Origin: Candidatus Altimarinota bacterium
Lineage (GTDB): Bacteria; Patescibacteriota; Gracilibacteria; BD1-5; UBA2023
DNA length: 64,000 nt
NCBI GenBank assembly: GCA_023230505.1
Contig: JALNXF010000002.1
Coordinates: 1 to 64,000 of the forward strand
Direction of reading: 5' to 3'
Made by a program: the position numbers and the translations under genes. Below the pieces are notes generated by a model. That model did not search any database, was not told where the DNA came from, and saw only the letters and a program-made list of their open reading frames with translations. The first letter of the stretch is position 1. Each line of letters begins with the position of its first letter. This document shows, piece after piece, positions 1-64,000 of the stretch.

Positions 1-268
1 AAATTAAAAAAATTAATTTATGTCTAATTTCAACTAATCTTATATTTCTCTTATATAAATAATTTAGAGATTATTTATTTCAATATATTGTTTAATATAT
101 TTTTTGGTTATGTTAAGGAGCAAACTAATCAATTAAATTGATTATAAAACACTTTCTTTCAAAAGTGCTGGACCATTGTATAAAAAAACCTCCACAAGTC
201 AAAAAAAAATTTAAAATTGTTTTTCTTAAATTTTATACATAATGAAAAGTGTTTATTAAACCCATTTT

Positions 269-1000
269 ATGATAAATTTGAAAACTAAATTTGATAAATA
301 TATTTGATCAAAAAATTATCCATCAAGTTATGAGAAAGAATTATTTTCTAAAACTCAAAAATATTGCAGATATATTTCCTGGATTCCAGGTCTTAAAATG
401 GTAGCCGTTTGTAATTCTTTGTCGATGTATGCAACCAAAAAAAAATGAAGTGATATTGATTTATTTATTATTACAGCGAAAAATAGACTTTGGCTAGTTA
501 GGATTATGGTAACTTTGGTTTTTCAATTACTCGGAGTAAGAAGGCATTGAAATAAAATAGCAGAGAGGTTTTGTCTGTCTTTTTTTATAGATGAAACTAC
601 TGAGGATTTCTCGAGTTTTGCAATAGAAAATGATATTTATTTATATTTTTGGATTTATTATCTTAAACCAATTATAAATAAAGACCTCACTTATGAAAAT
701 TTTATAAAAGCCAATAAACCCCTTGGAATTGACTCAATCAATCTCCACAAAGATAATAGAATTTATGAAATTCCAACTGAAAACCCTCACCCCAACCCTC
801 TCCACTCGGGTGGAGAGGGAGAAAAATTCCTGTCATTAATTCTTAATTTTTTAAATTATCTTCTTAAAAAGATTTTTTTGCCAAAAACTCTCGCTCACAA
901 AAAAAGACTATGAAATCCCGAGGGTCTCATAGTCTCTGATAATATTTTGAAATTTCATGATAATGATAGGAGAGTGGAGGTAAGGGAAAATATTTTATAA
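269..1000 (+). CDS. Pol-beta-fold nucleotidyltransferase-like protein
   Basis: This gene encodes 243 residues. The motif GSDIDLF at about residues 60-66 is the G-S-x-D-x-D signature that binds metal and nucleotide in Pol-beta-type nucleotidyltransferases, and its glycine is a TGA. A partly hydrophobic helix follows (WLVRIMVTLVFQLLG). Near residues 172-185 a palindromic repeat adds the peptide NPHPNPLHSGGEGE in frame. No other domain is recognisable, so the substrate is unknown; proteins of this kind may modify RNA, proteins or small molecules. The ATG at 269 is the first in frame and has no Shine-Dalgarno sequence. Fold assignment is fairly sure, function is not. Confidence 0.75.
783..822 (+). 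repeat. Palindromic repeat inside a gene (copy 1)
   Basis: A CCCTCACCCC-AACCCTCTCC element is followed by the hairpin CTCCACTCGGGTGGAG. It lies in frame in the nucleotidyltransferase gene and encodes NPHPNPLHSGGEGE. Related copies lie at 27052, 44581 and 48682 (inverted). Confidence 0.85.
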
Positions 1001-1062
1001 TCATTTGCAATTTTCTTATAGTTGGATATAAATATCAAATTTTCATAAACAATCATTTAAAA

Positions 1063-1608
1063 ATGAAAACTTTTTTAAAGAAATTCATTAAATCACCTAA
1101 GACTGTTGGCTCTTTTGTGCCAAGTTCACATAAATTAATTAGTTCAATGCTTAAGAATATTGATTTTTTAGAAGATTTATTGATTGTGGAATTCTGAGCT
1201 GGGACTGGTGTAATTACAAAACAAATCTTAAAAAAAATTTCTCCTAATTCTAAAATTTTAGTTTTTGAAATTCATAGCGAATTTATAGATGAGCTAAATA
1301 AAATTAAAGACCCAAGAGTTAAAATTATACACGATTGAGCTCAAAATATCACCAATTATCTAAATTGAGAAAAAGCTGATGTAATTATTTCTGGATTGCC
1401 TTTTGGGAGTCTGCCGAAAAAACTTGGGAAAAGTATTTTAGATGAAAGTCATAAAAATCTCAAACTTAACGGAAAATTTGTTCAATTTCAGTATTTTCTA
1501 CAAAATAAAAAAGATATTTTCAATACTTTTAAAAACCATAAAATCTCTCTGCAACTTCTTAATTTTCCCCCAGCCTTCATCTACAAATGCGAAAAACTCC
1601 ACGACTAG
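1063..1608 (+). CDS. SAM-dependent methyltransferase (phospholipid/rRNA-dimethylase-like)
   Basis: 181 residues. EFGAGTG at about residues 43-49 is the glycine-rich motif I that binds S-adenosylmethionine, with its first glycine encoded by TGA. The acidic residue after strand 2 follows (VFEIHSEF). SGLPFGSLP near residue 111 fits the motif IV position of the KsgA/phospholipid N-methyltransferase group. The N-terminus FIKSPKTVGSFVPSS resembles bacterial phospholipid N-methyltransferases (PmtA type), so lipid head-group methylation is the best guess, but a small-RNA or protein substrate is possible. The TAG stop lies inside the terminator hairpin. Confidence 0.8.
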
Positions 1609-1624
1609 TCGTGGAGTTTTTTTG
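1593..1624 (+). terminator. Intrinsic terminator overlapping a stop codon
   Basis: The perfect palindrome ACTCCACGACTAGTCGTGGAGT spans 1596-1617 and is flanked by A and T runs, so it can work in both directions between the convergent genes. The TAG of the methyltransferase gene is in its centre. The hairpin and part of its flank recur at 2604. Confidence 0.9.
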
Positions 1625-1650
1625 TGAGGATTTTTGGGATTAGGTAGTTT

Positions 1651-2529
1651 TTATGCAAAAATATTTTTTAATTTTTCTTGAATAATTAATATTTCTTTAA
1701 TTCAAATAGTTCAATACATAAAAGGCCTGGAAGCAACATCTGAAAAAATATTTTTTATTATCTGTTTTTTATTTTCAGGCAAACTTAAATATTCTTGTCT
1801 TGTTTTAAGTAACAAAGGAGAAATTTTTGTATTATCTGCAATTGAAAGTAAAAGTAAAGTCTTTTCATTTGAGCTTAATTTTTCAAAATGCATTCAGAAA
1901 TTTCTAAAAAATTCTTCTCAATGTCATTTGATTTCTTTAGATAATTTATTTTGTAAATCAACAGACGTTTTTGGTGTTTCTTTTAAAATATTTTTTGGAT
2001 TCTTTTCAAGTATACTAACACTTCCTGAGCTACGACTTGCAAAAGTAATCTTATCATAATACTCATTTGAGATAGAATTATTTCTATTTTCAATCATTGC
2101 ATGAAGGAGGGATTTTTTTCTTCAATCTGGAAGCTCTATACTTATGTTAGTTAAGAAAGCGTCCAAATCAGAAACTCAAACCTCTTTTTTAAGTACATTT
2201 TTAAATTTATCAGGATGAACACGAGAAAGATAAGCTATTCCAGTTGTAAGATAGCTTATCTCATAAATACTTAATTTAAAGCCCTCTTTAATTTCTTTTA
2301 TTTCTTTTTGAGAAATAATCTTATCTTTAAATATTTTACTACTATTAAGAGATTTAAGAATAGCAGAAACATGATTCATAACTTGTTCAGGTGTCTCAGA
2401 AAAATTATTTCTTTCAAAATCATCACTTAAATTAGTAAGTTTATCATTAATTTCATCATTTAATGATTGTTTTGGTTTTTTAATATCTTCTTTATAAGAT
2501 ATTTTTTCACTCCCTATTTTATTTCACAT
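1651..2529 (-). CDS. Hypothetical helical protein, 292 aa
   Basis: I do not recognise this protein. It starts MGNKIGSEKISYKED, is predicted to be mostly helical and charged, and has no signal peptide or membrane segment. Several in-frame TGA codons (the second codon, and C-terminal MYGTIGIKE) need the glycine reading. It lies after, and points the same way as, two very large lineage-specific genes (2652-5537 and 5568-7775). Its promoter is nearly identical to that of the 735-residue gene, which suggests co-regulation. Start chosen at the first ATG after that promoter. Confidence 0.7.
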
Positions 2530-2561
2530 ATTTTTTTAAATAAAAATTAAATTACTTAATT

Positions 2562-2591
2562 AGTTTAACATATTTTGAAATATTATGCAAA
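2562..2591 (-). promoter_or_regulatory. Extended -10 promoter of the 292-aa gene
   Basis: On the minus strand TTTGCA (2591-2586) is followed by 18 bp ending in TGT and then TAAACT (2567-2562). The element is almost base-for-base the same as the one at 7809-7838. Confidence 0.7.
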
Positions 2592-2603
2592 TTTTAGAGG
2601 GAA

Positions 2604-2634
2604 AAACTCCACGACTAGTCGTGGAGTTTTTTTG
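2604..2634 (-). terminator. Terminator, second copy of the 1593 hairpin
   Basis: The same 22-bp palindrome as at 1596-1617 (here 2606-2627), with very similar flanks (GTGGAGTTTTTTTGTG and then GATTTTTGGGA). It ends the 961-residue gene on the minus strand. The two copies bracket the 292-aa gene, as if a gene-terminator unit had been duplicated. Confidence 0.85.
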
Positions 2635-2651
2635 TGGAGATTTTTGGGAGA

Positions 2652-5537
2652 TTAAGCAGCTTTTTTTAATAATCAATCTAATTCTTCTCTAGTTTGAGAG
2701 GCAATATTTTGTCATTTTTCTTTTATGCTTCATCCAGAAATATCTCAAACTATATCATAAGTAGCAAGTCATAAAGCTCCAAAAGTTAATAACTTTCATC
2801 CAGTATTAGCCATTTGAACAGTTTTTGTAAATTTAGAAGTTTCTGAAAATGCAAATATTGCATCTTTCATTTTATCAAGTTTTGAAGCATCATTTGCTAT
2901 ATCTGCCACTTTTGCAGTTCATTTTGCTCATGCAAGCCAAGTTCTTGCCCATTGAGATTGTCCAAAAGTAATGAGAGTTGCTGCATCAGCAATAGTTCAA
3001 ACTACTCAAAATCATGCTCTCATCCATCTATCACCGGCTTTTAAATCTCTTCAAGCTAAATCATGTCATGTTAAAGCTGCTTTAAAATCAAGGATTTCAC
3101 TAGTTATTGGTAATAATCCGAGTCCAACCTCTGTAGCATCCCATTTAAATGATTCTTTTCAGGCAAGTCAATCTCTTACTAAACTTCAAGCAATAAGTCA
3201 AATAAATCATATTTTTAAACCTCCCTTAACAATTCAAGAACCTGGAACTCTTGAAATTGCACTATCAAATTTAACTCATAATCATTCTAGAGGTCATAAA
3301 ATTCATTTAGTTATTTTAATTCTTTTTTCTGTAGGAAGACTGTGTGTTTCATATAATCAATTTATTTTTCATAAACTTTTTTCCAGTCCAGAATTCATTC
3401 AATTATTTAATTTCAATATATCATCATCAATTTTTTGAATATCCTTTAATATAGCTTCTCTGGTAAGATTATATGGAGAATATTTATTATTTGCCTTAAA
3501 AATATCACTAAATTTACCGTCTTTTTTTCATGATAATTCTCTTAATTGTTTTTCTCAATTAAGCACGGCTTCATATTTAGCTTTTCTTAGTTTTTCAGCT
3601 TGATTATGATAATCTATAGCCTTTTCTTTTATTACTAATTGTTCTTCTAATAATCATTTTTTAAGCTCTGGATCTTTAATTAGAGAATCAATATCGGCCT
3701 TTCAAATTGTTTTAAACTCTCATAAAAAACTTGGATTTTTCTTTAAAAATTTCTCTATTCAGTTTTCAAGTGATTGTTGTTCTTTTAGAGATAAACTTCA
3801 TTTTTGTAACAAGCTTTCTAGAGTTTCTAATTCCTTGATTGTAGCCTTAGAATCTGGAATTCACATCGCTTTTCATTCAAGAGAGCTAATATATTTTCTA
3901 ATTGACCATCTTGTGTGAGCCTTACCAATTTCAAATCTTTTTCATTTCATCCATACATATAAAAATGGATTGCTTAGACTCCACTCAGTTTTTCAGTCTG
4001 CTTTTTCTTTTCAATTTTCTTGTGGTTTTTCTACTTGAGAATTCGCTGCAACGACAGCTGTTCAAACTCATCAAGCCACGACAGCAGCTTTCGCTCAATT
4101 GTCTACACTTTCTCAATTTGCTTTACCTTCTTTTAAATATTGTGGAAAAATTTTAGTAACTATATCTTCTACTTTCTCCGTTTTTCAGATTTCTATTTTT
4201 TTCTCATCTATTTGTTTTTTAAGATAATCTCTTATTGCATTTTCTTGAATATCAGATTCATTTGAAAATCCTGTTAATTCCTTTCATTTCATCCATAATC
4301 CCCTTAAAACACTTCTTACAAGACTATTTCATCAAATGATAAAATCTTTTGCATTCATTTTCATAACTCATTTAAAAACACTGTCATCTATTTCTACATC
4401 TAATTTTTGTTCTTTTTTAATAATTCCTTTTAGATCTTTAAATCAAGAGTCACTAAGTTTTTCTAATTGAACTCAAATAAATAATACCTTTATTCACTCC
4501 ATTATTTTCCCTTCACTAAATAATTCTATTGCTTTTGTAATTCTATTTTCATCAATGTCAAATCCGAGATGGTTTCTGAAAAAATCTTTTGTTCCATCAA
4601 GTCACATAACTTTTCCGAGTCCAAAAATTCACAAAACTCCTCATAAAATCCATTTCCATGGACCTCATATTTTATCTAAAATTCCACTGAAAAATCATTT
4701 TTCTTTAGAACCTGATTCTTTTTCGCCTCACCCAAAAAGACTTCAAAATATTTTATAAAGACCATAAGCTCAGGCTAATGCCACCGCTCAGGCAATATAT
4801 GGATGTTCTTTCGCGTATTTTTTAATTGTATTAGTTTCTGGAATTTCTTTTTTATTTTTTACTGCACTTTGAATTTCTCTAATTTCTTGAGTTTTAGAGC
4901 CTGAAAGAGTAGTTATTTTATCCCAATTTCTATCAAAATAATCATTTATTTCATTTCATTTTAAATTACTCGCTTCTAGATATTTATCTTTAACCGCAAC
5001 TAAGCTATCATCTAGTGGAATTTTATTTGAAGTTAATAAAACTTTAAATTTATCTTTATTTGATAAAATTTCCTTGCTTACTCAAGAAACTGACAAATGC
5101 TGAATTAAAGCTATCATTCCAAATTCAAAAGCCTTAAATTGTCTAAATTGAACGTCAATTCATTTTGTTAAATCTATAGATTTAATCTCTGAAATTTGAC
5201 TCTGTTGCAATTTTTGAATTCTTCTTTCTGGAGAATTTGGAGTTTCTACATTTTGTCTGAGCATATCTTTTTTTAATCATGCTTCCGCAACTATTGCTTC
5301 TCATTGAACCTTTGTAGATAAAGAAGTTTTTTCTTTTATTTTATCTTTTAAAATCTCAAAAATCTCATTATTTGGTTTTTTTATAATACTTTCTTTTAAC
5401 TCATCAAGTTCACTTTGAGTAAATTCCAAAGTTTGTTTAAATTCTGGGATATTAATATTAACTCAAAGACCTAATTTATTTTTAAGTTCTTCTTTTGTTT
5501 TTATTGTATGGATTATTTCAGACTTATTTGGAGCCAT
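2652..5537 (-). CDS. Large lineage-specific membrane-associated protein, 961 aa
   Basis: No family recognised. It starts MAPNKSEIIHTIKTKEEL. A long helical N-terminal part leads to hydrophobic, glycine-rich stretches near residues 245-325 (YIAGAVALAGAYGLYKIFG and ILGGVLGIFGLGKVMGL). Another apolar stretch occurs near residue 485 (AAVVAGGVGTAVVAA), then a coiled-coil-like region, then a final apolar Gly/Ala-rich tail. Many glycines are TGA. The N-terminus (MAPNK) resembles that of the next gene (MAPTK), and the two lie 30 bp apart in one orientation, so they probably form one operon and may act together at the cell surface. A secreted or contact-related role is only a guess. Confidence 0.7.
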
Positions 5538-5567
5538 AATTTTGTTTTAAATTATTATTTTATTTTT

Positions 5568-7775
5568 CTAAACACTAAATTCTGTTTTCCACTGCTCAAA
5601 AGACTTAAGTTCTAATTTATCAATATCATCTTCTGTCATTTTCTTAAAAACCATTCAGCTATCTTTGTAATTTTTATGTAATTGTAATCTCAAATCTGCA
5701 TATAAATATTCCTTATATAAATTAGTTTTAGCTATATTTTTTTCACTTTTAGTTAATTCAAATAACTTCTTAATTTTTTCTTCTAACATAATATAAACAA
5801 CATTATTTTCCATATCAGAATCAGTTAAATCACTTCATTTAAGATCAAAATTAGTTAATAAACTTTTGAAATGATTCATATTCCAAGAAGAACTATAGGG
5901 TTTTTTAGAATAATTATTTAAATCAACTCATTTAACATATTTTACTGTTTCATTTATATAATTATTTCTATAACTCAAAGATTGATTACCTAAATTAGAT
6001 AATAAAGAAATTTTATTAGTTAAAATGTTCTCAAATAAACCCAAATTAATATTACTTTCATTTATATTTTTTTCATTTATTTGTCATTCAAATTCATTTA
6101 ATTTTCTTCTAATTGAAGTTTTTAGTTCATTTAAATCAAAATTATTAATATTATTTTTATCAGCAAGAGAAAATAATGTAATTTTTAAATTTGATATTCT
6201 ATCTTTTAAGGCTTCTTTTTCTGATTCTAACTCTTCTTTAGATTTTGCCGGAGCAGCAGCCGGTGCTGATAATGGACCTCAAGTACTTCAAGTAGCCCCT
6301 GCTGTAGCAGCTCAAGCTCAAGCTGCAGCTGCTCATTTTGCTGGAGCAGAAGGACTAGTAGATTCATCAATTAATAAATCTATAACTTGTGCTACACTCA
6401 TTTTTTCAACTTTTTTTGGAAAATCTTTTCAATCTTTATCAATTCATTTATTATAAAGTTCTGATAATTTTTGATTTAATTCCTGGCTTTCTTCTTTTGA
6501 AACTGGTTTTCAATCTTTTCATGTTAATTGATTTGGAAATCAATCTTTAGAATTATATAATTGCATAAAATTGCTATGAAGAATTTCATCTTTATTTCAT
6601 GCTGCATCTAAAAATTGTGTATCTTTAAAATTCCCCCATTCAAGCATTTTAGCTTGTAATTTATCTATAGATCAAGAAATTTGATTTGGGATTCATTTAG
6701 CTTTTGTCCATGCCCAATCAACCATTTCTTTAGAATATTCAATTCAAGCCCTGTATGGTTCTCTGGCTCAAGCCTTTCATTCAATTGCATTTCAGAAATG
6801 ATCTGCTAATCAAGTTCATTTTGCTACTCACCAAGCAGCAATGCTTCAAAAAATAAGCTTTGGTTCTTTAAATAAGAAATAAATAATAGATCACATTATA
6901 GCAATTAATCCAAATGGACCGGCTCCAGTCATTATTTTTCACATTTCTGTAAAAGGATCTTTTAATAAATCTCAAACTTTTTGTTTTACAGATCTATTAT
7001 CACCTGGAATTCTAGTCGCATCTTCAAGATTTTTTCTTGCAGCTGGCGACATATTTTCAATTATTTCATCTGTTTTGGCTAATTTAGTTGTTCTATCTTC
7101 TTTGTATTGTTTCATTTTTTCATCTATTTTCACATCATCAAAAGCACCATTTTTATAAGAAATCATAAATGCTTTGTCTTTTTGGCTTAAATTAGAATTT
7201 TTTATGTCTTCTACAGAAATAAATATATTTTTATCTAAACCTGAAATTTCAGTTAGATGTTTATAATAAGTTTCTGATGTTATTTTATCAGTTTTTAAAT
7301 TTCAATCTTTATCTGTATTAATAGTGATATATTTATCTAGTGAAGTTGTTCTTTGTAGGATTGCCGTTTTGAAACTATCTAAAAGTTTAGGATTTTTAGA
7401 AGAATAATTATTAATTAATGTCTCAAATTCAAGTGAAGATTTTGCCTTTGAATCAATTTTTATTTTATTAGAATCAATATAAATTGGATAACCATTTGCT
7501 TCTAATTTTCAAATTAAATAATTTGCATTAAAAGCTCTATCTTGTTCATCTTCTAATTTTTCTATTGTATCTAGAGATGTTTTTACATTTTCTATATTTA
7601 CTTCTGTTAAATATTTCTCTATCTTATTTCTTAAAAATCAAACTTCTTTTCCTGTATTAGCCTTAACATCTTCTTTTGCTTTTGTAATATCTACTTCTTG
7701 TTTTAACTCAGCAAGAGGATTAATTTGAGGTATTTCTGGACTTACTTGAGGCGTTTCTGTTTTTGTTGGTGCCAT
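5568..7775 (-). CDS. Large lineage-specific membrane-associated protein, 735 aa
   Basis: No family recognised. It starts MAPTKTETPQVSPEIPQINP. A soluble helical N-terminal third is followed by an apolar pair near residues 280-325 (GLIAIMGSIIYFLF and LIFGSIAA). After more helix comes a low-complexity Ala/Gly/Pro/Thr stretch near residues 485-515 (SAPAKGAAAAGAGAATAGAT) that looks like a linker, then a charged C-terminal helical part. It is the first gene of the operon with the 961-residue protein. Its promoter matches that of the 292-residue gene. Confidence 0.7.
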
Positions 7776-7808
7776 ATAAATATTAAGTTATTTATTAAAT
7801 TCTTTTTA

Positions 7809-7838
7809 AGTTTATCATATTTTGAAATATTATGCAAA
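7809..7838 (-). promoter_or_regulatory. Extended -10 promoter of the 735/961-aa operon
   Basis: On the minus strand TTTGCA (7838-7833), 18 bp ending in TGA, then TAAACT (7814-7809). Nearly identical over about 30 bp to the element at 2562-2591. Confidence 0.7.
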
Positions 7839-7871
7839 TATTTGAGGCCTTAAAATCTTCTTTTGATTTTT

Positions 7872-7898
7872 TGAAATAAAAATTTCAAAAATTCGTAT
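7872..7898 (+). promoter_or_regulatory. ECF-type promoter (site A) before the ECF sigma gene
   Basis: TGAAAT (7872-7877), 16 bp, CGTAT (7894-7898). This is the -35/-10 layout of SigW-like ECF promoters. It lies 70 bp before the ECF sigma gene, suggesting autoregulation. The same layout occurs at 19984 and 22415. Confidence 0.7.
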
Positions 7899-7968
7899 CA
7901 AACAATGAGTGAGATTTAGTAAAAAAATAAAAATCAATATAATATAAAATATTTCTAAAATAAATAAA

Positions 7969-8535
7969 ATGGTTTCATCAGATTTAACTGATTATGAGAT
8001 AATCCAGAAAATAAAAGAAAATCCGGATAATTTTGGGCTTATTATTGATAGATATGAGCAAAAACTCTATAAATATATAATGCGCTCTACCGATATTACA
8101 AATGAAGAAGCAGACGATTTATTGCAAGAAATATTTATAAAAGTCTACAAAAATATATTTGAAGTAAAGGAAAATCTCTCGTTTTCTTCTTGGATTTACA
8201 GGATTGCACACAATTATATAATAGATTATTTTCGCAAAAATAGCAAAATTGAAAAAGTGAGTTTAGATGATGAGTCATATAGTTTCCTGATAAACAATAT
8301 AAAAAGTGACTTTGATCCAAGACTCGATTTAGATAAAAAAGAGATAAAAGAAATTGTGCAACTTGCTTTGTCAAAAATAAAAAAAGAGTACAGAGAAATT
8401 CTAATTCTAAAATTTATTGAAGACAAAAGTTATGATGAAATAAGTGATATCCTCCGTATACCAACAGGAACTGTCGGGACACTTATAAATAGAGCAAAGG
8501 CTCAAATTAAAGAAAACTTAAATTTTAATTTTTAA
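7969..8535 (+). CDS. ECF-type RNA polymerase sigma factor
   Basis: 188 residues, the usual length of an ECF sigma factor. Region 2 spans about residues 22-90 (DDLLQEIFIKVYKN and SWIYRIAHNYIIDYFRK, the core-binding and -10 recognition helices). Region 4 spans about residues 130-182 (EILILKFIEDKSYDEISDIL, then PTGTVGTLINRAKAQIKE), the -35 recognition helix-turn-helix. It contains no TGA codon. A membrane protein follows 10 bp downstream in the position usual for an anti-sigma factor. Three TGAAA-N16-CGTAT promoters in this window, one before this gene, are the likely targets. Confidence 0.93.
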   Translation: MVSSDLTDYEIIQKIKENPDNFGLIIDRYEQKLYKYIMRSTDITNEEADDLLQEIFIKVYKNIFEVKENLSFSSWIYRIAHNYIIDYFRKNSKIEKVSLDDESYSFLINNIKSDFDPRLDLDKKEIKEIVQLALSKIKKEYREILILKFIEDKSYDEISDILRIPTGTVGTLINRAKAQIKENLNFNF

Positions 8536-8545
8536 CTATCACATT

Positions 8546-9250
8546 ATGTCAATCAAAGATAAAATTCTTGGGAAAATCAAGAAAGAAGAGGTAAAACCAA
8601 CTTCCGTGGGTTATTTTATAACAAAAAAATATTTACAAATATGAGCTTTGATATTTCTATTATTTGTAGGAATTCTTCTTACAATGCTATTTATGTCAGA
8701 TTTTGGGGAAAATATGAGATTTTTTAATCTTCGTTATTTTCATTTCCCACTTCTTTGGATTTTAATAATTTTTTGAATTTGATTTTTTGCATTTAAAGAT
8801 TTCCAAAATACTGGAAAAGGTTATAAATATCCAATTTGATGGATAATTTGAACTATTATCGCAATATTTATTTTTGTAGGATTTTTAGGTTATAGATTTG
8901 GAGTTGGACACAATATGAATAACTATATGGGTTCACATATGAGATGATATAGAGATTTTACTCTAGGTCAACAAATGTGGAAAAATCCAAGTGAATGAAG
9001 GATGTGAGGTATTATTGAAGAAATTAAAAATGACAAAATTATTATCTCAAATATTAGATGAGATAAATTTAGCGTTACCCTTTCTTGAAGTGCAAATTCA
9101 AGTAACTTAAATATCTGAGACAGAGTGAAAATTATCTGACAAAAAACCGGAACTTGAGAATTTATCGCAACCGAAATTATAAATTCTGCCGGTATGTGAG
9201 GAGGGATGATGTGATGAAGATGAGGAAGATGAATGATGAACTGGAGATAA
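8546..9250 (+). CDS. Membrane protein with Gly/Met tail, ECF sigma partner
   Basis: 234 residues, co-transcribed with the sigma gene. A short cytoplasmic N-terminus is followed by three apolar segments at about residues 30-50, 68-82 and 97-115. Next comes a Met/His-rich stretch (GHNMNNYMGSHMRG), then a small beta-rich domain (IIEEIKNDKIIISNIRG...VTLSG) resembling the OB-like domain used for metal or ligand binding. The tail is GMGGGMMGGRGGRGMMNWR, where most glycines are TGA. By position it is the likely anti-sigma or signal-sensing partner, but no known anti-sigma domain is visible. The Met/His content would suit metal or redox sensing; that is inference. Confidence 0.75.
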
Positions 9251-9253
9251 CAA

Positions 9254-9287
9254 AAAATCTCTCGCAAAGCGAGAGATTTTTTTAATT
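9254..9287 (+). terminator. Intrinsic terminator
   Basis: AAATCTCTCGC-AAA-GCGAGAGATTT followed by a T run. It can end both the sigma operon and the convergent rubrerythrin gene. Confidence 0.9.
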
Positions 9288-9294
9288 TAAAATT

Positions 9295-9870
9295 TTAATA
9301 ATTCTCTACCCAAATTTCAAAATATGATTTTGGGTGATCGCAGCTTGGACAAACTTCAAGAGCCTTATTCCCAGTATGAATATATCCACAATTCGCACAT
9401 TTCCATTTTTTTATTTCAGATTTTTCAAAAACCTCATTGTTTTTAATATTTTCAAGAAGTTTTCTATATCTTGTCTCGTGAGCTTTTTCTACTAGTGCTA
9501 TACTTCTCCAAACTTTCGCAATATCACTAAATCCTTCTTCATCAGCTATACGAGCAAATTCTGGATAAAGTTCTGTCCATTCCTCATTTTCTCAATTAGC
9601 TGAAGCTTCCAGATTTTCAAGAGTTGTACCTATCTTCCCAGCTGGGTAAGTAGCTGTAATTTCCACCATTTCTCATTCAAGAAATTTAAAAAATCTCTTT
9701 GCATGTTCTTTTTCATTTAGTGCTGTCTCTTCGAAAAATGCCCTAATTTGCTCATATCATTCACTTTTTGCAACCTTTGCAAAATAATCATAACGCATTC
9801 TAGCTTGAGATTCCCCCGCGAAAGATTTTAAAAGATTTTTTTCAGTTTGGGTTCATTTAATACTTGCCAT
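9295..9870 (-). CDS. rbr: Rubrerythrin
   Basis: 191 residues. The four-helix di-iron domain (about residues 1-145) carries the EXXR/EXXH ligands in SFAGESQARMRY, FFEETALNEKEHAKRF and LVEKAHETRYRKL. The C-terminal rubredoxin domain carries CANCGY and CPSCD, which bind one iron. Rubrerythrin reduces hydrogen peroxide with electrons from rubredoxin-type donors, so it protects an anaerobic or microaerophilic cell. The glycine in MASIKGTQ is TGA, which excludes the standard code. Transcribed alone, ending at the shared terminator at 9254. Confidence 0.96.
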
Positions 9871-9940
9871 AATTTATTTAATTAGAAATTAAAATACGAG
9901 AGTATTGTAATATTTTTTTGAATTAAATCAAATTTTTGAG

Positions 9941-10903
9941 TTACATCACCACATTAAAAAAATACCCAAGTAAAATCATAAAAAATCCGACGATTCCGAA
10001 GAATGTAAGGAGTAATTTCATACTCATAACTTTCTTTAAAATCAAAAATTCTGGTAAACTAAGTCCGACAACCGCCATCATAAAGGCAAGTCCGGTTCCG
10101 AGGGGAATTCATTTTGTGATAAGAGCTTGAATTATCGGTAATATGCTTGTAGCATTGGCATACATCGGTATCCCTAGAATTACTGAGATTGGCACTGCGA
10201 AAGGATTTGATTTAGTAATATATTTTTCAAAAAATCCGGTTGGGACAAATCCATGAATTAGTCATCAAATAGCCACTCCGAGTAAAACATAAGGCATAAT
10301 TTTCCAGATAAGAAAAAAACTGTCCTTACTTACTTCTCTTAAAAATTTCTTCCATTTTCTGGTTTCTTCTTTTACTTCAGTTGGGACTCAAATACTCTTC
10401 CAGATAAATTCTGCCACTTCTCATTCCATTTTTAATTTCCCAATTATAAATCCTCAAAACATTCAAAGAAACATTCAAGAGGCTACATAAATAGCTGTGA
10501 TTTTAAGTCCAAAAAGTCCTATAAACAAGGCAACCGCGACTTCATTGATAAGGGGTGATGTAATGAGGAAGGTAAATGTGATTCCAAGAGGAATTCCAGC
10601 CTTCAAGAATCCCACAAACATCGGAATACTCGAGCAAGTACAAAATGGAGTTACAGCTCAAAATAGAGCAGAAAGTAAATAATCAAATCAAAACATTTTA
10701 TTTTTTACCAAGAAATCTCTGATTTTTTCAATCGGTAAGAAATGATTTATTAAAGTCATTAAATGAACTATAAAAATCATCAAGAAAAAAATCTTAATAC
10801 TATCATAAATGAAAAAATTCAGTGCTTCTCCAAGATGAGAACCATCAAGTTTGAGCAAAGAATAAGAAATATAATCAGCAAAAATTTGTATAAAATCAAA
10901 CAT
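9941..10903 (-). CDS. UPF0718 (DUF318) family permease
   Basis: 320 residues with about eight membrane segments. PFCTCSSIP near residue 87 and the later [13 protein letters not shown] are the paired signature motifs of this permease family (YraQ-like, also found in arsenical gene clusters). It lies 3 bp downstream of a 78-residue CPNC mini-thioredoxin, the usual partner gene. Known relatives have been linked to export of organoarsenicals or other thiol-reactive compounds, but the substrate here cannot be read from the sequence. Start at the ATG directly after the thioredoxin stop. Confidence 0.9.
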
Positions 10904-10906
10904 ATT

Positions 10907-11143
10907 TTATTTTTTTAAAAGAGATAAAATTTCCAAAACACTCAAAACTTTTCCAGAACTTACGACTTTCTCATCTATTACGAGAGCCGGAACGGACATA
11001 ATATTATAATTCATAATTTCTGCAATATCTGTAATTTTCTCGATATTTGCCTCTATAGAAGCAACTTTGACCGCCGATTTTACATTATTTTCAAGTGTCA
11101 TACAATTCGGACAACCAGTTCCGAGGATTTTTATAGTTTTCAT
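10907..11143 (-). CDS. Small thioredoxin-fold protein (CPNC)
   Basis: 78 residues. GTGCPNC at residues 8-14 is the redox-active CxxC motif at the start of helix 1, and MSVPALVID near residue 50 holds the cis-proline of the thioredoxin fold. This is the redox-active disulfide protein 2 family, regularly encoded next to UPF0718 permeases, as here (3 bp gap). It probably delivers electrons or a thiol to the permease substrate. Confidence 0.9.
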   Translation of the reverse strand: MKTIKILGTGCPNCMTLENNVKSAVKVASIEANIEKITDIAEIMNYNIMSVPALVIDEKVVSSGKVLSVLEILSLLKK

Positions 11144-11168
11144 ATTTTTTAAAATAAAGAATTAAAAT

Positions 11169-11954
11169 TTATCCCAAACTCTTCCATACAAATTCAAATA
11201 GATTTCTCATCATGGTTGTGAGTTGGGCTTCTTTTATATGAAGTCCAATTATTGGGTAGTTATCGGTAATCATTATAAGATTATCTCCGGCAATTATCAT
11301 AGTTTCTGTTTCTCCGAAATCATCACTTAATATACGAGTTTCTCTTAAAAATTCACTATCTTGTTTTTGTAATTCTTCTCAAATACTGGCTTCATTTGTG
11401 ATAAATCTCAGTTTAATTTTGGCTTCAAGCCTTTTAGTTGAGAAAATTTTGTCCTCATAATTGTAGATAGCCTCAAGTTTTGTCTCGTCTTTTATATTTT
11501 GTTTTTTATATTTAGAATTAGAAATCATAAGTATTTCTCACGCATTTTTCTTTAATGATTTTTCCAGAAGTTCATAATAAGCCTCTTCTCATTCAAAATA
11601 ACTCGCTTGTGGATCCTTTTTGTGAGGATTTTTTAAGGTGTCCAAATGAGGCACTAACTTCTCTGCTAAATCTAATTTTTTTCTTAAATCTCTTGTCTGT
11701 TTATTAAGATTTGTTATTAATTTTTCTGGACTTTCTGGGAAATAAGTAAGTATATTTTCTTTATCAATTTTTAAAACTAAATTCTTCTGCACAAGTCTAT
11801 CTAAAACCTGATAAACAGTTGCTCTCGGCAATCAAGTCTCTCTAACAATAGTCCCAGCTATCGCATTCCCAAACTGCAAAAGACTCAAATATATCGTAGC
11901 CTCATTTTTATCAAGCCCCAATTCCTCCAGATATTTTGCGTATTTTGATGACAT
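11169..11954 (-). CDS. TrmB-like transcriptional regulator
   Basis: 261 residues. An N-terminal winged helix-turn-helix of the TrmB type (about residues 8-75, LGLDKNEATIYLSLLQFG and GLPRATVYQVLDRLVQKN) is followed by a coiled linker and a C-terminal effector domain (about residues 120-255) of the PLD-like TrmB middle-domain kind. It lies just upstream of the mini-thioredoxin/permease pair in the same orientation (25 bp gap), so it probably controls that pair and itself. The effector is unknown. Confidence 0.85.
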
Positions 11955-11977
11955 AAATTTAAAATTAAAAAATAATA

Positions 11978-13150
11978 TTATTTAAGCATTCCAATCTCTT
12001 GTCTATTAAAAGTCCATAAATTAAATATTATCAAAAAGATAATTAACGCAATGTTAACAAAATAAATATTAACTAGTCAAACTTTGCCTATAATTAAGGA
12101 TAAAATAATATTGAAAAAGGAATAACAAATTATTATAAAAAAAGAGAAAGTTGATAAAATTGTGGATTTTTGGTTTTTAGGAACTTTATGTATCAAAAAA
12201 TTGTTTCAAAAAGTCATTACAAATCAAAACATTATTGAAACAATGATTACCGCGACTAAGGCAAATTCCCTTTGAAATAAGCTAAACAAAACACTTACAA
12301 AAAAAACCATTAATAGCATTATATTTAAAATTTGTTTGTCATTAAAATAATTGCTGATTTTCTTAAATAAATAGCTTCATAAAGCTGAAAATAACGCTCA
12401 AATTGTGAAAATAATTCAAATAAATTCTATACTAAATCATAATTGTCTAAAATATGGTTGTTGTGTGAAAAAATAAACATTTCAAATTCAAGATAATAAT
12501 CACAAAATAAGCATAAAATTAAATATAAATTTATGCTTTAATAAAAAATTAAAAGTTTCTTTTAAATGTAAGAAATCATTTTTATGAACTGATAAAATTT
12601 GAGTTGGTTCTTTCAAAAAAATAGTCAAAATAAGTATTATAATTTTAGAAAATAAAGTAAAATAAACAGGCAAAAGTGGATTTACAACAAACAAAAATCA
12701 AGAAACTGAAGCGGAAATAGCTCGTCATAAAAATACTGATATATAGGAATTAGAACCAATATCCCTAAATTCTTTTTCATTTCCCTCTTCTTCAAGATTA
12801 TCATGAACTAATGCTTCCAAATTTCAAGAAATTATAGCTCCTCATATTCAGTTAATTATTCCGGCAATTATAAAACAACAAAAGCTAGTTGATAAAGCCC
12901 AAAAAACTAAATTTAAAATAAGCAATATTGTTCACAAGATATACAATTTTTTTCTTCCAAATCTATCAGCCCAAACTCAAGAAGGAACCTCAAAAATAGT
13001 TGCTGTAATTCAACTTAGAGTTATTAAAAATAATGCCTGTCAAAATGAAAAATTGAGGTAACTAGTGAAGAAAAAAGCCCAAATTGCAGTTGTAAAAACA
13101 AAGGTTTCTAAAAAACTTATAGAGTAAAAAAGATAAATATTTTTCTTCAT
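11978..13150 (-). CDS. Major facilitator superfamily transporter
   Basis: 390 residues with about 12 hydrophobic segments. GADRFGRKKLYI near residue 62 is the loop 2-3 signature of MFS carriers, with its first glycine encoded by TGA. A cytoplasmic loop in the middle (ILSVHKNDFLHLKETFNFL) separates the two six-helix halves. The substrate cannot be inferred. It sits 23 bp upstream of the TrmB-like regulator gene in the same orientation and could belong to the same transcript. Confidence 0.9.
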
Positions 13151-13179
13151 AAATGAAATTTTAATTTCTAACTAAAAAC

Positions 13180-13385
13180 TATTATATCACTTTTACCCCA
13201 AAATTACAAATTTATTTGTCTATTTCTGACGACAAAAATTTATCTCATTGCTAAGCCATGAATTCCTGATTTTCTAAAAAATATTTTATCAAATTTTGTG
13301 AAATATTTTAAAATGATTAATGTCCTTGTGTCAAGGCAACTTGATTTCTTCAAAAAGAAGAATTTAATTTTTAACTTTTAGAATT
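13180..13385 (+). promoter_or_regulatory. 5' region shared by the MTT paralog family
   Basis: About 150 bp before 13386 resembles the region before 16368: both contain TAAGCCAT, a TTTATCAAATTTTGT-like block, AAAATGATTA and a CTTCAAAAAGAAG-type inverted repeat. All four family genes have the start context AACTTTTAGAATTATGACAAC or a close variant. This suggests a duplicated promoter and leader. Confidence 0.6.
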
Positions 13386-13754
13386 ATGACAACAATAGAT
13401 CGTATTGAATGAGTTAATACTCCAGCAGAAAAACAAGAAACTTTTTTGCAAAAACTTGTATCAAACAATAAAGCACAAATACTTTGATTAATAGCACTAG
13501 CTTGTATTCCTATACAATGATGTGATAAAATAAATGCAAAAGGTAAAGAAATACAAAAAGAAGAACAACAAAGAAGGGCAAAAGATCTAAATGATTTCCG
13601 TGAACAAAGAGCAAAAGAATTACCAAATAAACTTTATTATGTCAAAGATAAGGCATGAATTTGTTATGCTGCAGTTGATAGTTATGCTCGTGGCTATATA
13701 AGAAGTATTGTTACTGTCCCTTGTGAAAAAGTAGAACATCTTATTCACAAATAA
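13386..13754 (+). CDS. Small anchored protein, first gene of the MTT cluster
   Basis: 122 residues, function unknown. It starts MTTIDRIEGVNTPAEKQ. An apolar stretch (ILGLIALACIPIQGC, residues 33-47) ends in a cysteine and could be a membrane anchor or a degenerate lipobox. A charged helix (KEIQKEEQQRRAKDLND) and a short C-terminal domain with two cysteines follow. Its start context is shared with the three MTT paralogs downstream, and it lies 36 bp before the first of them, so they are probably one transcript. Confidence 0.7.
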
Positions 13755-13790
13755 ATAATTTAAATATTTTATATCTTAACTTTTAGAATT

Positions 13791-14762
13791 ATGACAACGA
13801 AATTTATGGACGCCGATGGTCGTGTATTAGATCATGAAATAGCTGAGGAAATGGCATATATTGAGAAACCTTATAGAGAAAATAAATTAGGAATTATAAA
13901 ATCAATATTCATATGAAGAGCTTCTGAAATACTAAAATGACAAGAAAAATCAGAAGAATTCTTAAATAAAAAAATAGAATTTGAAAAGAAATTAGAAGAA
14001 GAATTAAGACTTGCAGAGGAAAAAAGAATAGCGGAAGAGAAAAAAGCTGAAGAAGATAGAATAAAAAAGGAGCAAGAAGAAATAGGAAGAGATCTTGTAA
14101 ATAATACTATATTAAATAGTGAAGAAAATTTTAAGAAATTCCTATCAAAACTGGAAAATATAGATATGGATTTATTGGGATTTTATACTACAAAAAATGG
14201 TGAACAAGAAATTTATTGAAGAGTTGATTGAGTTAAGGTAGAAATTACACTAAAACGTCATAAAAAATATGACGGTAAAATTTTATGAGAAAGGTTTTAT
14301 AGCTACTATTGGAGATATACCTGAAAACTAAATTGAGTATATTTAAAAGATGAATATTGTAAAACAATTTTAGAGAAATATAGAGAAGTTCAATCTAAAA
14401 TTACAGGTACTAGGGATACCCTGCCAAGTAATGAGCTAAAATATATAAAATTAATGAATGAATGAAATTATTCACTTCATTACAATAATAAGGTTCATTG
14501 AAATGATGATAAATTTGAAAAAGATAGTAATATACTTTGAATCACACCTAATGAAGTTAAAGAAAAAAGTAATACGCTGTATTGAACAATCTGAGAAAAT
14601 AAGATAGAAATAACTACTTATGAAGTAAGAGGATATACTCAAAATACAAGAACTTCAACAAGTGATGATATATCTGGAAGAATTGATTGAGCTCGTATTT
14701 CAAAAAAACTTGCCGCAATGATTCGGACTAAATTTCATCAACAAGCAGCAAAAGCAGCTTAA
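13791..14762 (+). CDS. MTT-family protein with duplicated C-terminal domain
   Basis: 323 residues. The N-terminal module (about residues 1-48) contains IAEEMAYIEKPYRE and ends in a SEIL motif; it is shared with the genes at 16368 and 17758. A charged coiled-coil of about 55 residues rich in Glu and Lys follows. The C-terminal part appears to be a duplicated beta-rich unit (IYGRVDGVKVEITLKR and LYGTIGENKIEITTYE, each followed by a Y-rich stretch and a basic helix). No family recognised. A shared N-terminal tag on differing C-termini is seen in secreted or targeted effectors, but no signal peptide is present. Confidence 0.75.
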
Positions 14763-14780
14763 TTTAAACTAAAGAAAAAA

Positions 14781-14804
14781 ACTGGCTTTTAGCCAGTTTT
14801 TTTT
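14781..14804 (+). terminator. Intrinsic terminator
   Basis: ACTGGCT-TTT-AGCCAGT followed by eight T residues, 18 bp after the MTT-family stop codon; an A run in front could make it bidirectional with the convergent gene ending at 14825. Confidence 0.9.
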
Positions 14805-14824
14805 GAAAATTTTTTGTAAAAATT

Positions 14825-16132
14825 CTAGAGTTTGGCCCTAAATTCTTTGGAATTTACCATTTTGTACAGTATTTCTATATTATCAAAAAAATATACTTGG
14901 ACTATTTCTCTTGGATTGATACATTTTCTGAAAAATCAGACATTATCTACAAAATCTGCATTTTTTCAAAAATCATATAGGAAACAAATATCAACAATTG
15001 ACTTTGGATAGAGCTTTTCAAAGCGTTCTTTTAATTGCACAAGCGTAGCTCAAGTACTTGTATCATGTTCACAAACTAGAATTTTTTTAGGATTTTTTGA
15101 ATTTACTTTTCATTCATTTTCTCATATTTTCCTCCATACAGCCTCTTTTTTCCATTTTTTATGCCACTCCATATATCCCACATTTCTACCGAACATTTCA
15201 TGTAAAGCTGCGACTCCTGTGCCACTTCCAAGTATTCAAATTGTAAAATCATAATTATTTCTAAGAGTTTCAACTGCCATATTAAGGCTTTCAGCATTAA
15301 GAAGTTGTTTAAATGGAATATTATATTTTTTACAGTATTTCTTGAGCTCTCTATTTATTTTCTTAATTCTTTTCTTAAAATAAGGCATCGAGTCAAAAAA
15401 TGGGTAACCCAATCCATGTTGTCTTATATATTCTCCTGTTGCTATTCTTTTTTCAGATTTTGTAGAGAAATTTAAAATTAATTCATAAATATCTGCATCG
15501 CGATAATCCACTCAATTAGGAAAATATAGCCTTCTTTTGCTTAAAACTTTTTTGGCTTCATTTTTATCTCACAAAAAAGTCAAAAATTTCCTTCATAAAT
15601 AAGGATTTCAGCTTTTGAAAAAATATGAATATAAAATTTTAGAGATTTTTTTGATTTTTTGTAGCTCAAATTCTCATATTTTTTCACAAGTTTTTTGTTG
15701 AGATGAAAGAGATTTATTAATATTAAGCCCGACTGATTTCAAGAAAATATCAAAATCATTTACAAGCAAAATAAAGGCATTGTGTGGCGAAACTCCTTCA
15801 GTATTTATCTGATATAACAGTCAATATAAATTTGAAATAAAATCATACATCTTATGAGAAATGTCATTATTTGTTCATTCATTTTTGATGGTATCTTTTT
15901 CTTTTAAGATTCACAAAATTTCTTTAAAAATCCCTTTTTCATAATCTCTCATTTTCAAAAATGGAAAATCTTCTTTTGATAAGTTCTTGTTTTGATCTAA
16001 AATAGAGTTAATTCAAATAGCCACAAATCTCTTAAATAGGGCAACTTTATTTTTCGCAGAAAAATTCTCACCAAAAGAAAGTCTTTTGATATAATCATTC
16101 CTAAAATCTCTATAATTATCACAATTTTTCAT
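14825..16132 (-). CDS. Phosphoribosyltransferase-like protein, 435 aa
   Basis: The C-terminal 190 residues have the layout of a type I phosphoribosyltransferase. An early glycine loop (IGILGSGTGVAALHEMFG) is followed by a long loop and then ILVCEHDTSTGATLVQL near residue 355, which matches the PRPP-binding pattern of acidic residues and the loop T-x-T-G-x-T. The N-terminal half is helical and unfamiliar. The acceptor base or other substrate is unknown. The gene sits opposite in orientation within the MTT paralog cluster. Its promoter has TTTGCC, 18 bp and the extended -10 TGTTATACT (16189-16160). Confidence 0.7.
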
Positions 16133-16189
16133 TGATTTAATTTAATTAAAAACAGAATTAGTATAACATAATTTAGTAAAAATGGCAAA

Positions 16190-16367
16190 AATTATTTGTC
16201 TTACCTAGACAACAAAATATTATCTTACAAATAAGCCATAAACTCTTAATTTTTCATCAAATATTTCATCAAGTTTTGTTAAATATTTTTAAATGATTAC
16301 TGTAACTCATATCAAGGAAGTTTAATTTCTTTGAAGAAAAACATTTTATATCTTAACTTTTAATACT
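16190..16367 (+). promoter_or_regulatory. Second copy of the MTT-family 5' region
   Basis: This region shares short blocks in the same order with 13200-13385 (AATAAGCCATAAA, CATCAAGTTTTGTTAAATA, AAATGATTA, the CTTTGAAG inverted-repeat remnant and TTAACTTTTA before the ATG). It also holds the divergent promoter of the gene starting at 16132. Confidence 0.6.
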
Positions 16368-17660
16368 ATGACAACGAAATTTTTAGATACAGAAGGTCGT
16401 GTAATAGATCATACTATTGCCGAGGAAATGGCATATATTGAGAAGCCATATAGAGAAACTCCTGTAAATTTCTTAAAAAGAATATTTAATTTAAAATCTA
16501 ATGAAATTCTACTATGAGAAATGGTAGCTATAACTCATTGAGAAGAATTATTTGCCGAAAAAGAAAAGAAAGAAGCAGAGGAATTAGCAAGACAAGAAGA
16601 GGAAAAACGCAAAGAAGATGAAATAGAAGAGAAAAAATGAGAAGAATTAATGAAAATAGAGAATAAAGAAAAAGTTAGCTCATTAATGACTTGATTTGAA
16701 GAGAAAAAATGAGAAATGGATGATTTTGAAAAAAGAGAAATAAAAAGACAAACCAAACTTTATGAGGAATTGACCAAAATTTATGAAACAGGCGGAATTG
16801 AAGGGCTTTGTAACAAATTATGAGTAAGACACAGTATAAATTATGGAGATTATAATTGTATAAACGCAGAAGGAATTATTTCAAAACTCTTTAAAATGAA
16901 TCAAAGAGAAATATTTTCTCCACTTATAGATAAGGTAGCTCAAATATATATTACAACTGATAAATTTGATGATCATTCTCTATGTCATTTATTTGAAGAT
17001 TATGGTAGATCTGAAGAAGAATATTCATTTCTAGATAAACCATCTCTTCGTGAAACAGCTGAATTACTTGTAAATACAGCCATTATTCGTTGATGAGGTA
17101 ATTTATATCGCACCTTATGAGCTTTTACAAGACTTGCCCTAGAGGATATAGAAAATTGAAATCTTGATGAGTTTACATTTCGCCCAGAATGATTTAATAC
17201 AGAGTGACTTTGAAATCGTTTTGATAGAGAATATAATATGAAGTTAATTCGTTTTTGTGAGTCAAAAACACCTCGTGAATTTCTGCAAAAAATGGGTGAG
17301 CTTCAAATTAAAGATTTAACAGAAAAGATGAAAAAAAAGGAAATTGCAGAGTGAGTGCTAGATATTACTTGTGTAGATGTTGACTGAACTCTTATAAAAG
17401 ATTGAGAATTATATTTGCCACTTGTTAATAAATTAACTAGAAATATTCTTTCTTGAAAAAAGGTTGTAATCTTTAGTTGATGAGATCCTGAAATGCAAAC
17501 AGAGAGATTAAGAGAATTATGACTCGATGAAGTATTTTTACCCGTTGTTCCAAAAGAAATGTTTAAATGAATAGAAGTTCACACTATTATAGACGATACA
17601 GAGGCAGAATGACAAGGATTATTATGCGTAAGTTATCTTAATGCAAAATGGATTAGCTAA
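16368..17660 (+). CDS. MTT-family protein with C-terminal HAD phosphatase-like domain
   Basis: 430 residues. The shared N-terminal module is followed by a long Glu/Lys coiled-coil (about residues 60-130) and an unfamiliar helical middle. The last 100 residues form a HAD-superfamily domain: DVDGT at 337-341 (motif I, nucleophile and acid/base aspartates, glycine is TGA), IFSGGDPE (motif II), a VVPKEM lysine candidate, and TIIDDTEAEG (motif IV acidic pair). It could therefore be a phosphatase carried on the common family tag. The small size suggests a capless (C0) HAD acting on a protein or polynucleotide phosphate; that is inference. Confidence 0.8.
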
Positions 17661-17696
17661 GAATTTAGAGTGATTAATATTGTATTGTCAAGAATA

Positions 17697-17726
17697 TTTG
17701 CAAAAATAAAAATAATATGGTAACAT
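17697..17726 (+). promoter_or_regulatory. Extended -10 promoter
   Basis: TTTGCA (17697-17702), 18 bp ending in TGG, then TAACAT (17721-17726), 32 bp before the third MTT-family gene. Same layout as the promoters at 2562, 7809, 39039 and 55752. Confidence 0.6.
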
Positions 17727-17757
17727 AAATATAGTTTAATTTTTAATTATTAGAATT

Positions 17758-18852
17758 ATGACAACGAATTTTAAGGATAATGATGGTAGAATAATAGATT
17801 CTCAAATAGCCGAGGAAATGGCTTATATTGAGAAGCCTTATAGAGAAAACGAACTTGGTATGATGAAATCCATGTTTTCTTGTAGGGCAAATGAGATATT
17901 AAAGTGAGAAAATAGAGCTGAAAAATACTGAAAAGAAGTATTTAAATATTGAAAAATAAAAGATAAAAAGAAAGTATTATCTCCGTACAAAAAAATAAAA
18001 TTTTGATTAAAATGAATAAATATTGATGGTATATTGGAGATAGAAAATTTAAAAAATAATTCTTTAGTAAATAAATTTATTGACGATAATGTTGATGAAA
18101 AACTTAAAAAAGAACTTTCTTCCTTAGATAAGGAGTTAATTGGCAAATATTTAAATAATACTTGATTTTGGAGTAATTATATTTTATATAGAAACAACTT
18201 ATTGAGAGAAATACATTTATTTAATCAAAAATTATCTAAAATAAAAGAAGATTGAAATATTGAATGATATATTGAAGTATTGCATGATTTGACAAAGATA
18301 AAAAAAATCCTAGATATATTTAAGCTCAAAATAACTAGAATGGAAAGAAATGAGTGGGCAAGTGGTCGAGTTTCTCGGGATAGAGAAAGATATTTTGAGA
18401 TTTTTGATGAAAATGTAAACTATTTATGAAATTTAAATATTTTCTCTTTACAACAAGATAATGAACTTAATGAAACTTTAAAAGATTTAATAAATAATGA
18501 AACTCTCAATAAAATTGAAGAAGAAATAAGAAAATATATTCTACAAAATCATATGATAGCATGAAGAGGTAATGATTCATTAAAATGATGAGAAATTTGT
18601 TTTTATGCATATTCATGAGAGAATAATGTTAGCTCTGCGCGGGATGAAATATGTATAATTGATATGAAAAAAGAAGATATTAATCAGAAGATATTTGAGA
18701 TAATGTTAGCAAATAATTTTTTTGTTAGCAATAATTGAAAATGATTATGGCACTGGACATATCCTTCTAAATATTACAGAGCCAGTGAAAATAAACAAAT
18801 TTTTCGTTATAAGAAATGAGAAAAATTACCAATTAAAGCATATTATGTATAA
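17758..18852 (+). CDS. MTT-family protein, 364 aa
   Basis: The N-terminal module is clearly related to the two genes before it (MTTNF, GRIID, IAEEMAYIEKPYRE, ANEIL). The rest is helical to about residue 265, followed by a compact C-terminal domain with several aromatic residues (ICFYAYSGE, LWHWTYPSKYYRAS). No known domain recognised. It has the usual family start context and its own promoter. A 347-residue gene follows 24 bp later. Confidence 0.75.
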
Positions 18853-18876
18853 TTTTATTACCTAAACCTTATAATT

Positions 18877-19920
18877 ATGGTTAATACACCTAATCCAGCT
18901 AATACTGGAAAACAAGAAATAGATACTACTTGAGAATTACAAGTAGAACAAACTACAAGAAAAAATGTGGCTCAAATTCTTTTTAATCCAAGTGATCCAA
19001 AATATAAAAAAGTGGAAGATTTGCCACGTGCTTTTCGTGATGACTTTATAAATACCGAAGATGAAACCGGATTTGTACGCAAAGATGCAGACAAACATTT
19101 TATGGAAGCCCAAAGACAGGCAGACAAAAATATCCGCCACGGAAAAACCGAATGAATTAATGCTGTTGATATACTCTATGATAAAATGTTTGATGAAGAG
19201 GAAGCTTCAGATAAAATTATAGCAGGAATTATAAAAGGAAATGTCTTTGATGGTTTTAAAGAAGAAAGAGAAATTGATGAATTTATTGGTAATTATAATG
19301 CTACTAAAGGCTATACTCTAGGTATGAGATCTAAAAAAATATTAGGAACTAAAAACATTACGAATGAATTATATGAGAGAAAAATTCTCACTAAAAATTT
19401 CTTTATGAAAATTGTAGAGTGATGAGTTTGTTTTTTTCGTATTTATGATAGTATTCCAAAAGAACTTAGAAATGATGAGGAATTTTTATTAAAATTAGCA
19501 GAAAAAACAAATACTGAAATTTCTCTAGGTTTTATATCTAAAAAAATTCTAGAAGAAAAGTGAAATGATTTTTTATTTAAATTAATTGAAGTTGGTGGTA
19601 GATTTAGTAATGAAGAGACAAAAAATATTATTGACAAATATTTTGCAGATAAAGATCATTTACTTGTTATTGATTATTTAAATAAAAACAATACTGAGGT
19701 CAGCAAAAATACTGACAAAATATATTTAGCTATTATAGAAAAATTTAAAAATAATAGGTCAATTAAAGATATATTAGAAATTATGTTTAAATTATATCCA
19801 GAAGTGGCATATAATGATATTTTTAGAAAATCTTATGAATTAAAAAGTATAGCGCTTGAAATTTTAATGAAAATAAAAGATAGGGATGTTAATGAGATAA
19901 TAAAATATCTTGGGAAATAA
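18877..19920 (+). CDS. Hypothetical helical-repeat protein, 347 aa
   Basis: No family recognised. It begins MVNTPNPANTGKQEI with a disordered N-terminus. The body contains repeated helical units (LGMRSKKILGTKNITNEL compared with LGFISKKILEEKGNDFLFKL) that suggest an alpha-solenoid. It lies last in the MTT cluster, 24 bp after the previous gene. The final codons include the first copy of a 20-bp tandem duplication that spans the stop codon. Confidence 0.7.
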
Positions 19921-19937
19921 TAAAATATCTTGGGAAA
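19898..19937. repeat. 20-bp tandem duplication across a stop codon
   Basis: AATAAAATATCTTGGGAA occurs twice in direct tandem. The first copy encodes the C-terminus IIKYLGK and its stop; the second is untranslated. It looks like a recent replication-slippage event. Confidence 0.85.
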
Positions 19938-19950
19938 AATAAGAAATTAA

Positions 19951-19982
19951 AAACTTGCTTAATGAAGCGAGTTTTTCTTTTT
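19951..19982 (+). terminator. Intrinsic terminator
   Basis: AAACTTGCTT-AATG-AAGCGAGTTT followed by a T-rich tract; it ends the MTT cluster. Confidence 0.85.
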
Positions 19983-19983
19983 T

Positions 19984-20010
19984 TGAAAGAAAAAATTCAC
20001 TCTTTCGTAT
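19984..20010 (+). promoter_or_regulatory. ECF-type promoter (site B)
   Basis: TGAAAG (19984-19989), 16 bp, CGTAT (20006-20010), preceded by a T run as at sites A and C. It lies about 130 bp before the secreted Gly/Met-rich protein gene and overlaps the T tract of the preceding terminator. Confidence 0.7.
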
Positions 20011-20047
20011 TAACTTTTGAGAGAGAAGAAAGTAATTTTGATTTTAA

Positions 20048-20074
20048 TAGATTCCCGTCTTCACGGGAATGACA
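20048..20074 (+). repeat. Dispersed palindrome TAGATTCCCG...CGGGAATGACA
   Basis: ATTCCCGTCTTCACGGGAAT flanked by TAG and GACA. A diverged copy in the other orientation lies at 39895-39922. This type of small palindrome is widespread in bacterial genomes. Confidence 0.8.
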
Positions 20075-20143
20075 GAATGCCCTTCCTTATCTCTCGGTCA
20101 AGCTTGAATTTAAACTTTAATTTATTTAATAATTTTATATATT

Positions 20144-20647
20144 ATGAAAAAAACACTACTTATTACCGCTTGAGTTATTGTACTTGGTGCAGTACTTGTA
20201 AGTTCTACTTACGCGGCAAGATGACAAATGTCATCAGGGGCAAATTTTGCTCAAAGAAATAACTCTGGAGCAATTAATCAAAGCTTATATGTATCTAAAA
20301 TCACAAGAACTGTGAACAATATTGCAAATGGAGTTGAGATAACTATGACAACAACTGATGCAAATACTTTAGCTCATATGCAGTCAATGTTTGATAAAAA
20401 TCAAACAAAAACTCCAAAAAATTCTCTAATTACTCTAAAAAGAGAAAAACTAGCTAATGGAACAAAGATAACAATGACTTCAACTGATGCAGAAACTGTA
20501 AAATCTATCCAAGATAGAGCAACTACAGCTAAAATGTGAGCTTTTGGTCAAGGTGGAATGTGAGGTAAAATGTGAGGTAAAAGGGGTGGAGGAAGAGGAT
20601 GAATGAGAGGTGGAAATAACGGAAATTGTCCGATGATAACTCAATAA
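20144..20647 (+). CDS. Secreted repeat protein with Gly/Met-rich tail
   Basis: 167 residues. A signal peptide (MKKTLLITAGVIVLGAVLVS, cleavage after STYA near residue 24) indicates export. Two internal repeats follow, NGVEITMTTTDANT and NGTKITMTSTDAET, each with a helix ending in Gln. The tail is GQGGMGGKMGGKRGGGRGG followed by MRGG, resembling the tail of the sigma-linked membrane protein at 8546. The ECF-type promoter upstream makes it a likely target of the sigma factor at 7969. No known family; a role in the cell envelope is inferred. Confidence 0.8.
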
Positions 20648-20675
20648 TTTGAGAAAAATTTAAAAACTCATCGCA

Positions 20676-20780
20676 GTGGTTGTGGTCCTTGCCATAGGCT
20701 TGAATTACAAAATTTTTCTTCTCGTAAGTATTCTTACCTACACAGCTTCGCCACTCTGGCCAATGCTTAGAAGAAATTAA
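20676..20780 (+). CDS. Possible 34-aa membrane peptide (GTG start)
   Basis: A short frame reads VVVLAIGLNYKIFLLVSILT then YTASPLWPMLRRN. It is apolar and resembles a small inner-membrane segment. There is no ATG or ribosome-binding site, the frame is closed by TAA just upstream at 20661, and its codons are more GC-rich than nearby genes. It may be a remnant rather than a gene. It lies in the same transcript as the secreted protein and just before the terminator. Confidence 0.25.
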   Translation: MVVVLAIGLNYKIFLLVSILTYTASPLWPMLRRN

Positions 20781-20786
20781 CCTTTA

Positions 20787-20820
20787 CAAAAAATCCCCGC
20801 TTGAAAATGGGGATTTTTTA
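20787..20820 (+). terminator. Intrinsic terminator
   Basis: AAAAAATCCCC-GCTTGAAAAT-GGGGATTTTTT; it ends the transcript of the secreted protein and may serve the convergent gene as well. Confidence 0.88.
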
Positions 20821-20868
20821 TTATAAAATATTCATACTGACCTAAGCGTTATGAAATTTAAGGGTCTT

Positions 20869-22344
20869 TTAATTTTGAATTATTTCATTTAATTTAGATA
20901 TGTTTGATCTATAACCTATTTCTTTATCAAATAATTCAGAAATTTTTCTTGAATAAGCTGAATTATAGCGTCCTCATCTTAAGATTTTTAAGGCCTGTTT
21001 TTGTGGCATATTTTTAGTAGATTCTATAAGTGATTTAGATGGAGCAACCATGGCCTCTTTAAACAGGTCCTGTATTTCATCACTAGAAAAATTATAACCT
21101 TTGTATAATATTTTTAAAGCTTCAATAGGCTCTAATTTTTTAGTTAAAGAAATAATGGCTTTAGTAAATATTTTTCTATCATCCCATCCACCATTTTCAA
21201 ATCACCATTCCAAATCTTTTAATATTTCTTTTTGATTAGTATTTTTCGAAACTATATCAACAATTACATTTGCAAAAATTTCAGATATAAAGGTTCAAAA
21301 TCTATGATATTTTTGTTTTAAAAATTTTAAAGCCTCTTTTGATTTCATTTCTTTTAAAACTTCAACAATTGCATTTGCAAAAATTTCACTAGCTTTTCAT
21401 CTAGTATGGTACAATCCCCACTCTAAATCCTCTAAAATATCTTTTGTTCTTTTATTTTTTGTAATCACATCAAAAGAAATTTTGAAGAAATTTTTTATAT
21501 AATTATCATCTTTATTTTTTAAGGTTTCCCAAATTCCTCTTTGTGGCATTTTTTTTGTATTTTCTATAAAAGATTTAGCAGGAATAATCATAGATTCTTC
21601 AAAAGTTTCTATAGAATCTTCAATTCAAGCATTATTACATAGCCATCTTAATGTATCCAAAATATCTTTTGGTTGATTTAACTTTTTTGTAGATTCTATA
21701 AGTAAATTAGAATGAGACATTAAAGCATTTTTAATAATATTTCTACTTTCTCATCTAAAATAAAAGGCATTACTTAAAAATCTTATTGACTCTTTTGGCT
21801 CTAATTTATTAGTTAAATTTACAATAGCTTCTGAAAACATTTTTTCAATTTGAAAATTCGAATGACGAAGTCAAAAACATAATAAATCTATAGCTTCATT
21901 TATTTCCATATTTTTAGCCTGTTCTATTATTAATTTAGCAGGTATAACTTTAGCTTCTTGAAATATACTTGAAATTTTATTTCAAGAATTATCATATCAC
22001 CAATCTAGGTTTAGTAAAGCATCTTCTGGCGACATGGTTTTTGTTAATTCTATAATTTCTTTTGCAAATTTTTCAGTTTTATGATTTAAAAATTTTTCTT
22101 TTAGAGATCCTAAAATAAATTTATCACTTCTTTTTATTTGTGAAATAATTTCTGGAGAATCATTAACACCCATACATTCTAAATGTTCCTCCAAATTTCT
22201 AAGTGGCATATCATTTTCTTCCATATAATCCAAAATTTTTTCAATTTTTTCTGCTGAAATTGCTTTAACTTCTTGTACTTTTCAGGTTCAAGTTATAGCT
22301 TGAACTGGATTGTTTCCTCATTTAGAGATGATATTTTTAGACAT
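20869..22344 (-). CDS. Helical-repeat protein, 491 aa
   Basis: The N-terminus MSKNIISKGGNNPVQAITGTGK is followed by about seven degenerate repeats of 60-70 residues. A typical unit contains an EIFANAIVEVLKEMKSKEAL-like helix pair with a conserved P/L-K-E/D-(A/I)-L segment (KTMSPEDALLNLDW, KKLEPIEALKIL, KNMPQKQALKIL). This is an alpha-solenoid of HEAT or TPR type, probably a protein-binding scaffold. No export signal. The function is unknown; the gene lies alone between two terminators and the ferredoxin promoter. Confidence 0.75.
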
Positions 22345-22414
22345 AATTTTACAAAAATTAAATAATTAACTATTAATATATAACAATAAAATATAAAAAG
22401 TCAAATTCTTTTTT

Positions 22415-22441
22415 TGAAAGAAAAATTTTATTATTTCGTAT
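22415..22441 (+). promoter_or_regulatory. ECF-type promoter (site C)
   Basis: TGAAAG (22415-22420), 16 bp, CGTAT (22437-22441). The core and its T-rich flank closely match site B. It lies 57 bp before the membrane ferredoxin gene. A small inverted repeat, ATCCTAGCTTAGGAT, sits in the leader. Confidence 0.7.
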
Positions 22442-22498
22442 CTTTAATTATAGTAATCCTAGCTTAGGATTTTATTTTAATATTTAAATTATTGGGGC

Positions 22499-23641
22499 AT
22501 GAAAAAATATTTTAATTTGAGAACTTTCTCACAAATTTTGGTAGTTGTAATTATTTTAGGACTTGCTCTAGCTCATCAATTATGGTGAATAGAAAAAGCT
22601 GCTCCGGTTGATGCATATTGTCCTTTTGGAGCTTTGGAAAATTTAATAAAAGCAATGACAAGTTGAGAATTTTTACAAAGAATTTATTTCAGTAATTATA
22701 TTCTTTTATTTATATTTGTTGGAATGACTTTCTTTTTTGGAAGAGTTTTTTGTGGTTTTTTCTGTCCACTTGGAGCAATTCAAGAATGGCTAGGAAAACT
22801 AGGAAAACTTATTTGAATTAAAAAAGATTATGAACTTCCTAAAAAAGTTGATAAAGTAATGAGATATTTTAAATATGTAATGTTAGCTGGATTAATTGTT
22901 TTATCCTATGTTTATTGAGAATTAATTTTTAGATATTATGATCCATTTGTGGCTTTTTCACATTTATGACAGGAATTTGATGAGATTTATTGGGCATACG
23001 GAATTCTTGGAACTATCGTAGTTTTATCACTTTTTACAAAAAATTGGTGGTGCAGATATTTCTGTCCACTTGGAGGTTTTTTCTGAATTATAAAGAAATT
23101 TTCATTTTTTAAGCTTGATAAAAATAATGAGACCTGTACAAAATGTGGAGCTTGTAGTAGATCATGTCCTGTAGGATTGAGTTTTAAAGATATGAAAGCA
23201 GTAAATAGCGCAGAATGTATTAGCTGTCTAAAATGTGTCGATGCTTGTAATTTCTGAGCACTCAAAGCAAAAATAGCCTGAAAAGACATAAGCAAAAAAT
23301 TATTTAGAAATATTGTAGTTTTTTGATTTTTTGGACTTCTTTTAATTATTGTTTTCCTTCCTTTTTGGCAGACTGGACCAGCTTCCAATATTAAGTCAGA
23401 TGATGGTACAATTAATGTGGCAAATCTTAAATGAAGTAATACTCTGGAGTATCTAATTAGAGAAAGTGGAGTGCCTTTCAAGTATTTCCAAGAAAAGCTC
23501 CATCTCCCAGAAAATGTAGATAAATGAGGAAAACTCAAACATATCTGAGAAGATTATGAGATAAAAAACGGTTCTGGAGAATATATTGAAACAGAAGATT
23601 TTAGAGCTGTAACTGAGGAATATCTGAAGGAGAAGAAATAG
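22499..23641 (+). CDS. Membrane 4Fe-4S ferredoxin (NapH/CcoG/YccM-like)
   Basis: 380 residues with five or six membrane helices. Two motifs CGFFCPLGA and CRYFCPLGG are typical of the NapH/NosR/CcoG family. They are followed by two [4Fe-4S] ferredoxin sites, CTKCGACSRSCPVG and CISCLKCVDACNFG. After a further membrane helix a soluble C-terminal tail (residues 300-380) contains TLEYLIRESGVPFKYFQEKL, seen in many such proteins. It should pass electrons across the membrane to an envelope reductase; CcoG relatives reduce Cu(II). It has an ECF-type promoter, so it is a probable target of the sigma factor at 7969. Confidence 0.88.
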
Positions 23642-23646
23642 AAAAG

Positions 23647-23679
23647 GAAATTCCCCGCTCTCAAGCGGGGAATTTTTTG
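23647..23679 (+). terminator. Intrinsic terminator (bidirectional)
   Basis: AAATTCCCCGC-TCTC-AAGCGGGGAATTTTTT between convergent genes. Confidence 0.9.
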
Positions 23680-23688
23680 TTGACAGAA

Positions 23689-23967
23689 TTACTTTGCAAT
23701 TCCGAGGAATCGAAGAGTTTCTATGTCAGGATGGTTTTCAGGAACTTTTATTCCCTGGATTTTCAGTAATATCAGCATAGTTGGAAAAATAATCATCAAC
23801 ATACTGACAGAAAAAAGAAAAAGAGCTAAATAATCATTTTTAACAACATTTGGAACAAGCAGGGGTAAACAAATACCTGCTACCATCATCAAGTCAGGAG
23901 TTATTCTGACAAGAAGTTTTATTCCAGCTATGTGCTTACAAACAAATCTTGCGATTTTTTGACTCAT
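23689..23967 (-). CDS. Small membrane protein, foreign-looking (92 aa)
   Basis: No family recognised. Two apolar segments lie at about residues 24-40 and 47-68 (LALFLFSVSMLMIIFPTMLI). Unlike nearly all other genes here it has a strong Shine-Dalgarno sequence (AAGGAG, 8 nt before ATG), and none of its four glycines is TGA. It follows the 73-residue gene by 25 bp. Both traits suggest recent transfer from an organism using the standard code. Confidence 0.75.
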   Translation of the reverse strand: MSQKIARFVCKHIAGIKLLVRITPDLMMVAGICLPLLVPNVVKNDYLALFLFSVSMLMIIFPTMLILLKIQGIKVPENHPDIETLRFLGIAK

Positions 23968-23992
23968 GGCATTCTCCTTTTTTAAATCTTCC

Positions 23993-24214
23993 TTAAAAGA
24001 ACTTTTTTATAAATTCTTCAAGTGAAAGAGTGGATATTTCTTTGGTTCCAAATAAACCATTTGACATCACGATTTTGTGATTCTTATCTACAAAATAAGG
24101 AGTTTCTCTTCCATCTATAAGTATTGGTCGCCTTCTTTTTAAGATTTTTCTTACTAGTACCTTTACCGTTTTTCCAGAAGAGCATCTGACAAAACTATCA
24201 AAATAATGTTCCAT
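23993..24214 (-). CDS. Small protein, foreign-looking (73 aa)
   Basis: No family recognised. The N-terminus MEHYFDSFVRCSSGKTVKV is followed by a very basic stretch (RKILKRRRPILIDGRETPYF) and a C-terminal helix. It has a Shine-Dalgarno sequence (AAGGAT, 7 nt before ATG) and no TGA codon, with all four glycines GGN. First gene of a two-gene transcript with the 92-residue membrane protein. Confidence 0.7.
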   Translation of the reverse strand: MEHYFDSFVRCSSGKTVKVLVRKILKRRRPILIDGRETPYFVDKNHKIVMSNGLFGTKEISTLSLEEFIKKFF

Positions 24215-24325
24215 TTTTATATCCTTTTTATTTTTGTATATGTTTTTATTTTAGTTTTATTGAAAAGATAGTAAAATCTATCATAGACAAATTTTTGAAA
24301 TGTCAAATTGAAATGAAATAAGAAG

Positions 24326-25003
24326 CTAATCTATTGATCACATTCAATAATCAATTGTCTTAGACTGAATTGATTTATTTTTAGACATTTGAAAATATAG
24401 AGTTAAAAATGAAACTCTAATCATTCACATAAGTTCCATCGGACTAATATTAATTTTTTTATCTTTTACATTATAAAAGAAAGTTTTTTCATGAAAAATT
24501 TTTTCTCAATTAAGACTAATAACAAGTTCTAATAATCATTCAATGCTTTCAATTGTATAATTCGGACTTTTACTTGCTTTTACAATTCAATCCTCTTCCT
24601 TAAAATACATAGATTTGGCGCAATTTACACCCCAGTAAGGAATAGTAATTTGTATATTTTCTTCTGAGAAATTAGTTTTTAGTGAAGGAAGTTCTTCATT
24701 ATCTATTCTTTTGTTAATAATACCATCTTGATGTAAAATATCTTTTACTAACCTTTTTATTCAAAAAATTAGTTGCTCTTTAACAAAAACGGATTCTATT
24801 TTTTCCATAGAAATTCCACAAATCTCTGATAAAATTTCTCAAATAGGCCTTGATAAATTACTGTTTTCCCTATATTCTTTTTGAATAATTAAAGCTTCTT
24901 TTAATTGAGTTTCGGATATTAATCAGAGATTTAAGAGACATTCTCATAAAAATCCTGTTTCTACTGTTAATTGTGTAGAGCTTGTTGAAAGTTTGCGTGT
25001 CAT
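24326..25003 (-). CDS. Protein with N-terminal MshEN/GspE-N-like domain
   Basis: 225 residues. Residues 18-75 resemble the repeated pattern of the MshEN (T2SSE N-terminal) domain: LGECLLNLGLISETQLKEAL, then RPIGEILSEICGISMEK followed by SVFVKEQL. In ATPases of type II secretion and type IV pili this domain can bind cyclic di-GMP. No ATPase domain follows; the C-terminal 140 residues are unfamiliar. Several consensus glycines are TGA. It may be a free-standing regulator of pili or of another machine, but nucleotide binding is not certain because the second repeat is degenerate. Confidence 0.6.
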
Positions 25004-25128
25004 ATTTTTTAGTTTAAAATTAAAAGATAATATTTAAATTTGAAATAAAATCAAAAAATATTTTAAAAAAATAAATTTGACTCTTTAGAGCTTTGGATTA
25101 GATTAAATAAAATTTTAATTTCAAAAAA

Positions 25129-25404
25129 ATGGATAAATTATTAGAATACAGACAAGAAATAGACAAAATAGATAGTGAAATAATTTCGCTGATTGCAAAA
25201 AGATTTGAAGTTGTAAGGTTTGTTTGAGAGTATAAAAAAGAAAGAAATATGGAATCCCTTCAGCCGTCTAGATGGGCAGAAGTTTTGAAAACTAAAAAAG
25301 CTTTAGCAAAAGATTTCGGATTATCAGAAAATTTAATAGAAAATATCTGGAATATGATACATGAATATGCAATTAAAGAGGAAGATAAACAAAAAAATAT
25401 TTAA
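25129..25404 (+). CDS. aroQ: Chorismate mutase (AroQ type)
   Basis: 91 residues, the normal size for a monofunctional AroQ domain. The three-helix pattern has YRQEIDKIDSEIISLIAKRF (helix 1), VGEYKKER with the active-site lysine, LQPSRWAEVL, and a final helix ending in EE. It converts chorismate to prephenate. Prephenate dehydratase follows 13 bp downstream, so the pair forms a short path from chorismate to phenylpyruvate. One glycine (FVGEYKK) is TGA. Confidence 0.9.
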
Positions 25405-25417
25405 TAATTAATTTAAA

Positions 25418-26221
25418 ATGAAAATATATTACTGATGAGTAGAATGAGCTTATTCTCATATTGTTGGGAATTTTTATTGAGAAAAACTTGGAATTAAAGA
25501 TGTAGAATGAGTGAAAAATTTCAAAGAGGTTTTTGAGGAAATAATTAAATGAAATTACTGAATAATTCCAATAGAAAACAGTTATGCTGGAAGTGTTTAT
25601 GAGAATTTTTTTAATCTATCGAAATACGATGTAAAAATTTACGACGAATATTATCTTGATATTAATCATTGTCTTGTCTCAACTTCTTCAAATATTTCCT
25701 CAATTAAAAAAGTTTTTTCTCACTATCAAGCCCTAATGCAATGTGAGAATTATTTAAATAAAAATAATTTAACCCAAGAATCTTATCTTGATACTGCTTG
25801 AAGTGCTGCCTATATTAAAGAATTACAAAATTCCGAATTCTGAGCAATTTGCTCAGAATTCGCTGGAGAAATTTATTGATTAAATATTTTAGAAAAAAAT
25901 ATTGAAGATCAAAGTGGAAATACTACAAGATTTTTTCTTGTAGGACAAAATTGACTTAATTTGTGATTAGAAAAGAAGTGAAAAATATCTCTTATTTTTA
26001 AAGCAAAAAGTGTACCAGCAGTACTTTATAAATGCCTCGGAGCTTTTGCTACTAGAAATATAAATTTAACAAAAATAGAATCTCTTCCTGCTAAAGAAAA
26101 TCCTTTCGAATATATGTTTTGGATAGATTTAGACGGAAGATTGGACAGTGTTGAAGTAAAATGAGCACTTGAAGAATTAAAATTTTTCACAACAGATATT
26201 AGAATACTATGAGATTACTAA
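25418..26221 (+). CDS. pheA: Prephenate dehydratase
   Basis: 267 residues. The catalytic domain has GIIPIENSYAGSVYEN (usual GVVPIENSxxGxV), LDTAGSAAYI and EDQSGNTTRFFLVG (usual D-x-x-N-x-T-R-F, holding the catalytic threonine). The C-terminal 80 residues have an ACT domain arrangement (KISLIFKAKSVPAVLYKCL and then LTKIESLPAKENPFEYMFWI), which usually gives feedback inhibition by phenylalanine. It converts prephenate to phenylpyruvate. Its last 4 bases overlap the convergent DivIC-like gene. A perfect 27-bp palindrome lies in frame at 25835. Confidence 0.92.
25835..25861. repeat. Perfect palindrome inside pheA
   Basis: GAATTCTGAGCAA and TTTGCTCAGAATTC form a 27-base inverted repeat encoding EFGAICSEF. 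It may form a strong hairpin in the mRNA. Its function is unknown. Confidence 0.75.
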
Positions 26222-26625
26222 TCATTTAAATCAACTTTAAAAATATAGTAAATCCATTTTTGCCGATTTGACATATTATAAGTCGGACTTTTTGCTTCAT
26301 TTTGCTGATAGATTTGCTTATCCACATCTATTTTTTTATACAAATCAGCATCTTCTTTTGTTACAACAAAAACTACTTCTTCTCATGGATTTTTTTTATT
26401 TTGTGAAGTTTTAATAACTTTATCCTTGTAAGCTTGCGAATTTACATAATCAAAATATTTCTTTTTTTGTGCTAAATCCTTTTGTCTTTGCTCTATTTCC
26501 TTTTGAGTTAATACAATTATTGAGTCTTTTTGAATATCGATATATTTAAAAGAAAATATCAAATAAAGCTCATAAACAATTATGATTATTAGTGTAAATA
26601 AAATATATTGGTATTTTTTTCTCAT
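26218..26625 (-). CDS. FtsL/DivIC-like septum protein
   Basis: 135 residues. A short basic N-terminus (MRKKYQ), one membrane helix (YILFTLIIIIVYELYLIF) and a coiled coil rich in Lys and Gln (KEIEQRQKDLAQKKKYFDYV) give the architecture of DivIC/FtsL proteins of the divisome. The C-terminal part (EEVVFVVTKEDADLYKKI) is compatible with the DivIC C-terminal domain. The assignment rests on architecture rather than strong motifs. Its stop overlaps the end of pheA by 4 bp. Confidence 0.65.
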
Positions 26626-26706
26626 TACTTTGTTAAATAATTTTATTTTTTGTAAATTTATGATACAATACTAAAAATTTTAATTTTTTCTAATTTTTTT
26701 TATAAA

Positions 26707-28047
26707 ATGAAAAAAATAATGTCGTTTTTATCTAGAAATAAAATAGCTGTTTTAGTTACATTACTAACTTTGGGGCTTATCTTTATTATTTATTCAGATG
26801 TTTCAAAAAATAATTTATGAGCAGATTCTCTGAGTTATGATAAAATTAATCCATATGTTCTTGTTACAAATTGACAAGCTCTAATTAAAAGAGAAAAAAT
26901 AATTAAATTAATTTCTTGAGAGAAAAATGATATTATTATTTGAGACAAAATAATAACATTAGAAAATTCTTCTGCAACTATTTTTTGGCCAGATTGAAGT
27001 GTTACTAGGCTTTGAGAAAAGAGTTCTGTAACAATCTCAGAAATTACATTTAACCCTCACCCTAACCCTCTCCCAGGGGGCGAGGGAATAAATAGAGTAA
27101 AATTTAATCTAGATTCTGGAAAATCATGGTCAAATATAATAAGATATTTAGATAAAAATTCTTACTTTATAGAAACTTATGAAAATGGGAGACTAGCTGC
27201 TACTGTTAGATGAACTGTTTTTGAAATAAATTTAACAAATAATTATATTCATAGTGTAAATCACTCGATTGCAATAGAAGACACTGAGACCAAAGAAGAA
27301 TATAATATCCCAGAATGAGAAGCTCGCGAAATTAAAAATATTTTGCAGATTGTACAGGAAAAATTGCTTGAAAAATCTTGGATAGATTGGAATAAAAATG
27401 AAGATTTAATTTATATAAATGAGTTAATTAATAAATGGAAAAACGAAATTTCTAAAACTATAAATGATAACGATTTAAAGAATTTATTAACAAATATAGT
27501 TGATTGAAAATCTGAAAATATAGACTCTTTAAAAGAAAAAATTCAAAAAATAACAACCAATAAAGAGGATTATAATAAGGTTTTACTTAATCTTTATCAA
27601 AATATAAATTTCTTGCCAAATTCTGCAAAAAATCTTGAAATAAAAAATTCTCTAAGAGAAGAAATTATCAACTCTGCTACTTGAATAAATAAGCAAAATT
27701 TTATAGATGATTTTATGAGACTTAATTTATTTGATTATTTTGATGCTGTTAAAAATAAAGAAATTACGACTTCAAATAAAATAAAATCTAATATTGAAAA
27801 ATACCTAAAACAAGATAAAAACAGCCAAACAATTAAAAAAATTCTAAATTCATTTGATAAGAAAAAAGTAGAGGAAATTAATTCAAAATTTTCTTGAATT
27901 AGCTCAGCTACAAAAGACATTATAGATAAACTCAAAGATAAAAATATATGAGAAGAATTCCAAGCCCAAACCCAAAAAGACCTAGAAAAAGCAACCTGAA
28001 TTTTTGGAGGTTTTGTCGATAAAATTAAAAATTATTTTGTAAAATAA
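26707..28047 (+). CDS. FecR-domain membrane-anchored protein, 446 aa
   Basis: One N-terminal membrane helix (AVLVTLLTLGLIFIIY) is followed by a FecR-type beta domain at about residues 45-175. It has the pattern GQALIKRE...IIIGDKIITLENSSATI, then WPDGSVTRLGEKSSVTI and later AATVRGTVFEI. The C-terminal half is helical and charged. FecR domains occur in envelope proteins, often signal-related. The palindromic repeat at 27052 adds NPHPNPLPGGEG inside the FecR domain, apparently tolerated as a loop. The function is otherwise unknown. Confidence 0.8.
27052..27087 (+). repeat. Palindromic repeat inside a gene (copy 2)
   Basis: AACCCTCACC-CTAACCCTCTCCC followed by AGGGGGCGAGGG, in frame in the FecR-domain gene, encoding NPHPNPLPGGEG. 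Confidence 0.85.
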
Positions 28048-28114
28048 AATATGTCTTGTTATTTGCAATAATATCCATTATATGTTAATATTTATTTAAT
28101 TAATATCCACCATA

Positions 28115-29020
28115 ATGAATCTAAATAATACTACTGCAACAAAACCAATACTTGAGCCAATAGTAAAGGATAATAAGGATATTGTTTTAGTGGTTTGATC
28201 ATCTTCATCAGAAATTTGAAAATCCATTTTTAATAGTTTAACTGATACTTTTGATGTTATTTGAACTACAAGAGAAAAGATATTGAATTGTATAGAAGAA
28301 AAACAGACAGAAAAAAATCATCGAATGTATCTAGATATTTCTAAAAGTGAAAATGTGGATCAATTTATAGAAGATTTTCTATCTCAATATTGAAATAAAA
28401 AAATCAAAACTCTTTTTCTTAATGTATGAATGACAAATGCGGGAGATACTATTGATAGATGGAATTTTTTTCGAAGAGCAAATAATTGAGATCCAACTAT
28501 TACAACACATATTAATAATTTAATGCTGGTTGAATCACTTCAAAGAAAAAAACTTATTAATGAAAATACAAAAGTTATATACAATGCATCTATACAAGTA
28601 TTTCTGCCAAAAGACGGATTTAATGATTATGCATTTTTAAAAAATATGGTTTCTTCACTATTGTTGGGCGATGAAAGGCTTGATTGCACAATTTTATGTT
28701 GTTCTTTAGTAAAAGGTACAACTGGCTCTGATAAATTTGAAAAGGTATTAAAAGAGAAAGGAAGTTCTATAGAAAATTATGTAAAAAATAATATGCCTAA
28801 TTGACAACCATCACTAGAAGATGTAAATATTGTAACAAAATTAATTACATCTCATAAGGAACAAACTAAAAATAAATATGTACTTATTGATGGCTGAGCA
28901 TTTAAGCAAAATTATGCCAATAATCCAAAAGTATTTGATGAAGATATTTTATATAATCTCTTATTTTTTAATCAAAAAACAAGAGAAATTGAAGATTTTT
29001 TTGGTAATTTAGTTTTTTAA
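28115..29020 (+). CDS. Short-chain dehydrogenase/reductase family protein
   Basis: 301 residues. VVGSSSSEIGKSIFNSL near residue 26 is a variant of the SDR TGxxxGxG nucleotide loop, followed by IGTTREKI (strand 2). YLDISKSENVDQFI fits the D-x-S/T adenine contact and FLNVGM the NAG-like strand 4 motif. YNASIQVF followed by DYAFLKNMV supplies the YxxxK catalytic pair. The enzyme should be an NAD(P)-dependent oxidoreductase or a nucleotide-sugar-type SDR; the substrate is unknown. The glycines of the cofactor loop are TGA. Confidence 0.8.
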
Positions 29021-29044
29021 TATAATAATCTCTAAAATAATCCT

Positions 29045-31138
29045 ATGAAAAATATATTTAAAAAATATGAAAAAAATCTAACCTTAAATAATAAATTTTT
29101 GGTTTCTCTTGTTATTTCTCTTGGGATTGTAGCTATAATTATTTTACTTTATAATGATTTTTTTGGTGATTTTTTCACGCGTCTTAATTTAAATTTACAG
29201 AACTGATTATATGAAGAAAAATATTCAAATAATAAAAAGCCAAATTCTTCTCTTACAGTTGTGGAAATTGATGATAAAACCCTTATAGATAAAGATAAGT
29301 GATGACTTGGGAGATGGCAGGATTTCAGCCGTGCTAATTATGCAAAAGTTATAGATAATTTAACTAAAGATTGAGCTATAGTAATATGAATAGATGTGCT
29401 TTTTTCTGAAAAAGCGATAACCTCAAATGCTGATAAAATTCTTGAAAAATCTATAAAAAATGCTGGAAATGTAATTTTATCTTTTCATTACATAAATAAT
29501 TTATATCCGATAGATAATCTTAAAAATGTAGCATATTGAATATGAGATGTACTACCAATTGTAAATAAATATAATAATACGATATATAGTATATTCCCTT
29601 TTTATTTTGAAAATGGAAATATATTAAAGTCTCTTTCCTTTTCTGTTTTGGATAAATATTATTCAACTATTTTATGAAAGAAACAAGAGATTAAAATGGA
29701 TGATTTCAAAAAAGATTATTTAAAATTTTATAATATAAATATACCACTCAAAAACTCTTTTGAAAATGAATGAAAAATAAATTTTTTAATAAATTATATT
29801 CCTAGCTATAATTCATACCAAAAAATCTCTTTCGTAGATGTATATAATTCAAATTATAATAAAAGTCTTGTAAAAGATAAGATAATTTTAATTTGATCAA
29901 CTGCCACAGCTCTACATGACGAATTTAATACACCACTCTGAATAATGCCTGGAGTTTATACGCATGTAAATGCAATTAATACGATATTAAATAAAAAAAT
30001 TATAAATTATATATCAATAAATACAGAACTGATTGCCCTTCTATTTTTCATTTTTATAATTACACTTTTATGAGTTTATGATAGACACAAATATTATTTT
30101 ATAGTTTCACTTTTTATTTTATCAATATCTTATTTTAAGCTTTATCAATTTGTTTTCTTAAAATATAATACCATATTCTCAATTCCAATTTACTTTTTTA
30201 TATCAATTTTGCTCTCATTTATTTTTGTAAATCTATATAAATATGCCTATGAATGAAAATGAAAAAGAGTTTTAAAAGATGCCCTAAGTCAGTATCTAGC
30301 TGAAGATCTTGTAAGTTCAGTTTTAAATAATTTTGAGAAAATAAATCTTGATGGAGATAAAAAAGAAATAAGTATATTTTTCTCGGATATTGCTGGCTTT
30401 ACTACTCTTTCAGAAACCATGACTCCGCATGATTTAATGAATTTCCTAAAAATTTATTTAAAAGAAACAAGTGATGTAATTATTGATAATAAATGATTTA
30501 TCAATAAATATGAATGAGATGCTATTATGGCACTTTGGTGAACTTTTTGAGATGGTAAAAAACAGGTTTATAATGCCTGTAGATCTGCCATTGAGCAACA
30601 AAGAACCATTGATAAATTAAATGAAAGATTTGAAAAAGAATATAATTTTAAGGTTTCTGTTAGAATGGGATTAAATAAATGAGATGCGATAGTTGGAAAT
30701 ATTTGAAGTCTATGAAGAAAAATAGAATATACAGCTATTTGAGATAATGTAAATCTTGCCTCTCGTCTTGAGTGAGTTAATAAGCAATATAATACAAAAA
30801 TTTGTGTTTCAGAATCAATTCGTGATGAATGAATTAATGATTTTATTTTCAGAAAATTAGATTTAATTAAAGTAAAATGAAAGAAAAATTCAGTTAACAT
30901 TTATGAGCTTATTTGATATAAAAATGAGATAAATAATGAGTTAATATCTCTAATTAAAGATTTTGAAAAAGCATTGTCTCTTTATTTTGAGAAAAAATTT
31001 AGTGAAGCTAAAGAAATTTTTAGAAAATTAGAGAATTTATGAGATGAACCATCTAAAATTTTTGTAAAAAGATGTAATTACCTTATATCTAATCCTATAG
31101 AAAATTGGGATTGAAGTTGGGAATTTAGCGTAAAATAA
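29045..31138 (+). CDS. CHASE2-domain class III adenylate/guanylate cyclase
   Basis: 697 residues. An N-terminal membrane helix is followed by an extracellular CHASE2 sensor (VVEIDDKTL, GAIVIGIDVLFSE, IILIGSTATALHDEFNTPLG), three membrane helices at about residues 330-405, and a class III nucleotide cyclase domain (about residues 440-625). The metal-binding aspartates are D448 in FSDIAGF and D492 in YEGDAIMALWG. The dimer-core motif RKIEYTAIGDNVNLASRLEG is intact, so it should make a cyclic nucleotide. It ends 1 bp before the stop of the convergent coiled-coil gene. Confidence 0.93.
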
Positions 31139-32731
31139 TTAATTCTTTCATTTATCACTTTCAATATTATTGTTTATATTTTTTTGTAAATCACTAATAT
31201 TTTTAATATCACTATGTTCAGATCTTAGTGCAAAATTTCATATGTAATCCTCTACTCTTTTTATATATAAAATTACAGCTTCCTCTAAAATATTTAAATT
31301 TTCCTCATAAAACATATCATTTACATTATCAATAAGTAATTTTTCTATCGAACCTCTTATTGATCATGCACGTTTTTGTCATTTATCTGGAGAAATTTTA
31401 TCATATTTTTTTAAAGCCTCTGTAATCATTTCTTCATCAAAAACTTTTTTATCAAATATTTTTAATAAAAAATAATAAAGCATTTTTAGTAATCACATAT
31501 TGCCAGGATTTACCGTATTTAAAACATCTTTAACACTTGTTTCTGGTTTTAAATGGGATTCAATTTTTCTCGTATCTTGATATTCTTTTACTATCTTTGG
31601 TATCAATTCTACTTTTATTTTAAAATAAAGAGTTTTTAGCTTTTCTATAATATTTGAAATATTTTTAATTTTTTCTAAATCAGAATATTTTCTTTGTAAT
31701 GTAAGAATATTTGATTTATAATTATCTGAAATTTTTTGTATTTTACTAAAAATATCGGATAAATTACCTGAAAAATCTATTTCTTCTATGTCCTTATTTA
31801 TTTTATTTAACATAACTTTTTGATCAAAAAAAGATATCTCAAGCTTACCTAAGACTTCAGAAATTTTTTCTATTTCTTCAAAAATAGTATTAATATAATG
31901 GGTTTTTAAAATCTGACCTATAATAATATTTGTACTAATTTCTAAGTTATCTAATGCAATTTCAATATCATTTCTTTGGTTTTCAAGTTGACTTAGTAAT
32001 AATCTTTGCTCATTAAAAATAAATTCTTTATTTTCTCAAGATTTATCCTGCAGCAAAGCTCTAACTTTCTCAGATTTACAGAATTCCTTATAACTATCTA
32101 CATTAAATTTTTTATCTTTAAATAATTTAATTATATAAAGATTAACTATCGTATCTAAAGATGTTTTATTTAGAGCCGTATATATTTTTTCTATTACTGA
32201 ATATGAATTAAAAATAGATTTTATATGAGTCTCAAGTTCATCATAATGAAAAAAACATTCATTTAAATCTGAAATTTTCAGTTTATGATTTTTATTTAAT
32301 GTAACAAAAATCATTTCTGCGTTATTTATAGTTTGATTTAATAAATTAAATGTACTTTTTGCATTCACTCTAAAATCATCTTTAGCCTTTTCTAATTCTT
32401 TTATTAAATTTTTTATTTCAAGTAAAATTGATTGTTTTTGAGCAAAAATCTGACTAGAAATTAATAATTTTGTTTTTTCATCATCAACTTCTTCACTATA
32501 ATCAATGCCTAAATCCTCCATTAAAGAAGCATAAATGATGTCCTCATATTCATCTATAGAAAAATTTATCCATTCAGATATTTTTTTGTCCTCTTTGATA
32601 ATATCAAATCTAGTTTTCCGTTCTTGCATCTTTACAAAACGAGATTTTAATTCGTCAATTTTATTGTTTCACACATTTGCATTATGATCTATTTTTTCTC
32701 AATCAAAACTTTTTAGTGCCGGTTTATTCAT
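31139..32731 (-). CDS. Coiled-coil protein, 530 aa
   Basis: No family recognised. Predicted almost entirely helical, with long heptad-like stretches (LLEIKNLIKELEKAKDDFRV and QRLLLSQLENQRNDIEIALD) and no membrane segment or signal peptide. Glycine is rare; the few TGA codons (SFDGEKID, VGNNKID, QDKSGENK) confirm a single reading frame. It is convergent with the cyclase gene and has its own promoter (TTGATT and TATAAT boxes at about 32765-32795 on the minus strand). Confidence 0.75.
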
Positions 32732-32830
32732 AATATTTTATTTTTTAAAAAAAATGCGGATTTAATTATACTAATAATAAGCCAAAAAAAATCAAGTTAT
32801 TAAAAACTAAAAAGAAAATTGTAAAAAAGT

Positions 32831-32861
32831 TTGACAAAATAAATTTTATATGTTTTAATAT
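32831..32861 (+). promoter_or_regulatory. Strong sigma-70-type promoter
   Basis: A consensus -35 TTGACA (32831-32836) with TTAATA/TAATAT about 18-19 bp downstream (32855-32861), preceded by an AT-rich stretch. It reads into a region without a gene that ends in a terminator. Confidence 0.65.
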
Positions 32862-32865
32862 ACTT

Positions 32866-33114
32866 GTTTACTACTTAATTTGGTTAAACTACTAACCAGC
32901 AAAAAACAAAAACAAATTTTTATAAAACTATAAAATAAAATCTTATGAAATGTGACAACCAGATTACATTCTCATAAAAAGAGCTGGTAATTCTCTAAAA
33001 AAATACCGAAATGTAGTAAATAAAAATCAATAGCTGTAGTTTAGTTATTGAACACAAAATAAAACCCGTACATAGGCCATTTTAATTAAAAGCCTCGCAT
33101 GTACGGGTTTTTCC
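32866..33114 (+). ncRNA. Candidate structured small RNA of about 250 nt
   Basis: The 387-bp gap between genes at 32731 and 33119 holds a strong promoter and a terminator (ACCCGTACAT...ATGTACGGGT then TTTTT, 33064-33111). Between them are a GGTTA/TAACC hairpin at 32882 and a 10-codon frame at 32944 (MKCDNQITFS) that may be a leader peptide or chance. I cannot match it to a known RNA class. A leader RNA for nothing downstream is unlikely because the next gene is on the other strand. Confidence 0.45.
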
Positions 33115-33115
33115 A
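33062..33115. terminator. Terminator hairpin (bidirectional)
   Basis: AAACCCGTACAT pairs with ATGTACGGGTTT around a second stem (AGGC/GCCT). T-rich on both sides, so it can end the candidate RNA and the pilin operon from the other strand. Confidence 0.8.
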
Positions 33116-33118
33116 TTA

Positions 33119-33985
33119 TTATTGGAATACAGTAAAGTCCATTGCCTCGTTTGAAGTTAATTGTTCTACATTTCTTTTTATAGTTCTCTTAAATCAAAAA
33201 GCATTTCAGTTTGATTCTATTTTAGAATATTGATTTGGAATAGTTGATCATAAAAAATCAATTTTATATTCTAAATATGGGGCAATTTGTCAGTTTGACA
33301 ATAATAAAGGATTAATTACTGATAATTTAAGTGTACATTTATTTAAAATACTACAACCAAATTGTGTATAAAATTGACTAAAGGTTCCTCAACTTCAATT
33401 TAAATCCATTCAATTTTTTCATCATATTTTCCAATTTACTCAATTAACCTCACTTCATTTTATCATATTTGTCTCTCAACTCGCAAATGCACTTGTTCCA
33501 CTTCCTGATAATATCCAATTTATAACTCCACTGCTTGTATTGGATAATGATTCATTTCAATTTCAATTTAAATCTGGCACTTTAAAATTAAATATAACAT
33601 TATTCCAACTTATGGAATTATTATTTATCACCAATTGAATTGGCTGTCATATTCATATTTTATTAAAATTTTTATCATATTCACTGTTTCATTCTCAAGA
33701 CAAAGGAATTATGCTTGTATTTGCTGTTAATTTATAATTATATGAAGAAACTGTATTTCAACCAGTTCAGGTAGTTTCTCTAGAAGGGTCTGAAGAACTC
33801 ATATATAATAAAGCTTCTTCTACTCAAGAATTCGCATTATAATAAGCTATATTACTATTTTCAATTCATTTAACATTTTTTGATAATGGAATTATTTTAT
33901 TAAGGAGAAATATTCAAATTATAGTAATAATCATAGTAACAAATATTGCTATAATAAGAGCTGATCAGTTTTTATTATTTTTCAT
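33119..33985 (-). CDS. PilX-like type IV pilus minor protein
   Basis: 288 residues. One N-terminal membrane helix (SALIIAIFVTMIITIIGIFL) is followed by NSNIAYYNANSGVEEALLYM, the pattern seen after the helix in PilX/PilV-type minor pilins (a YxANSGxEEA-like segment). The remainder is a Ser/Asn/Gly-rich beta region with one cysteine pair (GCSILNKC). Its ATG overlaps the stop codon of the prepilin gene by one base, so the two are translationally coupled. It is probably a minor subunit or adhesin of the pilus. Confidence 0.7.
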
Positions 33986-35115
33986 TATTTTGTTTTATTA
34001 AGATTAATAGTTGTTGAAATATTTACTTCTTGGTTAGACATTTTTATTTGTTTTCTCTTAATCCATGAAAATCATACAGTCATATTAATTCTCAAATATG
34101 GATTTATATTTATATTTGCATTATCTTCTTTCCAGCTATATAAATAATTTTTATTTGGATATAAATAAAAATTAGCATTTTTAATATTAATATATTCTGG
34201 CAAAATATCCACCCATTCAGAATTAGCTCAAGTTGGTAAATTATTTGATCCAGTACAATTATAATCACTGTCACAAGTCCAAGTATCAATTATTCCATCT
34301 GCATTTGTTGTGCCTGTATGGCTTAATCATAAATCTTTTCATATTAGTTTTAACATTTGGATATTTCCAAGACATCAACTTCATGACATAATTCAACCAG
34401 ATAATGATGTACAACTAGATCATGGAGGTGCATCTGGATCTAATTTATAATTTAATCTAAAATAAAGTCTCTCCTTTTTTATTCCATTTTTTATAAAATA
34501 AAGTTCTTTTACTTGAGTTCCAGAAAATGCCTCGGGTCCAGATCATAAATTCTCATCATCATCATCTCATCTAATATTTCAATCTCAATCCTCATCTCAC
34601 AAATCACTGTTCATATTTGAATTATAATCTATAAATTGAAAAGCGTATTCTCAAAATCTCTGTGGAGTACCACTCATAATTGCATTACCATCATTAAAAT
34701 CATTATCTAGACATCATCAGGTTCGCATGTTTATAGCAGAGCTTCTACAATAATAAAATCCAGATCAATAATTATTTGGAGTTATTAAAATTCAATTAAC
34801 TAAACCTCAGCCATTTCAATAATTTCAAAATCAAGTAAATTTCTGATAATGACCAGATTGATATTGCGTATCTCAAACTGCCCTTCTGTTGAAATATTCC
34901 TCATAATCAATTTCTCAATTAAATTCCTTAACCAGAGATACAAAATTTTCAATTGAATAATATAAATCTTTGTTTAAATCTAATCTATCAGAAATTTTTA
35001 ATCTTAAAAATCAGATATTTGACATAGCTTCAAATGCCATAACAATAATCATCGAAAAAACTGTAATTGAAATCATCATCTCAATTAATGTAAATCATTT
35101 TTTTTCTTTAATCAT
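33985..35115 (-). CDS. Type IV prepilin-like protein
   Basis: 376 residues. The N-terminus MIKEKKGFTLIEMMISITVF is a textbook prepilin leader: a short basic segment, glycine at -1, phenylalanine at +1 and glutamate at +5, then a hydrophobic helix. The -1 glycine, essential for prepilin peptidase, is encoded by TGA. The long extracellular part is rich in Asn, Gly and Asp and has a calcium-site-like stretch (LGDEDGDGNIRGDDDDENLG) and several cysteines (YYCRS, GGCLD, SSCTS, GSCLG, TWTCDSDYNC). It probably forms a pilus tip or minor pilin used to attach to a host cell. Confidence 0.9.
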
Positions 35116-35168
35116 TTTTGCTAAATTAATTTAAATTATTTTAGATTTTTATTTGTTTTTGTAAAGAT

Positions 35169-35501
35169 TTATTTTTTTTCTTTAAAATTAGTATTTTTAT
35201 AAAAAATATAATGAATAAATGTAGATATACTTCTTCCAATTTTTATTCAAGTAGGGTTTTTCCAAAAATTCTTTGGTCAAATATGAAATAAGAAATTTAG
35301 AATATCCAAAAATTTATTTTCTTTTATTGGTCACGTCTTAAATCAAAATAAGTGCTTTATAAAAAGCAAAACACTTAAAAAAACTGATTTAAAAAAGTTT
35401 ATTATTATAAAAAATATTATTATAATTTTATTATTTTCTTCCTTATTATTCATATTCGATATAATTAAAAAAATACATAATATGATGCAATTTAACTGCA
35501 T
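35169..35501 (-). CDS. Possible small basic membrane protein, 110 aa
   Basis: An open frame with three in-frame TGA codons and one apolar segment (IIIIFFIIINFFKSVFLSVL), followed by a basic part (FGFKTGPIKENKFLDILNFL, WKNPTGIKIGRSI). The glycine positions look sensible (TGPIKE, HIGPKNFWKNPTG), which supports a real gene, but there is no homology I recognise and the region is very AT-rich. The start could also be a later ATG at 35453. Confidence 0.4.
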
Positions 35502-35594
35502 ACACTAAAAAAGTCAAGTTAATTAAGCTTTACTTAAAAAATTTTTTAAGTATAAGTATGTGAAGTAAATATTTTTAAAATTAAATAATAACAA

Positions 35595-36221
35595 ATGAAT
35601 TATTCAATAAATTCTAAAAACAGAAAATTAAAATATAAGATACATTTAATTTTGAATAGAATGGGGTTTAATTTCTTTAATTTATCCCTAAGTCAAAAAA
35701 TAACATTTGTGGGAATAATAATTTCTTTTATTTCCCTATTTTTAAATTGGTTTACAATAAAATATGATAGAGTTCTAAATTATACAGCTTTTAGTATAAA
35801 TGCATGATATGTTGGATGGATAATATTTGCAGAATTATTAATTTTACTTTTCCTAATTCTGTCAAATAGCAATAAAGAGAAGTTTAAATCAAAAACTAAT
35901 TTAGTTTTTCATGACCACACCATAATTATATTCTTTTGATTAATAATTTTCCTTTTAACTTGAGCAATTTTTAATTCTATCAAATGATTTACATTACTTT
36001 TTCAAGATATTTCAATTTGAAATTGAATTATTTTTGAATTAGTTGGTTCTATTTTTATAATTTTTTCAGGAATTTTAAATTATAGAGAGAAAAAACAAGA
36101 AATTTTGCATAAAATTTATGTAGAAAACAATTTAAAAAATAATTTAGATATGGAAGAGTATAAAGATATCCTCGATAATAAGCCAAGTTCAGATAAAAGT
36201 AATATGAGTTTACCAATTTAA
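35595..36221 (+). CDS. Membrane protein with four helices, 208 aa
   Basis: No family recognised. Membrane segments lie at about residues 38-55, 72-90, 107-122 and 140-160. The C-terminal 40 residues are hydrophilic and acidic. Glycines within the helices are often TGA (FFGLIIFLLTGAIF). A palindrome (CTTAAAAAATTTTTTAAG) precedes the gene at about 35536. Confidence 0.7.
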
Positions 36222-36295
36222 CTTGACTTTTTATAAAAAAAAATTATACATACCTATAAAGATTTAATTAAATTTAATATATAATCTACATCAAA

Positions 36296-37339
36296 ATGAT
36301 AACAAAAAGTACAGAAATTGTAAGCAGCTTCACTAAAATATTAGGTAGTCTTGCGGATAAAGAGAAAATTATCATTTCAAGAAGAATTTGACTTAATTGA
36401 GAAAAGGAAACCTTACAAGAAATTGGTAACGATTATGATATTACTAGAGAAAGAGTAAGACAAATTGAAGATGTTTGAATTAAGAAAATTTGAAGAATTA
36501 TCAAGACAACTGAATTATCAAAAATTCAAGAAATGTGAGAAGAGTTGATTAATCTTCATGGATGACTTCTTATTAAAGATAATCTTATTAATGGAGTTAT
36601 TAATGAATTAAAAATAGATAAAGCTATAAATCCTGGAATTGTAGAAATTATATTACAATCAGATTTCAATATTACAAAAAGCAAACCTCAACTTTGAACT
36701 AAGACATATTTTTATTTTCCAGAAATAAATAAGAAGGTAGTCTCAGAAGTGCACAAAGAAGCCCTTAAAATGCTCAAGAAAAAAGGTGATATTCTAGAAA
36801 AGAATTCATTATATGAAATGATTAAAATTAATTTATTCCAATCATATGGAAAAATTGAAACAGTTTTAGTTGATTCTATTCTTGATATTTTTACAGATAT
36901 TGTAAAATGAGAAGAAAAATATATTTGACTTGAAAAATGGAAAATCCTTAATCCAGCAACTCTTAAAGATAAAGCCATTTACATAATGAAAAAAGAGAAA
37001 AAACCAGTTCATTTTGTAGAATTAACTAATGCAATTTCAACTCACTTTAAAGAACCAGTAAAAACCGCTACAATTCATAATGAACTTATTAGAAATAATG
37101 AATTTGTGTTAATTGGTAGAGGAATTTATGTTCTTAAAGAATGGGGATACAAACCAGGAACTGTAATTGATGTTATAATTGATATCCTATGAAAAGTTAA
37201 ATGACCACTTTCTACTGATGCGATTATAGGGAAAGTTCTCAAAACTAGAAAAGTAAAAAGCTCAACAGTCTATATGAACTTGCAAGACAGAAAACATATT
37301 GAAAGAGTTTGAAGAAATTTGTATCAATTAAAGAAATAA
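36296..37339 (+). CDS. Sigma region 4 / HARE-HTH regulator
   Basis: 347 residues. Residues 38-65 form a sigma-70 region 4-type helix-turn-helix (ETLQEIGNDYDITRERVRQI, nearly the RpoD consensus). The C-terminal half contains a HARE-HTH (RpoE/delta-like) winged helix twice: PVHFVELTNAISTHFKEPV with RNNEFVLIGRGIYVLKEWG, and PLSTDAIIGKVLKTRKVKSS with ERVGRNLYQL. This combination is common in candidate phyla. It may act as an alternative sigma-like or RNA polymerase accessory factor; there is no region 2, so it cannot open promoters alone. Confidence 0.85.
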
Positions 37340-37357
37340 TAAAAACTTTTAAAAATA

Positions 37358-37388
37358 AAAAACAACCTAATTTAGGTTGTTTTTTATT
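37358..37388. terminator. Bidirectional terminator containing the tsaD stop
   Basis: AACAACCTAA-TTTAGGTTGTT (37361-37382) between convergent genes. The TAG of tsaD (37369-37367 on the minus strand) is inside the stem. Confidence 0.9.
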
Positions 37389-38347
37389 TTATAATAAGCG
37401 AGAATTCAGACCATTGCGGCATTGTCTTGGGAATATATATTTTTTGTGGGGTAGATAAAATTATAGTGCTGGGATTTTGCTTGCTTAGAAATTTCTAATT
37501 TTAAATTATCATTAGCGCTCACTCATCAAGCCAAAACTAGAGATTTAATATTATATTTTTCTGCTGCTAGAAATATTTTTGTTTTAAGTATTTTTACAAC
37601 TGTATTTTCAAATTCATATGCAATTTCTATCTTGTCTTGCTCGGTAAGAGCTCAGGTTTTTTTAATTCTTTCATCAACTTCCCTTTTTACAGCACTTTTT
37701 AATCAAGAAAAACTAAAATCAAGGCTATTTTTTTCAAGTAATACTGTAGGAAAAATTCATTTAAAATCTCACTTATACTCCGTTGCTAAGCGCGAAATTA
37801 CGGGTCAACCAGGATAACCAAGTCACATCATTTTAGATACCTTGTCAAAAGCCTCTCCAGCTGAATCATCTAAAGTCTCTCATATTAATTCCATATCAAA
37901 AAGGCTTTTCCATAAATAAAGTTCATTGTGCCCACCAGACACCGTAAGACAAATACTTGGAAAAATTAAGTCTTTTTCGTCTCTCTCAAGTAGATTACTA
38001 AAAATATGAGCTTCTATATGATTTATTAATAAAAGTGGCTTATTTAGAAGTTTTGATATGGTTTTAGCCACGCTGAGTCACACAAGAAGAGACGGGATGA
38101 GCCCCGGAGTTTCTGTGCAGGCAATATAATTAATATCTTCAAGTTTTATACCTGATGATTTTAACACATTCTCTAAAACAGAAAAAATATTATTTGCATG
38201 AAGTCTGGCTGCCACTTCTGGCACAACTCCAGAAGTAATATTATGTTCCTTTATTTGAGATTTAGTATCTAGAGCTATTAATTTATTATTTTCAAAAATA
38301 GCTATGGAAGTATCGTCACAAGATGTCTCAAAGGCTAGTATATACAT
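37367..38347 (-). CDS. tsaD: tRNA threonylcarbamoyladenosine transferase TsaD (Kae1/Gcp)
   Basis: 326 residues, normal length. The ASKHA fold motifs are clear: FETSCDDTSIAI (N-terminal phosphate loop), VVPEVAARLH, TETPGLIPSLLVG, HIEAHIFSN (metal-binding histidines), SGGHNELYLW, GETLDDSAGEAFDKV, GLGYPGGPVI and SFSGLKSAV, AGGVSAN. It transfers the threonylcarbamoyl group to A37 of ANN-decoding tRNAs with TsaB and TsaE. The glycine after SLLV is TGA. The reading frame ends inside the shared terminator. Confidence 0.97.
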
Positions 38348-38371
38348 AAAATTTCGCTATTTAGAGACAAA

Positions 38372-38920
38372 TTATAAATTCATTAAAGTTTTTAGTTCAT
38401 TTATTTTATTTTCTTTTCAGGCTTTTTTTAGATAAAATTCTCACAGATCCACATCTCAATTTCAAATTAAAGCAACTCATAAATCTTCCATAATTAATTT
38501 ATCTTCAGGCGATAAATTTAAAGCTCTTTTAAGCAGGGTAATTCATTTTTTTGTCTGACCAAGCATATTGTATCCCCATCAGAGATTTCTAAGAATTTCT
38601 GAATTGTTTGGAAATAATTCATTTGCCTTAATAAGAAGTTCAACTCATAGATTAAAATCTCATTTTGAGAGGTAAATATAGCCCATTAAATAAGTTCCAG
38701 TTGCTGAATCTGGATGAAGTTTTTGAGCATATTTCATTGCATTTTCTGCTTTTTTAAAATTTCACTCATAAAGATAAATATCAGCTAATTCTTCATAAAG
38801 CCTATAGTCATCAGTATATTTAAGTAGACTTTTTTGAATTTGTTCGCGAGCTGCAGTATAATTTCAATTATATTTTAAGCTCTCTATTTCGTTTATGTAT
38901 TTAGTAGTTCACTCTTTCAT
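38372..38920 (-). CDS. TPR-repeat protein
   Basis: 182 residues with about four tetratricopeptide repeats. Examples are LYEELADIYLYEGNFKKAEN, TGTYLMGYIYLSKGDFNLGV, LRNLGWGYNMLGQTKKGITL and LIMEDLGVALIGNGDVDLGE; the consensus W-LG-Y/F-A-P pattern is recognisable and several of the position-8 glycines are TGA. It has no signal peptide, so it is probably a cytoplasmic protein-binding adaptor. Confidence 0.85.
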
Positions 38921-39038
38921 TTTTGTTTTTTAATTTTTAAAATTTTCTTTTTAGAAAACATTTGCATTGTATATCAAAATAATTTTATTTCAAGGAAAAA
39001 ATATTTTTTTATAAATATCTCAAATTAAACCCCAAAAA

Positions 39039-39068
39039 TTTGCGTAAATGTGAAATTTATGATAGTAT
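39039..39068 (+). promoter_or_regulatory. Extended -10 promoter
   Basis: TTTGCG (39039-39044), 18 bp ending in TGA, TAGTAT (39063-39068), 30 bp before the CBS-domain gene. Same architecture as at 2562, 7809, 17697 and 55752. Confidence 0.65.
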
Positions 39069-39097
39069 AGACTAAAGAGTTTAAAATAATTCAAATT

Positions 39098-39886
39098 ATG
39101 GCTGAGGCGAAACAAATAAATACAGAACAAAAATGATTTAATGAAGTTTATTTTCGTGATAAAATAGACTTTTTAGATGCTATAGAAAATAGAATTGATA
39201 AATTAAAAATAAATCTAGAAACAAAAAAAAGATTAAAAGCATATCTTATTACGGTAGAAAGTAAAAGAAAATTAAAATGACTTATAGAATGGACACAAGA
39301 AGAACAAGGACATTTTGCAGAAAAATTAAATAAGCTAGAAGATGAGAAAATTTCAATTTTTGATAAATCAGAAAAAATGAGTGAATTTATTTCTGGGGAA
39401 ATTAAAAGAGAGGAAATTGAAGCGTTCCTAAGATCTGTAAAAAGAACAAAAAGAGAGGAAATTTCAGCTAAAAATGATTTAATGACTTGAGAAAGAGAAC
39501 TTGGAATTATAGTTTATGAAAATAATACAGTTTGAGAAGCAATTCATAAAACTGAAAAAACCGGATATAATTGTGTATTTTTATTAGATAAAGATAATAA
39601 ATTTATTTGAATCTACACTAAAATCCAACTTCAAGAATTTGATTTAAATAAAAAAATTTCTGAAGTATGAGGGAAAATCGAAGAATACTGAAAAAGAGGT
39701 ATTACAAATAATGATGCAAAAAAGATTATGATGAAGCTATGAATTAATGCCTTGCCAATTTTAGATAACAAAGAGATTTTATATTGAGTACTATCCATAA
39801 AAGATCTTGAAAAAAATATCGCAGCAAATGAATGTGTACTATCTTTAACTGAGCTAAATCTAGATTTCTTGAAACAAGATATTTAA
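39098..39886 (+). CDS. CBS-domain-like protein, 262 aa
   Basis: The N-terminal half is helical and charged. The C-terminal 130 residues look like a pair of CBS motifs. The first is VYENNTVGEAIHKTEKTGYN, with CVFLLDKDNKFIGIYTKIQL. The second is ITNNDAKKIMMKLGINALPI followed by LDNKEILYGVLSIKDL. CBS pairs bind adenosine nucleotides and regulate attached domains. Here no enzyme domain is attached, so it may be a nucleotide-responsive adaptor. Assignment is moderate because the motifs are diverged. Confidence 0.65.
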
Positions 39887-39894
39887 TTTTTTTA

Positions 39895-39924
39895 GATTGT
39901 CATTCCTGCAAAAGCAGGAATCTA
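39895..39924 (-). repeat. Dispersed palindrome, second copy
   Basis: On the minus strand this reads GGTAGATTCCTGC-TTTTGCAGGAATGACAA, the same element as at 20048 with a changed stem. It forms a hairpin between convergent genes. Confidence 0.75.
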
Positions 39925-39932
39925 CCATATAT

Positions 39933-40514
39933 TTAATTTTTTGTGAAACAAGTATTTTTATTAAAAACTTCTTTAAATCACTCACTGTCGCCGAAATCCG
40001 CAAAATCTTTAAAATATTTGTGTTCATTTTCATTATTTATAGCATGTTTTATAGGACACCAATATTGTTCTGTCCTACCTCAAATTTCCCTAGCATATGC
40101 GAATAATCCATTGATATAAGCACAATATAAACAATTAATTTTTTGTAATAAATTTAAATATTTTAAAAATCTTCTATCATAAATAAAATAATTCCTTCTA
40201 TGAACTCTTGGAATTCCGTAAAGAGGCAAGGCTGTAAATTGATAAATAGTCAAAAATAAATCCAAAATTATTCAAGGAATTATCATCGCATAAATAAATG
40301 GAATTGAAAGGATATTTTTTACATCAGCGGTAAAAATATATTTAAAAAGATTTACTCTTTTTGATTTATGGAAAATCTTAATTTTATCAGCAAAAACAAC
40401 CTTTTTATTTTTTACAAAAAAATCATATTGATGTGCTAATTTCTCATATTCCTTATACAAATCATTTCTTAAACTCTCAATTTTCCCCAGAATTTGTGAT
40501 ATTTTAGATTTCAT
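39933..40514 (-). CDS. Conserved hypothetical protein, 193 aa
   Basis: The function is unknown. A charged N-terminal helix (ILGKIESLRNDLYKEYEKLA) precedes two apolar segments (NILSIPFIYAMIIPGIILDL and FLTIYQFTALPLYGIP), then HRRNYFIYDR, a Cys-containing stretch (LLQKINCLYCAYINGL) and a C-terminal motif YWCPIKHA with conserved-looking Cys, Pro and His. The cysteines and histidines could bind a metal. The TGA after MIIP joins two pieces that otherwise look like separate genes. Confidence 0.75.
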
Positions 40515-40572
40515 AGTGTTTTTTGGTTAATAAGTTTTTTAAGTATATAAAAAAATTGAAAAATGCAAAAAA

Positions 40573-40604
40573 ATTAAATCCACTCTGAAGAACTGGATTT
40601 AATT
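40573..40604 (-). terminator. Intrinsic terminator
   Basis: TTAAATCCA...TGGATTTAA with a T run on the minus strand, 18 bp after the surface-protein gene. Confidence 0.8.
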
Positions 40605-40621
40605 TTGAAATCTGAATATTT

Positions 40622-41230
40622 TTAATTGTCGTAAATCACGGCTGTCACATAATTACTGTTTGTATTGACATTAGTAGAAGATACTCTACAACCCACTTGT
40701 GCATAAGTAGTAAACAATCATTGATATGTATTTCATGAAATATTATTTCATTCAACTGTAAATGAATTTCAACTGTAACCCCGAGCATTGCAAGATCACA
40801 TAACAGCATAATTTATATCAGGAAGTGGAGTTGAAAAATTTATCTTATAAGCTCAGGCTGGATAAGATGAAGCTCTTGTAACACTTGAAACACCATAACT
40901 AGCATAAATAGCAAGAGTTTCTCAATTAAAAGCTACCCAAGCTTTTGGGGTGTTAGTAGATTTAATATCTCAATTCACTTGTAATTTAGATGTAGGAGTT
41001 ACTCAAATTCAAACATTTCAAGAATTAAAAGTGAAATTATTTAATCTACTATCAAGATCTAATATTCAATCTACTATTCTATTCCAAGAAGTAGATGTAA
41101 GCCCACTCCCAGTTCATACTTTATCTGCTGTAGATAATCAGCCTACTAAAGCATATGCTACTGATAAAATTACAATAGTAGAAAAGAACACAACAGCTCA
41201 AATAATTGATTTCTTTATTGTTTCTTTCAT
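40622..41230 (-). CDS. Exported surface protein with NVGIG fibre motif
   Basis: 202 residues. An N-terminal hydrophobic signal-anchor (IIGAVVFFSTIVILSVAYAL) is followed by a Ser/Thr/Asn/Gly-rich region. NVGIGVTPTSKLQVNGDI near residue 78 is the short motif common in phage tail-fibre and S74-type surface fibres (NVGIGTxxPxxKLxVxG). The C-terminal domain is beta-rich with two cysteines (GSCNARG and VGCRVS) that may form a disulfide. The glycines of NVGIG and VNGD are TGA. It probably forms a short trimeric surface fibre. Confidence 0.8.
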
Positions 41231-41351
41231 AAAAATTTAAATTAAATTATAAAAAAGCACAAGTATTTTAATATAAATATTTTTTAAATCAAATTAAAAT
41301 TTGTCTTTTGGTTATTTTTCTCTAATATAAAAACATATTAAATTATGAAAA

Positions 41352-43007
41352 ATGTTGACTTTAAAATGATATAAACTAAACGTACTTCAAAGTGAAAAAA
41401 ATCAGAATATTGAGGAAATTTTACTTGAGAATAGAGGGATAAAATCCAGTGAATTGGATAGTTTTTTTGAGCCGTCAATCGAAAATTTATTTGACCCATT
41501 TTTGTTTGTGGGAATGGATAGGGCGGTTGCAAAAATATTAGAAATGAGAGACAAAAAGGGAAGGGTTGTGGTATTTTGAGATTATGATGTGGATGGGGTG
41601 AGCTCTACGGCGATGCTATCTAAATTCCTTGCTGAAATATGAGTGGAGGTTTCGTATAGATTACCTCACAGAGTGAATGATGGGTATTGATTGAAATCTC
41701 ATTTTATAGATGATATTGCGGAGAAAAATGTAAAACTTCTGATTACAGTAGATTGTGGAACTCGCGATATTGAGGTTATAAATTATGCTAAAACTAAAAA
41801 AATCGAGATGATAATTACCGATCATCATGCAGTTCCTGAGATAATTCCTGAAAATGTAGTAGCTCTCATTAATCCAAAATTAAAAAACTCTCCATATCCT
41901 AACTCAAATCTATCTGGATCTGGAGTCGCTTTTAAACTACTGCATGCGCTCACTCTTACATTATTTCCAAAAAATGAAGTAGAAAAAATTCTAAAAAAAT
42001 ATATAGACCTAGCGATGCTTGGGACTGTAGCTGATTGTATGCCACTAGTTTGAGAGAATAGAATTATAGCATTTGCTTGACTAAAACAACTTAAAAATAC
42101 TTCGTCTCATTGACTGAAAAAACTAATTGAATGAACGAATTGAGACTCACTTGATGCCGATATTGTGTGATTTAAAATATGACCAAAACTAAATGCTGCT
42201 GGTCGTATGGACTCACCTTATAAAGCGCTCAAAGTACTACTTGCGTGAGAAAAAAATCTCGATGAAGTTATGGATGAAATAGAAACTCTTAATACTAAAA
42301 GAAAAATCTCAACAGAGAAATTCTACAAAAAAGCCGGAGAAGTTATAAGATGAAATGAGAGTGTGATTTTTTTTAATTCAACTGAGATTGAACACTGAAT
42401 TATATGACTAATAGCAGGAAGATTATGTGAAACATATAATAGAGTTGCTATAGTCCTAAAAGATGAATGAGATAAATTAGTGGCAAGTTGTCGTAGTCCA
42501 GAAAATATCAGTATAATAGATGTTTTAGAAGAAATGAAAGATTTATTTCTGTTTTTTGGAGGTCATAATTGAGCGGCAGGATTTACTATAACAAAGAAAA
42601 ATTACAGCGAATTTAAGAAAACTATTGAAAAGAAAGTGGCTCACTTGTCTTGCAATCTCAATACAGACAAGATTTTAAATGTAGATTGCCCCTTAAATAT
42701 TGAAGAGATAAATTACAAACTTCTAGAAAATATTGAAAAAATGAGACCATTTGGCATTTGAAATCCAAAGCCATTATTTTTGATAAAAAATTTTAAATAT
42801 ACAGTTTTAAATTTCTTATGAAAAGATGAAAAACATCTAAAATTTATCACAAATGATAAAAATATTAACACTAAGGCATTTGGATTTTGAGATTATTTTA
42901 GAGAAATTAAGGAGAGTAAAAAAATCTCTCTAATTGTCGAAATTGAGAGAAATTTATGGAACGGAAAAACATCAATAGATCTTAATATTAAAGATATTTT
43001 ATTGTAA
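41352..43007 (+). CDS. recJ: Single-stranded-DNA-specific exonuclease RecJ
   Basis: 551 residues. The DHH phosphoesterase motifs are in order: VVFGDYDVDGVSSTAM (I), VDCGTRD (II), ITDHHAVPE (III), GTVADCMPLVGENR (IV), followed by GPKLNAAGRMDSP and, in the DHHA1 part, FFGGHNGAAGFTI. A C-terminal OB domain contains MRPFGIGNPKP. It degrades single-stranded DNA 5'-3' in recombination and repair. It is somewhat short, with a reduced N-terminus. An upstream ATG at 41345 is out of frame, and the start at 41352 was chosen. It abuts terC tail to tail with no gap. Confidence 0.96.
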
Positions 43008-43931
43008 TTAAATTTCCTTTTGTTCTGGGAAAGTGATTGATGCAATAACTGAAAGAAAAAGCAAAATTACAATTATTCACAAAGAAACTGGAGTAGAAAT
43101 AACAATATTAATTCAGCCTAAAATCATCTTTAATCATACAAACATTAATATCGCTGAAAGCCCAAATTTAAGATAATGAAATGCCGACATAAAGCTATTT
43201 AAAGCAAAATAAAGCGATCTAAGTCATAGGATTGCAAAAATATTAGATGTATAGATAATAAACATATCATTTGAAATTGCAAGAATTGCTGGAACTGAAT
43301 CCATAGCGAAAATAAGATCAGAAAGCTCTATCATAATTAAAGTCACAAAAAGTGGTGTAACGAAGAATTTTTTATCAATTCTTGTGAAAAAATTACCGTC
43401 ATCATTTGCTTTTGATATTGGCAAAAACTTTTTCAGAAAAATCATAACAGTCTTTTTTTCTAAATCAATTTCTTCCTTACTTTCAAAAAGTATTTTAATA
43501 CCACTTACAATAAGAAAACCTCCAAAAATATATACTATAAAATGAAAATTCTCCATTAATTTAATTCAAGTAAAAATCATAACTGCTCTCATAATTAAAG
43601 CTCCGATTATTCACCAAAAAAGAATTTTGTGCTGATACATTTTCTTGACATGAAAATAAGAAAAAATCATTATAAAAACAAATAAATTGTCTACACTAAG
43701 CGACTTCTCAATTATATAACCTGTGAAAAACTCCATAGCGCGAGTGGCGCCAAATTGGAAATAAATAATTACATTGAAAACCATAGCAAGACCTATCCAG
43801 ACTACACTCCAACCAATAGCTTCTTTGATTTTTACTTCATGATTTTTTTTATTAAAAACTCAAATATCAAGAGCTAGCATAATTATAATAAATACAAAAA
43901 ATCAAATCCAATCGTATAATGGTGTTTGCAT
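43008..43931 (-). CDS. TerC/Alx-family membrane protein
   Basis: 307 residues with about nine membrane helices. The family motifs are present: LALDIGVFN, EKSLSVDNLFVFIMIFSYF (with the conserved D-N), and ELSDLIFAMDSVPAI (with the conserved D residues). TerC relatives export metal ions such as manganese, and some help to metallate secreted enzymes. The gene converges on recJ with adjacent stop codons. Confidence 0.92.
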
Positions 43932-44032
43932 AAAATAATTTTTAAATAAACTAAAATTCTTCGCTAATTCTAAGATTTTTTATTTAAAGTCAAATAAATA
44001 AAAACAAAATAATTAGAAAATATCATTTTTTA

Positions 44033-44059
44033 TTGATTTTAAAAAAATTTAGCTATAAT
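44033..44059 (+). promoter_or_regulatory. Promoter of rplK
   Basis: TTGATT (44033-44038), 15 bp, TATAAT (44054-44059), followed by an 83-bp leader before rplK. Confidence 0.6.
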
Positions 44060-44142
44060 AGGCTGGCTTCTAAAATAAAAAACTTTTAAATTCTCCTTTA
44101 AAAGATATTACATTTAATATAATTCTTAATTTAAAACTAATT

Positions 44143-44580
44143 ATGGCACCAAAGAAGAAACCTTCAAAAGTTGTTAAATTACAACTTAAAGCTGGACAAG
44201 CAACCCCAGCACCTCCGGTTGGTACCGCTCTAGGACCCACAGGAATACAAATAGCTGAGTTTTGTAAACAATTTAATGACGCTACAAAAGAAAAAATGTG
44301 AACTGTTCTACCTACAGTTATTAACATTTATGAAGACAGAACTTTTGATTTCTACACAAAACAACCACCTATGACTTATTTAATTAAAAATGAGTTAAAA
44401 CTTGAAAGTGGATCTAAAGTTCCTCATAAAGAAAAAGTAGGTCACCTAACTATAGACCAACTTAAAAAAATCGCCGACCTTAAAATGGTAGACCTAAACG
44501 CAAATGATATGGATCACGCTATGAACATAGTGGCAGGAAGTGCTCGCTCAATGGGTATTACAACTGATTTAAAGAAATAA
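44143..44580 (+). CDS. rplK: Ribosomal protein uL11
   Basis: 145 residues. [20 protein letters not shown] and [15 protein letters not shown] match the universal N-terminal domain, and the C-terminal rRNA-binding domain is intact ([20 protein letters not shown] and [13 protein letters not shown]). Residue 53, a TGA in KMGTVLP, aligns with the glycine of KGLPIPV in Escherichia coli L11, which makes this gene a clean internal proof of the glycine reading. rplA, its usual neighbour, is not next to it. A palindromic repeat follows directly. Confidence 0.98.
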
Positions 44581-44634
44581 AACCCTCACCCCCAACCCTC
44601 TCCCAAAAGGAGAGGGCGAAAGTGGGATTTTTTT
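44581..44634 (+). repeat. Palindromic repeat acting as terminator (copy 3)
   Basis: ACCCTCACCC-CCAACCCTCTCCC, a short loop, and GGAGAGGGCGAAAGTGGG, then seven T residues. The only copy outside a gene; with its T run it would end rplK transcription just before the tRNA. Confidence 0.8.
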
Positions 44635-44709
44635 GCTCCCATCGTCTAGCGGTTAGGACACGGCCTTCTCAAGGCTGGAACCGGAGTTCGATTCTCCGTG
44701 GGAGTACCA
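44635..44709 (+). tRNA. tRNA-Glu (CTC anticodon)
   Basis: 75 nt including the encoded CCA. The acceptor stem GCTCCCA pairs with TGGGAGT (one G-U), the D arm is GTCTAGCGGTTAGGAC, the anticodon arm CGGCC-TTCTCAA-GGCTG has anticodon CTC reading GAG, and the T arm is CGGAG-TTCGATT-CTCCG. The G1-U72 end pair is unusual but the overall match to bacterial tRNA-Glu is clear. Confidence 0.93.
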
Positions 44710-44726
44710 AAATGAAATTTATAAAT

Positions 44727-44763
44727 AAAAAACTGTTTCAATTTTTTTGAAACAGTTTTTTAT
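44727..44763. terminator. Intrinsic terminator
   Basis: AAAAACTGTTTCAA-TTTTT-TTGAAACAGTTTTT after tRNA-Glu; it can also end the convergent small membrane-protein gene, whose stop overlaps it. Confidence 0.9.
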
Positions 44764-45119
44764 AATTTAATTATATTAAATACGCTAAGGGTAACTCAAG
44801 TTGTCCATAATGTTAATAGTAATAACGCCAGTAAGATTAAAAAAAGTATAAATTTTATATATAGATTCTTTACAATTTTATAATATTTTAAAGTTAATAT
44901 AATTGATGAAATATTAAAGACAAATAAAGAAGATACCATTAAGAATATTGAATATATACCATAACATGGAAATGAATTCATTTCCATAGTTTTACACATA
45001 AAAAATTTATTAATATATTCTCAAATTAATAAAAAATTAGAACTGGTTATCATTAAAATAATAAGTGATATTGTGATAAACAAAAGTAATTTACTATTTT
45101 CTTTAATGGAATTTTTCAT
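44760..45119 (-). CDS. Small membrane protein, 119 aa
   Basis: No family recognised. Three membrane segments (LLLFITISLIILMI, IYSIFLMVSSLFVFNI, and FILFLILLALLLLTLWTT) with two cysteines in the first outer loop (MCKTMEMNSFPCYG), which may form a disulfide. It has in-frame TGA codons (LLIGEYI and TTGVTL). It lies next to the 3' direct repeat of the BRO-Fic region. Confidence 0.65.
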
Positions 45120-45135
45120 AATTTTTAAATTAAAT

Positions 45136-45214
45136 CTACCCTCCAAACACCTCCATCTTCTCATCAGTCGGTTTGACTGACAAAATCGTCCAGATTTTGG
45201 TATTGATTTTAAAA
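45136..45214 (-). pseudogene. Remnant duplicate of the 66-aa gene's 3' end
   Basis: Read on the minus strand it encodes KINTKIWTILSVKPTDEKME then VFGG and a stop, nearly identical to the end of the gene at 46328-46528. The rest of the gene is missing. It forms a direct repeat of about 75 bp that flanks the BRO-Fic gene on its 3' side. Confidence 0.85.
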
Positions 45215-45227
45215 CTTATTTTTTTAA

Positions 45228-46109
45228 TTATTCTTCTTCATAATAATATGAATAATCTATTCCCCTCATAAACATCTCACGACTAAGAATTTCATTAGTC
45301 AGAGCATTTTTTAGTAAGTTTGTTATTTTTATTCTATTTGTCGAACTTTCTATCATTGCATTCATATAATCGTTTTTACTTATTTTGCTCCAATCTATAC
45401 ATTTAGATAGATGTTTTTTTAGAATTAAATCCAGCCAAATACGAGCACTTCTTCCATTTCCTTCCATAAATGGATGAGCAATATTCATTTCTATGTATTT
45501 TTGTGCAATTTCTTCAAATGTATTCTCAGGCATTCCTTCAATTTCCTTTAATGTATTATCTAAATACTGTGCCATTGCAAATTGAAAACCATTTTTAGAA
45601 ATATTTTTTTGTCTAATTTTTCCCGCAAAATCATACAAACCGCCAAACAAATAAGCATGAATTTGTTGTAGTCATTTGATTGTCCCTACTTCGATACTAT
45701 CAATAAGCGAACTTTCAAATAAATTATATGCTTTCAGTTTACTCTGCCCATCTATACTATTATCACTATAAGTAAACCAATCTAGAAATTTTATGGATTT
45801 TTTACCAGGAATCAGTTTCACTACTTCAATAATATCATCTTGTGAAAAACAATCTGTTGCATATTTTTTTCCATCTGCAGATATAAGTTTAAGTTGACTA
45901 CATTTTGTAGTCAACTGATTTCCTTCTTTTTTGAGCCTTGTTTTTATAACGCTCCAATACTTTCTAGGATTAGCACTTCCCGTCAAAATAGCAATAACAT
46001 CTACTACAGAATACCACCATTTACTCTGAATATCATTCCAGATGGCACGAACTTCTTTGTTATCAAAAAAACGAATGGAGATTTTATTATTTATATTTTT
46101 ATTTGTCAT
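45228..46109 (-). CDS. BRO-N/antirepressor-like and Fic-domain fusion protein
   Basis: 293 residues. The N-terminal part (about residues 1-110) is of BRO/phage-antirepressor type ([52 protein letters not shown]). The C-terminal part is a Fic domain with [26 protein letters not shown] and the catalytic [12 protein letters not shown]. Fic enzymes transfer AMP or another nucleotide part to target proteins. Only one glycine (TIKGLQQ, position conserved in the family) is TGA, while about 16 are GGN, unlike neighbours, which suggests recent acquisition. Direct repeats flank it. No separate antitoxin gene is evident. Confidence 0.88.
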
Positions 46110-46293
46110 AATTTATTGAATTATATTTAAAATTTTCAAGAAATTCATTAAAAGTTTCTATAAATAAATTTATATGAAATATAAGATATATTATATAGAA
46201 AGCATTTAAAATGCAATCTCAAATTTTATTAACAAAGTCTTCAATATTAATTCAATCAAACAATTCTACGTGGAGGTAGCAAAAAAATCAATA

Positions 46294-46322
46294 AAATAAA
46301 GAGCCCGTAGGGCTCTTTATTT
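46294..46322 (-). terminator. Intrinsic terminator
   Basis: AAATAAAGAGCCC-GTA-GGGCTCTTTATTT, six bp after the 66-aa gene on the minus strand. Confidence 0.92.
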
Positions 46323-46327
46323 CTCCT

Positions 46328-46528
46328 CTACCCTCCAAACACCTCCATCTTCTCATCTGTTGGTTTAATTGAGAGAATACGCCAGATTTTGGTATTGATT
46401 GAATCTGTAAAATTATTTACAATACAGGAATTCCAGACTTCAAAATCTTTGGTTCTTTTGAGGAGCTTATCTAGAAAAGATTTCTCTTTCTTTTCACAAG
46501 TCACTATATATTTTCTGGCTATTTTCAT
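46328..46528 (-). CDS. Small hypothetical protein, 66 aa
   Basis: The function is unknown. It reads MKIARKYIVTCEKKEKSFLD, then a basic segment, and ends in KIWRILSIKPTDEKMEVFGG. The ATG at 46528 overlaps the stop of the upstream 69-residue gene (TAATG), a translationally coupled pair; a TTG further up at 46552 is a weaker alternative. Its last 75 bp are repeated at 45136. Confidence 0.65.
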   Translation of the reverse strand: MKIARKYIVTCEKKEKSFLDKLLKRTKDFEVWNSCIVNNFTDSINTKIWRILSIKPTDEKMEVFGG

Positions 46529-46737
46529 TATTTTTGAGTAATTAAATTTCAATTATTACTCATTCTATATTGAATTAATGGAGCATTTATTTGAGCCTCA
46601 AATGGATGGGCTCATTTTTTTACTAAGGCCTCAATAATCCAAGAAACTTGTTGGGCTGTTTTTCAAACGGTTCTTTTGTGTAATTTTTTCTGCACTTCAA
46701 GATTTAGTGCTCAGGCTGGTGAATTTATTAATTTCAT
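46528..46737 (-). CDS. Small hypothetical protein, 69 aa
   Basis: The function is unknown. It reads MKLINSPAGALNLEVQKKLH, then KRTVGKTAQQVSWIIEALVK and a short C-terminus with one more TGA glycine (SNNGNLITQK). It is basic and probably helical. It overlaps the next small gene by one base. The pair may be a mobile or phage-derived unit given the adjacent direct repeats, but neither matches a known toxin-antitoxin pair. Confidence 0.6.
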
Positions 46738-46749
46738 TTTTTTAAATAA

Positions 46750-48309
46750 TTAGTAATTAAAACTTCTTATATATGAATTATTATCTTCATTTGATTCATA
46801 TATATTATTGTAAATATCTGTTTCTACTTTTATTTCGTAGTATCAATAATTATTGTAGGCAATTCAAATTTCATAGTAACTTACATCAAAATCTATACAA
46901 GCATTTTGAGATAAATTTGTCGAATGATTTTTGATTATTGTAGTTGAGTTTGAGTTATTGTAAATTCTAGTTGACCAATTTTGATTGTTTAGTGTAGAAT
47001 TTCATCTATTACAAATCTTTATAGTTAAAGTTCTACTATTTCTATTTTGAGTAATATTATCAACTACAAGATCAGATCTAAGCCAAGAAGTATTTATATT
47101 TTGAGAATAATAATTATTGTTTTCATTGCTTTCCTGTAAATTATTATTTACATCAATTCTAACTGAAACACTATTATCATAATAATATCATTGCATAAAA
47201 TCGGTAGTATTTACGTATAAATCAGTAGTACATGCATCTCTATTTAAATTAACAGAAAAATATTTTTCTACAGTTTTTCCATTAAGTAAAAAATCAAATC
47301 TTAAATTTAAAGAACTTGACATATTTCCTCAAATATTACAGATTTTTGCATAAATTCTATTATTGTAAGTATCTTGCCAAACTTCTCTTACAACCAAATC
47401 TGGATTAGAATAATTATAATTGTAGTTATAATTATAATTATCGTTATAGTAATTATTTATAGTAAAACTACGAGTTATATCAGTTGCTACAATATTTCCA
47501 TAATTATCATAAGCTGCCATTTTTACATAATAATCTCATGCTGGCCAATTATTTATATAAAAAGTCTTATTTATATCAAATGGATTATTAGTTCCGTAAG
47601 TATAATTTATATTATCAATTCTTTCATATTTATATTGTTCTCAGTTATTTTGTCTTATAAAATAAATATTTACATAACTAATATCACGAGAATTTGCATA
47701 AACCTTAGCTCTTAGATTTATATAATTGCTTGAATTATTTGAAAAAGTTTCTCATCCAGCTGGATAGGTAATATCTATATTTCTATTGTAGTACGAATTA
47801 TAATCATTGTAGTAATAATTTTGATTATAATAATTGTAATTTTGATTGTTATAAAAAGTTGTCTGGGTGGTAATATATAAATTTCTTCTAGAAACATTAT
47901 TATATTTATTTCTCTCTGTCTTGTTTGATTTTATAATTACTCAAACGGCTAAATCATAATTTCCACTACTACCAATTCAAATCTCAGATGGGGTAAAAAC
48001 TCTATAATCAACACAACCTCAATTATAAATATTTACATTTTGGAAAATTTTTCAATACTTACTTCAATTAGATTTTTTAAATCAAATAAGCATTGTTCAA
48101 AAACCATCCATACTTCATCAAACATTACAAATCTTGACATAAATGTCTTTTGAACTATTATCTTGCCATATATTTGATATTAAATAATCTGGATAATATT
48201 TATCGAAAATATCAAACGGTGCTGCTGACGTTATACTAGGAATTATTAGAAGCAAAGATAATGCCAAACTTATTATTTTTCTAGCCTCAAGGGCGCTTGT
48301 TTTATACAT
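46750..48309 (-). CDS. Secreted protein with CARDB-like repeats
   Basis: 519 residues. A signal peptide (IISLALSLLLIIPSITSAA) leads to a mature protein with three related beta domains. Each contains DLVV or DYLISNI...QD...IYVKICNVGG and ends in the conserved asparagine-rich ESNENNNYYS or ESNEDNNSYI. This is the CARDB (cell-adhesion, Asn/Asp-rich beta) type of repeat with KICN as its core. The middle has a Fn3/Ig-like unit (YPAGGETFSNNSSNYINLRA). Asn and Tyr are very frequent. It probably sits on the outer surface and binds sugars or a host protein. Divergent from the MiaB-family gene, 51 bp away. Confidence 0.8.
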
Positions 48310-48360
48310 AATATTGACAATTAGTGATAATAACTTTATATTATATATTTTTTTAAAAAA

Positions 48361-49641
48361 ATGCAATACAAAATATTTTGATGTAAGACAAATAAATACT
48401 TTACTGAAAAATGGTTAAATTCAAAAGAATTAGAAAATAAAACTTGAGTTTTTGTGGCGTCTTGTGTAGTTACAGATAAAGCAAAATCAAAATGGATAAA
48501 ATTTGTAAAAGATACAATTAAGAATTTTGAAAGTGAAAATGATAAAGTGTATTTAAGCTGATGTGGTCCAATAAAAAAGTGAAAACTAAATACTGACTTT
48601 TATAAAGTCTACCCGGAGCTACAGGAATTTAGCGATAAGATTGAGCTTCTTGAGGAAGAACCAAAAGAAAAAATTAATTTATTCCCTCTCCACCTAAGTG
48701 GAGAGTGTTGGGGTGAGGGAAAAAAATATTGAGGCAGGGCTTTATTCACCAGAAAATATTTAGTTATTCAAAACTGATGCGATAATAATTGTACATTTTG
48801 TCTGACAATTCAGGCAAGATGATCTCATGTTTCTCGCGGGATTGAAGAAATTATTGAAGAAATAAATAAAACGAGCGCTCAGGAAGTAGTGTTAACTGGA
48901 ATAAATATCTGAGCTTGGTGAGCTTCTAACACAAAAAAATTTGAGGAATCAAAATTATCTGAACTACTCTCTCAAATTCTTGAAAAAACAAAAGTTAAGA
49001 GAATTAGAATTTCATCTCTTGGAATTGAATATATAAATTCAGAGCTTTTAGAAGTTTTTAGAAATACCAGAATTTATCCTCATTTTCACTTGTCAATCCA
49101 ATCTGGAAGCGATAAAGTCCTTAAGCTTATGTGAAGAAATTATAGCGAAAAAACCCTAAATGAAACTCTTGAAAAATTAAATAATTTAAAAAGGGGTGAT
49201 TGAGTTTTGGTAAGTCTCGGAGCTGATATTATTGTGGGATTTCCAGGTGAAACTGATGATGATTTTCAAAAATCTCTTGAATTAATTAAAAAATACAATA
49301 TCACCAAACTTCACGCTTTTCCATTTTCTTCTCACAAAAATCATCACATTATTCCAGCTTCCAAGCTAGACAATCAAATTAGCGATAAAATAAAAAGAGA
49401 GAGAATGAATAAAATTAGTAAAGAAGCAAAAATTGTAGAAGATAATTTTTACAAAAAAAATAACTGAAAAATTCTAAAAATTCTAATTGAAAAAGTCTCT
49501 CAAAATAACTTTTCCGGATGGTCAGAAAATTATATTCCCCTAAATGAAGCCAACTTTAAGCCATTCAAAAACGAGAAAATTACAAGATGAAAAATAATTG
49601 AGTGAAAATATGAGTACAATGATGAGGATTGAAAATCTTAA
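48361..49641 (+). CDS. MiaB-family radical SAM tRNA methylthiotransferase (MtaB-like)
   Basis: 426 residues. The N-terminal UPF0004-type domain has its three cysteines in FGCKTN, ASCVVTDKA and SGCGPI, which bind the auxiliary [4Fe-4S] cluster. The radical SAM motif CDNNCTFC is at residues 140-147, followed by TGINIGAWG, LSIQSGSDKVLKLMGRNYSE and IIVGFPGETDDDF. A TRAM-like C-terminal part is shortened. It methylthiolates adenosine derivatives at A37 of tRNA (MtaB acts on t6A), which would use the product of tsaD. An inverted palindromic repeat adds FPLHLSGECWGEGKK between the domains. Confidence 0.93.
48682..48722 (-). repeat. Palindromic repeat inside a gene (copy 4, inverted)
   Basis: The minus strand reads CCCTCACCCCAACACTCTCC then the hairpin CACTTAGGTG. 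Inserted in frame in the linker between the N-terminal and radical SAM domains. Confidence 0.85.
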
Positions 49642-49683
49642 AAACTTCAAAAACACTATATTATTTTTGTCTACAAATTTAAT

Positions 49684-49710
49684 TTGATATTTTCAAAAAA
49701 GGGATATAAT
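49684..49710 (+). promoter_or_regulatory. Promoter of the 6S-like RNA
   Basis: TTGATA (49684-49689), 15 bp, TATAAT (49705-49710), a near-consensus -10 in a region with no coding frame. Confidence 0.6.
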
Positions 49711-49716
49711 ATTTTA

Positions 49717-49912
49717 ACATCTTCTGATGATTTGTGCATCTGCTCCTATTTTTTCTCACAAATTTGTATACTTTCCGGTGTTGATTTAAATAATTAGTAT
49801 TCGTACTAATTATGTCACACTCACATTATTTTTTCTAAGTTATTGAAGGAATAATGATTTCGTAGAAAGAGAAATACAAATGGAGTTAAAACGACATCGA
49901 GGGTGTTTTTTA
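49717..49912 (+). ncRNA. ssrS: Candidate 6S RNA
   Basis: A transcript of about 195 nt lies between a promoter and a terminator. The arms pair in order along one long hairpin: GATG with CATC, CTCC (49743) with GGAG (49882), TTTGTAT with ATACAAA, CTTTC with GAAAG, and a nine-base-pair apical stem TAATTAGTA-TTCG-TACTAATTA (49791-49812). Unpaired stretches near the middle would form the central bubble. Size and long-rod shape fit 6S RNA, which binds and regulates the housekeeping RNA polymerase. Sequence-level proof is lacking. Confidence 0.55.
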
Positions 49913-49914
49913 TT
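49889..49914 (+). terminator. Terminator of the 6S-like RNA
   Basis: ACATC-GAG-GGTGT followed by a T run. The stop codon of the convergent 217-aa gene lies in the T run. Confidence 0.7.
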
Positions 49915-50563
49915 GCTTATTTTTGTCTAAAAAATCTTTAACAGTTACTACATTTGGTCATAAAACAAATCAATCATACGTTTCTTCTCTTTCAAAATCT
50001 TGTTCACTTAAAAAATAAACTATCTCATGTTTTTCTAATTTCTGTACAATATGAGCCGGTCAGTTTAGAGAAAAAATATGCCAAATATACTTGGTGATAA
50101 TTTCTCTTTTTACAGAACTTCAGTATCACTGCTCATACACTGTACCAATAAATTTGGGTGTAAATTCATAACATTCATTTTCTGATAAAATGGGCTCGGT
50201 CATATTTCAAATTAACTCTCTACTTAGCTCTTCTATTAATTCCCTATAAATAGCCCTTTCGTATAAAAATGAATTTTCTTGGGAAAATATATGTATCATT
50301 TGATCTAATGATTTGGCTGGAATTTTAAATCTTACATCATTCTTTTCAAAATCAAAACCACCCAATTCTTCTACAAATTTCTTATCAAACAAAGTTGCTC
50401 AACCTCAAATCAATCAAATATTTCTCATTCAAAGTTTTAATCTTTTTTTATTAACAATTCCTACAATTCTTCAGTTAATATCCGATACTAAATTAGCTAC
50501 TGAAATTCTGATAATTTCACTAGATTCCTCATGTTCTTCTAAAGAATTCGAAATTTTATTCAT
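49910..50563 (-). CDS. Nudix-fold-like protein, 217 aa
   Basis: A GGATLFDKK glycine stretch, LGGFDF and AIYRELIEELSREL (compare the Nudix box REUXEEXGU) suggest a Nudix fold with a long insert and a degenerate box; the final glycine of the box is absent. The N- and C-terminal parts are unfamiliar. It may be an inactive or altered pyrophosphatase, or a nucleotide-binding regulator. Upstream is a promoter with TTTGCA and TATACT boxes. The gene converges on the 6S-like RNA. Confidence 0.6.
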
Positions 50564-50643
50564 AAATAAAATGACTAAAAAATATATTTACTAAAATTTA
50601 GTATAGTGAGTTTATTAATTTTTGCAAATATCTGAGCATATAA

Positions 50644-51453
50644 CTAAAATCATGTTTTTAAATGTTCACTAGGTTTAAATTCTTCTCTTAACTCCATAAG
50701 AAATTGTGAAAAAATTTCACCAGGAATTGTGATACTATCTGGATATAAACTTCAATCTTTTTTCCTTGGTTTGTGAATTAGTTTTGATTTTCCAGTTAAT
50801 AAAAGCAATTTTAATTTATTATGGTTTTGTTTTAGTTGTTCCCTTAAGGCCAATTTCATTAATTGCTGATGAGGTTTACTTCATACTTTGTATGTATTTC
50901 AGTTATATATAAAATATTCTTTTGGTGGAGTTTTATTTCAAATTTTTTTTGATTCTACTCAAAATAATTCCAGACACTCAAGCCATTTTGAACTTCATTC
51001 CTCAAATTTTAAAGACTGCCAAAATGCCTCTATAGAGGCATAAGGTATTCAATTTAAATCAAAAGGATAACGAGCTAAATTTGATAATCAAGCTTCTATA
51101 TAATTTTCACTATTTGATGAAATATTAAATTCCGTTTCTAATTTTATATCAAACCCCTCTATTAATCTATCATATTTTTCACAATGACCTGCGAGTCATC
51201 CAGTATTTCAACCAATACATTTTCAACTCTCTTTATGCCACCGTCAAGCTGGCATAACAGAATTATCCGTAAGTCAAACTAATACGTTATTTTTATTTAA
51301 AATTTCTATTTGCTCTTCATAAAGTAGTTTCTCTATTCCAAGAAGTTCAATGATTTTATCTGAAAAATGAAATATTATATCATCAACTTTTCGTTTTATG
51401 TGAACTTTATCGCCGGCTATGGACGTATATCTTCAATTTTCCTCCAGTGACAT
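50644..51453 (-). CDS. NADAR-domain protein (YbiA-like)
   Basis: 269 resid. The segment LSNLARYPFDLNGIPYASIE followed by AFWQSLKF matches the NADAR/YbiA signature (SN-x3-YP-hydrophobic-G-x-x-S-I-E-x-F-Q-x-x-K). Near the N-terminus are VGLTDNSVMPAWRWHKESGK and CIGGNTGGLAGHCEKY. NADAR enzymes act on N-glycosidic bonds in ADP-ribose-type or riboflavin-precursor compounds, and some remove ADP-ribose from guanine. The N-terminal 120 residues are an unfamiliar extension. It could oppose or salvage ADP-ribosylation; the substrate is unknown. Confidence 0.72.
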
Positions 51454-51524
51454 TTAAGAGAATTAAATTATAATTAACAAATTGTACTATAAACAAAATT
51501 GCAAAATTGCAAAATTATTTTTTA

Positions 51525-52322
51525 TTATAATTTCAAAAAATCTCTAAAAGTAGAAACATATAAATCAAAAGAGCTTGAAAATCATCCATTGTGTGTTCCG
51601 CTTGTTTTTAAGAAAAATTTTGGCTCATTTGCCAGTGGAAAAAGTTTTTCTCAATTTGAAAAATTAATTATCTCATCATTAATACTATGAATTATTAAAA
51701 CGGGAACGTGAATTTTTGATATTTTTTCATCATTTCTAAAATGGAATTTTAGAAGAAATTTAATTGGTAAATATGGGAATTGTGAGCTTGCCATTTCATC
51801 TACCGAAGAAAATGCAGATTCTACAACTAAAGCCTTTATATTCTTATTCTGAGCCAAATCTATTGCCACAGCTCCCCCAAAAGATTGTCCCCAAATTATA
51901 ATATTTTCACTCTTAAATCATTTATTTATCAAATACGAGTAAGTTGCATTTGCATCTTTTTCCAAATCATTCTCACTCAAAATTTCACCTCAACTTCTAC
52001 CATAACCGCGATAATCTGGCATTATTGCGTTTATTTTAAGTTCATTAAATATTTTTATTCTCTCTCTATTAAAGAAAACATTCCCTCAATTCCCATGAAA
52101 AAATATAATAGCCCTGTCACTTTTATTATCCAAATACCACGCATTTAATTTAATATTATCCTCCGTCTTGATATACACTTCCTCAAGATTGTCTAATTTT
52201 GGAACAATAAAAACTCCCTTAAAAGGAAAAAATAATAAATTTTTCTGATTTAAAAACATGAAAATACAAAAGGCCACATAAGAAAGAAATATAATCAAAA
52301 AGAGTCTTATTGCTTTTTTCAT
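51525..52322 (-). CDS. Alpha/beta-hydrolase, membrane-anchored
   Basis: 265 residues. An N-terminal membrane anchor (LFLIIFLSYVAFCIFMFL) precedes an alpha/beta-hydrolase domain with IIFFHGNGGN (oxyanion loop), DYRGYGRSGG and the nucleophile elbow IWGQSFGGAV. The acid is D in IHSINDEI and the histidine is in SGTHNGG. It resembles the BEM46/YqhD-like serine hydrolases of bacteria (DUF1749/abhydrolase group). TGA glycines occur in HGNGGN. Its 5' end overlaps the acetyltransferase gene by 16 bp. Confidence 0.88.
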
Positions 52323-52756
52323 AGCTTCTGAATTAAACTTTTATTTAATGACATATATACTCAGTTTTCGGGTGAATTTTGAAATCCTACTTTTTCATAA
52401 AAATTTGGCAACCAATTAAAGCTTGGATCAGCAATAAGCTCAATATTTTTAATTTTTTTATTAATACAAAGTTTTACAGTTTCTTTCATAATTTTATTTC
52501 AAATTCATTTTCATCTGAATCATGGATCTACTAATAAATCTATTATTAATGCACACATAAACATATCTGATATAATCCTTACAGCTCAAACTATTTTATT
52601 TTCAAGCAGTGCAATCACAATAAAATTAGAATTCAAGAAAGATTTTTTATATTCCCTTACTCTTTTATTTTCATTATCATATAGTCTTAAAAGTTCTTTC
52701 TCATATTCTTTTTTTGCTTTTCAAGAAAGAATTTTGATTTTAATTTTTTCTATCAT
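52307..52756 (-). CDS. GNAT-family N-acetyltransferase
   Basis: 149 residues. LLVDPGFRGKGIGNKIM is motif A, the acetyl-CoA pyrophosphate loop (R/Q-x-x-G-x-G/A); four of its glycines are TGA. FYEKVGFQNSPEN is the usual motif B ending with the aromatic-glycine-phenylalanine signature. The acceptor is unknown. It lies in a row of closely packed minus-strand genes and overlaps the hydrolase start by 16 bp, so translation is probably coupled. Confidence 0.88.
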
Positions 52757-52766
52757 ATTTTCTAAA

Positions 52767-53078
52767 TTAATCAGTTTCATCTAAAATTATTTTATCTCTA
52801 AAACCTCATCTTTTTTCTTGTTTTTCTTTTCTTAAATTCTCTAAATCTTCTCTACTAATTCATTTAAAATCACAAATCGCATAAATAACTTCAAGAGTAT
52901 CGGCTAGTTCTTCAATTAAAACACTATCATCTTCCAAAACTTCAGCTACTTCTTCTTGAAGTTTTTCTTTTAACTTAAGCCAATATTCCTCATTATTCGC
53001 AATATGAGAACTAAATTTTACTCATTTTCCCTCCATTATTTCTGGAATTTTATCTCTTATAAGTTTATTATATTTCAT
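52767..53078 (-). CDS. MazG-like nucleotide pyrophosphohydrolase
   Basis: 103 residues. KLIRDKIPEIM at the N-terminus, then EKLQEEVAEVL and EELADTLEVIYAI carry the paired ExxE and ExxD metal-binding motifs of the all-alpha NTP pyrophosphatase superfamily (MazG, HisE). KRGGFRDKIIL is the typical C-terminal tail. It should hydrolyse (d)NTPs or non-canonical nucleotides to monophosphates, cleaning the pool. Confidence 0.85.
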
Positions 53079-53104
53079 AGGTTTTTAAATTAGATAAATA
53101 CTTC

Positions 53105-53536
53105 CTATTTAATTGCAGAATTTCCTTTTTGTATCTTAAATATTACCTTATTTTCCTTTTTGCTTTCAAAATAGTCTTTTATTCTTTCTATATGATTTCA
53201 AAAAGTATTTTCAGGAATTTCATGACTAGGAAAATATTTTATATCTCTTGCTTCTTCGTTTAAAGTTATCTCACCACCAATAATTCTACATTCAAAAGAA
53301 AAAACAATCTCATTTTTATGAGTTTTACTATAAATACCATGTAACTTTATAACTTCTGCATCAAATCAAGTTTCTTCTTTTATTTCACGAATAACTCATT
53401 GTGAAGGTGATTCTCATTTTTCGAGACCACCGCCAGGCAAATTCCAATAATCACAATCAGTTCTCAAACATAAAAGAACATGATTTTGTTCATTTGTAAT
53501 AATTCCAAAAGTACCAATTGTAAATGTTTGTTGCAT
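53105..53536 (-). CDS. Nudix hydrolase
   Basis: 143 residues. The full Nudix box GX5EX7REUXEEXGU is present in GGLEKGESPSQGVIREIKEE followed by TGF; three glycines in the region are TGA. LPGGG precedes the box. Substrates of short stand-alone Nudix enzymes include (d)NTPs, ADP-ribose and nucleoside diphosphate sugars; this cannot be resolved here. Start 28 bp upstream of the MazG-like start region, same strand. Confidence 0.92.
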
Positions 53537-53540
53537 AGTT

Positions 53541-54485
53541 TTAAATTAAAAAATCTTCAATTATTGTAATTTCTTTTTCTTGAGCATCTAATTTTATTTT
53601 CGCTCAAATGGGCAAATAGCAATTGGGACATTTATGTCCAAAATCATTTGTTTTTAAAATAGGAAAATTATAATCCTTAGTTATATCTAAAACTATATCT
53701 TCATAATTTGATTCTATATTATTTTCTTTAATCCAATCCTTATCTTGGAAGCCTAAGACATAACCTATAACTATTCATTTTATTTTATCAAAAACACCTA
53801 TTTCTTTTAATTGCTGTAATTTAGCAATTGCTTTTTTTGTATTTTCTGAATATCCTTCCAAAAATAAAATTGAATTTTGAAAATCAGGGAAATAAGGAGT
53901 TCCTGCAAGTTTTAAAATTGAAGATAAATTACATCAAATAATTTTACCTTCTGCAATTCCTTTTCTAACACATTTTCTCTCAGATGATGCAGGTATTTCC
54001 TTTGAACGATGCATCATTCTATCCTGAAAACTTGTCCAAGTATATTCAAAATCCAAATCCAAATCTCTTCCACTTTTTGGATCAGATCCATGAAATACTA
54101 TTAATCCAGTTTTTTTATTTATTGCCAAATGTAGGACATCGATATCACTCATTCATAATAATATTTTTGGGTTTTTCTTTATTAATTCATAATCAATTAA
54201 AGACAAAATTTGATTTACTGTATCTCAACCCTGAGCGCAATAAATTGCCTTAATTTGAGGATTTAAAAACATTTCATTTAAATCATCTGCTCTTTCTTGT
54301 GGTTCACCACCAGAAACATTATATTTATCAAAATTAAAACAATTTTTAGAATAAACAACTTTCAATCACAAACTTTCAAATTTCTTAATTGCATTATCAA
54401 GTAAATATTTATTATCTTGAGTTATCTTATTTGACGGAGCAATAATTCCAATCGTGTCTCCTTTTCGTAATGATTTTGCTAACAT
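53541..54485 (-). CDS. LD-carboxypeptidase (peptidase family S66)
   Basis: 314 residues. GDTIGIIAPS at residues 9-18, IYCAQGGDTVNQIL (usual R-G-G-Y-G/D-x-N-x-L), LLGMSDIDVLHLAI (usual G-x-S-D-x-T-A-L/H) holding the nucleophilic serine region, and NDFGHKCPN with the catalytic histidine mark a serine LD-carboxypeptidase. It cleaves the link between L- and D-amino acids in peptidoglycan tetrapeptides, or similar microcin-type substrates (MccF), in recycling or immunity. The exact serine, glutamate and histidine assignments are inferred from order. Confidence 0.88.
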
Positions 54486-54499
54486 AAAAATTAGTTAAA

Positions 54500-54925
54500 T
54501 TAAAAATCCTTCATATATTCCTTCATTATCTCAACATATTCTTTAACCTCTTTTACTACTTCATTAGTGACCATATTTTCTTTTGCATAATTCATAATTG
54601 GTCTTACAGATTCTATTTTATTTCCAAATTTCTCCATCCGAATATATCTTGGAAAAATCCATAAATGAAAATCTCCGTCTGTATCTTCATTTTGAAATAA
54701 ATACACGTCTTTGATATCAAGAGCCTCCTTCATTCATTTACGAATTTTACGTAAAAGATTCATAAATTCTATAGATTCTTCATCTGTAAATTCAGAGATA
54801 GACTTAATTTTTCTTTTTAGAGCTAGAATAAAAAATCCAGGAATTGGAACTTCCCAATCTTGATTAATTTGAAAATACATAGCATCAATAACTATATCCT
54901 TTGAAAACAAAATTTTACCAATCAT
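54500..54925 (-). CDS. HIT-superfamily nucleotide hydrolase
   Basis: 141 residues. DFHLWIFPR near residue 92 stands at the place of the HxHxH motif, with the second His replaced by Trp, as in several diverged members. The preceding GFFILALKRKIKSISEFTDE fits the HIT strand and helix layout. It presumably acts on nucleotidyl compounds such as diadenosine polyphosphates or ADP-linked groups; loss of a triad histidine makes activity uncertain. The TGA in RKGMKEAL joins two frames. Confidence 0.7.
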
Positions 54926-54959
54926 AATATTTTTTAAAATTATAATTCCTTAATTACAT

Positions 54960-55631
54960 CTAATTTTTTTCCAATAACTCCACTGCCTTTTTGCTTACAA
55001 TGTAGGCATTTGGTGCCATATTTGGGATTGTTGGTAGTTTGTCGATTTCGTACCAATTTCCATCAATTGTATATTCTGTTTGAATATGTCACAAATTTCA
55101 TTCGTATTTCTTTACTATAAAATGCATTAGACAAACTAATTTATAATATATTTCTCAATTTTCTTCATTTTCCATTAGTGCCCAATCTACAAGTGGAATG
55201 TTATTATATTCTTCAATAATTTTTGCTCAGGTTCTATTTTCGGTCCTAATTCTTGCATTATTTCTTACTTTATCTATATCAAATTTATAAACTCAATCTT
55301 GTATAAAAATAACTTCTTTATTTTCTTCTTCCATAGGACTTCATCAGGTAAATTGATGTTGGATTTTTCAATCCTTTTGAGTGGTTACAAGAAATACTTT
55401 TTTATTATCTTCACTCAAGAAAATGTGTCCAGAAGAATAAACTCTAACAATTTTTTTAGAATTATAAGTTTCGGAATTTATTATTTTTTCTAAAAATTCT
55501 TCGCTTATATTTCCTCATAAATCTTTAACTCATAATTTTACAATTCCATCAGAAGTTTTTCTAACACTACAAAGATTTAATCATTCACAGAAATTCTCCA
55601 TAGGAGCCTTTGGTATGTATGAATTTTGCAT
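54960..55631 (-). CDS. Nudix-fold-like protein, 223 aa
   Basis: The N-terminal part has VKLGVKDLGGN and a beta-rich segment with FLVTTQKDGKIQHQFTGGSP followed by MEEENKEV, which resembles the start of a Nudix domain but lacks the RExxEE helix. The C-terminal part (YTIDGNWYEIDKLPTIPNMA) is typical of the second half of some diverged Nudix proteins. It is probably a catalytically inactive relative. It is the first gene of the minus-strand series that ends at 52307 or beyond. Confidence 0.5.
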
Positions 55632-55686
55632 AATTGTTGAAATTAAATAATAAATTTATATTTGATTAATTCAAACTATTTTATAG

Positions 55687-55711
55687 GAAAAATTTGCTTT
55701 AGCAAATTTTT
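55687..55711. promoter_or_regulatory. Palindrome in a divergent promoter region
   Basis: AAATTTGCT-TTAGCAAATTT lies between the divergent genes starting at 55631 and 55811. Terminator-like shape, but its place between two starts would also suit an operator. Confidence 0.5.
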
Positions 55712-55751
55712 TTATTTAATCAGAGTTTAATCAAGATTTTTATGGTGATTA

Positions 55752-55781
55752 TTTGCATAAAAAAAATATTTATGATAAGAT
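55752..55781 (+). promoter_or_regulatory. Extended -10 promoter of the AAA+/transglutaminase operon
   Basis: TTTGCA (55752-55757), 18 bp ending in TGA, TAAGAT (55776-55781), 30 bp before the ATPase gene. Confidence 0.7.
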
Positions 55782-55810
55782 TAAGAAGTTATTTAATAAA
55801 TATATTATAT

Positions 55811-58669
55811 ATGAAACAAATAAATTCTACAGGAAGTGATAAAAAACTTTCGAAATGAACTAAGAGATTTATATTAGAACAAGTTCATAGATGACATTCT
55901 GATGAGGAACAAATAAATCTAGAATTAAAAGATATTTTGGGGAATGAAAGTGATCCTGAATTAAATAGATTTGATAATAATTTTGATAAAATCTTGAAAT
56001 GACGCGAGATTATCAAAAAAGTTATTTTTCCACTTATGAAACTTCAGGATTTTATTAATGAATTATCGCTAGTTAAAAAGTCAATTCTGGATATTCATCT
56101 GTGATTAAAACAAAATGATAAATGAAAATTAGAGGATTCTAAAAAATCTCTTGAATCAATATTATCTCAAAAAACTGGTATTGATATATCTGAAATAGTT
56201 TTGATTTTGGGAGAAAAAAAAGAAAAATTAAATGCAAATGGCTTAATAGAAATAATTAAAAAAATTTATTCAAATGAAAAAAATCCTATGATTAAGGAAT
56301 TTATCTCAATCTTAGAATCTGAATCAGAAAATATCTCACTTAAATGATCTATGTCAACTTGAAATTATGAAGAAATTCCTTCTTTTGATGTTTTTATAGA
56401 AACTATAAATATGGAAATTGGAGAATATCTTAAAAAAATTAATTTCTTATCAGTAAAATGAGATAATAGTGTTATAAATTCTATAATGACTGGACAATGG
56501 CTTAAAGAACAGAAATCTAGCTCATATATAAAATTGCCATTTTTTGATGATATGATAAAAAAGATTGAAAAATCTAAAAGAAATTGAAAAGTATGACAAG
56601 TTGTTCTTAAATGACCTCCTTGAACTTGAAAAACAAGAATTTTTGAACATTTATGAGAAAAATTAAGAAGACCGATTAAGGTCATAAGTATGCATGAATA
56701 TATAAATTTTTATGAACTACTTATCCAGTCTACAAACCTTTCTCCAAGTAAAAATCAAATCGAATTTATTGATACTATAATAAAAAATTATAAAGAAATT
56801 TGATGAGAAGACCTTATTTGAGAGCTTGAAATTTTATTCGATAAAAACAAGGATAAATTTCCTTCTGAATTTAATCTTATAGATTTTATAAATAATATCT
56901 TTGATTCTAGTAAATATTTATGAGATGAGACAAAAAAGGCAAAATTAGAAACCATAGAAGATCCTGAAAAAGTAAAGAAATTTGTGCTTGATTCTCTATC
57001 TTATTGGAAAAGTGAGAAAATTTTTACTCTTCTTTTAAATAAAAAAGAAATAATTGAATGAGAACTTTTAAATTGTATAAGTAACTGACAAATACCGCTT
57101 CTAGATGAAATTGACAAAGTTAAGGAAAAAGAAATAAATTGAATACTGGCATTTCTAGACTTAGAAACTTGAAGATCTCACAAAATTCAATGAACTGACA
57201 GGGAAATATTTATTCCAGAATGGTTTTGAGTTTATGCCACATCAAATGATGATCTCAAACCAAGTTGACCACTTTGAAGAAGATTTAATAGCATGCATTT
57301 TGATTATCTAGATATTGAAAATATGACCTTATATCTAGTTTCAAGAATTGTTGATAATGAGCTATCTTGTCCATTTGATAATTTGGAACTTGGGCAAATA
57401 AAAGATTGTCTTTCAATAATAGCATCAGCAATAGAAAAAAATAATTCTGATGGATCATATAAGTTTCTTGATTTTTCAATACGTCTTTTAGATAATTTTA
57501 TTAATGGATTTATACAAAGAAAAGATTGAATTGTTCAGAAAAAATTTGATGTTTCAAATAAAGATACATTTATATATGACGCTCTAAAAAATGCATTTGA
57601 AATGCAAACTGAAGACATTTATGGAAATAAATCTATAAAATCTACTATTATTAAAGATTTATGAGAACAAAAAAAGAAAATATTGGGCGAAATTAATGCC
57701 AAAATTAGAAAATTAGAAAGTGAGAGAATATTAAATTGAGCAAGACTTTCAAAATGAGTAAAAGCTAGAGTAAACTCTGTATTGAGAAAATTAGATTTAG
57801 GCAATATTCTTCTAAGGCTAATAGTATCAGACCAAAGAAATAAAAAAAGAGTGAATGAAAATTGAAGGACAAGAATCCTGAATTATTCTGAACAAGTATC
57901 AAGAATATTAAATAGATCAGATATTAAATTAAATTCAATAATATCAAAGGAAAGTGTTAAAAAGGAAAAGCAAGATAATGGTGGAAATAAAACATTTAAT
58001 ATAAAAACTTCATTTCATGAAATTATTTTAGATTTTAAAGAAGACGATAAAACACTTGATGTAAGTATAGATAACTGAAGAAAAGTAAGATTTAGTTGTG
58101 AAAGTATTGAGAAAATAAAAGAAAATGAATTATTTTTAATAAATCAAGGAGCAGAAAAATGAGGTTACTTATCTATTAACATAGAAAATTCTGTAGATGA
58201 ATCAATAATATATACTAATCTATCAGATATATTTTATAAAGATTGAGAAATTCTTGAAGAAGTGCATAATTTTAGTTGAGAAAGAATATCAAAAAGTAGA
58301 TTAAGAAAAGATAAAAATATAACATATTTAAATTTTCCAAATAATAAAGAAGAATATAGATGAGATTTAAGAATAGAAACAGATGAAACTTGATTATTTA
58401 TACATGTATTTCACAATAATGGAATGGATGTAGATATTTATCCAATAGTAAATGAAAAAATTATCTTAGAGAAATTAAGTGAAGTTAGTTATTTTGAAAA
58501 AATAAAGAAATTTATAAAACTATCATCATTTTCTGTGAGTGATTTTTGACTTCCTAAAGACTGAAATTGGGTAATTTCTAATATTAAATTTGATTCAACA
58601 TTTGAATATATTTTTGTAAATCTTAGTAATAAAACCTGAGAAATAGTAACTAATACAATTAAATTATAA
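55811..58669 (+). CDS. MoxR-like AAA+ ATPase with long extensions, 952 aa
   Basis: Residues 240-500 form a MoxR/AAA_5-type ATPase. Walker A is GPPGTGKT at 268-275, all three glycines encoded by TGA. Walker B is IPLLDEID around 432, the sensor segment is GVYATSND, and the arginine finger is GRRF at 489-492. An insert of about 100 residues separates Walker A and B. The N-terminal 240 residues and the C-terminal 350 residues (ending in beta-rich repeats) are unfamiliar. MoxR proteins work as chaperone-like ATPases that mature partner proteins, often with a transglutaminase-like membrane protein, as here. Confidence 0.88.
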
Positions 58670-58672
58670 ATT

Positions 58673-59599
58673 ATGGTAGGAGGATGATCTAGTTTAGATG
58701 CTTGGGATGAATCTTTTGAAAAAAGTGATTTTTGAGCGACTGGACGGTTAAGCAGACCTACAACAAGGACTAGCTCATTAACCAGGAAAAAATCTCTTGA
58801 AATTAATGAAGTATTAAAATTAAGTGATAGTCTTGTGGAAAGATCCTTTAATTCAATTGTTGAGAATGCAAAATCAATTTTATCTGAAAAACTTAAAGAA
58901 GCTGTAAGAATTAAAAAATATAATACAGAGGAAGTTTTCGTATACAAACTTTCGTCTTTTGAGGATGATAAAAAGGAAGTAAATAATAGATGAGTTAAAA
59001 TGCCTTTTCTAGAAGAAAAACAAGTTGATAATCCTGACTTTGAAGAAATTTATATTACAAAAGAAGACACAATATCAAGAGAAATAAAAATAATCCCAAA
59101 AAAAGAAGAAGTTGAGCTTCCTCCTGAAGAAATGGATGTTGGAATTGCTTTTGCCGATGATATTTTTAAAAATTTAAATAGTCTTTCCTTTGAGCAAGAT
59201 TATCTGAAACATATTGAATTATTTTTCAAAATAATTGGTATTTGCCAAGAAATACTAAATGACAAATTAAAAATTAATGCAAGCTGTGAATCAGACGAGG
59301 AAGCCAAATTATGTAAAAGTTTTTTAGAAAAAATTAATATAAATCCCGAAATTATAATAAATATTGATATTGAGGCGAATGGATATAAAAATAATGGGTG
59401 CTTAATTTTCAAAATGGAAAACAATATCTGACGCCCTTTTGATATATTTTCATCTGAAAAAGATATATTTCCATTTAATGGAATTAACACTGGCGCAATA
59501 TTTTGAAAGCGAATTTCTATAAAAGATAATCTTATAACAAGTGAAAAAGAAATAATAGAATATTTAATTAATCTTTTAAAAAACTATTATGAATTTTAG
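58673..59599 (+). CDS. Hypothetical protein of the AAA+/transglutaminase operon, 308 aa
   Basis: No family recognised. A low-complexity N-terminus (MVGGGSSLDAWDESFEKSDF) leads to a helical section and a compact C-terminal domain (DDIFKNLNSLSFEQDYLKHI and onward) with VDIEANGYKN-like beta parts. It lies 3 bp after the ATPase gene and its end overlaps the next gene by 11 bp, so the three are one operon. It occupies the position often held by a DUF58 protein in MoxR operons, but I see no DUF58 signature. Confidence 0.65.
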
Positions 59600-62500
59600 A
59601 AAATGATTATTACACATATACGAAACCACTTTAAAAAAATGAAATAATTGAAAAATTTCAGAGTTTGTTAAAGATAGAGTTTGTTCTATTTTAAGAGATA
59701 ATTTCAAAAATGAAGATTTGAAGAGATTTTATATTTTAAGTGATACAGAAAGTGAAATTCTCTCACAATTATGTCAAAATGTGAGTATGCTTAATTTTAC
59801 TAATTTTATAGAATATAGTAATGAAAGAATTTTTTTTATATTCGAAACTATTGAAAAATGATTAGAATTAATTGAAAGAGATGATGATTTTAAAGATAAG
59901 GTCTCATTATTAAGACAAGAATTAAATCTAATTAAATCTAATTCTGAAAAAAATTATATATCAAAACCAGAGATTGAGAATAATTTCAAACAAATTCAAC
60001 AAATTCATGCAGATTTTATTGGAAAACAAATAAAATTTAAATCGCTTATAAAAGATGAACTAAGCACAAATACTAATTCTTCTTGAAATAAAAAGGAATC
60101 AAATATTGAAATAGAAAAAACTTTTCTAGAAGCATTTGAAAATAATGATTTCAAAGATTTTTCTATAAATAAAACTCAAAAACTTCTTTTTAAAATGAAT
60201 CCTATTTTTGAAGAATTCAGAGAATGAAAAATTGGGACTTATAATTTAATATTAAAACTAATAACAAAAGGGAAATATCTTGAAGCTGTAGATGAATTTA
60301 ATTTTTTTGTGCAAAGAGAGAAAAGAGCACTAAATTGAGGCGTACTATTTCAAATAAAGAAAATATCTAACATTATTTCCAGATATAAAAAAAATGAAGA
60401 AATTCCAGATGATTTAATCAACATATTTACATTTAATTTAAAGTCTTTTTGAGAATCTTTGGAAGGCTATATAGAAGATAGAATTGTGCATTTTATAGAA
60501 AGCAAGATAGACTGATATATGTCTGAAAATTTTAAGGAATGTTTAGGTGAATTATTAAAAATTTCACTTGTCATAAAATGTTTTGATGAATTAAAAATTA
60601 ACGATATTAAGCTGAAAATAGATCTATCAAATAAACTTCTTGAAAGGGGCATTATAGATAAATCCATATTTAGCTTTTTCAAAAAAGAGAATTTTTCACC
60701 AACTGATACCAGTATTATCGAATTATGAAGAGAGAAAATTCAGAAAATTCTAAATTACACTGAAAAAGAAAATCTTGATGAGATAAAAAAATCAATTTTT
60801 GATAAACTTTGAGATAAAATGGATATTATACACGATAATATTATTAAAAATATCATTAGATTAGGTAAGGTTTTTATTGGATCACTTTGAATTACTTGAA
60901 TTATTTTAGTGAAAATAATAAAAATAATTAAAGATGTTTTAACTTTTTTATTTTCATTTTTGAAAAAATCAGCTCAATCTATAACAAAGCCAATTATAAA
61001 TATACCGATTCCACCTAAATTATTAAAATACATTCCTCAAAAATATTGATGATGAGGCTGATGATTGGATAAATTATTTCGAATTACTATAGGTGATATA
61101 TTATGAAATATTTTAGAAAATTGAATGTTTTCGGCTGATTTAAGAGATTGATTTAATAGTAAATCTAATAATGTAGAAGGTCAGCAAAATCTCAGAAATC
61201 AAAAGAGCGATAAATTAACATGAATAGATATCATAAATTATGATAAATTAAAAAATTGATTATTGGTTTGAGAGATATTTATAGATTTTAAAAAATATAA
61301 ATGGGAAAAGGAAAATATAGATTTCTCAGATATTCATATTCTAGAATCATTTGATAACAATAGTAATAGTGGTGTAGATGGAGATTATTCTATGTTTTTA
61401 GATAGATTCAAATGGTCGCTACGCGCTCCTACTGATAAACCAACAATTATGATATTAGATAATAATAATCTAAGAAAATGAAGAAATTCTATAGTATGCC
61501 CAAGATGATATCTTCCTATTTTGACTGCAGAAACAAAAGAACTGTTAGATGAAAAATGAATTTCATATAAATTATATTGCATAAAAGAGCTAGGATATTT
61601 CTATTTAGATTTAACTGAAAAACCAGATTTTCCTATAAAAATTGAATTCAGAAGATATTGAGATGAAAAAAGTTATTGAATATTTTTCTCTAAAGAAAAT
61701 AGTGAGTCTATTTGAAAACATTTAAATCAATTTTTATCAAGAGAAGAATTAACACAAGAAATTATTGATTTTATGGATTCAACTAAAAATTTATCTGATG
61801 ATGAGTTTATGAAGGCATTTGTAACATATTTTAAGGAAAACTTTTTATATTCAAAAACTTGAGATACTAGCAAAGAACATCAAAAATATAAAACTCACCT
61901 CTCTTGAGTTGCTCATACAAAAAAATGAGATTGTAAAAATATAAATACTCTAGCTATTTGACTAGCAAGATTGAGAAAAATTAAATCTAGATTGCTTGCT
62001 TGATATGTAGACAATGGCGAGGGTTGATATTGATGACATTGAATAACAGAAGTTGATTTTTGATGAAAATGTAGGATATATGATTCAACCCCGTCAAAAC
62101 AAGCACCCGAAGAAGAAAAAGAACCAGACTTAATTGAAAGCACTATTGAAAGAATTAAGGAAATTATATGAGATAGTATGATTTCTCTAAAAAATAATCT
62201 TAAAAAGGTTAATGTTAGATTAATTGTTGAAGAACTAGAGAAAAGATTTTCTATTTTGCTTGCCAGAAGAGTGCTTGCGAAAAAAGAACAAATTGAGATT
62301 TATATCGCCCGAAAAAATAATTGAAATTATTTAAATGTAATTAACTATGATTTCATGATGTTGCCAAATCCTATAGAGATGAGCAAAACCCTAAGAGTAG
62401 AGGATTATTACAAATTTTTAAAAAGATATTTAGTTATACTAAATAAAATTGAGGCAAAATTATTTTCGGGCAATCTACCATCAAATGATATCTACAAAGA

Positions 62501-64000
62501 AAGACTTGAAAAAAAGAAATTTAGGATTGCCACTCTAAAAAGAGTATCTGATATATTATGAATTGAGATTAGTTATTCTAATTTTATGGAAACATATTTT
62601 GAAAATAAGAAAGATATAGATGTTAATAAAAAGGTTATTTTTATTTCAATTTTATCAAAAATATTAGTTAAAAAATGAATTCCCTTTGAACCTGCAAGAC
62701 TCCAATTAAAAGATTTTATGAAAAAATTTGAATCACTATGACTAGAAAATTCATATGATTTATTTATAGATTTTGAGGAGTTTGAGAATTCTACTTTTGA
62801 GGAAAGTATATACCTGCCATTACAACCTTATCCAGAAACCGACTTTAATAATATTACAATAATTGAATCAGGCATTAGACTTATTGATACAAAAAATCAG
62901 GTCAAAAATGAGAGAATAAATGAAGCGGTAAAAAATGCTTTAGGTACTTTATATAAATACTATGAAAATAACTCAAAATTTAATAAATCTGATAAGATTA
63001 ATAAGGAAAATTTTCTGCTTTTATTAAAAAATACTATAAATGAAATATCATCTATAAAATCTCTATTTCATAATTTTGCAGTAAATATAATTGAATATGT
63101 TTCTGAAAAAAAATATGAAATGTGCTCTTTAAGTATTTCAGATACAGATTATTCTCCTGTATTAAAGCTATTAATTTTAACTGATATTTGATATAAAATA
63201 ATAAATTGATATTTTAAATTTCCAACAATTATTGATGATAATTCTATGCTAGAAAATAATTACAATCTTCACTGTAATAATGCTAATAATTCTGATTATA
63301 TAAAATATATAACTAAATATATAAATGCTTTTTGAGAAGATGAATTTATAAATAATATATATCTACTTCTTTCTACTTGAATTTGAATAACTAAATTTGA
63401 CACTTATTTAAGTCAAAAAAGTTTTATATCAAACCCACATAATCTTCTTTTTACCCTAAGAATTATAATTAATGATTTAAAAAATATTGAGACAAAAATA
63501 GATTTTTATGTAGACAGAGGCAAGGACGGTGAAGGTTTTAATTGGTTTGAGGATCAATTATCACAAGCCAAAGAGTCACAAAAACAATTTTTAAAACTTA
63601 AAATAGAAATAAAAACACTGTTAATTAATTATTTTAAAGATAATCTTGAAATTATTTCAGAGACATATAAGTTATTATGAATAGAATCAGAAGAAGACAG
63701 GGATAATTTCATTATATCATTGAATAATTTAGTAAAAAGTTGAATAACGGATATTGAGAAATATACAGCTATTATTAATTCATTTTTAGATTACGATATA
63801 AAAACAAAATCTTATATGTGACCTTCTGGATTTCAAACCACTTGAATGAGACAAGACTATAGTTTATTATATGAAGATCCAATTCTTTCTAGACAAAATA
63901 TTGTTTCAATTTTTAGCTCAATTCCTTGAGAGGTTCTTATAAAATTATGAAAAAAATATATTGCAGATGAGAAATTAGCCGAGAAATTATTAAAGAAAGC
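59589..64000 (+). CDS. Giant transglutaminase-like protein (runs off the window)
   Basis: At least 1,470 residues, with no stop before 64000. The start ATG at 59589 (MNFRKGLLHIYETTLKKGNN) overlaps the previous gene by 11 bp. A long helical N-terminus is followed by an apolar stretch near residues 422-458 (VFIGSLGITGIILVKIIKII) and IPQKYGGGGGG, a six-glycine run using five TGA codons. The transglutaminase core lies near residues 770-835: KKGDCKNINTLAIGLARLR, GGHGITEVDF and YDSTPSK supply C782, H817 and D832. Such domains cleave or link peptide bonds. It pairs with the MoxR ATPase. The rest is unfamiliar. Confidence 0.8.

Follow-up and report, generated by a model that had tools for sequence, protein, structure and literature searches.

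An ECF sigma factor regulon with SigW-type promoters in a Gracilibacteria genome and its relatives

Promoter sites and genes in the window

In the window (the whole 64 kb stretch of DNA analysed here), we found a gene for an ECF sigma factor, a gene for a membrane partner directly behind it and, further downstream, genes for a secreted repeat protein and a membrane ferredoxin. The genome belongs to the Gracilibacteria and reads TGA as glycine; once translated accordingly, all four genes had the identities that the first-pass annotation had given them. The features, all on the + strand, are as follows.

7872..7898, +, ECF promoter 1, TGAAAT-N16-CGTAT: exact match, 22.5 bits, precedes the sigma-partner operon
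7969..8535, +, ECF sigma factor, 188 aa, SigW-like (Pfam, NCBIfam and PDB matches): 0 TGA codons
8546..9250, +, membrane partner and putative anti-sigma factor, 234 aa (locus conservation, AlphaFold model): 18 TGA codons read as Gly
8546..8605, +, N-terminal segment of the partner, predicted cytoplasmic, helix 3-14 (alignment, model): candidate sigma-binding peptide
8999..9184, +, OB-like barrel formed by partner residues 152-213 (AlphaFold strands; Foldseek, VIA): probably outside the membrane
9185..9247, +, Gly/Met/Arg tail of the partner, predicted disordered (translation; pLDDT <50 from residue 217)
19984..20010, +, ECF promoter 2, TGAAAG-N16-CGTAT: exact match, 30.8 bits, the window's top site, precedes the secreted-protein gene
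20144..20647, +, secreted protein with a signal-like N terminus, a pair of beta-beta-alpha repeats and a Gly/Met/Arg tail; NCPM stands close to its end
20279..20527, +, tandem beta-beta-alpha repeat region (AlphaFold from 12 sequences)
20534..20644, +, Gly/Met/Arg-rich tail of the secreted protein, predicted disordered (translation; pLDDT about 30)
22415..22441, +, ECF promoter 3, TGAAAG-N16-CGTAT: exact match, 21.8 bits, rank 3, precedes the NapH-like gene
22499..23641, +, NapH/NosR-like membrane ferredoxin protein, 380 aa (Pfam Fer4_5 2.6e-18; NCBIfam NapH)

The sigma factor has Sigma-70 regions 2 (PF04542, Sigma70_r2, 1.2e-15) and 4 (PF08281, Sigma70_r4_2, 4.3e-13) only, which makes it an ECF sigma factor. 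Its best NCBIfam model is SigW (PRK09641, 107.1 against a cut-off of 209; TIGR02948, 94.8 against 243.1), and at about half the SigW cut-off it does not qualify as a SigW equivalog. The best solved structure is 5wuq, which is also SigW.

The exact pattern TGAAA[T/G]-N16-CGTAT (that is, TGAAA-N17-CGTAT) has three matches when both strands of the window are searched, all on the + strand, as compared to 0.07 expected, and none of 100 shuffled windows reached three. The same promoter thus does lie at 7872, 19984 and 22415, each time with the 16-bp spacing first read from the sequence, and its CGTAT box ends 70 nt, 133 nt and 57 nt, respectively, before an ATG. When one mismatch is allowed, the seven matches in the window equal background (6.24 expected). 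A matrix built from 80 sites outside the window puts the three sites at ranks 1-3, followed by a fourth at 12.3 bits, and only 1 of 100 shuffled windows contains any site of at least 21 bits; because the 80 sites were picked by the core TGAAW-N17/18-CGTA, only the flanks and the A-run of this matrix are independent of the window motif. The layout had been likened to SigW-type promoters, and it agrees with the SigW consensus TGAAAC-N16,17-CGTA(T) given in an excerpt of PMC2375139, apart from the sixth base. Three genes or operons in the window share one SigW-like stress promoter, and promoter 1 is presumably the autoregulatory site of the sigma factor gene.

The motif and the sigma-partner pair in other genomes

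Background frequency had been named as the point on which the motif would stand or fall, and here the result was split: the exact trio in the window stands far above expectation, and the raw 5+5 pattern in 15 related genomes reaches 88 matches as compared to 48 for the reversed pattern (a crude control), only 1.8-fold. We rejected the raw pattern as a genome-wide detector because it is too loose; specificity requires the extended motif of T-tract, TGAAA, A-rich run and CGTAT. Within the window's order, this extended pattern is enriched only where the partner is present: in 18 partner-bearing genomes there were 30 matches vs 14 for the control, and in 59 genomes without the partner there were 31 vs 45. 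On viral contigs, 34 stretches matched a pattern and none of them encodes a relative.

A search for gapped words upstream of ECF genes, made without the given motif, returned GAAAG..CGTA/GTAT as the top words, present at any gap of 16-19 in 27 of 64 ECF loci. Of 64 loci, 35 carry the motif itself upstream of the ECF sigma gene, where 0.29 are expected, and a second copy follows the partner gene in 30 of 65 (0.41 expected), mostly upstream of a gene for a presumably secreted protein. At least one site is found in 45 of the 62 loci with enough flanking sequence; at the same strictness, 17 of the 62 have none. Among the relatives' 80 sites the spacing is 16 in 22 and 17 in 58, as compared to 16 throughout the window, and the sixth base is G in 72% and C in 1%. 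The computations thus show a promoter family and the presence of its sites upstream of both the sigma gene and the gene for the secreted protein.

Of the 69 partner loci, 67 have the partner gene directly downstream of an ECF sigma gene; these loci come from 71 partner genomes minus G074, G112, G133 and G281, plus second copies in G192 and G069. In the remaining two no ECF gene was detected; in one of them (L208; the other is L158) the distance between the start of the partner match and a contig end is 89 bp. For these counts, for those of the motif before the sigma gene and after the partner gene, and for the types of second-site genes, the genetic code was set per genome. When we took the 80 nearest of 491 confirmed sigma loci, a set of 80 from several phyla, the partner directly followed the sigma gene in 75; of the five without it, L010, L067 and L079 end less than 200 bp from the ECF gene and L060 and L071 do not. 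In this set, only 22 loci have a site within 300 bp upstream of the sigma gene, whereas in 33 a site lies at another place close by. Among its 13 partner-bearing loci named outside Patescibacteria, the motif was found upstream of the sigma gene in none and a second site in three (L041, L063, L070). The sigma gene and the partner are co-inherited. This is a real ECF regulon that reaches beyond the window genome, and the set of sigma factor, partner and secreted protein is conserved in a class of bacteria.

The membrane partner and the target genes

In the AlphaFold model, the partner is predicted to have three membrane helices and an external OB-like barrel, and about 20 residues precede the first membrane-length helix. 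A conserved stretch, ILxKIKKExIxPxPxWxF, starts in this N-terminal segment, and I11, P18 and F24 are conserved in at least 90% of the 51 members of our partner alignment. No Pfam or NCBIfam family covers the partner, and no recognised anti-sigma domain was found in it. It lacks the cytoplasmic four-helix domain of at least 50 residues that marks RsiW-like class I (ASDI) proteins; as compared to the short two-helix peptide with which CnrY-like class II proteins wrap their sigma factor, one short helix is predicted. We infer that the partner is an anti-sigma factor with the membrane topology given above.

The AlphaFold model of the secreted protein (12 sequences) has a pLDDT of 67-87 over residues 51-130 and 55 overall, with secondary-structure elements at residues 53-128; no confident structural match was found, which does not make the fold novel. 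Homologous genes adjoin the ECF-partner pair in several other genomes, and close homologues keep its tail. In the window translation the partner ends in ..MGGGMMGGRGGRGMMNWR and the secreted protein carries ..GQGGMGGKMGGKRGGGRGGMRGG.., and the proposal of a shared Gly/Met tail holds for this pair and in the window's close relatives. Outside these, Pro, Arg or Lys dominates the tail of many partners; in this survey every locus was translated with code 25, so that adjacent genes of code-11 genomes were in some cases fused, L136 being an example. As for the suggestion that other targets also carry such tails, enrichment extends beyond the window and is moderate: Gly+Met in the last 60 residues has a median of 0.17, as compared to a background, taken from six-frame open stretches and not genes, with a median of 0.08 and a 95th percentile of 0.18.

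A strongly hydrophobic N terminus was found in 40 of 42 ORFs downstream of the second site (a raw count in which one of the 40 is HlyD-type). Three targets (L147, L154, L263) match DUF2202 (PF09968, cut-off 22) at 94.8, 96.3 and 107.9 bits, a family that we take to be ferritin-like; the Pfam scan did not find it in the window's secreted protein. No CpxP/Spy-type family was among the Pfam matches of the targets scanned. When the 42 targets and the window's own protein were clustered with phmmer, 42 of the 43 fell into one component, probably through their low-complexity tails, so it yields no counts of target families. Exporter operons (HlyD, ABC ATPase, MacB/FtsX) lie downstream of sites in G254, G285, G001, G069 and G023, labelled by family search for the G001 set and the G254 HlyD and by eye for the others, and the ECF operon of G310 contains Ferric_reduct and a Fer4 ferredoxin.

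The window's own ferredoxin had been called NapH/CcoG-like. It is closest to NapH, although below the family cut-off (106.9 bits vs 213.05), and its likeness to CcoG is weak (39.8 bits vs 316.7); with NapH scoring far higher, we rejected CcoG/cupric reductase as its main label. No nap genes were recognised by eye among its neighbours. At six homologous loci elsewhere, five of which have upstream DNA (L231 starts at a contig edge), we found no promoter site, and we therefore rejected the ferredoxin as a conserved regulon member. In the window's order, none of 77 genomes gave a match to the protein, in a search without a positive control in that group. Its place in the window's regulon, which had also been proposed, is partly supported by an excellent motif.

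Interpretation and comparison with known systems

The original interpretation is upheld for an ECF regulon with SigW-type promoters, whose sigma-partner-secreted set proved to be conserved, and in part for ferredoxin membership and the shared tail. The most likely reading is an envelope-stress switch of the SigW kind in which the anti-sigma factor is of a new type. We consider it probable that a single autoregulated ECF sigma factor, held by the partner and freed by surface stress, uses all three sites as its promoters. In an unstressed cell, the three-helix inner-membrane partner would hold the sigma factor by a short, conserved peptide on the cytoplasmic side. Once the OB-like domain of the partner, outside the membrane, detects a disturbance of the cell surface, the sigma factor would be freed and would transcribe its own operon, which gives positive feedback, the gene of a secreted protein that acts as a buffer or scavenger and is the conserved core output, and lineage-specific effectors. 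The effector would be the NapH-like membrane electron carrier in the window; in relatives it would be either an ABC exporter of the MacAB type together with a lipoprotein, or a membrane protein similar to ferric reductases together with a ferredoxin. The mechanism of release and the envelope- or redox-stress function are what we infer from these parts, and the circuit, which recurs in many related bacteria, has the look of a surface-stress response that is widespread and has not been described before.

Several other readings bear on parts of this one. A chance set of matches in AT-rich DNA, or ordinary housekeeping promoters, would fit the background level of one-mismatch matches and the near-background raw pattern genome-wide, but is exceedingly improbable given three exact matches where 0.07 are expected, the motif-free word search, the locus conservation counts and the matrix ranking. 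It is unlikely, though less so, that sites 1 and 2 are real and that site 3 either resembles them by coincidence or was captured recently and has no function: the homologous loci lack the site, in three of them the upstream gene is ArsR-like (by eye), and the window's order has no match to the protein in that uncontrolled search. Against this, site 3 has all motif features and lies 57 nt before an ATG, its 21.8 bits compare with at most 12.3 outside the three sites, and the G310 ferredoxin is operonic with an ECF gene.

A circuit for metal or redox (copper, iron, oxidants) instead of general envelope stress, with the OB domain as a metal sensor, is a real possibility that we do not favor; the Met/Gly-rich secreted, DUF2202, NapH-like and ferric-reductase/ferredoxin proteins would then handle extracytoplasmic metal or oxidised methionine. 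Foldseek and VIA matches of the barrel are OB folds that include CusF and YgiW, and the partner has the five strands of the CusF-like barrel; because OB folds are common, this match names no ligand. CusF-like metal-binding OB domains have conserved Met/His/Trp metal ligands, and no conserved Met/His set was found in the barrel as judged from the partner alignment only. It is distinctly improbable that the partner is a regulated membrane product of an ECF operon and the sigma factor is controlled transcriptionally or by another protein. The lack of a known anti-sigma domain and the short predicted cytoplasmic part speak for such a product, but the fixed gene order across phyla and the conserved N-terminal motif speak against it. 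So does the existence of class II anti-sigma factors that are short and have two helices, CnrY among them, as described in passages of PMC7406223. More tentatively, and with some doubt, we suggest an extension of the preferred envelope-stress switch in which the secreted buffer keeps a three-helix, OB-domain anti-sigma factor of a new class closed for as long as the buffer is not titrated by envelope damage, metal or oxidant; this three-part switch would be a main extracytoplasmic stress pathway of Patescibacteria. Its sigma-partner pair would also occur in Chlorobi and a few other phyla, and there the promoter has perhaps drifted.

The circuit supplies a defined sigma factor, promoter and targets for regulation in candidate-phyla bacteria, and it is suited to rebuilding in E. 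coli or B. subtilis. Such regulation is little known because most of these bacteria are not culturable. If the anti-sigma role is true, the partner is a new structural class. The secreted targets (beta-beta-alpha, DUF2202 and other repeats) are candidate surface-protection proteins in tiny, often host-attached cells. The titles and opening lines of abstracts in the open-licence PMC literature on Patescibacteria, Gracilibacteria and CPR sigma factors contained no description of this system.

The circuit resembles B. subtilis SigW/RsiW in the sigma factor sequence (top NCBIfam and PDB match), the promoter and the site before its own gene. Excerpts of PMC6818787 list a peptide exporter among SigW-regulated genes and those of PMC4887032 liken YknWXYZ to MacAB, and a MacAB/YknXYZ-like exporter is also found in some regulons of the present family. 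In contrast to SigW/RsiW, the sigma factor scores at about half the SigW cut-off, the partner has no RsiW-type anti-sigma domain, the motif is longer by a T-tract and an A-run with G, A or T and not C as its sixth base, and the output centres on a secreted protein. The window's ferredoxin shares its Fer4_5 domains with NapH, NosR and CcoG, with NapH as the best NCBIfam match, and differs in its sub-cut-off NapH score and weak CcoG match. CpxP/Spy-type periplasmic buffers are small secreted products under an envelope-stress regulator, on which they may feed back; the present circuit also has a small secreted product, although its targets are ECF-controlled and have beta-beta-alpha, DUF2202 or other repeats. 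In Cupriavidus CnrYXH, where CnrX is the periplasmic sensor, we find the same parts: an ECF sigma factor, a membrane protein with a short cytoplasmic segment and a small extracytoplasmic protein. The CnrH-CnrY binding mode is described in passages of PMC7406223 and PMC8103513. The present partner differs from CnrYXH by its three predicted membrane helices and OB-like barrel and is likened to it by architecture, not sequence, and the secreted protein is a target with a putative sensor role at most.

Gene content and promoter sites of the window

We found that the ORFs of the window are readable only with TGA as glycine (NCBI code 25); under this code there are 59 largely non-overlapping ORFs of at least 90 aa, which cover 85% of the window. 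The products of three neighbouring genes (13791-14762, 16368-17660 and 17758-18852) are closely similar over roughly 50 N-terminal residues, MTT(K/N)F.D..GR..D..IAEEMAYIEKPYRE, and differ in their C-terminal parts; the shared part resembles a modular leader or sorting segment. PHPNPL..GGEG-like peptides in two unrelated ORFs (269-1000 and 26707-28047) suggest a dispersed DNA repeat within genes. Judged by eye, the very large neighbouring genes in 55742-63998 encode one AAA-ATPase-like protein (975 aa) and another protein whose length is 1470 aa or more. The features of the regulon are as follows.

7872, + strand: site before the sigma-partner operon
7969-8535: ECF sigma factor
8546-9250: membrane partner, a putative anti-sigma factor
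19984, + strand: site before the secreted-protein gene
20144-20647: secreted protein
22415, + strand: site before the ferredoxin gene
22499-23641: NapH-like ferredoxin

The first-pass annotation had proposed that these three sites are one exact promoter, and this stands: TGAAA-N17-CGTAT has three matches in the window, all on the + strand, as compared to 0.07 expected, and with one mismatch allowed there is no surplus over expectation in the window. At all three sites a T-tract precedes TGAAA, an A-run comes after it, and CGTAT ends 70, 133 and 57 nt from the ATG. The extended pattern TTTGAAWDAA-N14,15-CGTA matches just these sites (0.03 expected). The leader of the secreted gene also contains, between promoter and ATG, a short inverted repeat (ATTCCCGT..ACGGGAAT, 20040-20075).

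Sites at related loci

We gathered related loci via relatives of the partner protein and searched upstream of their ECF genes for gapped words (5+4 letters, gaps of 14-19) without supplying the motif; the top words were GAAAG..CGTA/GTAT. TGAAW-N17/18-CGTA lies within 250 bp before the ECF gene at 35 of the 64 loci with at least 200 bp upstream (shuffled control: mean 0.29, maximum 2 in 200 trials), and a second site lies behind the partner at 30 of the 65 loci with enough sequence there (expected 0.41, at most 2). With second sites accepted both behind the partner and at 250-1200 bp upstream, the 62 loci with long enough flanks divided into 29 with both sites, 5 with the first only, 11 with the second only and 17 with none. 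The promoter family and the regulon described in the first-pass annotation are real.

With a matrix built from 80 sites of relatives (window excluded), the window sites score 30.8, 22.5 and 21.8 and the next best place in the 64 kb scores 12.3; since the 80 sites were chosen by core letters, the matrix core is fixed by selection and the new information is in the flanks, A-run and sixth base only. A site of at least 21 bits was present in 1 of 100 shuffled windows. In a set of 16 genomes selected because they carry the locus, we counted 26 matches to the extended pattern as compared to 9 to its reversed control; by position, 18 of the 26 belong to the ECF-partner-secreted locus and 3 precede exporter operons. 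Within the window's order (77 genomes), the extended pattern has 30 matches (reversed 14) in the 18 genomes that carry the partner and 31 (reversed 45) in the 59 that do not, a comparison in which the reversed pattern is an imperfect control and at least one genome tallied as partner-less (G270) carries, at a contig end, an ECF, a site and a gene for a secreted protein.

The sigma factor and its membrane partner

The sigma factor carries both ECF domains. SigW is the top NCBIfam model for it, with a score about half the cut-off, and among solved structures the best match is again SigW (5wuq). In 7969-9250, TGA (Gly) is absent from the sigma gene, which uses just 3 other Gly codons, while 18 of the 36 Gly codons in the partner gene are TGA.

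No Pfam or NCBIfam model matches the partner above cut-off. The motif ILxKIKKExIxPxPxWxF is kept at the N terminus across an alignment of 51 members. The structural model (mean pLDDT 77, pTM 0.51) begins with a short helix, followed by three helices of membrane length, a barrel of five strands and a disordered tail; since the number of membrane helices is odd, the N terminus would lie inside and the barrel on the outer side. OB folds in general, CusF included, match the barrel, and we found no conserved Met/His set in the barrel of the family.

Of 288 genomes of one class, 71 carry the partner, and an ECF gene is immediately in front of it at 67 of 69 loci examined. Among the best 80 of 491 sigma loci from the GTDB genome collection, the partner is immediately behind the sigma gene in 75, and 3 of the 5 loci lacking it stop near a contig end; a site is before the sigma gene in 22 and elsewhere nearby in 33. 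The partner-bearing loci of this set include many from Patescibacteria, 9 from Chlorobi, 2 from Deltaproteobacteria and 1 each from KSB1 and Aerophobetes, the labels being record titles of metagenome bins. At none of these 13 loci outside Patescibacteria does a site precede the sigma gene, and 3 of them carry a second site; thus, it is the sigma-partner protein pair, not the promoter, for which crossing of phyla is demonstrated.

Targets and comparison with known systems

In the window secreted protein, a signal-like N terminus (signal peptides were assessed by hydropathy only) precedes two beta-beta-alpha repeats, and the tail is rich in Gly, Met and Arg. Homologues adjoin the ECF-partner pair in G254 (E 3.5e-42) and G103 (E 6.8e-39), two genomes with 70-71% identity to the window in a TsaD-like gene (named by eye). 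By this comparison and by the names of close relatives of the sigma factor, the window belongs with Candidatus Gracilibacteria. More distant homologues, each gene with its own site, are found beside ECF-partner in G012, G015, G143, G286, G021 and G044. In other genomes the second site precedes a gene for a DUF2202 protein (PF09968), which we take to be ferritin-like, or another repeat protein. The N terminus is strongly hydrophobic in 40 of 42 ORFs behind second sites (a raw count), one of the 40 being an HlyD-type exporter protein (L202). The Gly/Met enrichment of tails singled out by the first-pass annotation is seen in moderate form in these products: median Gly+Met in the last 60 residues is 0.17, as compared to 0.08 (95th percentile 0.18) in six-frame open stretches. 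At a locus of G303 (L266, 1-1006), a single site precedes the gene of a secreted Gly-rich protein with no ECF within the 4 kb of that locus; relatives may therefore have distant targets too.

Other targets are lineage-specific. One operon behind a site in G001 has genes for a secreted protein that by eye looks like the DUF2202 targets, a membrane protein resembling YgaP, a lipoprotein, and the exporter components HlyD, ABC ATPase and MacB/FtsX permease; like exporter genes, identified by eye except the G254 HlyD, are behind sites in G254 and G285 and, with a looser pattern, in G069 and G023. In G310 a single site is followed by a row of genes for a DUF2202 protein, a membrane protein resembling ferric reductase, a 4Fe-4S ferredoxin, ECF and partner, and the window NapH-like gene fits this redox theme. 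Its homologues occur in 6 of 288 genomes, three of them after a gene read as ArsR-like, and none of the 6 loci has a site (upstream DNA was available for 5); a search of the window's order, run without a positive control there, matched it in 0 of 77 genomes. The ferredoxin likely belongs to the regulon as had been proposed, as a lineage-specific addition. Genes for rubrerythrin and an ArsP-type permease (9295-10903) lie convergent to the sigma operon, and no site precedes them; a permease that by eye is similar is also near a lipoprotein-exporter operon with sites in G254 (L188).

The conserved core of the regulon is the sigma factor, the membrane partner and the secreted protein. Its parts are of a known kind, an ECF system, and within the libraries and open papers searched the partner class and the output are new. 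The window system probably works like SigW-type envelope-stress control; however, it falls outside SigW/RsiW by score and by the type of its putative anti-sigma factor.
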